Assembly (NCBI GenBank): GCA_018524725.1
Contig: JAEUWP010000160.1
Coordinates: 1 to 45,231, forward strand
From: Podaxis mareebaensis
Taxonomy: Eukaryota; Basidiomycota; Agaricomycetes; Agaricales; Agaricaceae
Direction: 5' to 3'
DNA: 45,231 nt
The notes beneath the pieces are model-generated. The model did not search any database. It had not been told where the DNA came from and saw nothing but the letters and a program-made list of their open reading frames with translations. This document shows, piece after piece, positions 1 through 45,231 of the stretch (the first letter of the stretch is position 1; every line of letters begins with the position of its first letter). The translations under genes and the position numbers were made by a program.

Positions 1-998
1 TCTTTCTTCTTGACGAAAAGAACAGGAGCACCATGAGGGGAAGTGGAAGGGCAAATAAAACCAATTGACAGGTGTTCATCAATGAACTCCTGGAGCACTT
101 CTAGCTTGACCTGTGACAACAAATAAATTGTTCTGACAGGGGGCGATGCACCTTCCTCAAGATTGATGTGAAGATCGAAGGGTCTGTGAGGAGGAAGGGA
201 ATCAGCACGGGCCTTGCTAAAAATGTCAGCAAATTCATGATATTCCTCAGGAACATTTGAAAGGTTGATGGTGTCTGTGGGGGAAGTGGAAGCAGCAGAA
301 ACAGTGGAATGGAGGTTGAGGGTGAATCTATATGATCCAGGGAGGTGCGAAGCATGCATGAATGCAGTGGCATTGATGAGATGAATGTCTGGCTTCATGA
401 GGGAAGGTGAATCAGGAACAGGAACAGAGACCAGATCTAGAGAGGTACCCAAATCAGGAACTGGAGATCCAGTGGAGACAGAGGACACACAAACAGGGAC
501 AGATGGGGCAAGATCCAAACTGCCAGGGGTACAGAAAGTGATGTGGCCTGTGACCCAATCAATCAACAGATTGTAGCGGGTGAGCCAGTCATGTCCAAGA
601 ACCACTGAGCAAGCTGAATTGAGCTGGGTAACATACAGGACAAGATTCATTGATTCACTGGATTCAAAGTTTACAGGGATAGTAGCAGATTGCATAATAA
701 AGGAGTTAGACGAGCCATCAAACAGACAAAGTTCAACTGGAGGAATGGACAAGGTAGGAATTCCAAATTTGCACACCAGGCTGGAGTCAACGAAACAGTG
801 AGTGGAACCACTGTCAATGAGTGCAGATATGATGAAGGGAGAAGAGGAATCAGAAGAGAGAAGCAAAGGAGAGGTGAAGGAGACATAGAGTGCATGCAGA
901 TTGGAAAGAGCAGATGTGTTGAGTTGGAAACTCTCTGGTGCACAGAGGAGCCCAACACAGTCCCCAGTCTGTGCTGAGTTCTGAGGACTGCTCACTAT
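1..998 (-). CDS. Ty3/gypsy Pol, N-terminal part: aspartic protease and start of reverse transcriptase
   Basis: I checked every codon of this frame from 998 to the edge and found no stop. About 60 codons in is the retroviral-type aspartic protease motif ALIDSGSTHCFVDS, with the catalytic Asp codon at 813-815. About 90 codons later is a GHDWL motif, the usual second landmark of gypsy proteases. Near the edge the frame reads PHGAPVLFVKKK, the conserved entry to gypsy reverse transcriptases, preceded by an acidic EFADIFSKARADSLPPHRP-like linker. There is no independent start codon next to the gag stop. The frame is reached by a -1 shift on seven A residues, so the product is expected as a Gag-Pol fusion that the protease then cleaves. 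The gene continues past base 1. Confidence 0.87.
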   Translation of the reverse strand, partial: MVSSPQNSAQTGDCVGLLCAPESFQLNTSALSNLHALYVSFTSPLLLSSDSSSPFIISALIDSGSTHCFVDSSLVCKFGIPTLSIPPVELCLFDGSSNSFIMQSATIPVNFESSESMNLVLYVTQLNSACSVVLGHDWLTRYNLLIDWVTGHITFCTPGSLDLAPSVPVCVSSVSTGSPVPDLGTSLDLVSVPVPDSPSLMKPDIHLINATAFMHASHLPGSYRFTLNLHSTVSAASTSPTDTINLSNVPEEYHEFADIFSKARADSLPPHRPFDLHINLEEGASPPVRTIYLLSQVKLEVLQEFIDEHLSIGFICPSTSPHGAPVLFVKKK

Positions 999-1004
999 TT
1001 TTTT
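958..1004 (-). promoter_or_regulatory. Programmed -1 ribosomal frameshift site between gag and pol
   Basis: On the minus strand the gag frame ends TCA AAA AAA TAG, so the heptamer A AAA AAA (1004-998) sits exactly in the X XXY YYZ register directly before the gag stop (997-995). Slipping back one base gives ATA GTG AGC and enters the open pol frame. After a 7-nt spacer (997-991) the sequence CAGTCC (990-985) can pair with GGACTG (963-958), a 6-bp stem with a 21-nt loop; an alternative inner hairpin CACAG/CTGTG is also possible. Slippery heptamer, spacer length and downstream stem match the standard -1 frameshift arrangement. Function is inferred. Confidence 0.78.
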
Positions 1005-2341
1005 GAGCCCTCTGGAGGGGGACCCAAAGCAGTGGGAGCATCTACCTGGGCCTTGCAGCCCTTAGGCTTTCCTTGTGGAGCAGATTTGCAGGGGCACATG
1101 TCAACCTTGTGACCACCTTCACCACAGAAAAGGCAAAGTTTGTTGTCGATCCAGTGCTGATGTTCTTGTGGGGTTAACTTGCTGTCTTTTCTGAGCTTGT
1201 CTGTGAGGGGTTTAGATGGTGGGGATGATGTGGATGGCTTGTTGGGCACAGGTGACGAGGATTGTTCAGGCTTGGTAGGCTGGGAACCCTTATTGGGTTG
1301 CAACAAGTTGTTGCTGGCAGGTTTGTTGTTAGACTGCAGGTTCTTGCCTTTGCCCTTGTCTGACTGGTTAGATGATTCTTGCTTGTTGGTGGTGTTTCTG
1401 GAATGATTCCCTGTGTGAGACTTCTCATGTTGATGTTCCCAATAATGATTGTCAATCTGCATGGCAGTGGCATGCATGTCAATGTAGGAAGTGGGTTTCC
1501 CATTCGGGAGAGAGCAGAGGGAATCTTGGATTTGATCTAGAAGACTGCAGTAATAGCAGTGACAGAGGACAGAGTCAGGCCATTTAAGGAGACCAGCAAG
1601 ATGAGCGAATTTGACATTGTATTTGGAGATATGGGTGCCATGAGCCATTGTAAGATTTTCAAGTTCCTTGGCAGCCTTGTTGACCAGATCAAGGGCCCCA
1701 AAAGTGTCAGTCAATTCCTGTGAGAATAGTGTCCAGTCTGAATACCAAGTGATCTGGTTCCAGTCAGGTTCCATGTCGAGCATGGTTTGGAACCACTGCT
1801 GGGCTGATCCCAAGAGGTAGGAGATGGTGAACATGACTTTAGTGGTCTCGGAGCAGAACTGGTGCAGGTTGGTATTGAAATAAATGTGGCATTGGAAAAG
1901 GAAGTCGTTGAGTTTGTAGGGCTTGGTACTGTTGAAGACGTCAGGTTCTTTTGCCTGAATCTTGTTGGGACAGATAACTGGGGGAGGAATGGACTGATTC
2001 CACACACTAGACTTGATACCGTGGGCCAGGCATTCCATTACATGGAGGAAGCACTCTCCTTCATTATCAGGAGGGCCCAGGGAATTACCATTGCCGTCAC
2101 CATCATCAGGATCATCAGGGCCATCAGGGTTGCCATCATCATCTCCAGGGTTATTGGGTGGGTCATTTTGGTTACCCCCATCGTTCTGAGCATCACCTCT
2201 GCCTTCAGGGTCACCATTGTCATCAGGGGGACCCATGTTGGCAGGGGGATTGAAGTACTTGAGGTCATTGTGGCTCTCATCTGGACACTCAGAGGACTGT
2301 TTCTGGTCAGGTTCTTCACCTTCCATGAGTGGGTCCTTCAT
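995..2341 (-). CDS. Ty3/gypsy Gag polyprotein with CCHC zinc knuckle
   Basis: A 448-residue structural protein that would form the particle packaging the element's RNA. The first 90 residues are an acidic Asp/Pro/Asn/Gly-rich linker. The central region (about 120-290) has the usual gypsy capsid pattern, with FLFQCHIYF and YLLGSAQQWF motifs. A Ser/Asn/Lys-rich stretch (about 300-390) leads to the zinc knuckle CLFCGEGGHKVDMC (CX2CX4HX4C) near residue 405. The ATG at 2341 is the first Met after an in-frame TGA about 33 codons upstream, so the start is well constrained. The stop TAG abuts the slippery A heptamer used to reach pol. Confidence 0.9.
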   Translation of the reverse strand: MKDPLMEGEEPDQKQSSECPDESHNDLKYFNPPANMGPPDDNGDPEGRGDAQNDGGNQNDPPNNPGDDDGNPDGPDDPDDGDGNGNSLGPPDNEGECFLHVMECLAHGIKSSVWNQSIPPPVICPNKIQAKEPDVFNSTKPYKLNDFLFQCHIYFNTNLHQFCSETTKVMFTISYLLGSAQQWFQTMLDMEPDWNQITWYSDWTLFSQELTDTFGALDLVNKAAKELENLTMAHGTHISKYNVKFAHLAGLLKWPDSVLCHCYYCSLLDQIQDSLCSLPNGKPTSYIDMHATAMQIDNHYWEHQHEKSHTGNHSRNTTNKQESSNQSDKGKGKNLQSNNKPASNNLLQPNKGSQPTKPEQSSSPVPNKPSTSSPPSKPLTDKLRKDSKLTPQEHQHWIDNKLCLFCGEGGHKVDMCPCKSAPQGKPKGCKAQVDAPTALGPPPEGSKK

Positions 2342-2554
2342 GTTGGTGTCCAGGGTGGTCTGTGATGCAGAGCAAGTGCAGGATTCGGTAAAGCAAGGGG
2401 AGGAGGTACCAAAAGCAGGAATAATAGGGCAACGTCAAGAGGTAGAGGGCAGAGGATGACTGGGGATTGCAACATTCTGCGAATGAGCAGTTGTGCGAGT
2501 GACAGTTCCAGTAGGCATAGAAAAACAGTACTGGGGGTTGGAATCAGAATATAC

Positions 2555-2995
2555 TGTTATGTTCTGGACAGTTCCAGAGATTCAGAGAGTGGACCCTTGG
2601 CCTCAGCATATGTGCTGTGCCCCTCCAATACTGCACAGGGTCTGATTCAGCTGCTTGGAACTGCAATGGAAGATAATGGGAAATATAGGAAATGTCAGAG
2701 AACAGAGAGGGGAGTGAGTCCCGAAGGTTTGGATGATGAACAGGAGACTAGGAAAGGTAAATGAAGTTGATATTCTGATTGGGGAGTGAGATACAAGGTA
2801 GTTATGCTTAAGTACATGTCAGAAAGTGATACAGATAACTAACTAAGAAACCAGGAGACAAAAGAAGTGGATTTACAGGTAAAGAACATTTGCATATTGG
2901 AACTACAAACAGAAGAATGGAGAACACACAAAAATGCAAATCATAGTATAAGGCAAAGCAGAAAGTAAAGTAGACATTGGGGAATGAAGATAACA
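2555..2995 (-). repeat. Candidate 5' LTR of the gypsy element
   Basis: This 441-bp segment starts TGTTAT and ends ATAACA, a perfect 6-bp terminal inverted repeat with TG..CA ends. It lies where the 5' LTR of a minus-strand element should be. The second LTR is outside the window, so it cannot be confirmed by comparison. I could not recognise a clear tRNA primer binding site next to 2555, so the exact boundary is tentative. Confidence 0.4.
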
Positions 2996-3161
2996 ATTTC
3001 TGGGAGTGCTGATAGATGTACAAATGGACACCACACATTGCATTGGTCGTAATCAACCATGTGAGTGCATCTGCCCATTCAGACAATGGGACAGGGGATC
3101 CTGACAAGGGAACGCGAGCAGAGGGAGTGGGAAAGCATTGGACTTGATCGGAATCAGATCT

Positions 3162-3623
3162 TCAGATTTTTGGAAATGAGCATGGGTTGTAAGCATGGAA
3201 ATGGACACTTGATGCAGACTTGACACCCAACAGAACTACTTGTTGCAAACTCCATAATGCCTGCTGACTGATTTGCATGCTTGGAGCTGGAGTACCTGGC
3301 CCCTCATCATTGTCTTCCTTGTCTGGACTCTCCACCCACTTACTCTTCGACTTCTTCTTAGTCACCTCCCTCACAGCTGCCTGACTACCTTCTGACTCTT
3401 GATGACACTTGTTCACATCTCCACTTTCACTTGCATTGACTTCCATAGCTGCTGGAGACTCATCTGGGAACCCAAGCATTGCATGTTGCTCCAGGGTGAG
3501 CTTGCTGAGGTTGACAGTGACTTGGCTGGGCTGGGAAGGCATGAGGGTACAAGGGGAAGGCTGGAACAAAAATTTTTTTGATGAGTTCTGACCTGGATAC
3601 ACATTTTGATGACTCCTGATCAC
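3162..3623 (-). CDS. Hypothetical protein, probable repeat-derived ORF
   Basis: An open frame of 153 codons that I do not recognise. It contains a Lys/Ser-rich basic patch (KKKSKSKW) followed by an acidic stretch (DKEDNDEGPG), with no visible domain or membrane segment. Its codons almost completely avoid CpG, like the flanking mobile-element relics and unlike the genes to the right. It therefore more likely belongs to an element than to a resident gene. It could also be a chance open frame. Confidence 0.25.
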   Translation of the reverse strand: MIRSHQNVYPGQNSSKKFLFQPSPCTLMPSQPSQVTVNLSKLTLEQHAMLGFPDESPAAMEVNASESGDVNKCHQESEGSQAAVREVTKKKSKSKWVESPDKEDNDEGPGTPAPSMQISQQALWSLQQVVLLGVKSASSVHFHAYNPCSFPKI

Positions 3624-3746
3624 TTAGACTTTGTTTCAGGGGAAAACTATGCTTGGTAGGTGCTACTGCAATTCTGTAATCTCTTGGACTGTTGAAACAA
3701 GGATTTTAGATATAGTCACCATGAAAGCCAGCTGTATAAATGGGCA

Positions 3747-4322
3747 TTGTCATGGACTACATCATGTACCAGTACCTTGCCTATGGCCAACAAGGACTTA
3801 GGGAGGCACTTTTATATTGCCTCATATGGCATCTGGATCCAGGCAGCACCCAACATGATCATTGCATGGAAACCAGGTGATTGGCATGGAACCAGCTTGC
3901 ATGCCCTCTGTGGAGCTGATTCTTGTAACAACCCAGTCTTCCACTAGCATGGCATTGCTTTTGTCACATTGTTGCATATCAAAGAGGTCTGGCTCAAGTA
4001 TCATGATAAGGTTTTATTGCATACTCAAGCACTCAAACAATTGTTTATTGAAAATGGCAACATCTATAATGAAGATGGCAGTGATAATCAAGATCTCCCA
4101 AAGACCACTCATATGCCTGACTACAGCACCAGTCCTGCAGAACCTGCTGCTCTAGTACCAGCTTCACACCAAGCCAAGTGCAAGATTGCAAAGCACCAAG
4201 CTGCTCATCCATATTCACCAAAATGTGCTCTTGTTGGAAATCATGATTCTGCATGGCAAGTGGTGCAGATCACTGACCATGCTCTGCAAAGTGGGCTGGG
4301 GTTGTATTGTAGCACACTATAG
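3747..4322 (+). pseudogene. Relic coding frame, possibly a decayed 2-oxoglutarate/Fe(II) dioxygenase-like fragment
   Basis: One reading frame runs through this segment and is broken by a single in-frame stop at 3945-3947. The part before the stop contains YGIWIQAAPNMIIAWKPGDW and then HGTSL; the part after continues HGIAFVT and KEVWLKYHDK. A PGD-type turn, then a His-Gly, then a short beta segment loosely recalls the C-terminal strands of the TET/JBP-like dioxygenases that are expanded in mushroom genomes. I cannot show the upstream HxD motif, so this assignment is only a suggestion. CpG is absent here. The frame is certainly not an intact gene. Confidence 0.25.
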
Positions 4323-4676
4323 TCTCCAGTAGAATTAGTCTGTAATCTTTTTGTGAGCATGAACTTCAGGGATGTATTACTATATGCTAAAACAATATCT
4401 GGCTCTCCAGGACCCATATAAGAGGGAGCAGAAAAGATTTGCTTGTTTCACATCTGATAATCACTCAATTCAGATTGCAGAAACTGGGGAACTACAATCA
4501 CATGATTGCATTGAGGTCAGTATGCTGAGGAGCCTTGAAGACTACACATAAGAAACAAGGAGGCGGGAGTTCTTTCATGCTTTTATCTTGCTCTTGCTAT
4601 GGAACTTGATGATGATGCATAGTGCCCTGGATGCAGTAGGCAGATAGACCCAAAGCACTGCAGCATCTGAGTTGAG
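4323..4676. other. Gap, 354 bp
   Basis: No supportable gene. The sequence is CpG-poor (one CpG near 4564) and otherwise unremarkable. Confidence 0.5.
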
Positions 4677-5585
4677 ATGCCCCTGCCATTGGATGTCCCT
4701 GCTAGAAAGGCCCTCAAGTACTATATGTATCTCACAGTTGCCTGCCCAGAACCCCTTGGTCTGTACTGCTTGAAGGAATGCAAAGAACTGGATGTGCAGG
4801 TGTCATTGATATCTATTGAAAAAGAGGGTTTGAAGCTGCCACTTGTTTCTTCTGAGCCCTTGGCCATGGCTAGCTTGGCAGCTGCATGTGAGCAGCTGTC
4901 CTCTCAGTCTGCCAGCAATCACCAATGTCACTCTCCCACAGTTAGCAAACTTGCAAAGATCTATAATTTCCCTCCACCACCACCTCCTGCACTTATTTCC
5001 TTTGGGGATGCAATTGCATGCAAGCTGTATTATGCAGTCAATGCTCCCATTCAAGCCAGCAATGGTCTTATTATGGCTGGCTGCTACTTGCAGAAAATCT
5101 GCTCCCTGCTCAAGCCTCAGGCTCCTGAGCATCCCTGCAGCCCTAATGAGCCTATCAAGACTATTCCAGGCTGGAATGATGGATCCATTGCTTGGAGATC
5201 CCAACTTTACAACATTCACCTCTCTCTACCTATTCCACAAGTCAAGAGAAGGCCAACCATTTGCTCTCAGCTCAGCAATGCCTCCATCCCCCTCCAGAGC
5301 ACTCCTGTTCTGCCTTGCAAAAATGTGACAATGATTAATCAATTTGCAAAGTCCCTCATTCACCAGCCAAATACCATTTCTCATTCTGCCCCTGCTCTCA
5401 AACAAGAGAGACCTCTGCTTCCACCAGGTGCTGAGGGCAAACTTCTTGTTCCCAATGTCAAACTTGCAGTCCACATTAGTGCAATGGCCTTGGGCAACAC
5501 AAAGAAAAATGTTATGAACTTAGTAAATGTTTGCTATACATTTATAAATTATGTTTTTGACTTTATTTATCTTTGTTTTATCTGA
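4677..5585 (+). CDS. Hypothetical 302-residue protein in repeat-rich DNA
   Basis: A long open frame that I do not recognise. It is rich in Pro, Leu, Ser and Cys. A PPPPPP run lies near residue 100, and a hydrophobic, Phe/Tyr-rich C-terminus (about 280-302) may be non-coding A/T-rich DNA read through. No catalytic motif or clear membrane protein pattern is visible. I read every base of the ORF and saw no CpG dinucleotide at all, which ties it to the surrounding methylation-decayed repeats. That it stays open despite this suggests either a recent element protein or chance, since loss of CGA codons lowers the number of stops created. Function unknown. Confidence 0.3.
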   Translation: MPLPLDVPARKALKYYMYLTVACPEPLGLYCLKECKELDVQVSLISIEKEGLKLPLVSSEPLAMASLAAACEQLSSQSASNHQCHSPTVSKLAKIYNFPPPPPPALISFGDAIACKLYYAVNAPIQASNGLIMAGCYLQKICSLLKPQAPEHPCSPNEPIKTIPGWNDGSIAWRSQLYNIHLSLPIPQVKRRPTICSQLSNASIPLQSTPVLPCKNVTMINQFAKSLIHQPNTISHSAPALKQERPLLPPGAEGKLLVPNVKLAVHISAMALGNTKKNVMNLVNVCYTFINYVFDFIYLCFI

Positions 5586-6505
5586 AAGCTTTAGTCTGTA
5601 CTTTGTTAGTTTTCTATATCTCAAACAATAGTTATGTAACCTCAAAGTCATATGACATTTACAGATTGATAAGCTTTCTATTCTATTCATAGAAAGAAGT
5701 CTTTCTATCTATTCTTAGTAGTATTAGACTTCTTTCCAGTTCCAAGTCAATCTCCAAGTTGAGCCTCAGTACCTGAAGAAGCTTCATTAAATAGAAGTTC
5801 TTCTCATGACATCTCACAGTAGATATACTTAGATACACTGTCCATAGGTATATAAGCTGTTGACACTAACAAGTAGAAAGCATCATTTCTACTTGGTTAG
5901 GTGGAGACTTGAATAGAAGTCTTTATCAACTATAAGTGATATGATTTAAGTTGTTCTCATAATCTTTATCACTCTAAAAGTTGCTCTGAGTCTTCTATTG
6001 AGGAAATAGATGTATTGTGCAACTATGTTATAAGTTATCTTGATGCATTGACCTTATTGTACAAGGCCAGTGCTTAAAGGTAGCTAATCTGTTAGTACAC
6101 AAGAAGTCTCCTTTGATACAATCTGTGAATACATATCAGGCCTCTTTATGGACTGAAGTGGCCTCACTATAACAAAAAATCAAAGCTTCCTGTCCCCTAG
6201 CAATTGTTTGTACAGTAGCAAAATTGCTGCTATGCATGGCTATCCCCAGTTTGCTGTTTCACCTCCTCAGGGCTCAAAATCTGGTGGTGCATATGACTTG
6301 TTTGCATGTTGATCTTGCCTTCCATTGCAGAGTCCATAGCTTGTTCTTGGGCATGTAATAGTGTCAAAATGTATGATGTGATGCCATTCCCACCTAAGAA
6401 GGAGAAGTGCACTTGAATCTCTATTTCTAATGGGAATGTGGTGCACACTGAACATGGTCAAGATACAGCAACCCTGCAAGAGGCTATTCTTATTCCCCAC
6501 CCCTA
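5586..6505. other. Non-coding A/T-rich gap with one strong hairpin
   Basis: No gene is supported. The segment is A/T-rich and contains many short copies of TAGAAGT/ACTTCTA-like words in both orientations, which gives several small inverted repeats around 5,680-5,740. The strongest is annotated separately at 5866-5900. It may be the remains of an LTR or another untranslated element part. Confidence 0.4.
5866..5900. repeat. Near-perfect inverted repeat (hairpin)
   Basis: The left arm (CTAAC then AAGTAGAAA, 5866-5879) pairs with the right arm TTTCTACTTGGTTAG (5886-5900). This gives 14 pairs with one bulged base, around a 6-nt loop. The arm length is well above what the surrounding composition would give by chance. 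Its role is unknown. Confidence 0.6.
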
Positions 6506-6645
6506 CTAGCCCCTATCTGCACCTTGTGAATTGCATATCTGACCTGCATTAGCATCATCTGTTAGCAGGTGCACAAACTTCTTGGTCCCTGCTGCCCAAT
6601 GCTCACCAAATGTTCCTGCCTTCAACCACTTCTCATATCCAATGC

Positions 6646-6658
6646 AAAGCTCTTTGGG
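6646..6658. repeat. Target-site duplication, left copy
   Basis: AAAGCTCTTTGGG, identical to 8327-8339. Together they bracket the poly(A)-ended insertion, which is the usual signature of LINE-type target-primed integration. Confidence 0.85.
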
Positions 6659-8326
6659 TGCAGCCTTCCTCTTCCAGTAACCACCATCATCAGCAGTTAA
6701 ATACTCATCACTATGGACCATCACAAAGGCAAAAGCCCCTCTGTTGTTCCTGAAACCCCTCAGGCAGTCAAAGACCATGAATATGACTACCAGCAAGAAG
6801 TGGACACCCACAATTGTGTCTGGTTCAAATACATGACCATAGAAGAGGCAAATCAATATGGCATGTGCACTCCCTGCAACCCTGGTGGCTGGATCCCCTC
6901 TTCCCCTCCATGCCAAGAGTGGCAAAGAAACTCTTGGACACTATCCCCCACTCCTGCTATTGGGCAGTCCCAAAGCAGCCATGGCTCCTCCATGGAAGTC
7001 AACTTCAATTCAGCTTTCCCCCCACTTCCAGAGAAGGATTCTTCTCCTAGCACTCAAGTGACCCCCAAGGCCACTCCTTCCACTCTTTCCTCCAACCCCA
7101 CCCCTGCCAAGGTCAACAACAAAGAGGAAGAAGAAACTGCCTTGGGCATTCTCATGCAATTGTCCTGTACCATTAATGAGAGTGAGGACCTAGTTCCCTC
7201 TGCTGACTCTTACCTCTTTGCTGCCCTCTGTGACTTTATATTTATATTAGAGTCAAAGAATCTATTTGCCAATCAGACTCCCCCCTCAGCCTGGTGTGCC
7301 CCCTCTCTGGCAGACAGTATTACTGCTCTGCTAATTGAGGCATGCAAACTGCATGTGTCATTGCCTTCTCTACAGGCAGTGTCCCCTCCCAGGTGGATCT
7401 TGACACTATCACTGCCTCACTCCCCTCCATGCTCAAAAGCACCTCCATCACCTTCCCTGTGTCCCAATCTTTCATAAAGATCATGGATGTTCCCTTTTTC
7501 ATAGTTGATGGCTTCACCCTCTTGGCTGATCAAGTCAAGACTGAGGCCTCAGCCTCCTCCTTCCCCACTTCTGACATGCATCATCCATGCATCATTCACA
7601 ATTCTGCCAAGTCTGATACTGCCACTGTGTGGATTGACTTGATTGACTCTCAGTGCAGCACCCTCACTGCTTCCCTTATCAACAGGCACATCATGATAAA
7701 TGGTGTGTCCTGTCTCATCAAAGGGGCTCATGCCCACACTGGCAGTGTCAGTGTTGCTGGTGCTGGGGTCATCCTTCTGATGCCTGCCATGCTCACACAC
7801 CCAGGTGTCCTCTCTGTGGGGGACCTCACTCCAAGTTCTCTCACTGCTCCATGGCTAGGTGTCACAAGGGCAACCCCAAAGCAACTCCCCTCATTCCTCC
7901 CACTCTGGCAGGTGATCCATGCCCTCACTCTCCTCAGTGCACTAATTGTTCTGGTGCCCATGCCTCCAATGACTGCCAGTGCCCATACTGGTGACATTTG
8001 TTTGACTGCAAGTGGCTTCAAGGTTGATACCAATGCAATGTGGCCTCTGCTTCAGCCAAGAAAGCCTCCACTCCTTGGGGCAGGGGTCATAAGGGTTAGT
8101 CAAGACAAGTGTAAGTGGGCATGTCAATATATTCTGTATGGACTCTTCTGTTTTCATATCTATGTGTTCAACTTTGAACTTTTTCATTCATGTTATTTGG
8201 GGCACCTGTTTTCTTTTCTTTCTTTCTTTCTCTTTCTTTTTCTCTTAACCATTGGGACTGCTATCATGCACCCTTGTGTAGTAGACTAGTTCTATTGCAA
8301 TAAATGTGGATTTTTTTTAAAAAAAA
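6659..8326 (+). mobile_element. Non-LTR retroposon carrying only ORF1 (half-LINE-like)
   Basis: A 1,668-bp insertion bounded by 13-bp direct repeats. It ends in AATAAA (8299-8304) followed 14 bases later by an 11-A tail that merges with the right duplication. The body holds an ORF1 (Gag-like) frame beginning 54 bp from the left end, then a pyrimidine-rich 3' region (about 8,205-8,250). There is no endonuclease or reverse transcriptase. The 5' junction is clean and ORF1 has a proper start, so this looks like an insertion of an ORF1-only RNA, comparable in layout to mammalian HAL1 elements, rather than ordinary 5' truncation, which would have kept ORF2. It must have been mobilised in trans. Confidence 0.75.
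6713..7994 (+). pseudogene. LINE ORF1 (Gag-like, zinc knuckles), frameshifted
   Basis: The protein binds element RNA in functional relatives. Three frames must be joined. The N-terminal half (6713 to about 7360) begins MDHHKGKSPSVVPETPQ and includes SMEVNFNSAFPPLPE. The middle (about 7360-7755) has the family motif NSAKSDTATVWIDLIDSQ and IKGAHAHTGS. The C-terminal part (about 7755-7994) has the Cys/His cluster CWCWGHPSDAC, RCPLCGGPH and CTNCSGAHASNDC. The final TGA (7992-7994) falls where relatives, as I remember them, have Arg (a WRH pattern), so CGA to TGA decay is likely; similar-looking residues continue after it. Two frameshifts plus this stop make it non-functional. Confidence 0.72.
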
Positions 8327-8329
8327 AAA
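8299..8329 (+). terminator. Polyadenylation signal and genomic poly(A) tail of the retroposon
   Basis: AATAAA at 8299-8304 is followed by a T run and an A run of 11 (8319-8329). The last three A residues are shared with the target duplication. Confidence 0.75.
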
Positions 8330-8339
8330 GCTCTTTGGG
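8327..8339. repeat. Target-site duplication, right copy
   Basis: AAAGCTCTTTGGG, identical to 6646-6658, immediately after the poly(A) tail. Confidence 0.85.
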
Positions 8340-8857
8340 CATCCTGCACCTGCAGGAATAGTTCACTTCCTCACTCAGGCTTTGCACTCATGATTGCAAT
8401 AATGCCTGCTGCTTAATCTCACTGCATATTTTGACCCTGTAGCATATTTGGCTGTAGAGCTGCATGGAAACACTACTGCATATGATAACTCCTGTAAATA
8501 TATTGATATTTAGGCATTGAGCCAGGAGGGCCTTTGCTAGCATTCATGCATCTTGCTGCAACAAGTTGTGGCAGAGTTGCAATGGTGCTGCTTCTGGACT
8601 GCATGCCATTGCAGCCCCATACAGATCAATTATGTGTCACAACCCTTTGAGCTTTGTTGCCTTCCATTTTGACACTCCACCTTGCATTTCACTGTGTTTT
8701 AGCAGTGGTTATAACTCTGATGGCATTACAATGTTCTTCAGAAATTTCTGACATAAGGGTATAGAAATGACCAAATATATCTGTGCACCTGACAATAGAG
8801 GGAACATCACCTGGTGCCTGAACAATATTCATCTGTCACATAATCACAGTCCTCCTG
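8340..8857. other. Gap, 518 bp, old repeat-flanking DNA
   Basis: Apart from the upstream end of the interrupted minus-strand frame (to 8387) no gene is supported. The sequence has no CpG that I could find. Confidence 0.4.
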
Positions 8858-9174
8858 TGTTGGAACACAAGTGCATACTGAGTCAGGTGCTAGACCAGGA
8901 ACAAAGCAGCTGATGAGACATTAGGTTATGGACTCAATATGACATAGTAGATAGATGTTTTTTTTCTCCTAGTTAGCCTCCTATATTGTAGTTTATATAC
9001 ATACAGTAGAAGTGTGTTTGCCTCAGCCCTCATACCATCAACAAGTGACTGAGGTAAGCTGCCACTTAATATCCTCAATACTTCTTACTTATCACTCATA
9101 GTCTACATTGTTTACAGGTATATAATATATAGCCCTTGTACTGTCAATGAGTGACTGAGTCTACATTGTTTACA
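8858..9174 (+). repeat. 5' LTR of the copia element
   Basis: It starts TGTTGGAACACA, a common copia LTR beginning, and ends TTTACA directly before the primer binding site. It includes a TATATACATA stretch near 8,993 that could serve as a TATA box. A 29-bp segment (9025-9053) recurs at 9131-9159, and a 20-bp segment (9100-9119) recurs at 9158-9177. The partner LTR is lost, so the 5' boundary rests on the TGTTGG motif alone. Confidence 0.6.
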
Positions 9175-9190
9175 GGTTATGGGCCCCAGC
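9175..9190 (+). other. Primer binding site complementary to the anticodon arm of initiator tRNA-Met
   Basis: GGTTATGGGCCCCAGC immediately follows the LTR. It matches the complement of the eukaryotic initiator tRNA-Met anticodon stem-loop, GGTTATGGGCCCAGC, with one extra C. Priming by a cleaved half of tRNA-iMet is established for Drosophila copia, and the same internal site is used by many copia-class elements. Confidence 0.82.
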
Positions 9191-9236
9191 TGCTGTTAAA
9201 CAAGTACAGTTTACTGCCATTTGAACCCATGCCAAT

Positions 9237-10418
9237 ATGTCTACCACTGTCAATGACATGCTACCTTCCACTGTGCCCATGTTAGAACAGTCAGGAGTGA
9301 ACTGGGCTATATTCCAGTTGTGTTTCCAGATGGCCATTCAGGGTAAAGGCCTGTGGGAGCACTTTGACAGAAGTAAGGTCTGGCTGTCACAACAAGTCCC
9401 CTCCATATCTGTTTCTCCAGCATCCCTGCCATCTCCTAGCAAGATGAAATCTTCAACTACAGTGGCTTCTACAGCTGCCAGCCCCCCAGCCTCCCAAGTC
9501 CTGCTTGGTACTCCAACTGAGATCACTGAATGGGACCAATGCAAGAGCATTGCAAAATCACTCCTGGCCCAATGATTGCCCAACTCAACCCTGATGATAG
9601 CTGCTGGTCAGTCAACAGTTGTGAAGATGTGGACAACAGTAGTGAAGGAATATACTTACAAGGGGGCCTTCTCCCAGACCTGACTTCATTGTGATTTCCT
9701 GTCCTCTCAGTGTCCAAAAGATGGAAATGTACACACTTTTCTCAATACCCTGAGAGCTTGTCATGCTGAACTTGATGCCATGGGTGTTTCCATCAACAAT
9801 GATGACTACTGGAGCACCATTATACAGTTGTTACCTTGGTCACTCTCGAGCTTTGCATTGGGTCAGCTCATGTCTGCAACCCTTTGAGGTGAGACCATTG
9901 ATCCAGACTTGCTGATTGTCATTATCAGTGATGAGTATGATCAGATCCAGTCAACTCACTCAAAGGGAAATGGGAAGGGAGATGGGACAACAAATAGTGA
10001 TGATGCTATGGTGGTTGAGTCTGCAAATAAGGGGAAGGGGAAGGGGAAGGAGAAGGAGAAAGGCAAGGGACCATGTTGGGAATGCAGAGGACTGCACATG
10101 AAGAAAGCATGCCCTCAGAAGAAGGAGAAGCAGGCAAGTGGTCCATCTCAACCTGCAGCCAGCACAAACATTGTAGACAATGATGTAGTCTTCTCTTTTG
10201 AAGATGTCAAGGACACCCATTCAATCCCTGCACTGATCCCTGTCCACATGGATATTGGCAAAGTTGAAGAGGATTTCTTCAATGTGACCAATGATGAGTT
10301 TGATGAAACTGATGTTAATTACATGAAAGAACACACAAGCAAATGCACAACTGTCTCTGAACCTGCAACAACTGATCAAGTTAGCCATGTTCAAGATGCC
10401 CAGAAGTCAGAGGTGTGA
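9237..10418 (+). pseudogene. Copia gag with zinc knuckle, broken
   Basis: The frame opening at 9237 contains the Gag motif NWAIFQLCFQMAIQGKGLWEH and stops at 9573-9575. A homologous continuation in another frame reads AMWDAVVKEY-like, then KEYTYKGAF and FLNTLRACHAELDAMGV (about 9,630-9,800). The last part (9909-10418) carries a Gly/Lys repeat, KGKGKGKEKEKGKG, and the knuckle CWECRGLHMKKAC (CX2CX3HX4C) near 10,070. A functional copia has one continuous frame here, so at least two lesions exist. Confidence 0.6.
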
Positions 10419-11928
10419 GTCGAGCTTTTCAACTCAGGTGCATCACATCATATTACCCCCTACTGTGATGTATTCATGAATTTTGAGGCCACAGCCCCTC
10501 ACCCCCTCCAAGCTGTGAATCAGAAAAATTTCTGTGCAACTGGTAAAGGGGAGGTAGTCATTGATCTGCCAAATGGTGTTGATATGTCTAAACTGTGACT
10601 TACTGAAGTCTTATATTCACCTGAGGTTGGCTACACACTCATATCTATTGGCCATCTAGATGAAGGTCACCTTCTCCAATGGGAAATGTGTTATTCATGA
10701 TCCAGGTGGTACTCATGTGGCAGAGGTTCCCAAAAATCAAAACAGACTGTACAAGATAGTCCATGAGGTTCCAACAGAGGTGAATGCTGTTGGCAAGCCA
10801 CTCACCTTAGATCTGCTACATTGTTACCTTGGCCATATATCAGCCAAGTCTGCTAGACAGCTAGTCCACAATGGCCTGGTCACAGGATTGAAGTTGGACA
10901 ATAGTGGTCCAGCAGACTTCTTCTGTGATGCCTGTGCATATGCGAAAGCAACACATCTACCCATTGTGAAGGAGCAAGAGGGGGAGAGAGTGAAGGCTGT
11001 GGGTGAGGAGGTTCACTTGGATGTATGGGGCCCTGCACAAACAACAACCAAGAAAGGCTATCATTACTATGTCACCTTCATGGATGATTACTCCCACTGG
11101 ACTCACATTGATTTTCTTGAAAAGAAGTCAGAAGTCTTTGCCATGTACAAGAATTTTGAAGCTTGGTGTGAAACCCAGTTTGGCATGTGCATTAAGTCCC
11201 TACACTCTGACAGAGGAGGCAAGTACATATCTGCTGAGTTTTGTCAGCACCTTAGGTCCTGGGGTACAGAATCTAAACTCACCATGCATGACACCCTGCA
11301 ACACAATGGTGTAGCAGAGTGGTGAAATCACACAATTGTCAAATGCAGTCAGGCATTGTTATATGGATGCCCCATACCCAGGTACCTGTGGGCAGATGCA
11401 GCAGCACACAAAGTGTGGCTGATGAACCACACAGGGACAAAAGCACTCACTAACAAAACTCCCTTTGAGGTGTTATACAGCAAATGGCCAAATCTTAGTG
11501 GCCTTCATGAGTGGGGGGAAGAAGTATGGGTACATGATGATAGTGGTGATAAGTGGGATGGGCATGTGAAGAGAGGGCATTGGCTGGGGTATGACTCTGA
11601 GAGCAACAGCTCCTGGATCTGGTTCCTTGACACTGGCATTGTCAGTATCAAGCAGAACTTCCATTTCATTGACAGTAGTCATGTTAGTCTTGAGGGGGAG
11701 CAAGATGTATCAGCTAGCAAGACCAGAAGCAACTGCACACTCACCTTGAATACCTCAACTACTCCCACAGATCAAAACATCTCATCACCCATTGCAGAGC
11801 CAGACCCACCAGATACTGACAATGCTCAAAACCCACCCCTTGAAGATTTTGCACCTGATGTGCTACCAGAACCTCCCAGCAGCAATCACCTGCATGTACC
11901 AGATGCAGAACCCAAGCATCCACATTGA
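10419..11928 (+). pseudogene. Copia protease and integrase, broken
   Basis: The protease motif at about 10,430 reads FNSGASHHITP where the family has DSGAS, so the catalytic Asp is replaced by Asn. The frame then meets a TGA at about 10,597 inside an otherwise conserved LTEVLYSPEVGYTL region and shifts frame near 10,657. Integrase (10660-11325) keeps the HH-CC zinc region (LHCYLGHIS ... CDACAYAK) and the DDE core: HLDVWGP, SLHSDRGGKY and QHNGVAEW. A TGA follows directly after AEW (11323-11325). The C-terminal integrase domain continues to 11928 with the GKxW-like GHWLGYDSES region and a Pro/Asp-rich linker. Confidence 0.77.
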
Positions 11929-11978
11929 AATTGGAACCCTAGTCCCAAGGCCCATGATATTCTTGAGGGCAAGCTGTC

Positions 11979-12970
11979 ATGGTTGCTGAAGAGACAGATT
12001 GGGAAGAGGTCTGGGCATTTGTAGTGGAGACCAAGGACATGGAGGCATTGGAGCTAACAAGTCTGAAGGATGCCATGGGAAGAGCTGATTGGGAGTTATG
12101 GAAGAAGGTGATGGAAGAAGAGTTGAAGATGTTGGGGGAAGCAAGAATGTGGGAACTCATTGATCTGCCAATCAGTGTCAACATAGTTGGCTGTAAATGG
12201 GTATTCAAAGTGAAGGACACAGCTGGAAACATTGTTTGATACAAAGCCCACCTTGTCACACAGGGATTCTCCCAGGTACCAGGTGTTGACTATTTCAATA
12301 CATATGCCCCTGTTGCCCACCTCTCATCAATACAGGCTGTTCTTGCCATCATGGCTGCTAGGGACATGGAGGTGCATCAAATTGACATCAAGGGAGTATA
12401 CCTAAATGGGAAACTCACTGATGATGAAGTAATCTTTATGTGTCAACCTCCAGGCTTCCCAAATACTATGTTCCCCTGCTGAGTATATTGCCTCAAGAAG
12501 ACATTGTATGGACTTAAACAGTCCAGACAATGCTGGTATCAATGTCTATGTGAAATTCTAGTCAATGTACTGGGATTCACATGGTGTGATGTCAACCACA
12601 GCATTTTCTTCAAGATCATCACCAACAACCTCATCATCATTTTAGTTCACATTGATGATTGCATGTTTGTCACAACCACTCTGAAGCTCATTGTGTGGGT
12701 AAAAAGGGGGATAGCTGACCAGGTGGAGATCATGGATCCTGGTGAAATTCACTGGTTACTTGGGATCAAAGTCAGAAGGGATAGAGAGAAGAGAACAATA
12801 TCTTTGTGCCAATGTTCATACATTGACACCTCACTCAGATGTTTTGGACTCAAAGATTCAAAGCTGCTCAGTATCCCAATGGACCCTGCCACTAAGCTCA
12901 CCTCTGAACAATCACCAAAATCCACTGCTGACATTGCTCACATGGCATGCCTCCCATACCAAGAAGCTCA
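11979..12970 (+). pseudogene. Copia reverse transcriptase, broken and truncated
   Basis: Reverse-transcriptase landmarks are easy to follow in one frame: NIVGCKWVFKVK, then a TGA at 12237-12239 where the family has Arg, then YKAHLVTQGFSQVPGVDY, APVAHLSSIQAVLA, the first catalytic Asp in QIDIKGVYLNG, a second TGA at about 12,479, LKKTLYGLKQS, and the active-site box HIDDCMF in place of the usual YVDDM. DPGEIHWLLGIKV and IPMDPATKL follow. Similarity stops at about 12,970 (MACLPYQEA), before RNase H. The stops make it non-functional. Confidence 0.82.
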
Positions 12971-13433
12971 TCAGGAAAAATGTCATTTCCTTATCCAGTC
13001 AACTAAGGTGACTATAAGAAGCAGTGAGATACAGCAAGATTCACTAAGGTCTAATAAGGTAACCAGAGTCATAAGATAAAATAAGAGTGGATAAGAGTAT
13101 TTAAGAGGAAATAAGAGTGGTTCTGCACGCATTTTCATAAACTCGTGCTGTATTTGTCTTTAATAAGAATCTTATTGTTCTTATTAGGTGAAACTGGATG
13201 ATACTGTGGCCTTATAGGACCCCTATCAGCAAATACCAGGGTCTCATTAGAGTGTATGTGCTACACATTTTCAGCGAGATTTCAGTAAGCGAAATTAGAC
13301 TCTTTTCCAGTGAGACTCACTCCACCCAGCCCCACCAGACCTTTGGTGTGCTGTCATGTTCACCAGTGGAGCTGTTAGCATATTCCTTGTATTATATCAT
13401 CATTATTATATAATATGGTGAGTGCAACAGACA

Positions 13434-13504
13434 GGAGTTGAACTCTTGACCTTTTGTCATCACACCCATCATGACCAGCTTAACCACTACACCAAAATGC
13501 CATT
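13434..13504 (-). repeat. tRNA-derived SINE head or tRNA pseudogene
   Basis: On the minus strand, GGTGTAGTGGTTAAG (13493-13479) fits the RNA polymerase III A box, and GAGTTCAACTCC (13445-13434) fits the B box GGTTCGANTCC with the CG changed to CA. Spacing of about 35 nt is right for a tRNA promoter. I could not form an acceptor stem, and a body of unrelated, partly A/T-rich sequence follows. A SINE head is therefore more likely than a working tRNA gene. Confidence 0.6.
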
Positions 13505-14280
13505 CTGAAATTGCAATAGAATTATATTACACCTGAGTGGCAAGGACTCTGTGCATCACATAAGCAGTCATCACATGTCGCCATGGCTGTCATCAGCCCT
13601 GTTGCCATCATGTATGAGCGAGGGAAGCAAAGGGCCAAAGCCCAAGCTCCCCAGTGTCCACCAGAGCTGTCATTCCCAGGCCAACCACCCTGTATAATGT
13701 TCTTGATAAGGCTAGTACTTTTTATGTAAACCCTTTTGCAGATAGATTCCACTACTCTACAATATATTAATATGGCTTCGCACTGTGGGCCAAGTTGCAC
13801 TAATTGGCCAGCAAAATAATTCCGAATTTATTGTGCTGAGTAAGGACCAATAAGGTTACATTGATTTTATTCTCAGGAGTTGGCCTGAATAAAAGCATAT
13901 AAGATCAGTGGGTCACTTACTAGCGCCTTATTGACCTTATTTAGATGAATGAGGAAATGACGTTTTTTCTGATGTTTATGTCAAGTCTCAAGTCTCAAAC
14001 CACATCGGTCATTTTTCTGCACAAATCAAGGCTCCAAGGTAAGCAGCTCACCAAGGATCGCATGGCTTAGCTTACAATGGGTAACCCGTTCATCAGGAGT
14101 CCGCACTGTGTTACGGGCAACTGGACTTTGGCATATGACTGCCGCCAGCACATAAACTAACCTTATCAGAACTTCCGCAGCGACATCAACACTCACGTAC
14201 ATAATTACCAAGCATGACCTCTAGAGGAAGGAAGCCACGTTTAAGCTCAAGGTGTCCCTTGTACAGCAGGCGCTCCGAAG

Positions 14281-14286
14281 TATAAA
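14281..14286 (+). promoter_or_regulatory. Possible TATA box of the MYND gene
   Basis: TATAAA ends 49 bp before the proposed start ATG at 14336, a little close but plausible for fungi. Confidence 0.35.
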
Positions 14287-14335
14287 CCTGGTACTAACGC
14301 CTCGAGGCACCGCATTCCACCCACCACCACCCCTC

Positions 14336-17300
14336 ATGTCCCACCCAACTTTTTGGCCGAAAAAAACGTTCTTCTATCCGATTGGCAATACACCTCCTGT
14401 CTGTCTCACAGACCATCTACCTCCGGAGGTGGATGCTAAGATCCTTCTTCTTGGGTGCGGAGACCCCAGAAACATTCTGTACACCGTCAATGTGGATCAT
14501 GGCGCTTGTGAATCTCTCCAGTTTTCTTCCCCAGCCTTGATCAACTCAGATGTTGAATAGCAACCCGCTTGATGGACATTACTTGTTGTGACTGGGAGCC
14601 TGCAATCATAGGTAGCTAATGATCTTCCGTTATCCGCTCGACTTACGCTAAGGCGCTTATCATAGCACGAGACGTCCTTCTCTTGACTTTCATCGCCGAC
14701 AACGTTGGATCCAATCGCCTCTCCCAATACTGGAACATCTTCTACGATCTTTTCCTCGGCAAAGAAGCCGCATCGTTGCTGAAGGAGCAATGCATAAAAT
14801 TGGCTGGTTTTGCGACGGATTTGGCCACGTGGAATTCCTCTTCATATGGCCGTTTTCTCAAATTCTTGACGGAGGACTCGCTGAACGAAGCGCGCCGCCA
14901 TTGGGACTCTTATGTTGAAACTCTCAGTTTACCCGATCCGAGACAGAATGAACTGAAGCAAATGTTCTTATCGCAGATGAAGAAAAAGATGGTTCAAGGG
15001 TCCGATATGACATCGATCTACGCCGCTGCTCCATTAAGCTTTCAATATCCATCGGAATCACTCAAGACGTATACTCGATACTGGGAATCCGGTGTCACAA
15101 GCCCCAACGTCGACCCTACCCAAATCAATCCGACGTTTTTGTTTTCTATGGCTGGGCGCAATTTCAACCTCCACTATGGGACGGACCTCTGTTCGTCATT
15201 CCATCTCGCATTGGCCCTGACCAAAGTCACGTTCGACGGTGCGAAAGCTTCCACTCCTGCGAAGACTGAGAACGAAGTGTGGACGGAATGTCGCACGCAG
15301 TTTTCGCGGTGGTCTATAGCTTTTCACAAAAAAGTTGGGGCGTCTAATACCCAAACACGAATCATAATTCGATTTGTGGTTGGGGACGCGCTCGCTTTTT
15401 GTGATGGCTTGAAGCTGTGTCGAGTTGGCGACTTCACACCCTCGGTCTATATTTCGGCCTGGGGAGCCTCTAAATTCTCCTTCCACGACAAGTCAATGCC
15501 GACCTCTTTCAATGTCATCGACTCGTCCAACTTGTCTGACCATCTTGGCTTGTTAAACATCCTTGTTGCCACCATTCCTCTCCTCCAGAAGAGTCCATAT
15601 GCTGTCCTGCATACCAATTCCTTGTTATCATACAAAAACCATCCGACGCAGAGAAGTGCCATCGAGGAACGAGCGCTTCTGGATTTTCCGTCCCTGGCGC
15701 TCTTTCTCGGTATCACCCCTATCTGCTACTCTTCCGGATTGACCTTCCGCAATGGCTGTGAAAGTGCCAGCTTCGCGATGATGGCCCAAGGACGCCATTA
15801 TGAACGGATTTCCTGGAAGTTTTCCGATTTCGCTCACGCCAAATGGGACAACATGCTCACCCAGCGGAGACACGAGATCCGCTTCAACTCCGTAGAGCTC
15901 GCTGACAAACTATTTTCCGTGTACTTGAATATGTTCGAGAATGAAAACTTTGGGTCGTTATTCCATCGATTGCAAGTTGGAGATACGAGTCTCACCACAA
16001 TGCAAAACCCTCATTATCACAGGCAATCGTTCGTTCGCTTCCTCAGCCTCATCCGCGCCGGTGATCAGGTCCAGACAGATTGGTCCCAGACCCTCGATCA
16101 TTTCATAGACCGTGTCACGACGAACAACTCCTTGCTTGTTGGTTCCAACAACTATCAGAATCTGTTCGCAGACCTTCACATGTGGGGTATCCACTCTGAG
16201 TCGCCCTTCACTCCCGGTTTCGTTACAGCTAGATATGGCTCAAGGCCTATTCCCTTCCAGGAGTGGGATACCATTCCCCCCGTTGTCTGCATCGTTCTCA
16301 AGGTACCTCGTTCGGCACTCAAGTCACTCGAGGAGCTGCACGAAGACGAAGTTGGACATCCCGTCTTCGAATGCGAAACATACACCAAATTTCACAATTC
16401 ACATAGTTCCGTCCGTCCCATCTTTGGTGACATTGTGGATGCTCCTGGGTCCAAAGGTCGAAAGGTTATAGTCGAAGACACTCAAGGTCTGAACGGGAAC
16501 TCGCCGCTCATCGTCTCGTTCTACGTTTCAGCCTGGATCTTGGCGGAAGATCCTGATAATCTCGAAGTGGGCTTATGTCTCAAGAGTACTCCCAGAGATT
16601 CCTCCACGTTCCTATCCAAGTTGGGGCCCAGCCTTCGTCTTTTTTCGTCAAAACTCTTAAACCGAGACAACGTGTTCATTCTGCCCGAAAGGCCAGATAA
16701 TCAAGGAGAGCTTCGACGGGTTGCAACCATGAATGCACAGCCATCCCGGGTTAACACTGCTGCCACTCTTGGAGTAACGACCGTCTCTTTTAAAGGCGAG
16801 ACTGGAGATGCTATCTTATCCAAGAGATTGGATATCACGGCGTCGGGAGCAAAGGAGGCGTTGGTGAACAAGGCGCCTGTGGATGTAAAACAAACAGCTC
16901 CTTGTTGCATTGAATTTGCCATCAAGGATTATCGCTATTCGTTGTTTTATCCCATACCTGTCGATGGAACTCGATCGAAAACGCGGATTGCCAGAAAATC
17001 TTCATACGTCGAGGTGAGTGTTCAGAAGACCGCCCGTGCCCCAAAACTGACACCCCTCCCAGGTCGACGTGCCGGCTCGTACCTCCTCGCTCGCACAATT
17101 GACACTTCAACCATTCCCAATGACACTTAGCGCCAGCGGTAATACCGACCCAATCACCTCCTGGAATGCTCCATACATCAATCTCGACGCCTTCCCTACT
17201 ATCTCGCCTTCGGGAGATCTGAAATGGATCAACACGCACGCCGGGATGTCCCTTTCTCGCATCGAGCGGAGGCTGCAGCACACTGCATCTCCCGAAACCT

Positions 17301-18112
17301 GGGAACCCATCATGAACTTCAAAATGTCCATCGGCAACATCTTCCTTCGATACGCCAGTGACCAAGTCAAAATTCATGTCCTTCAGGATCCTAGCTTTTC
17401 AAGACCGCATGCGATTCTTCTTCTGTCGTCCATCCGCTTCGATTTGTCCTCGACCACAATCGTCGGAGATGCCGCGGTCATCATCCCAACATCTTCAGCC
17501 ATGAATGTAGCCTCTCGGTACCTGAACGGCAACGCTATAGCCACCGTCAGTACCTACGGCGAGGAAGTCCGTCTGTGGAAACATGCCCTTCCAGTACTTG
17601 CCGAACGTTGTCGTCAATGGCAGCACTTCCCAACTTGTGAATATAAGAAATATGGGCGTGTGCCTCGATCAATTGAGTACGACGACAGCCCGTTGTGCTC
17701 TTGTGGGAAGGGCAAGAACTTGGGCCCGCTGTTGAAGAATGATCGTTGGAAAGAGCTAGCTCCTTACGCAACGCGGATCGCACTTGGTCCAGTATTCCCG
17801 GTGCCGTATTTGGAGGATGTTACCGAGGGTTCTTTTGAGACTATGTTGCGTGGCTTTCCTAACTTTCCTGTTCCGGGTGTTGGAGCTGGCGGTCTCCCTG
17901 GTTTTCCTGGGTTTCCTGGTATACCTCGCCAAGAAGGTCGGGATAATGCTGTTGATGGCGCTCGTTGCAGTCGGTGTGGGGGCGGTGGTAAGCCGAAGCT
18001 ACTCCAGTGCAGTGCTTGCCAGACCGTGAAGTATTGTTCGAAGGATTGTCAGACGACCGACTGGAAGAGCCATAAACATGTTTGCAAGATGTTGGGAAAG
18101 AAATCGACCTGA
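14336..18112 (+). CDS. DUF4470 domain and MYND-type zinc finger protein
   Basis: Four exons: 14336-14507, 14561-14611, 14666-17013 and 17063-18112. The three GT-AG introns of 49-54 bp keep phase and join to 1,206 residues. The N-terminus (about residues 10-110) has the DUF4470 pattern: FFYPIGNTPPVCLT, ILLLGCGDPRNILYTV, then across the short exon DITCCDWEPAIIARDVLLL. A long helical middle region has no motif I recognise. Near residue 1,105 is a Gly/Pro/Phe-rich run (GGLPGFPGFPGIP). Residues about 1,158-1,199 are a complete MYND finger: CSRC, CSAC, YCSKDC and HKHVC. DUF4470 also occurs in the dynein assembly factor DNAAF3; fungal MYND versions have no established function. MYND fingers usually bind proline-rich peptides. 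The start at 14336 lies directly upstream of the conserved domain; an in-frame ATG at 14252 is less likely because of the TATA-like site at 14281. Confidence 0.85.
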
Positions 18113-19316
18113 TAGTAGCGTACTGTAGCTGGTGCAGATGTTCCCGTGGTTTTGGGAGGCTTGCGTGAATGGACTTGTATCCCTTGTTGTATCATATACC
18201 AATATACGGATGTAGGCATTGGCAAGCAGGGGAGCCCTAGGCACGGAGAAGGTAATACACAACGAGCTTCAGCGGGGAACAGCTTGAAAGCACCATACTC
18301 TTCAAGGGATACAAGCATCGCACCTTCACGCTGCCTTTTGCTGGATCCGTTTTCGGCAGGTTCTGCCTGGCCACTTTTGCTGTACGCACTTCTTGGAGTC
18401 TTGTCCTTGCCCTTGCCTTATCCAGACATCCAACGATGGATGCCAACTTAGATACTCATTGTAAAAGGGGGAGCTGGATTATACGTCCAAGAGATATTGG
18501 AACCGTAAATACGTACCAACGCCACTCCTTACGCGCCACGTTCTTCGGCTCGATCTCTCTTCGTCTCGCTTACTCCGTAAGTGTCGCTCTTCCTGCCAGC
18601 ATGTTATCGTGCTTTATACAATAAGTCCTATTCCGTTTTGCTGGAGTCTGTGATCTCCCGTATCGACCCCCCAGTTCTTTTGCATAATATAGAGTTCCCG
18701 TGCGTACAACGGGCAACTGAGTTCTTGTTATCCCTATAAGAAGGTGACGTCGAGATGAGAAAGTAAGAGATAGCATGGGATGTATCGATGATTGTGGGGG
18801 AGTAGTAAGAGAGAATCACAACAGTTTCTTCTGTGTATACACTCTATCCCAAGGGCTTGATTAGCAGCTATTTTTTGCTTCCACACGAGGTGGGCAATCT
18901 TGAAGTGGGTGGACAATGGAATGACAGGGACTCGGAGCTCGACCCGTAGTTCCTGGTCAAGTACTTACATAAGTTGAAAGTCTCGGGTATGTTTGGTGTG
19001 CGTCGGAAGTCCGGACCGCTTCTCTCTGCTCCAGAATAGCACGCAACACACATTACATACTTAGACCCGTTACAATCACTCGTGACTGCGCCGGCCCATC
19101 GCAGATCTAGTACACGGGCGTCGCTGAGGCCTGAGGGGTACTTCAGTTTGCTAGTTCAAAATGTCGCACAGCAGCACAGCACCCGGCATATGCCAATAAG
19201 ACTTGAGTGGGTTCTACTTAGCGCCCTATCACTAACTGCTGAACGCTGACCTCTCTTCCTTTCTCTCTCACCCAACTCTCCCTCTCTAAGCACGCGATCC
19301 TCGCAGGGAAAACTCG
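18113..19316. other. Intergenic region, 1.2 kb
   Basis: No gene, repeat or RNA is supported. The last 100 bp are pyrimidine-rich (CTCTCTTCCTTTCTCTCTC), as is common before fungal start codons. Confidence 0.5.
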
Positions 19317-21657
19317 ATGGATCCTTCAAATAGCTGGCCAAGTGTAAGTGGTTTTGCCATATGTCATACTCACAAACCTGACGCTCGCGCTCAAACAGGG
19401 CAGGTATAACCTACTACGCCAGCAGAACACTGGGGGGGTCTTCAAGGACGCACATCATTTCACGATAAATAACCCCCTGATGTACGATATCACTTATAAC
19501 GGCGAGACCTGTAAGATTGGTGTGCTCTGATCAATGCTTCGGCCCAGTACTAATTTTTGAATACGTACCTAGTTATGAAAGAATTCGCGGCTCATACGAT
19601 CGAGGGGGCGGAGTTTGACTCTTCAGCACGCTTTCCTCCTCCAAGATGCCATCCTGGAACTCGCAAACGCATCGTAGAGCGAATGCAGTCCCGGTTTTAC
19701 AACCCATGCCGCACCAAAAAGATGCTCTGGCTAGTTGGTCCTGCTGGAGTGGGCAAGTCAGCGATCATGCAAACTCTCGCCGAGCTCGAGTCCCAATCAA
19801 TGCACATCGCCACCCTCTTCTTCTCGGCACCAAATGGACGCGATAACCCATCTCAAGTCATCACCACTCTGGCCTATCAGATCGCCGTCCAGTATCCGCC
19901 GTACCGCGACTTCGTCTGTGCGAAGATAAAGAACGATCCGAAGCTCCCACAGAAGTCAATCACTGCGCTGTTTGCGGAGCTCATCGTTGAACCTTTCGTC
20001 AAAAGAAGGATATACCAAAGCTCCAGCCATTTTTTGATGCTGCTCGATGGCCTCGACGAGTGCAAGGGCGAACGCGAGCAATGCATGATTCTTGGGATCA
20101 TTTCGTACTTCACCATGACCTACCCGAACGCCCCTCTTTTTTGGGTCATCTCCAGTCGCCCAGAGGCTCACATCACTACATTTCTCTCCCGCGCCAAAGT
20201 CTCTTCAAGCTACGAGAAGGAAGAGGTTAGTATTACCTCTGATGAAGCTTGTCGTGATGTCGAGTGCTTCCTCCGTACAGAATTAGAGAGGATCCGAGCT
20301 GCTTATCCCGCCACATCGCTCTATCCTCAATGGCCGCTCGAGAGTCATTTCATAAAGCTTGCTGCTGCCGCAAAAGGATTTTTTGCATTTGGGGCTGCAG
20401 TCACCCGGTTCATTGGAGACCCGACTTATGGCAACCCTGTATCTCAACTTCAAATAATCCTTGACATCGTTGACAACACCTCTCTGGGACAACCAGACAC
20501 GGGTGCAGCTCAGCCAATGGCTCAGCTTGATGCATTGTATGACTACGTCCTCTCGCAGGTCCCTCCAGGCGCGTGGCCTGACACCAGAAATCTGTTGTCC
20601 TACCTGGTTTATGGACGTCCCATTATTCCCACCTTCGCTTTTTTATGCGAATGGTTGGGACTGACTCCTGATGCCGCGTATGGTGCTGTTCATCGTCTTC
20701 ATTCAGTCCTCAACGTGCCTCCTCCCCACCGGGCCGCACAAGCTCCGATCACTTTCTATCATAAATCCTTCAAAGATTATCTTTCCAATCCCGGGAGGTC
20801 TGGGACGTTGTCACTGACTCGGATTGAGGAAGAGCAACGCAACATCCAGCGTGCTCTCAGACTTCTGAAGGATGTACCCCGGTGTAAGTCCACAACACTG
20901 TTCCTCCTTGGCTATTTGGGAGGTTATTAACACTGCTATGGAACCAGCCGAATCGCCTGGATCTGCTGGGCCATCAATACATATTGTCCTTCTCTGGTCA
21001 TGCCATGAATATGCTGACTCTCCTGTTAGATCCGCTCTGTACCAGAGAGCGTCAAGCGAGATGTGTCGCCTGTATGGATCATTGACTGATCTCTCGCTCT
21101 CTAGTGTTACCCACGCCTTGAAGGTGATGAACGTTTGTCAATATTCGAGGGATTTACTTGAAGTTTTGTTTGTAAGTGTTGTTGTTTGTGCCAAACTATA
21201 GCGGCTCATAAGAGTGTGGTGACTATACAGGACAATAACCTTCATTCTGCACTCAGGCTCAGGGAGCATGGAGCTGTTCAGTATATTCCATTCAAGGAGA
21301 TCGACTTGAACAAAGTCAAAAACCAAAATTACCGACATCACCATTCTCAGGTCAGATAGCCGGCGGTTTTGTTATAGGTCCTTTACTGATCGGATCTCTA
21401 CCTTGTAGCGCAAGTGCAGCAGCGAGCTCCGGGATGCTGAAGAATCCTGGGAATACAGTGGCATGGGTCGACACGTACAAGGACTCATAACTTACTTGGA
21501 GGACGCGAAGACCCACTCGCCGGGCGATTTTACCACGGCCTTCATCGGAAATGAAGGCTATGGTTGGATACAATGTAAAACAACTGTTTTAATAAAGGGC
21601 GAAATGCACGAACGCGTGTATACATTTCGTTATGATTTCTCAACACCTACACCATGA
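19317..21657 (+). CDS. NACHT-domain NTPase (fungal NLR-like) without recognised C-terminal repeats
   Basis: Six exons fit in phase: 19317-19343, 19399-19510, 19573-20883, 20948-21171, 21231-21350 and 21409-21657, giving 680 residues. The second and third introns carry good branch sites (TACTAAT near 19,549; TTATTAAC near 20,931). Residues 102-110 are the Walker A motif GPAGVGKSA. About residues 201-208 are Walker B (LMLLDGLDE), and VISSRPE follows as the sensor region. The N-terminal 50 residues include FKDAHHFTINNPLMYD, a pattern common in front of agaricomycete NACHT domains. Such STAND NTPases act in fungal non-self recognition and programmed cell death. The last 200 residues, after the helical arm, show no WD40, ankyrin or TPR repeats. 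The 3' exons rest only on splice logic and are less certain. Confidence 0.8.
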
Positions 21658-22338
21658 TGCGATGGCGGGATGCGCGGGTGTCCAGGCGCCATAGAATCTC
21701 GGGCCCCGACGGTACTAGAGACACCATTATGGTAGAACGCGTTGGACTTTGGATCTCAGGCAACGCGTGGTGATCCGAAGCGTTATTTTCGCTAACTTCC
21801 CTAGATGTGGATATCATATTATCACGGGCTACAGACTCTTGGACGGACTCTTAGATAATAGTCACTCTCGTCCTCAACATGATCTTTTTATAGTGGTAGT
21901 ACTAAACATGAGTCAACTAGCGCCGATAGATTCGTAAGTCGAGTGCTGACCGAAAAGACAGAATATATTAAGACGGGGCTCTGACGGGCTCGGGCATGGC
22001 AACAAATAGCCATTGTTGCGCCGATTAACACATACTTTCGAGAAAGGAGTCCCGAGACTGAACAGTGTCATCATTACTTGATGCTCGCATACTCTGTTAC
22101 ATGTACACCTGATGCGAGGTTCAAGTTGGCCGCCGTTGATCGAGGCATGATACATGGGGAGATACGGGCCATGAAAGTGGCAGTAAGACCACAAGGTATA
22201 CATATACGCATCACATCCAAGAAAGCAAAATGACAAAACTAATGGTATACACATCTCGCGATTTGCGCTGCCGGACCCAACTTTCTAGAATCTCAACAAC
22301 TAAAAAAGTTCCAATGGAAACAAACGGGCGGAAGCAGT
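21658..22338. other. Intergenic region, 0.7 kb
   Basis: I see no gene or RNA. It lies between the 3' ends of two convergent genes. Confidence 0.5.
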
Positions 22339-23821
22339 CTACTCGATACCCATGCTCTCCATCCTCAACGCAAGGCTAAAGTTCTCCTGCGCGCTGTCAA
22401 TCAACTCTTGCGCCATCGACAAATTGGCAATTCGCGCGCGTAAGACAGGAAGACAAGCCGCGAAGACGCCAATGATCTGTGCGCGAGCCGTATTCGCGTC
22501 TTTCAGTAATTTCTGTTCCTTTTCCATATCTTCACCCTCGTTTTCATTGCCGTTGCCTTGCTCCTCTGAGTCCTTGGTACCCGGCTCGGACGACGCCTGG
22601 AAGTCCTCCTGAGCTGGGACTTCTATAGTGTTTGGGCCCGAGCTTGTCAAACGTAAGATGGAGGACTCTAGTTCCGACGCTTGATCTTGTAACTCATCGA
22701 GGTTGTCCATCATAGCACTGTATGCGTGTAATGGTTCTTCGGAGTCGAGGCTCGGGGTGCTCATTGCCAGTTGGAGTGCTTCCGCTTCGACGCGTTCGCA
22801 GACTTCGCCAAATGAGATGAACGATTGCATTATTGCTGGCGCTTCTTTGGCAAACTGATAAAGGCGGGAACATGAGCATGGTTTTAGGGAAGGATTGGGA
22901 ATAAAGAACAACTTACGGTGTCTGAGCCCAGTTCGTCACAGAACTCGATCAGCCTCTCGCTATCATATCGGAATTTCTCGTCTGCTAGTTGGGTTTCGTC
23001 TTCTGTGATTTGTTTTTCGAATTCATCGAGTTGTTTCTAGGAATGGAGCCGAGATAAGGGAGGTTTATTATTTCAGCATTTTAGAGCGTACCTCGGCAGT
23101 TTTCTCCGCGTCTGCGAAACACGCGTCTAGTGTTGAGTTCATATATAGCCATGGGTATGTCTGCGCGGCGACTTGCAATGGGTCCGAAGTAGAAGGTAGT
23201 CTAGTCGAGGATGTAGCCTGAGGAACACGTTCCGTGGGTTCCGAGGGTCCAGGTTTAGCTTCCGGTTGAGGCACCGCAGGGGAGGCAGGCTTTCCGTCGT
23301 CACTGACGGCTTGCGCAGCCTGAACATTAACAGTATTTTCCTGCCAGAAAGGGGTCATGACACATCTATGGCGGAATGGTCTCCGCTAACATACCGAGGA
23401 AGTGACATCCTTTGTGGTATCCTTAGTCACTGTTTCCTTGAATGGTTCCTTCTTCAAATTTGAGGCTCGTATAGGTTGGCTTTTGGACATGGTCGATGCC
23501 CCAGGAGCCGTCCCTGGTCTTGCCTGACGCGATGTCGTCCCTGCGTGCGGTGTCGTGTTCGCGGTGGTTGATGAAGCTGAGGTCTTGGCGGTAGCAGGAG
23601 CACTCCTGGCTGGCCGCTTTTCGGCTGAAGCAGAAGCCGAGGTTTGAGGCTTTACCTTTGCACGGGTAGAGGCAGTTGGGGCAGCGACACCACTAGCGCT
23701 GGTGGCTGCGGCGAGTGGCTTTGCGGCTTGGGTCCTCCCTGAAGATCATTTAGCTCCGTATGAGTTAACATAGATGATGTGTACCGCGAGGAAGGGAATG
23801 TGCGGTTTGTTCTGGCGGCAT
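22339..23821 (-). CDS. Coiled-coil protein of unknown function
   Basis: Five minus-strand exons: 23821-23785, 23738-23395, 23340-23092, 23036-22917 and 22854-22339. Introns of 45-62 bp with GT-AG ends and matching phases join to 421 residues. Residues 1-200 are low-complexity and rich in Ala, Ser, Thr and Pro, probably disordered. From about residue 185 (TYPWLYMNSTLDACF) the chain becomes helical and charged, with heptad-like stretches (KQLDEFEKQITEDETQLADE) and a second helical segment near the C-terminus separated by an acidic Glu/Asn-rich linker. The first Met at 23821 is followed by MPPEQTAHSLPR and needs the short first intron. I do not recognise the family. A structural or scaffold role is only a guess. 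It is divergently transcribed from the acyltransferase gene. Confidence 0.72.
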
Positions 23822-23969
23822 CACTGAAAGAGAGTGAGGCAGAAGACGTGAGGCACGCGTTTGCGGCTAATTTGGGTTTGATCCTTCTCATCACTCACCA
23901 CAACATCGACTTCTCCTTTTTTTCTCTTCCTCTCTTCACTTAATCTCTTTCTATACCCACTCATAGAAC
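23822..23969. promoter_or_regulatory. Shared divergent promoter, 148 bp
   Basis: Only 148 bp separate the start codons of the coiled-coil protein (minus) and the acyltransferase (plus). The half nearest the acyltransferase is a long CT-rich tract (about 23,905-23,965), typical of fungal core promoters. No clear TATA box. Confidence 0.5.
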
Positions 23970-25201
23970 ATGGGCTTCTTCGCGAGTATATTCAGGCCCC
24001 TAGCATACCTCTCTCTCCCCGTCATCCTCCTCAACTCGATATCTGCAGCCTCGCCCACAGGACGCTACTACACTCGCGTCTTTGTCTACTTGGGCACCCT
24101 CGCCGGTGTTGCCACTGCTGGCATTGCGACCGCGGCCACGTTGGCCATCCTTGGTCGACCGCATGATGTCAATTACTATGTTGCTGGGATGTTTTATCAA
24201 ATTGCGTCGAGATTGATGGATCTCAAAGTCGAGGTGGAAGGAGAGGAATACTTGAATAATAAACCTGCGGTTCTTATGTGTAATCACCAAAGTGTTTTAG
24301 ATATGCTCATCATCGGGAGGTGCGTCAGCTACCATATCCTAGAGGAGTGACTGAACACAGTTTCAATAGAATCATGCCGAAAGGGACGTCTATTCTAGCC
24401 AAGCAACAACTTAGGTTCAGCCCTGTCGGCCCCTTCATGATGCTCTCGGGCGCCATCTTCATCGACAGAGGGAACAACGAGAGGGCAATTCGCTCACTGA
24501 AAGCTGCTACGGATATGATGAAGCGACTCAGGATTTCGTTGTTTATGTACCCCGAAGGCACGCGGCATCTGGGCCCTGAGGCAGACTTGCTGTCTTTCAA
24601 GAAGGGCGGCTTCCACATGGCCATCCAAGCCGGCATTCCGATCATTCCTATGGTGACCGAAAACTACTGGCATATATACAGGAAGGGATTCTTTGGTACT
24701 GGTGTGATCAAGGTCCGAGGTACGCACCCGGTCATGTTATATACCTGCATGACCTCCGCTTCACGGGTCGTCTGACTTCTTTTGAATTGTGTACCCCTAG
24801 TATTACCACCTATCTCGACAGAGGGATTGACCACGGCCGATATTAACGATCTGATGAAACGCGTGAGGGATCAGATGCTTGAAGCGTTACGTGAAATATC
24901 GGTTCATGCCCGCAAGCCTACCATTGCCGAGGAAAAGGAAAAGGAAATGCCATCGGACCAAACATCAGAGAAGGAACAATCGAGGTTCTCTGGCGCCAGC
25001 GTCGCCGTCAACCCTTCCACACCCCCTGCGGAATCCGATGCGGATGGTCCGGATTTGGATGGATCGAAGGGATCTACTGTGTCGTTGGCGTCTTCTGCGA
25101 CCTCGTCGCAACAGTGGAGGTCGGCAACCGGAAGCGAAGCTGGTGGAGAAACGGAAGAGGATGAGGGAATGGTTCTGGTTGGTCGACCGGAGAAGCAGTA
25201 A
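23970..25201 (+). CDS. SLC1: 1-acyl-sn-glycerol-3-phosphate acyltransferase (LPAAT)
   Basis: Makes phosphatidic acid from lysophosphatidic acid and acyl-CoA in the endoplasmic reticulum or lipid-droplet membrane. Exons 23970-24319, 24370-24719 and 24801-25201 give 366 residues. Two N-terminal hydrophobic segments (about 8-28 and 37-62) are followed by the PlsC catalytic motif NHQSVLD (about residue 108), GAIFIDRGN, and the MYPEGTR motif, then KGGFHMAIQAGIPIIPMV: the four blocks of the family in order. After the catalytic domain (ending near residue 290) there is a Ser/Glu/Lys-rich tail of about 75 residues, which makes it longer than yeast Slc1. The symbol is given by family; orthology was not tested. 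The two introns are supported by exact motif continuity across the joins. Confidence 0.92.
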
Positions 25202-26186
25202 GAAATGGTGCCAATAATATATTGTCGTGCGGCGCACGGTCATGGGATCCAATCATGGTTGTAACCGCGGCATCGGGGAAGTGTTGGAGACAGTGTTGGA
25301 GATGAGGGATTCTTCGATCCACATATCATATGAATAATTTACGTATGGAAATCTGATTTTTGGGGAGGAACTTTCCGTCCTGTGCTGCGCGTTCTTGAGG
25401 AGGTATAGTATGGGTTTAACCTTTGAGCGCGCGATCGCAAAGCGCCGGTAACGCTTCAAGCTCACGATTATTGGGTTCGCCTGGAGTTCCTAATTTTGGC
25501 TATGTCTTAGGGAAACACCTTGCTTATCTATTTCTACTGCTCCAGATGTGCAACACATCTATATCGGTGGGCTGCTGGCAACGTTGGCAACCCGGGCACG
25601 CATGTGCGCACTCAAGCAGAGTTATGGAAAAGCATGCTACACCGGACAAAGACTCTAGCGCTCATTCCGATCACACGTTCGCCATAGCTCGTTCGTGCTC
25701 CGCTTTTCATGTTTTTCACATCCACCATTCCCCACCTCTTGGTGAAAAATTGCTATGTAGCATTTTTCAACAATCCGTTCAGAGTACGGACGACGGAGAC
25801 GGACTCAATTGGCAGCTGCCATACGTATATGGAAATGTCTGCCAGGGCCGGAACTAAGGAGTTGAAATTACGAGTTACAAATGTGGGTTGCTCGATTTTA
25901 CAGAGCCAGGGAAAGAAAGCGGGGGTAGATCAGGAACTACGATTCGCCAAGCCGTGCTGGCCGCGTAAAGTAGCTTCGCCAGAACAAGCAAGGGAACGTT
26001 TCTCCTCCCAACCCTTCGAAAATTTCTCAGCACCCTTTCGTTGGATATCGGCATTACACGCGTATTGGCCCACTGCTCTGATTATATTATATTATGTTGG
26101 CTGCCGCTATAAATTCCCGGCTCTTCGTGCTTCGTTCCTCTGCACTGTTGTCACCCCAGCCCCAACCCCGCTCCGTTGCAGCCATC
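25202..26186. other. Intergenic region, 1 kb
   Basis: No supportable gene. The last 80 bp contain the TATA box of the downstream GDPD gene. Confidence 0.5.
26108..26114 (+). promoter_or_regulatory. TATA box of GDPD copy 1
   Basis: TATAAAT ends 72 bp before the start ATG. The tandem copy has the same heptamer at a similar distance (28550-28556), so the element was probably duplicated with the gene. Confidence 0.6.
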
Positions 26187-27779
26187 ATGTTCTCGAGGAG
26201 AATGAAGAGTGTCGCCAGCCCCGCTGCTCGCGTCCTTCCAGGTATGTCGTTGTCGTGGAACACCGCGCCACGTCGTTCACCTGTCGTTCTCCAACAGACT
26301 GCTGGGGCCACCGTGGAGTATGTGGAGACCCACCCATCAACGGCATCAAACTCACCTCGTGTTTCTCTTGATAGGCTTCATCACGGTTCCCAGAGAATAC
26401 CCTCGCAAGCTTCGAGGCCGCCATACGCGACGGCGCGGAGGGCATTGAGAGCGGTATTTGAACATGGCATTACCCTGTCACGACCCGTAACCTTCCTGCG
26501 CAGACGTCCACGTATCAGCAGATGATGTTGTCCTTATGTTCCATGACCCAGGTTTGTCCCCCTGGTTGCGCGTTCTCGTTTGTGAGGCTGGGTGCTGACT
26601 ACCGTGACGTGGTGTAGCTTTGGACCGGACGACGGACTCGACAGGTATGCTCCCCTGGTTCTCGACTCTGTTTGGCTTGCCTCTCCCAAGGTCCGATAAG
26701 CGGTGGATTGATTATTTGTTTCCCGTCGCGTCGCGGGTATAGGCCAAATCAAGGAACGAACCTGGCACGGAGAGAAAGGAATGCAACACATTCGGACCAT
26801 CAAGGAACCCAAACAGGCCATTCCGACCTTCGCTGAGACTATTGAATTGCTCATGAGGGTCCGTACCATTTGCCGTTCGCCATTCAAACTACGCTAAACT
26901 CTGAAATGAACACGTGCTTTTATTTAGCCCGAAAACCAACATGTCAAGTTCAACGTCGATGTCAAAGTCCAGAATGATCCTGACAGACTGTTCAAACTCA
27001 TGAACGAGATTATCACCGCACAACCTTGTTGGGAGACGGCCCTCGCGCCGCGTATCCTTTTGGGTCTTTGGCATCCCAGGTTTTTGACATACGCGAAGGA
27101 AAGGTTGCCCTATTGCCGCCGGTCGTATATTGGGAATAGTACGTATATTGCGAGGAAGTATTTCTGGAAGGATTGTGATGCGTTTTCGATCGCGTTTGCT
27201 GCGCTCACTACTGCCGATGGTCAGAGGTAAGTACCAAGTGTTGATGACTATGTATGCTCATGGGGTGTTTTGTTGACTTGTATGTATTTGGCTGTTCCAG
27301 GTTTAGGGAAGAGTGCAAGAGCGCCGGGAAGAATATTATGGTCTGGACCGTGAACGAGCCGGCATATATGATGGAGGTCCGTCGGCTTTTCAGTTCACTT
27401 GTGAAGAATTCGAGACTGATCCCGAGTTTGTCGTGATATTTATAGGCCGTGCGTTGGGGTGTAAGCGCCATCATCACTGACGTGACCAAGACTTGGCTGG
27501 ATCTCCGTACAGCGTTGCAGAGTACGTCTCGACCCGGCTTATCTCGTATCTTGCCGACATCATGCCCAATATCATGTCTTCTGATGCTTTTCTTTTCTGT
27601 TGACAGCGGATTACGACAAGATCGGATCTCAATATGGACGGCTCTTCTTGTGGACGCCCAAGTTTTATTCGCCTATTCTGATGTACAAGAGTCGCGTGGA
27701 TCAGGTTTATCTAGAGAGGATAGCGGGACCGTTTGATAATTTCTTGGCTTCAAATAAGATCCTCGAGTTTAGGGCTTGA
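26187..27779 (+). CDS. Glycerophosphodiester phosphodiesterase (Pgc1-like), tandem copy 1
   Basis: Ten exons: 26187-26241, 26298-26317, 26375-26453, 26504-26551, 26618-26644, 26743-26858, 26928-27226, 27301-27376, 27446-27521 and 27607-27779, giving 322 residues. The GDPD barrel residues are present: GHRG (His23), PENTLASFEAA, GIESD (metal ligands Glu50 and Asp52), MFHDP (His65) and DRTTDSTG. LLGLWHP and the IMVWTVNEP motif near the end of the barrel resemble yeast Pgc1, a phosphatidylglycerol phospholipase C of about the same length. The enzyme hydrolyses a glycerophosphodiester or phosphatidylglycerol; substrate is not deducible from the sequence. No clear signal peptide; the N-terminal MFSRRMKSVAS is basic and could be a mitochondrial presequence. 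Micro-exons of 20 and 27 nt are conserved in the neighbour. Confidence 0.9.
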
Positions 27780-28635
27780 AGAATGGGAAATGGAGATACC
27801 ACCTTTTTCTATGATTCATATTTGCTAATTTCGTCCTGCTTTGTCTGGAGGAGCCTTAATATTTCACATGTGTACTACATAGTAGATTCTGAATTGTGAT
27901 AGACGTGTTACTGCTTTATTGAGCTGGGGTATCTTTGTGTAGCTGTATTTGCTGTTTGACGGTTCAGTGAATCTGGCACTGGTAGACACCATTGAGGTTC
28001 GCCACCTAAAATGGGAGTGTGGAGTCTATTTCTGGTTTCTGTTTGACCCGGATGCACGTGCTAATTATGCTTGGACACAGCACTCTGGTAGATTAAGGCG
28101 GCCCACACATCTCGCACGTTTATTGAACGTTCAACGTGCAACTCCGAAGCACCTCGTTCCTGGCGACCTCATTTCCAAATGGATGGACCCACAACAAAGG
28201 AAGACAAACACGAGACCCGGCCTCGGAGTCGTGGAGCCTGAGCAGCCTAGCAGGTTTCCATCTGGATAACGGGACAGGGGGTTGGAACACTCAAGGCAAG
28301 AATCAAGAAATCACCAAACCGCCCCACTACTCAGCACCATACATATGTATAATCATGGCCGGAAGGGCGGAAGAAGGAAGCCAGAACACGCGCTGCACAC
28401 CACGGGATTTTCCTATTCTTTCAAGTGGATACACCATAATGATGTTCTCACCACACCACTCCTTTCTTTGTCTCCACTGTCTTTGACATAACCGACTGCA
28501 CGCGTGTGCCCCGTGGCCTCGAGGCTCTGGCGCAAGATTCTGGTGCCATTATAAATTATCAGCAGGGCTCCCCATCTTTGGGTGATACCGTTGTTTCTTT
28601 TGCTCTAGATTTATCGCCGCAACTCCCTCAACATC
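27780..28635. other. Spacer between the tandem GDPD genes
   Basis: No gene supported. It includes the 3' untranslated region of copy 1 and the promoter of copy 2. Confidence 0.5.
28550..28556 (+). promoter_or_regulatory. TATA box of GDPD copy 2
   Basis: TATAAAT ends 79 bp before the start ATG, mirroring copy 1. Confidence 0.6.
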
Positions 28636-30176
28636 ATGTCCCCTAATAGGAGTGTTGTTGAGCCTGCCACTCGTGGGTTTCCGGGTGCGTCGTCCTAAGT
28701 CTGTGTCGTCATTTCCGGTTGACTGCTCACGATTCTGACGTAACAGATTGTTGGGGTCATCGGGGGGTGGGTAGAGAGCCCACGACTGACAGATTTGTGC
28801 GTCTGGTAATGATGTTTCACAGGCCTCAGCACGGTTCCCGGAGAATACACTTGCGAGTTTCGAGGCTGCTATACGTGATGGAGCCGAAGGCATTGAGAGC
28901 GGTATGTGTCTTGTCTAACTGCTGTGGCGTTGCCTTGGAATGACGAACACTCCATCCCTTGGTTAAACAGATGTGCATGTGTCTGCAGATAACGTTGTGA
29001 TTATGTTTCATGACCCTAGTTCGTGTGGCGGTTTTCGGCGTAGGCCTGCGCTGATTTGTCCTTTGGTGGCGTTCCTTGTGCAGGTCTCGAACGGACTACA
29101 GATTCGACAGGTGATCCCCGTTGTTTTACTGCTGGAGTCAAGGTTGTGACATTGGATTTTGGTGTTAATTGTAGGTCGAATTAAGGACCGGACTTGGTAT
29201 GGAGAGAATGGGATGCAACATGTTCGCACAGTCAAGGAGCCGAAGCAACCTATTCCAACATTTGTTGAAACCGTCGAATTACTCATGAAGGTCGGTCTTC
29301 TACCCTTCCAATACATTTCCTTAATCTCAGCTTGTTTTCTTCTCCATGTAGCCCGAGAACCAGCATGTCAGGTTCAACGTCGACGTCAAGATTTGGAACG
29401 ACCCAGAGAAATTGTTCAAGCTCATGCACGAAATTATATCTGCTCAACCTTCATGGGAAACGGTTCTAGCACCCCGTATCCTACTCGGACTCTGGCATCC
29501 AAAGTTTCTGCAGGCAGCGATGAAGATATTGCCGTACTGTCGCAGGTCGTATCTAGGGGTTAGCACGTATCTTGCGAGGAAGTATTTTTGGAAGGACTGT
29601 GATGCTTTTTCTATCACGTTTGCTTCGCTCGCCAGTGCCGACGGACAAAGGTTCGTGCATGAACTTATTGTTAGGCGCAGGATTTTTGACGGCGCATTTT
29701 CTTTCCAGATTTAGAGAAGAATGCAGGGGTGCAGGGAAATACTTGATGGTCTGGACGGTGAATGAGCCCGCGCATATGATGGAGGTACGTTATGTCCCGC
29801 CCACTTCATCGCCGACATTTCATCGAACATGACGTTGATCTCGCATCCGGGGTATTTTTAGGCGGTGCGATGGGGCGTAGGTGGCATAATCACTGATGTC
29901 ACGAATACTTGGCTAGATCTTCGGGTGGCACTGCAGAGTATGTTATCTTTATGCGCCCTGGGGGGTGAGTCATTCTAATTTCCGTCGGCAGAGGATTATG
30001 AGAAGATCGCATCCCAGTATGGACGAATCTTCTTGTGGACGACACCTCGCTTCTATCCCCCTATCCTATTCTTGACAAGAACTGCCCTCCAGATGTACTT
30101 CGAGTATGTCGCCGGGCCGTTTGAGGATTTCATGGCAGCAACTAATATCATTGATATAACGGTTTGGGGATATTGA
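28636..30176 (+). CDS. Glycerophosphodiester phosphodiesterase (Pgc1-like), tandem copy 2
   Basis: Ten exons: 28636-28684, 28747-28766, 28823-28901, 28971-29018, 29084-29110, 29175-29290, 29352-29650, 29709-29784, 29862-29937 and 29992-30176, giving 324 residues. Exons 2 to 9 have exactly the same lengths as in copy 1 (20, 79, 48, 27, 116, 299, 76, 76), while introns differ, so the genes are tandem duplicates with old, separately drifting introns. Catalytic motifs are retained: GHRG (His21), GIESD (Glu48, Asp50), MFHDP (His63) and LERTTDSTG. LLGLWHP and LMVWTVNEP are also conserved. The N-terminus differs from copy 1 (MSPNRSVVEPATR). A possible extra intron, 30162-30210, would replace the last four residues and extend the protein with EPSGPKRQRTLSLPSG. 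Confidence 0.9.
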
Positions 30177-30486
30177 TTAGCATGAAGCTTAGTTGCTGAT
30201 ATTTTTCTAGGAACCGTCTGGCCCGAAGAGACAAAGGACCCTTTCTCTGCCTAGTGGATAAGAGGAAGATTAGATTACAAGTTATTTGTGTAGTATGACA
30301 GATGTGTGCTTATCAGGAGTGGGAGTAAGACACAAACAAGGATCCAAACTGACTAATTGAGTCTGGCTACCACGCGGTCAATCAACCACTTGACCCCATT
30401 TACTCAACACCCCCATTTCCTCTGACTCGACATCCTCATCGACGGCAGCGCCTTCGGAGCGCCCTCGTCTAAATACCCTCCCAGCC
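30177..30486. other. Short intergenic gap, 310 bp
   Basis: Holds a possible alternative last exon of GDPD copy 2 (30211-30261). Otherwise nothing is recognised. Confidence 0.4.
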
Positions 30487-32649
30487 ATGCTCAACAAACC
30501 TATTCCCTCCCCCCGCCGCACCCACCGCAAACGAATTTCTGCTCTCCGGCTCTCTTCCGATATTACTGCCACTCTACCTGAGTACCACCAGTCATCTACT
30601 AGTGTGCATCCCTGGCAACGACACGCCCAGGAAGCATCGCTTGAAGAAGATATCCCCTCAGATAAACCTCCAGATTATCCAGACAGCGCGGAAGAGGCCG
30701 ACGAGGACACCGACTCTGAAGACTATCGCGATCACTGTAATACTCTATTATTGCAACAGCAACCTCCTACAGGAACATCGACGACACTTCCACGTACACC
30801 ACACACGGCTCCGGTTACATCGCCACGTCGCAGACACCGCTTTCAACAACACAAACGGAAACATTCGGCTCCGCCACAACTTAACCTTAGTCTCAGTGAG
30901 ACGAGCCCTGTGGATCCATACCTGGACGCGCTTTTAGAACGCAGTGTGCATGCGCTAGAGATGTCAAATACGCTGCTGCAGAGCTCAATTACGACACAGA
31001 CGAGCTTGTCGACGGTACTTGCTTGTGACTCCCCTGCGGACCAGACGTTGGAGGCCAGAGCTGTGAACTTATCGGCGAGGATAAGAGGGAAGTGGGATAA
31101 GCAGGCTTCATGGATGGACGACTTAGAGGAGATTACGAAGAGGGTGGATAGTTTGTTGGGAGATGGACAGGACGTGTGTGAGGGTCGCGTTGAGGACGAT
31201 GGGTGGAGTACGGGTGGAGCGGATGGGGTTCGGGGCAGGAGGCGCTCATCGTTTACTTCAAATCTTGAGGCAGGGATAAGTTGCAGTCTCCCGGCTTCAG
31301 CATCACCTTTACAGTGTGGTCCACGGCCTCAACGTCGGCGTCCGTCCCTAGACCTGCGGGAAGCTGCTGCTGCAGAATCCTCGAGAGCCGCCCGGTTACG
31401 TTTATCTCATCGGACAAGAGACGACCTTGTCGCACCTCCACCTCGTGCACTCACTCAATACATCGAACCCGGCGCAGATCCTGCATTTATTACATTGCCT
31501 TCCACACTCGGTATACGTTCGGGTACATCGATATACCCGAACGCGGACTGGAATGCGTCCACGACGAGCCTACATTCATCTCCCGCGTTGCCAGTCGTTA
31601 CCGAGAAACCACTGCCCTCTTCGTCGACACCCGCATATACCAAGCTTGCATCTTTTATTATCAAACGTACTTCAAATTCCGCAAATGCCACGCCTTCTTC
31701 ATCGTTCACGTCTTCGTTTATGGTCAAGCGGAGAAACTCGAGCGCTGGAAGCTCAGAGCGAGGTCGACGCAAGGCCTCACCCCAACCCTCACCTCGGCGA
31801 TCATCTGAAATCACCCGCTCACATACATCCCCTGTAACACCATTATCACTTTCGCACCAGCATCGACCAATGACACCCACTGCCGAAGAATCTTCCTCCT
31901 CATCTGATGGTTATGTGGCAAAACAAACTATCTCGTGTCTGCGTAAAATCCTTGACGAGCAACCGGCGCCTGAAGATGCGAAGTCTGTCACGTCGTCGGC
32001 ATCCACGGCGGTCACATCGCCACGAAAACAGGCACCCATACCACTCACTCCGCCTCCTCCGGCCGTTTCTGGAACATCAACAGCAACAGCCTCGATATCG
32101 AGGATGTTGACCAAGAAGGTTCATCATGCGTCCACAAGACCACCGTCACCTCCAAGACAGAGTGCGATGAAAGGTTCGAGGCCTGCTACGCCTTCACCCA
32201 CTATTGCTGCTTCTCCTATGACGATCGGAGATACGTTGGTTGTACCTGAAGTGTCGGCAGGTGGTGTGAAGGGGTTACACTTAAGGCCTACCCAGACTCA
32301 GGTGCAAAGCGCACCCAGTTCGGGACGGTCTACTCCTAAAAGGATAAGCTTTGCGGAGTTGCCAGAGGCGCATGTGAGCTCGCGGCCGGAGAAGTTTAAA
32401 GGAAAGCGGAAGGCGAGGAGTAAGGAAACGGCTAAGGGAAAGAGGGATGAGGAGGGTGAAAGTGAGGAGGGCGGTGGTGGTGGGTGGTTTGCGGCTTGGT
32501 TTGGTCTGAATGCGGGACCGGGTACGAGTGGGTTGGCGTATGTGTCAAGGCAGGATGAGAGGATGGAGGATAGGATAAATCGGAACTGGGGTGGGAGGAT
32601 GGGTGGCGCTGGTGGCGGGTTTGGGTATTTGGATGAGTGGGGTGTGTAA
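30487..32649 (+). CDS. Large Ser/Thr/Pro/Arg-rich protein of unknown function
   Basis: A single uninterrupted frame of 720 residues, unusual next to its intron-rich neighbours. Most of it is low complexity and probably disordered. The one segment with conserved-looking order is about residues 130-230 (SLSETSPVDPYLDALLERS, then HALEMSNTLLQSS and a helical WMDDLEEITKRVDSLL), which could be a short coiled coil. Basic clusters RRRHRFQQHKRKH (about 115) and KFKGKRKARSKETAKGK (about 635) would suit nuclear targeting. SP and TP sites are very frequent, so phosphorylation is likely. The C-terminus is Gly/Trp-rich (GGGGGWFAAWFG). I do not recognise the family; the role is unknown. Confidence 0.75.
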   Translation: MLNKPIPSPRRTHRKRISALRLSSDITATLPEYHQSSTSVHPWQRHAQEASLEEDIPSDKPPDYPDSAEEADEDTDSEDYRDHCNTLLLQQQPPTGTSTTLPRTPHTAPVTSPRRRHRFQQHKRKHSAPPQLNLSLSETSPVDPYLDALLERSVHALEMSNTLLQSSITTQTSLSTVLACDSPADQTLEARAVNLSARIRGKWDKQASWMDDLEEITKRVDSLLGDGQDVCEGRVEDDGWSTGGADGVRGRRRSSFTSNLEAGISCSLPASASPLQCGPRPQRRRPSLDLREAAAAESSRAARLRLSHRTRDDLVAPPPRALTQYIEPGADPAFITLPSTLGIRSGTSIYPNADWNASTTSLHSSPALPVVTEKPLPSSSTPAYTKLASFIIKRTSNSANATPSSSFTSSFMVKRRNSSAGSSERGRRKASPQPSPRRSSEITRSHTSPVTPLSLSHQHRPMTPTAEESSSSSDGYVAKQTISCLRKILDEQPAPEDAKSVTSSASTAVTSPRKQAPIPLTPPPPAVSGTSTATASISRMLTKKVHHASTRPPSPPRQSAMKGSRPATPSPTIAASPMTIGDTLVVPEVSAGGVKGLHLRPTQTQVQSAPSSGRSTPKRISFAELPEAHVSSRPEKFKGKRKARSKETAKGKRDEEGESEEGGGGGWFAAWFGLNAGPGTSGLAYVSRQDERMEDRINRNWGGRMGGAGGGFGYLDEWGV

Positions 32650-33390
32650 GGCTGGGAGCTTATCCTTGTACTGGAGTTTAATGTTTCGTTACGACGCGAC
32701 ATGATAATGGATTGTGTTTGTTATTAATTTTGTTTTATACCGGTAGCACCTTTTACTATTTTTATTCGACTTGATTTCTTCGGATAGTGCTTTCCTTGCG
32801 TACCTAGGGACACATTAGTACCTACACTTTGTTGAAGAGAAGGTCATCTGTTGTAGTATATCTGCGCACCATGGAACAACTGAAATGCATTAGTAGTATG
32901 AGACCATGAGTAATTGACCTGCAAGGATTGGCATACTACATGAATCATATATAAAAAGGCATAAAACATAAACATAGGGGCATAAATCAGAGCATAGCTT
33001 GTCGTAGCGGCATAGGTATCATGTCGCAGATGCAAGAGCAAGGTGTTTAGAATGTTGATATGCAAGCCTAGGAATAAGAGTAATAAACAGGAGGATAAAC
33101 GAGGTGTAAGTAGATTTTACTGATAACACTGCGCAGAAACAAGGAAAACAATATACTACAGCAAGAGCGAGGGTGATGAGGATGATATAGTAGCCTGACC
33201 TATAGCGCCCACAAAACGTCCATTATATAAAGACAAAATAAAGGGAAAGGGAAAAAGAAAGACCGAACTAAAGGGAAGGGGATATGAGATTTGCGTTTAG
33301 AAAATTCAAATAGCACTTGGAGTTCAAGTATACCACGGTGAAGATAAAGCGAGGAACAGGAAGTATAGCCAATAAAACCCAAATCAATCA
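32650..33390. other. Convergent 3' intergenic region, 0.74 kb
   Basis: A/T-rich, between two convergent genes. No gene, RNA or repeat supported. Confidence 0.5.
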
Positions 33391-34668
33391 TTATAGGAGG
33401 AAAAAGAAGAAGAGAGTCCAAGCGAGGGCGACGGTGAAGAAGGAGATGAAGATGAGCTGAGTCATTGTTATTAGCCGAGGAGCGCTCAGCATTTCACGAT
33501 CTAATGCGATGGTGCCAGGCATGATACCACGCTGGGCCATCTCTACGTATCTTTGTGTCATCTCCCGGTCACGGCCAATCACGACAATCGGTCGATTATC
33601 ATCCTCGCTGTTGACGCTCTTCGTGGTAATTGTTCGTTTGATGAAAGAGTTTCGCAGTGCCTGAGGGAGGATTCGGATTGCTACACCGGGGTTTCGTGGG
33701 AGAACGTCGAGGACAGAAGTGTGGAGACCTTGGCGAGCGGCAGTTTCTTGGACTCGAGGGATGTCCTCGTAACGCACAGGAATTGCAACAATAACTGGGC
33801 TCACCATGACGGACCGCAGAACACGAAGGAACCCGCTGCCTTCGTAGTCATTGTCGTCGTCATCAACGTGGACTACAGACAGTGCTTGGACACTACCCTC
33901 GTCTTCGTATAGGGGCCGGAGTGCACTGGTTCGCTGGCGTTGTTGTTGGAATCGCTGTCGAGCCTCAAAAGCTGCTTGGGCGCGGAAGTGCGCTTCAGCA
34001 CGAGAGCCTTCGCGAATGGTGTGGCCATCAGAATCGATGAGCAGAGTTGGGACAAGTGATGCACTATCTCCCTCGGGCATTTCTGTGATTGCTGGTGGTG
34101 TGACCCATTCTTTGCGACGCTGTGCGTTCCATGGGCCAACTGCGGGGAGATCATCGGGGTGTGCAATAGGGACGTCAGGTCCAGGACGGGATATTGGTGA
34201 TGGGGAACGGGAGCGAGGTGGGGAACGAAGGGGGCTGGGTTGTTGGTCGATAACAACACTGAGGATACGGCGTAGGCTACCGGCCACGGATGTTCGAGCG
34301 TCTCCGCCTTTGTGTTTCTCCTTCTCGGACATGCCAGTCTCTGGCTGGTGCCCGAGATTGGTGGATGTTGATTTCCGTCGAAGTATTCGCTCGTTACGGC
34401 TTGTTGAGGGTTCTGGGGAGATGGGCGGGGAGGGAAGGGAGGGAAAGGACATCCCCTTCCTTGCAACTATCCCTCGTACAAATTCATGGTGGCCCTCATT
34501 CCAGAGTTGGAGGAGGATCTCGTTTAGCTTCTCGGGACTCGGACAGATCAACTTGCGGTTAGTGCGAGGGCCTTGCCAACTGTGCCCTCGCGTAGGACCG
34601 CCACAAGCTGAGCATATTTTCGGAGCCGAGTTTGGAGGTTGAGGAGAATGACCTGTCGATGAAACCAT
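33391..34668 (-). CDS. Tail-anchored protein with N-terminal Cys motif, function unknown
   Basis: Single frame of 425 residues. The N-terminus has CSACGGPTRGHSW and a third Cys at LICPSPEKL (about residues 19-43), which could bind a metal together with the His, though a fourth Cys is missing. Next is LNEILLQLWNEGHHEFVRG, probably a helix, and then a Ser/Pro/Arg-rich region (about 75-200) with many SP sites. A Gln/Arg-rich helix lies near 235. Residues about 290-395 look folded (VIVAIPVRYEDIPRVQETAA, then NRPIVVIGRDREM). The last 22 residues are a hydrophobic helix (LIFISFFTVALAWTLFFFFL) ending at the C-terminus, the pattern of tail-anchored membrane proteins. No family recognised; membrane association is the one well-supported property. 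Confidence 0.72.
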   Translation of the reverse strand: MVSSTGHSPQPPNSAPKICSACGGPTRGHSWQGPRTNRKLICPSPEKLNEILLQLWNEGHHEFVRGIVARKGMSFPSLPSPPISPEPSTSRNERILRRKSTSTNLGHQPETGMSEKEKHKGGDARTSVAGSLRRILSVVIDQQPSPLRSPPRSRSPSPISRPGPDVPIAHPDDLPAVGPWNAQRRKEWVTPPAITEMPEGDSASLVPTLLIDSDGHTIREGSRAEAHFRAQAAFEARQRFQQQRQRTSALRPLYEDEGSVQALSVVHVDDDDNDYEGSGFLRVLRSVMVSPVIVAIPVRYEDIPRVQETAARQGLHTSVLDVLPRNPGVAIRILPQALRNSFIKRTITTKSVNSEDDNRPIVVIGRDREMTQRYVEMAQRGIMPGTIALDREMLSAPRLITMTQLIFISFFTVALAWTLFFFFLL

Positions 34669-35639
34669 ACTAAAGGGAATGAAAGTCTAGCTACGTCATA
34701 TAATCAACTTCAACATGCCACTCACCTCCGGATCAGACTCGCTACTCAGGATAAACCAAAGAATATATTCACCTTGTGTTCGAGGGTGGTTCGGCGCGTC
34801 TTTGAATCTTGAAACTATGGACTTGAGCCTGACTTGTCTTTGTATTTGAGCTTGTAAACCCTTACTCTTTGAAGTATCTTGAGGAGGACCACAAGGAAAG
34901 GTGTGAAGAGTACGCGAAGTTATATGTGTCTGTACGTGTTGCGTGTGTTGCTACTGTTGCCAAAGAGACCGACGACGAAGTAAAAGAATGACCATGTCGA
35001 GGACAAGCTGGAGGACGGAGTACAAAGAACACCTTGTAATTCCACCCCTCAGTTAATCAACGTTGACCTACTTGGGAACCTTTGATCTGATTGGACAGGC
35101 GATAAGATGATGCGGCTTATGTAATGTGATCCACTAGCGTCGCTGCAACATTCAGACACTCCGCCTCTGGTTTCTGCTTGGACCGTGCCTATTGTCTCTC
35201 CGACTGTGTCATATAGATCGCCAGGCATGAAAATCTCCGAAAATGCAAGATGAAATGCTTTATATATCGCACTGTCTCTGGTCCACCGGGTTTGAGGACG
35301 TGTTTTCTCCCCCATCTTGTTCTGAGTGCTCGGAGAATGCATAGTCAACAATGCCACCCAACCAGACTGACTCGAATTTATGCGGGAAATCACCACCCAA
35401 CTTTGCCCTCAAGCGGTTTCGAGGCTCTCGCTCACGCCTATCTGTGTCCTAGGATTTGCGAGCCGTTGGACGAGGTCTGACACCGTTAATTCAACACAAC
35501 TTACTCCTATTCATCTTCGGTACTCTTTCGTCGACTCGGTCAACAAATAGAGCCTACAGAAGCACCAAGGGCATCCCCTGCATCTCCAAACGTGATGGAT
35601 ACTGTTCGTGCCCTCCCAGTATTCTCCAGTTTCGCAGTT
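34669..35639. other. Intergenic region, about 1 kb
   Basis: Upstream region of the tail-anchored gene, then DNA preceding the first arrestin-like pseudogene. The missing N-terminal part of that pseudogene may be hidden here but I could not align it. Confidence 0.4.
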
Positions 35640-36956
35640 GATTGGTGATGATGCTCCACCTTACGCTGCCCCTCATAGCTGCCAAGACGAAGTGCTCGTT
35701 GTTCTGTCATGGAGCACAAATTCTGCCTTAGAGAAGCTGGGCTACACTCAAGCTCGTTTCTCGCACCCCTCTTCTGGCTCCAAGGTCAGGACGCCGCATT
35801 TCAAAGCGGTGGGGGGATGAAGCAAAAGGAATCGTTGAACTCAACAATCCAATATTCAGAATATTCCTCTGCACGCAAGTCTCCATGCTCGTTATGATAA
35901 ACGAAGCGCTGAGGTTAGCCTCCAGCTGACCGGGAAAACGATTACTCGTTACCTTGATAACAGCACACGAGTAAGGGGACTATCATCTCCCTAACTACGT
36001 ACTCCTGTGTAACCGAAGGTGCCAGACACCAGTCCGTCATGCAGCCAAAAGTCCAATGAGAGGCTAGAAGGCTCACATCGACATGAAGACCCTATACACC
36101 CGTGACCTGTATGCCAAGGATTCTCTAGCCTCCAGCTTCCGAGGGTCGCCAGTTGGCATATAGCAAGGTGCCTTTCTTCCGAACCCTATTTGCGATCCGG
36201 CGGGATGGTATCCTTGTTGTATTCCGCTAGCCCAAGGGAGGTTCCGCGGCTTCTTTGAAACCAGGGGCAACTACAACATGAGCACAACGTTATTGACTCC
36301 CTCGACCCCTTGCTCGCGTTGAAAAGTTATTCTTGGCACAACCCACTTTCTCGGGCTCCCGGACCACTGGTTTACGCTTGTGCAGCTTTCCTATGTCTGT
36401 GGGACCATTATCCCATGCTATCTCAAGCCATTAAGTGCCGAAATCCGTGGACTGGGCGTCATCGTAGAGCCAAACACCTTCAATGTTCAACCCGCTCGCC
36501 AAATCAGGTATTACCATGATGTGAACCGCGCGTTGAGTTACCACAGCCCCAATGACACGCGCGACGAGGACGTCGATGCATCGCCAGAGCCGTCTGGTTG
36601 ACTGCTCCCAAGGAGACTCAATGGCGAGATCCACCTAAGTAAAGAGTTGCAATCGTCTTTTGGGTTCATATCATTCACTACCGAAGTAAGGACGCCCGTT
36701 TCATAGCAGAAATCAAGTTTCCCTAATCGATGTTCTTCAGCATGCTGTAGAGGTCATGCCCTTTCAAGCGACAGTATTCACCATCGAATCTACTACACTA
36801 CAAGGAGGAAAAGCGCACGAGTTGACAAGCTGTATCAAACCTCTGATGCTTCAAGCTATTCAGATTGCGAGTTTCCATCAACATAAGGCGCTGCCTATCG
36901 CTTTTACTGAACGCAAACTGGGGAGGTGGTTTGAAGATGCCCCACCTGATCGATGA
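35640..36956 (+). pseudogene. Arrestin-like gene relic, array copy 1
   Basis: Fragments follow the intact copy in order but in different frames. DDAPPYAAPHS corresponds to the YDPPRYSY segment; KLGYTQARF and then SKVRTPHF to the first arrestin strands; GDEAKGIVELNNPI to GDLVKGALELELDNPM. VTCMPRIL, a stop, then PPASEGRQLAYS matches VYMPKLVAPPASEMRQLAY. NPICDPAGWYP and then GRFRGFF match RDPVGWHP and GRFRD. LSYVCGTIIPCYLKPLSAE matches LCYTRGTVLPCYLRLSGVD. The C-terminal EVMPFQATVFT and QIASFHQHKALPIAFT match the last exon. Stops and frameshifts throughout, and exon 2 is barely traceable, so this is the oldest or fastest-decayed copy. Confidence 0.75.
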
Positions 36957-37407
36957 TTTTGGGTCGTATCTGGAGCAAAATTTCCGTTGGCGTCCTTTCC
37001 TCCTTGTTAATGATTTATTCGGCTTGGGGTTCTGCTTTTTTTGCATTTTCAGCGCGCTCGTGTTTCTGTACCTATGTATTTTTCACTCTCCACGACAAAG
37101 GCCCTGATGTCAATGTTTTAACAACGAAGGCCGTGGGAAATCTGAAAACACCCAGGGATTATTAGTATTGCCGCATTAACACACAAACTCTGCTTATAAG
37201 TTTAAGTCTTTGTACTTGCAAGCCTCCACAATCCAGTCCTGTCTACCTGGCCCAAGATGTAGCAACAGGGATACGTCGAGCAAATCAATGTAGCTGCTGA
37301 ATCGGCGCTTAGACCGTTAGCAACTGGGCGTTTCCAGGGGTGCCGAATGCTCGATATATCATAGCCCTGTGTTAGTGCCCTGTCGTCCGTCTTGTATACA
37401 TCCCTTC
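36957..37407. other. Spacer between array copies 1 and 2
   Basis: Upstream region of the intact arrestin-like gene; nothing else recognised. Confidence 0.4.
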
Positions 37408-39481
37408 ATGCTGACTGACACTATTCAGACGAGACGAGGGTTGCGCCCCCTGCCTCCGATACCAGTTCCTCCTGGTGCTCCGACGGAGAATCCGAACTCG
37501 CGAGAAGTGCAAGAACCCGTAGCGTCATGGCATAATCGTAACCGGGACAGTGTTCTTACAATTGCTTCTGGCAACACGATGCAGACCATGCTCCCTGCTT
37601 ATTCAAGCAACCTCGACCTCACTTCAACTGCACAGCACACGACTATTGCCCGGTCTAGAGAGTTGGACCAAGTGCCGCCCAGCTCTTCTGTGGTGCCTAA
37701 CTACGATCCCCCGCGGTACTCGTATATCCTCTCGCCCTCCCCTGAGAATCAAACGACACCAATAAATGCGACACTAGCATCGCGAGATCCGGCTTCGGAC
37801 CCTGGCGGGAGTAGCGCGGTTCCACAGAGACAGCAGCAGCAGCGCCCAAGCTTCGTCCGACACCGTTTGTATCTGAAGAAGAATGGCGCAGCGAAGCCGT
37901 GGGCGACGCTCAGGTTAACCAGTCGAGCGCCATTGCCAAATTCGAAAGTGAAGACACCGAGATTTATAGGTGGAGATCTTGTGAAGGGGGCTCTAGAGTT
38001 AGAGCTCGATAATCCAATGAGCGTGCAAAGCATAACAATTAACGTAAGTTCGGTGGATAACGCTCGTCGTACTACTGTCCGGATCTCAACACGGCTGGTC
38101 CTCTCTAGGTCAAGGGGAAGTTGATGACAAGTTACTTGGAGCGATCGACTTTCGAAGTCCGAGACTACGTTATCCTCGACCATCTGCATGAGCTGTACTC
38201 GAAGAAAGTACATGGAGATCCTGGGCATTGGGGACGATGCGACGTCTCAAAGAACAGAAAACCGGATGGAAAGATGCAAGGGTCGTATCATTTTCCGTTC
38301 TCCTTCGCCTTTCCAACGGAGGTTACGGTGGGCGATGGACAGAACTGGCTTCCTACAGCAACATACGAGCTCCCACCATCCTTTTCGGGGCAGAACTCGG
38401 ATGTGACTGTGAGATATGATGTAGGACTGGCTATTGGGCATGGAAAGATGAAGATGAGCAGCAGGAATGTGTTCTTGTCCTCCTCCCCGCGGCCAATTCT
38501 TGACGTTTGCATTCTTACAGGGTTAGCACGAATGCTGTTTACATGCCGAAGCTCGTGGCACCCCCTGCTTCAGAAATGCGACAATTAGCGTATAGAGAAG
38601 GTGCTGTTCTTCCGGGGCCAGAACGCGACCCTGTAGGCTGGCACCCCGTTCCTCCAGTAACTCTTTCAGGTCGATTTCGGGACCATGAAGCCCAAGTCAC
38701 CTCTGCCGTACGCACTCTACGTTCTGCTCGAAGTACTCTCGTCCCCTCACGCTTTTGAGTAGCTCTGGTTAGCAAAACCCGTACGTAGTTTTCCTACAAC
38801 TGGCACGAGTCGCAGTCACCTTTTTCAAGGCTAACACACCTTGAAGCTTTGTTACACTCGTGGAACGGTGCTTCCATGCTACCTGAGGCTCTCAGGAGTC
38901 GACTTCCATCTACTCGAGCACCTGGCCTCTCCGGAAAAGGTTGACCTTCAGCTCGTCCGATATCTCATGTTTTGCAAAGACGGAGGCCGTACTCCGAACA
39001 CCCCTCGTCAGAATATCGCAAACGACGAGGAGGTAGAGTCTATTGGGACAACAGTGTGGTGGAGACCGCCTAAATCTGATGCGCCCTCAGAACCTGGTAC
39101 TCGTTGGCTGGAAGGAGAAATACATCTTTCTAGAGACCTCCACCCCTCTTGCAATTATCCACGACTGATAATTGAGGTGCGCAAAACTTGCCTGCAAGGG
39201 ACTTCTCCCGTCACTGACACTGTCAATAGTACTACGTTGAGATGATGCCCTTCTCGTCGGACAGTTTTACGAGTAACAGTCAAGGAGATTCTCAACACCC
39301 TGTAACCAGGCAACCTGTGAAGATTGCTACATTCCACCAGTACGGTCCAGTACCAATACCCTTCACCACAAGGGATGAAGGTGAGGAAAGGGCCCGAAGG
39401 CGCATCCGCCGAACTAAGAAGGATGTTGAAGGAGGTCTCATGGAGAATATTTCGCGACCGCTTGAGGTCACCCTTTGGTAG
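37408..39481 (+). CDS. Arrestin-like domain protein, the intact array copy
   Basis: Six exons: 37408-38043, 38109-38470, 38521-38707, 38763-38780 (an 18-nt micro-exon coding LWLAKP), 38847-39176 and 39230-39481, giving 594 residues. The start at 37408 aligns with copy 3; an upstream in-frame ATG at 37369 is not shared. Residues 1-150 are Pro/Ser-rich. From about 150 the arrestin-N pattern appears: LYLKKNGAAKPWATLRL, FIGGDLVKGALELELDNP, ITINVKGKL, and YHFPFSFAFPTEV. The second half (VYMPKLVAPPAS, then LCYTRGTVLPCYLRLSG, and WLEGEIHLSRDLHPSCNYP) suits an arrestin-C fold. Fungal arrestin-like proteins are mostly adaptors that bring ubiquitin ligases to membrane transporters through PPxY motifs. 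The only similar motif here is DPPRYSY (NYDPPRYSY), so that role is open. Confidence 0.78.
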
Positions 39482-40650
39482 ACGGTGATAACGGGTTGAA
39501 GCTCGCACAACAAATCCGTACTAAGATGCGATGTCCCAGGCCATTTTACGGAACTACGCCCTTGGTTGGGGTGTATCTGCATTCACGTTATGTTTCTGAG
39601 CGTAGTGTGTTGTTGTCCAGTAAGTGTGATACATCGTGAAGGAAAAGGTTATCGCCCGTGTGCCCTTAAGTAGTGTATCCACACTTGTAGGCTCGCTTGT
39701 TTTCGTTTTACTTTGTATTTGATTTACTCGTTGGACCTCATGTAAAGGGGCTCTGGCACCTCAATATCGACGATGTACGGGTGCCACTTTGGGGTGGCAG
39801 TTGGACTTGGTCAGCCAACTGAGTTGTAACCATATTTCACGGATTCTCTTGACTCTGGTCAGCACTACCACGGCTGCGCAATGATTGGAGATGACTGACA
39901 GAGGCTAAGCACCTAGGACATTTCCGGGATTTTAATGCAATCAATGAATTCCGCTTTTGTATTCTGAATGCGTTCATGTTTCTTACCTGCGTGAGTCTTA
40001 AACCCAGTAACGAAGGCAGCATTGATAGAACGCCATTCGAAAGCGGACAAGACTGAATTATTAGAATGTACGCTACAAGCCGAGTCAGCGTCAACAGAAA
40101 CTACGAGGTGTTGACCACAGGCGCTCACCTCGGCGCCACGAAGATGTGGGGACGACCGAGTTCAGTACCATATGGGAGAAAAAAAAAGAGGAAAAAGCCT
40201 GTATGCTTATAACAAAAAAGCTTAAGTGGTATATCGCTGTACGAACGAGCCTGGGAGTATACTAAGCGGAGCCTACTCTTACAGAGGGATGGAAAAACGC
40301 AACAAACCGAAAAGGCAATAAGAGGCCAAAAATAGAAATGCAACCTCGTCATATCGCATCTCTCCCAACACGAATATCCCACTCGGTGACTTACGCCGAG
40401 GCTGAATCCTTTAGGCCTATGTGCTGTTTACATGCGAACAATCGAGGCTTCTTGCAAGGCCGTTCCCAGTATATAGCAGTCTCGCATTCGCGGGGTCGGC
40501 CCGAGCCAAAGTGAATACGCCAAGTCTACGACTCTCAGATTTCGTGTCTATATCTGTCTGCCCGAAGCGTGAGTCCTTGAGGGTGGGAAGAAACCTGGAT
40601 ATATTGCGATACTATCAACATCCTGTTATCCATTCCATGTACTCTCCCTT
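39482..40650. other. Spacer between array copies 2 and 3
   Basis: About 39,585-39,750 resembles the sequence after copy 3 (about 42,793-42,975), so the duplicated unit included 3' flanking DNA. No other gene supported. Confidence 0.5.
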
Positions 40651-42746
40651 ATGCCGACTGACGCTATTACCACGAGACGAGGAACACACCCTCTTCCTCC
40701 TCCGATACCAGTTCGCCCTGCTGGCGGGCCAGCGCAGAGTTCGAGCTTTTCGTCTCCACCAGGTGTGCAAGAAAGCATATCGTTATATACGCCGTCACGC
40801 AACCGTTCCTGGGAGAGCGATCTTACAATTTCCCCTGTTAGCCCGACCTAGACCATGCTCCCTGTTTATTCTAGCACTCTCGACCTCGGTTTAGCTGTGG
40901 AGCATCTAGCTATTGCACCCACTAGCGAGTTGAGTCACGAGTCGTCTAATTCACCTGTGATGCCCAGTTACGATCCCCCGCTGCATTCGTATATTTCCTC
41001 CCTCGGGAACACGTCGGCGGCACCAATAGGTGTGACGCCATCACAAAAGGATCCCACTCCGGGCTCCGGTGGGAGCAGCGCTATTCCACCACCACGGCGG
41101 CAGCAGCACTTAAACCTCGTTCAGCACCGTTTATATCTGAAGAAGAATGGCGCTGCGAAGCCGTGGGCAACGCTCAGGTTAATCAGTCGAGCACCATTAC
41201 CAAGTTCAAAAAGAAAGGTGCCGACATTTACAGGTGGAGATCTTGTGGAAGGGGCTTTGGAATTAGACCTGGACAATCCGATGAGTGTGCGGAATATAAC
41301 AATAAAAGTAAGTTTGGCTGGTAAGGTGGCCATACTCCTTTCTGGATCTCACCATGGCTGGTCTTCTCTAGGTAAAAGGGAGGCTGATAACAAGTTGCTC
41401 GAAGCAGTCTGCCATCGAAGCCCGAGACTATATCATCCTATGTCATATGCATGAGGTATACTCGGAGAAGGCACATGGAGATCCTGGGCATTGGGGACAA
41501 TGCAATATCTCGAAGAACAGAAAACCGGATGGAAAGATGCAAGGGACATATCATTTTCCGTTCTCCTTCGCATTTCCAACGGAGGTTACGGTGGGCGATG
41601 GACGGAACCGGCTTCCTGCAGCGACATACGAGCTCCCGCCATCCTTCTCGGACAGAGGCTCCGATGTGACTGTGAGATACGATATAGGGCTGACTATCAG
41701 CCATGGGAGAATGAAGATGAATAGTAGGAATGTTTTTATTTATTTATTTCCCCAATGGTTAATTTTTGACCAGTGAAGTTTCACAGGGTCGGGACGAGTA
41801 TTGTTTACATACCGAAACTCGTGGCGCCACCTGCTTCAGAGAAACGACAAATAGCGTATTGGGAAGGAGCTCATCTGCCAGGACCAGGGCGTGATCCTAC
41901 CGGCTGGCATTCAACTCCTACAGCGACTATTTCGGGTCGATTTCAGGGCCGTAAAGCCCAAGTTTCCTCTACCGTCCGTCTCTTCTATTTCTCATCGGAG
42001 TGTTCTCGTTCCTTGACATTCCTTGTGTAGCTTTGGTTAGCAAAACCCGTAAGTGAATTTCTTACGACTGGCAAGAACGCAAATTCCCTTCCCAAGGTTG
42101 ACATCGTCTCAAGCTTTGTTACACTCGTGGAACAGTGCTTCCATGCTACCTTAAGCTCTCAGGAGTTGACACACATTTACTCGAGCATCTTGCCTCTCCG
42201 GAAGCGATTGACCTCCACCTCGTCCGATATGTCAGCTTTTGCAAACGTGGAGATCGTTCTCCAAATGCCCCCCGTCAGAACATTGCAAACAACGAGGAGG
42301 TAGAGTTCATCGGGACGGCAACATGGTGGAGACCACCCAGATTTAATGAGCCCGAGGAATCTAGTACCCGTTGGTTGGAAGGAGAGATACATCTTTCTAG
42401 AGACCTACACCCCTCTTGCAACTATCCGCGACCAATCATTGAGGTGCGCAGAAGTGTCTGCGATGCTTTTTTCGGATACTGACGATGTTGATAGTATTAC
42501 GTCGAGATGATGCCTTTCTTGTCCAACAGTTTTACAATTGACGGTCAAGGAGATTATCGACACCCTGTCGCCAGGCAGTCTGTGAAAATCGCTACGCTCC
42601 ACCGGTACGGCCCGATATCCACGGCTTTCACGAGGAGGAATGAAAATGAAGGAGATGCCTGAGGACGAGTTTGCGGAACTAAGGAAGAGATCATGGAAGT
42701 GCTGATGAAGAATATTTCGCGGCCACCTGAAGTCAAGCTGTGGTGA
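40651..42746 (+). pseudogene. Arrestin-like gene, array copy 3, recently inactivated
   Basis: Same exon plan as the intact copy: 40651-41307, 41372-41733, 41787-41973, 42031-42048, 42114-42443 and 42495-42746, with exons 3, 4 and 5 of identical length. Three lesions are visible. (1) A TAG at 40849-40851 stands where the intact copy has CAG, just before TMLPVYSS. (2) The intron 2 donor after 41733 reads TT instead of GT, and the only nearby GT gives the wrong phase. (3) A TGA at 42660-42662 stands where the intact copy has CGA; homologous codons continue after it to the original stop at 42744. Otherwise similarity is high, so loss is recent. A shortened protein starting at Met 40855 cannot be excluded, but lesions 2 and 3 would still truncate it. 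Confidence 0.82.
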
Positions 42747-43245
42747 ATGCGATGATGATAGGCCGACTGAGTGGCCGCTTTCCCCGGCCGCATTGTTTCT
42801 TGTTTATGTTAAGCTCTCGAGCACAGCACGTTGTAGTCTAGTAGCTACGATGATCAGCGGTTTTATGAGAAGGAAAGCTATCGACCCAGTATCCTTTGGT
42901 GGCATTTGAGTTCACACTTGCGCGTTTGCAAGTTCGCGTATTTATTTGTTGGTTTGGTTCACGTGAGGAGCTCGAGCGACGATCTTGCTCTCAACAATGT
43001 AGGTACTGCTTGGTACTGCCGAACGGTGGCATCCAATAAATTCGGTTAGGCGAATCGGGTCGAAATGCTATATTCAAAGATTTTCCTATCTGTGGTTGGT
43101 TACGCATTACCAAAGCTCCGCACCGAATGCAGATGATTAGTGTTAGCCAAGAGGGGTGGTTATAAACCGTTTGATCGCTCAATGGCTGATTGTGTCAGTG
43201 CCTTTTTGTTCTTGCCACCCATTTTCGGTCTCCGTGCGGATACCG
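42747..43245. other. Spacer between array copies 3 and 4
   Basis: Contains the 3' flank homologous to that of copy 2 (about 42,793-42,975). No gene supported. Confidence 0.45.
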
Positions 43246-45077
43246 ATGCCAACAGAGTTGAATACGCTGCAGACACATTCGTCGTCACCTGGTAGCGTAT
43301 CGAACTCGGACTTCGTCTCAATACGATTGATTGAGGGAGTGTTGTCTCAACCTCATCTATCAACACTATACAAACAATTCAACCTCACTTGCAACGAAAC
43401 CGGCACCTTCTCCGGGTCATACGCTTCTGCCCCCTCTATGACGCTTGACTACAATCCCCCGCGATACTTCTACGTTCTCCTACCCTCTGTACCCGAAAGT
43501 CCTGCTGTACCAACCATGGTCACCGGTGACTGCCCTTGAGCATCAGAGTGTCTTAAATGATGGGCACGCCAGGAACGTCAACGGCGCTCAAACTGCACTC
43601 AGCACCAACTCTTCTTAGAGAAGAAAGGCGCTGCAACTAGCCTTGTGCGACCCTTACTTAGGCTGATGAGTCGGCCGCCCTTGCCAAATTCGAGAGGGAA
43701 GGCACCGAGATTCATCTGTGGAGATCTCATACAAGGTGATCTGGAATTGGAACCGAATACTCCAGTGGGAGCGTGAGCCACAGACACTGTGTGCCCTGTT
43801 GCGGTGTTCATGAAGTCTGTCATAACCAGGTAAAAGGAAAACTTGCTGCACCACCCGTACGAGCTTTACTCGAGAAAAGCTATGGGCGATCCTGCGCAGT
43901 TTCGGGCAATGCAAGGTTTAGGAGATTCGATGGGAGGATGCAATGGATACATCATTTCCCGTTCTCGTTCGTACTTCCAACAGAGGCGGTATGGGCGGGG
44001 TGTTGTGCCGTCATCGACTTATGGGCTGCCTTCAACTTTTCTGAAGAAAGACTTAGGAGTGAAGGTGAGAAACGAGATAGAACTAACGATTGGACATGGG
44101 AGGCTCAAGGTGAATAATAGATAAATTATGCGTTTCAGCCTTCCCATGGCATCTTCGACGCGGACACAGGGTGAGCACGAACGTGGTCCATATGCCGAGA
44201 CTTGTAGCGTTCTCTACATCACAGAAACGGCAGACAGCTTATAGAGAAGGGACATTGCTTCCAGGACCCAAGAAAGACCTAATATAGGTTGCGAAGATAG
44301 TACGTCGATTACATTTCTCGGCAGCTCTCAGGGCCGTCAGGTTCAAATTTCCTGCACCGTGCGTTCTTCTCCCGGGAGCCTCGTGGGACAGATTGGCTAA
44401 AGTTCGTTTTCTAGCTCTGGCAAGCAGAACCGGTATGCTGGTCTTTACAACATGCCGAAGGTAGAGCGTTAATGTGGCACGAAAAGCTGTGGTATAACCG
44501 CGGAACAATACCTTTCGATTTCAGGCCTTGACTTCCAGATCCTCGATCACCTGGTATAATCCTGGATGGTTGACGTTCGCCTCGTTCGATATATGCCAGT
44601 TATCGCAACAAACTCAATCCATCAGATGATGGTGAGGGAGCAGGAGGTCGAGTTTAGAGGAATTGCGGTATGGTGGAAACCAATGATGCCCGATGTATCT
44701 GAGGATCCATCACTTCGCTGGCTCGGAGGAGAGATGCATCTCCCGAAAGGTTTGCTCCCTTCATGTGATCATCCACTCTTCATGATTCAGGTATGGAAAT
44801 CTTCCTCACGATTTGCCCCGAAATCCTGATTCGCGGTTAGTATTCTGTGGAGATGATGCCTTCCTTGTCAAATACTTTTACTGTCAGCAATCGGGAGGGC
44901 TGTCAACATCTGATCCTTAGGCAGTCAGTAGATATCGTGACTTTCCGCCAACATGGTTCGATTCCTATGGTTTTCACAACAAAGGATGGAAGTGAAGAGA
45001 AGCATCGAAAAGGTCAGCAACCTGGTAGCGGTGCGCAAGGATCCTGGGTGTTCGATCTAATGAGCATTTGGGGATAA
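43246..45077 (+). pseudogene. Arrestin-like gene, array copy 4, degraded
   Basis: The frame from the ATG at 43246 reads DYNPPRYFYVLLPSVPE and stops at 43539. A second frame gives LLRLMSRPPLPNSRGKAPRF and CGDLIQGDLELEPNTPVG (about 43,610-43,775). HHFPFSFVLPTEAVW and, in another frame, ELTIGHGRLKVNNR cover exon 2 (about 43,830-44,120) with a stop in place of the donor region. VSTNVVHMPRLV marks exon 3 and LWQAEP the micro-exon (about 44,414). WYNRGTIPF then VWWKPMMPDVSEDPSLRWLG and SVEMMPSLSNTFTV cover the last two exons to a stop at 45077. The splice pattern of the family is still traceable, but several frameshifts and stops are present. Confidence 0.8.
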
Positions 45078-45231
45078 CCGTTCTGGTGGCTAATTGATAG
45101 GTCATTTAATTCAACTCACCGATATCCTCACGTTTGCGCATGCTCCTATGTATGCTCTCGTCCATGGCACCGGATAGCGAATCGTGTATTATGAGGGTAT
45201 ACTAGGAAACAACACTGGGAGTTGGGTGTGG
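45078..45231. other. Right edge of window
   Basis: No feature seen; it is the 3' flank of array copy 4. Confidence 0.4.

What the first reader, a model, noticed from the sequence alone, without database searches (positions are those of the whole stretch)
3350..13950. Near-total CpG erasure across the repeat block with a sharp edge near 14.0 kb
Reading by eye I found one CpG (near 4564) between about 3,350 and 9,845, including none in the 909-bp ORF at 4677-5585, while CpG is common in every gene right of 14,000. This points to dense cytosine methylation of repeats and long-term deamination confined to the repeat block. The gypsy element at the left keeps some CpG and intact frames, so CpG content appears to order the insertions by age.
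Basis: partly seen in the sequence, partly recalled or inferred. Interest (0 to 1): 0.75.

Follow-up and report, generated by a model that had tools for sequence, protein, structure and literature searches.

The report
Extreme CpG loss in mushroom transposons
In this mushroom-family genome, jumping-gene DNA loses its CpG letter pairs hundreds of times faster than its other letters change, and the loss fades near neighbouring genes; this fits DNA methylation followed by uncorrected decay, a known process that seems to run unusually fast here.

Summary
In detail: one CpG (4564) in 3,350-9,845 (O/E 0.003) against O/E 0.94 right of 13,950, with TpG+CpA excess and normal GpC. The edge is a repeat boundary at 13,974. 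The window is a whole contig of a 37-Mb genome closest to Agaricaceae. The 909-bp 'ORF' is mostly a decayed copy of a host gene, so loss is not confined to transposons.

Copies elsewhere show the process. A CpG-full copy of the window's gypsy sits in CpG-zero DNA; sister copies keep 79, 61, 19, 4 and 0 of its 206 CpGs while differing at 0.8-7.4% of other sites. In 15 LTR pairs CpGs are lost ~500 times faster than a non-CpG site changes (~250 per cytosine; at least ~80 against non-CpG transitions), versus 5-20 published for vertebrates. Losses are strand-balanced and fit one clock; in two of two testable elements the LTR beside CpG-rich DNA is spared. This favours in-place CpG methylation plus poorly repaired deamination over RIP-like bursts; two DNMT1-RFD genes and a DNMT5 gene are present. 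CpG loss in basidiomycete transposons is known; the measured rate and edge protection are the additions. Methylation was not measured.

The parts
1..3225 (-). Gypsy (Ty3-like) element cut by the contig start; gag 995-2341, aspartyl protease frame 3-995, LTR 2555-3225; keeps 19 of the 206 CpGs of its CpG-full sister copy
3226..3637 (.). Piece of a second gypsy family (84-88% to copies elsewhere)
4580..5509 (+). Relic of a host gene (holds most of the 909-bp 'ORF'); the relative on C421 is an open 406-aa frame with relatives in Macrolepiota, two Leucoagaricus, Leucocoprinus and, weakly, Polyporus; zero CpG in 4677-5585
5510..6174 (+). Dispersed repeat; its first 76 bases supply the end of the 909-bp frame
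6221..6632 (+). Second piece of the C421-like segment
7357..8330 (+). High-copy repeat, over 30 copies or pieces at 72-82% identity
8488..8754 (+). Third piece of the C421-like segment
8857..12968 (+). Copia element, 5' LTR 8857-9174 (by match to the LTR of L039), truncated at the right; integrase and reverse transcriptase domains; CpG loss near saturation
12969..13974 (.). Short repeat, 95-98% to the five loci aligned; last repeat before genes; keeps 10 CpGs
13975..45231 (.). Gene-bearing, CpG-normal flank

Best explanation
The block is a heterochromatic domain whose CpGs are methylated by the host (two DNMT1-RFD enzymes and a DNMT5). Elements land CpG-full; methylated Cs then deaminate to T one at a time, on either strand, and the T:G mismatch is rarely corrected, so CpG becomes TpG or CpA about 500 times faster (per dinucleotide) than other sites change, until none is left. 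The mark covers the domain, including trapped host-gene DNA, and fades near active flanks, so elements next to genes lose CpG in the middle and spare the genic edge. Shown: CpG specificity, 50:50 strands, rate ratio, presence of the enzyme genes; shown on few cases: domain and edge effects. Inferred: methylation itself, spontaneous deamination, weak T:G repair.
For:: against CpG-full C415b, five sister copies lost 127-206 of 206 CpGs; in four of them all but 0-2 losses are to TG or CA, in C80 181 of 206 (TG/CA 92/95, 69/74, 69/57, 97/104, 92/89); non-CpG divergence 0.8-7.4%; no runs by strand; 15 LTR pairs, 151 CpG kept in both, 172 lost in one, 95 TG|CA discordant, 35 differences in 4,925 non-CpG sites; common ratio 501 (355-708); heterogeneity 20.8 on 14 df, p 0.11. 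A recount that would expose masked differences found none and gave 473 (335-750). Estimator checked by simulation. C415b (O/E 0.97) has zero CpG in the 1.5 kb fetched on each side; in two of two elements with one CpG-rich and one CpG-poor flank, one-sided losses spare the CpG-rich side (14 to 0; 9 to 1); strand balance speaks against few-round bursts. DNMT5 (E 4.7e-124 to 7r76), two DNMT1-RFD, one DNMT2. In another agaric, Marasmius oreades, repeats are heavily CpG-methylated (PMC9674265, passages).
Against: No methylation data for this genome. The ratio is far above the published 5-20-fold of vertebrates, so plain deamination needs poor repair, which I could not show: UNG and HhH-GPD matches at four places (three over cut-off) exist, and the TDG searches were weak. 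The older C80 copy has 18 TA of 206. TCG sites decay more slowly, unexplained. The edge effect rests on four copia insertions and the LTR asymmetry on two; a third asymmetric pair (C359, 14 to 6 one-sided) has flanks I did not fetch. The relic's relative on C421 is partly CpG-poor over the shared segment too, which homology targeting could also give.
Confidence: 0.75

Rival explanations
1. A RIP-like premeiotic process that recognises repeats and mutates CpG in bursts.
For: CpG-biased RIP-like mutation is reported in basidiomycetes (PMC4352252 and PMC4014442, passages); the very high rate resembles an active mutator; the C421 relative of the relic is also CpG-poor over the shared segment, though its upstream flank is as well (O/E 0.65, 0.63, then 1.17 downstream).
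Against: No strand runs, whereas 91.9% of Neurospora RIP clusters are one-strand (PMC7296669 passage); the strand balance has probability below 0.004 for 50 or fewer rounds and 0.03-0.05 for 200-400; near-identical LTRs of one element are hit unequally according to flank (two elements; these LTRs of 313-332 bases are shorter than the RIP length threshold that I recall, so the test is not strict); no RID-like methylase among the four PF00145 genes; TCG is spared, the opposite of the TpCpG bias of Microbotryum (PMC4352252 passage).
Confidence: 0.15
2. Enzyme-assisted conversion: a cytosine methylase or TET/JBP-type enzyme deaminates or oxidises CpG slowly in ordinary nuclei, giving the high clock-like rate. 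It overlaps with the best explanation in needing methylation.
For: Rate well beyond published vertebrate ratios (PMC12994199); seven Tet_JBP matches over cut-off.
Against: No direct evidence; unrepaired 5mC deamination would give the same products.
Confidence: 0.1
3. Assembly, base-calling or conversion artefact at methylated CpG.
For: CpG-only C-to-T changes are what conversion chemistry or miscalled 5mC would give (inference, no call).
Against: Symmetric misreading should give TA or mixed calls; TA is 0 or 1 of 206 in four of five copies; loss rises with non-CpG divergence and adjoining DNA differs fully in CpG.
Confidence: 0.02

Closest known systems
CpG C-to-T signature in basidiomycete transposons with Masc2/DNMT1 (Amselem 2015, PMC4352252; passages seen)
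   Same: CpG-only loss in transposons; DNMT1-class enzyme present, no RID found
   Different: There scored as share of biased copies in rusts and Microbotryum; here a rate per insertion from LTR pairs, strand balance and an edge effect
CpG hypermutation in Tricholoma matsutake (PMC6980582) and Rhizoctonia solani AG8 (PMC4014442); passages seen
   Same: CpG-biased C-to-T in Agaricomycetes, left open between RIP and 5mC decay
   Different: Here the burst model is tested and disfavoured; gene DNA is nearly untouched, unlike AG8
Vertebrate CpG depletion by 5mC deamination (PMC12994199; abstract and first part of Results seen)
   Same: CpG to TpG/CpA at methylated sites
   Different: Published excess 5-20-fold; here at least about 80-fold per cytosine, with complete local erasure; measures differ (polymorphism there, LTR pairs here)
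RIP in Neurospora (PMC7296669; passages seen)
   Same: Repeat-directed C-to-T decay
   Different: RIP is one-strand clustered and premeiotic, mainly at CpA (PMC4352252 passage); here CpG only and strand-balanced

Membership tests
CpG methylation-deamination of transposons | C-to-T only in CpG, on both strands equally | tested here: met
CpG methylation-deamination of transposons | CpG methyltransferases encoded | tested here: met
   DNMT1-RFD on C109 (28.5 bits) and C384 (22.4 bits, barely over the cut-off of 22), C109 matches DNMT1, DNMT5 on C147
CpG methylation-deamination of transposons | Surviving CpGs in the block are methylated | not testable with these tools
   no reads or bisulfite data
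CpG methylation-deamination of transposons | Gradual accumulation with age | tested here: met
   one ratio fits 15 pairs (heterogeneity p 0.11)
RIP | Strand-clustered mutation bursts | tested here: not met
RIP | RID/Masc1-class methylase | tested here: inconclusive
   none among the four PF00145 genes found, but the search is six-frame, exon by exon
RIP | Near-identical repeat copies hit alike wherever they lie (as I recall RIP) | tested here: inconclusive
   one-sided losses 14 to 0 (L044) and 9 to 1 (L040) by flank, against even losses in most other pairs; two elements, short LTRs
RIP-like process of Microbotryum | TpCpG preference | tested here: not met
   TCG decays less: p 0.001, 0.004, 0.047 in the three copies tested

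The most novel reading that the evidence does not exclude
This mushroom lineage runs a slow, one-strand-at-a-time CpG mutator on silenced DNA, some 5 to 20 times stronger relative to background than vertebrate CpG decay, either because T:G repair is blind in heterochromatin or because a DNMT or TET enzyme assists. CpG content then serves as a clock about 500 times finer per site than ordinary LTR dating, and its spatial profile is a fossil record of heterochromatin borders.
Probability: 0.4. Interest if true: 0.7.

Novelty: new member of a known kind. Interest (0 to 1): 0.5.

Why it matters
It turns a static CpG deficit into a measured rate. If the ratio holds in methylation data and in other agarics, CpG retention dates very young insertions that LTR identity cannot resolve, maps past heterochromatin borders, and makes the question of RIP versus 5mC decay in mushrooms testable. 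It also shows that CpG loss offers few routes to stop codons, so open frames in such elements do not mean that they are young or active.

Tried and rejected
GC-content explanation: rejected. CpA-type RIP: TpA not raised. Strand-patchy bursts: no runs. Loss of T:G repair as the cause: not decided. PF03167 gave one sub-threshold match, which by eye is an exon of UNG, so that search misses intron-split genes; E. coli Mug gave one match at E 2.3; HhH-GPD matches lie at four places, three over the cut-off, assigned by eye to NTH, OGG1, MutY and an EndoIII-like protein. A first alignment in mixed orientation gave meaningless values for three of five copies and was redone. In one search gap-split CpG columns left 2 and 3 apparent non-CpG differences in the C415a and C308 pairs; in pairwise alignment the counts are 0 and 0, and I take those to be CpG changes. 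Search for a BAH domain in C109 by Pfam and PDB failed; C384 has a BAH match below cut-off. The Ecl1 match of the relic's relative is below Pfam's cut-off. Rows dropped: pair L044 was left out of the main fit because its LTRs lie in different CpG contexts (with it 447, 473); C261, C80 and single LTRs were not used as pairs. No paper stating an LTR-pair CpG ratio for a mushroom was seen in the search listings, in a library without most subscription journals; a kingdom-wide RIP survey (PMC12543289) has no occurrence of 'CpG' in its main text. Two papers I wanted were not held.

Full report
Observation. The statistic was computed over the whole window. Between 3,350 and 9,845 there is one CpG, at 4564, O/E 0.003; over 3,350-13,950 there are 13, O/E 0.025; right of 13,950 O/E is 0.937. 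GpC is normal (1.05) and TpG+CpA is raised (1.52 vs 1.08), so the deficit is CpG-specific loss by transition, not composition. TpA is not raised, against CpA-type RIP. The edge lies where repeat homology ends, 13,974; the last repeat keeps 10 CpGs and a mild dip runs on to about 14,600.

Where it is. The window is a whole contig (C272) of a 36.95-Mb, 429-contig genome. The closest named proteins to the ORF at 14,683-17,130 are from Macrolepiota, Agaricus and Leucoagaricus (65, 61 and 57% identity), so an Agaricaceae mushroom or near it (family name recalled). In a sample of 20 one-kb pieces chosen by position, 16 have O/E 0.66-1.01 and 4 have 0.03-0.40.

Anatomy. 1-3225 is a gypsy element (gag and protease domains; LTR 2555-3225). 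8857-12968 is a truncated copia. 12969-13974 is a short repeat. The 909-bp frame is not a transposon ORF: 4580-5509, 6221-6632 and 8488-8754 match three pieces lying in the same order within 1,687 bases of contig C421. There the first piece lies in an open frame of 406 aa with 8 relatives in the protein search, among them Macrolepiota, two Leucoagaricus, Leucocoprinus and, at 26%, Polyporus; a weak Ecl1 match is below cut-off. Between the two copies, indels inside the shared part are multiples of three and non-CpG changes favour third positions (23, 34, 60 at positions 1, 2, 3); CpG-type changes do so somewhat less (25, 23, 36) (difference not tested). This suggests a gene that was under selection and later decayed. 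Upstream the window's frame has two stops. So CpG loss reached trapped host DNA too. It is, however, a duplicated sequence, and its C421 relative is itself partly CpG-poor (O/E 0.65 over the shared segment, 0.63 upstream, 1.17 downstream), so homology is not excluded as the cue there.

Sister copies. The gypsy has copies on C415 (two), C308, C234 and C80. One, C415b, has O/E 0.97, although CpG is zero in the 1.5 kb fetched on either side of it. Measured against its 206 CpGs, C308 keeps 79, C415a 61, the window 19, C234 4 and C80 0, with non-CpG divergence 0.8, 1.1, 1.4, 2.3 and 7.4%. Products are TG and CA in about equal numbers; TA is 0 or 1 in four copies and 18 in C80. Runs of TG or CA are as expected by chance in the five copies.

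Rate. LTRs of one element are identical at insertion (recalled). Across 16 LTR pairs of three families (the second gypsy family only over a shared piece of 196-279 bases), CpGs kept in both, lost in one, and discordant TG|CA give CpG survival without an outgroup. A joint fit to 15 pairs (L044 left out) gives a CpG loss rate 501 times the substitution rate of a non-CpG site (95% CI 355-708), or 251 (177-354) per cytosine; with L044 it is 447. A recount in which CG against anything but TG or CA counts as a non-CpG change found no such site and gave 473 (335-750). One ratio fits all pairs acceptably (20.8 on 14 df; p 0.11). Against all transitions at non-CpG C:G sites, an upper bound on CpH-to-T, the ratio is 112 (79-177) per cytosine. 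In simulations of 12 runs each the estimator returned medians 20, 100 and 562 for true values 20, 100 and 500. A study of 108 eukaryotes reports 5-20 for vertebrates and 1.5-4.5 for plants (PMC12994199); a word search of its text for fungi found none. Its measure is polymorphism-based, so the comparison is approximate.

Burst or clock. Replication passes on one parental strand, so a few rounds of mass deamination would leave copies dominated by TG or CA (inference). The observed balance (chi-square 1.66 on 5 df) has probability 0.003 or less for 50 rounds or fewer, 0.014 for 100, 0.034 for 200 and 0.054 for 400. Shared ancestry of some losses makes this approximate. In Neurospora 91.9% of RIP clusters are one-strand (PMC7296669).

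Place matters. Copia insertions L039 and L042, flanked by CpG-rich DNA on both sides, keep CpG at their ends and lose it in the middle (deciles; L039 ends against middle, given CpG in L040, p 6e-6, on counts). L044 and L040 have one CpG-rich and one CpG-poor flank: the LTR on the CpG-rich side has 15 CpGs against 1, and 19 against 11, that is one-sided losses of 14 to 0 and 9 to 1. Elements with CpG-poor flanks on both sides lose alike (C415a 18/21, C308 26/21). C359 is uneven too (14 to 6), with flanks not fetched. This reads as a domain effect; targeting by homology alone should hit both LTRs. Four insertions are few. Earlier decay of the source elements could contribute to the middle-versus-end pattern but not to the LTR asymmetry.

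Machinery. The nine PF00145 matches fall in four genes: C147 is DNMT5 (E 4.7e-124 to 7r76, listed there as DNA repair protein Rad8; that this is the Cryptococcus DNMT5 is recalled), C109 and C384 carry the DNMT1 replication-foci domain (C384 barely over the cut-off) and C109 matches DNMT1, C150 is DNMT2. A RID-type enzyme was not found, as reported for basidiomycetes (PMC5073141, passage). Seven Tet_JBP matches exceed the cut-off. The state of T:G repair is undecided. In Marasmius oreades repeats are methylated at about 0.75 of reads per CpG (PMC9674265, passage).

Frames. The gag and protease frames of the CpG-full copy have 780 codons, of which 2 are CGA. CpG loss therefore has few routes to a stop, and the window's two frames stay open although 187 of 206 CpGs are gone. 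Open frames are no sign of youth here. Stops do occur in these frames in C415a, C234 and C80; of the ten outcomes at the two CGA codons in the five copies, two are TGA and one TAA.

Verdict. CpG-biased decay of transposons in basidiomycetes is in print (PMC4352252, PMC6980582, PMC4014442; passages). What I did not find in the listings searched (named in Tried and rejected) is the rate from LTR pairs, the strand-balance test and the protection of genic edges in a mushroom. Methylation itself remains unmeasured.

Noticed in passing
C421:72941-76768 (L002): The relative of the gene relic is itself partly CpG-poor (O/E 0.65 over the shared segment and 0.63 upstream, 1.17 downstream); this could be a domain edge or a homology effect.
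   Followed up: partly
gypsy copies C415a, C308, window 1-3225: CpGs preceded by T decay more slowly than others (converted share 0.23 and 0.20 against 0.24-0.44 in C415a and C308; weaker in the window); cause unknown.
   Followed up: partly
gypsy copy C80 (L023) against C415b: Non-CpG G-to-A changes (81) exceed C-to-T (37) in window orientation, a strand asymmetry not seen at CpG.
   Followed up: no
window 37544-42735: Two diverged direct copies (76% over 1.9 kb) and short further matches near 43.7 and 44.8 kb.
   Followed up: no
window 26373-30041: Another pair of diverged direct duplicates (77-84% in pieces).
   Followed up: no
C93, C346, C162, C356, C100, C286, C90: Seven Tet_JBP matches over cut-off, four of the seven with stops inside; perhaps transposon-linked TET/JBP genes as reported in fungi (PMC12730594, start of abstract in listings only).
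   Followed up: no
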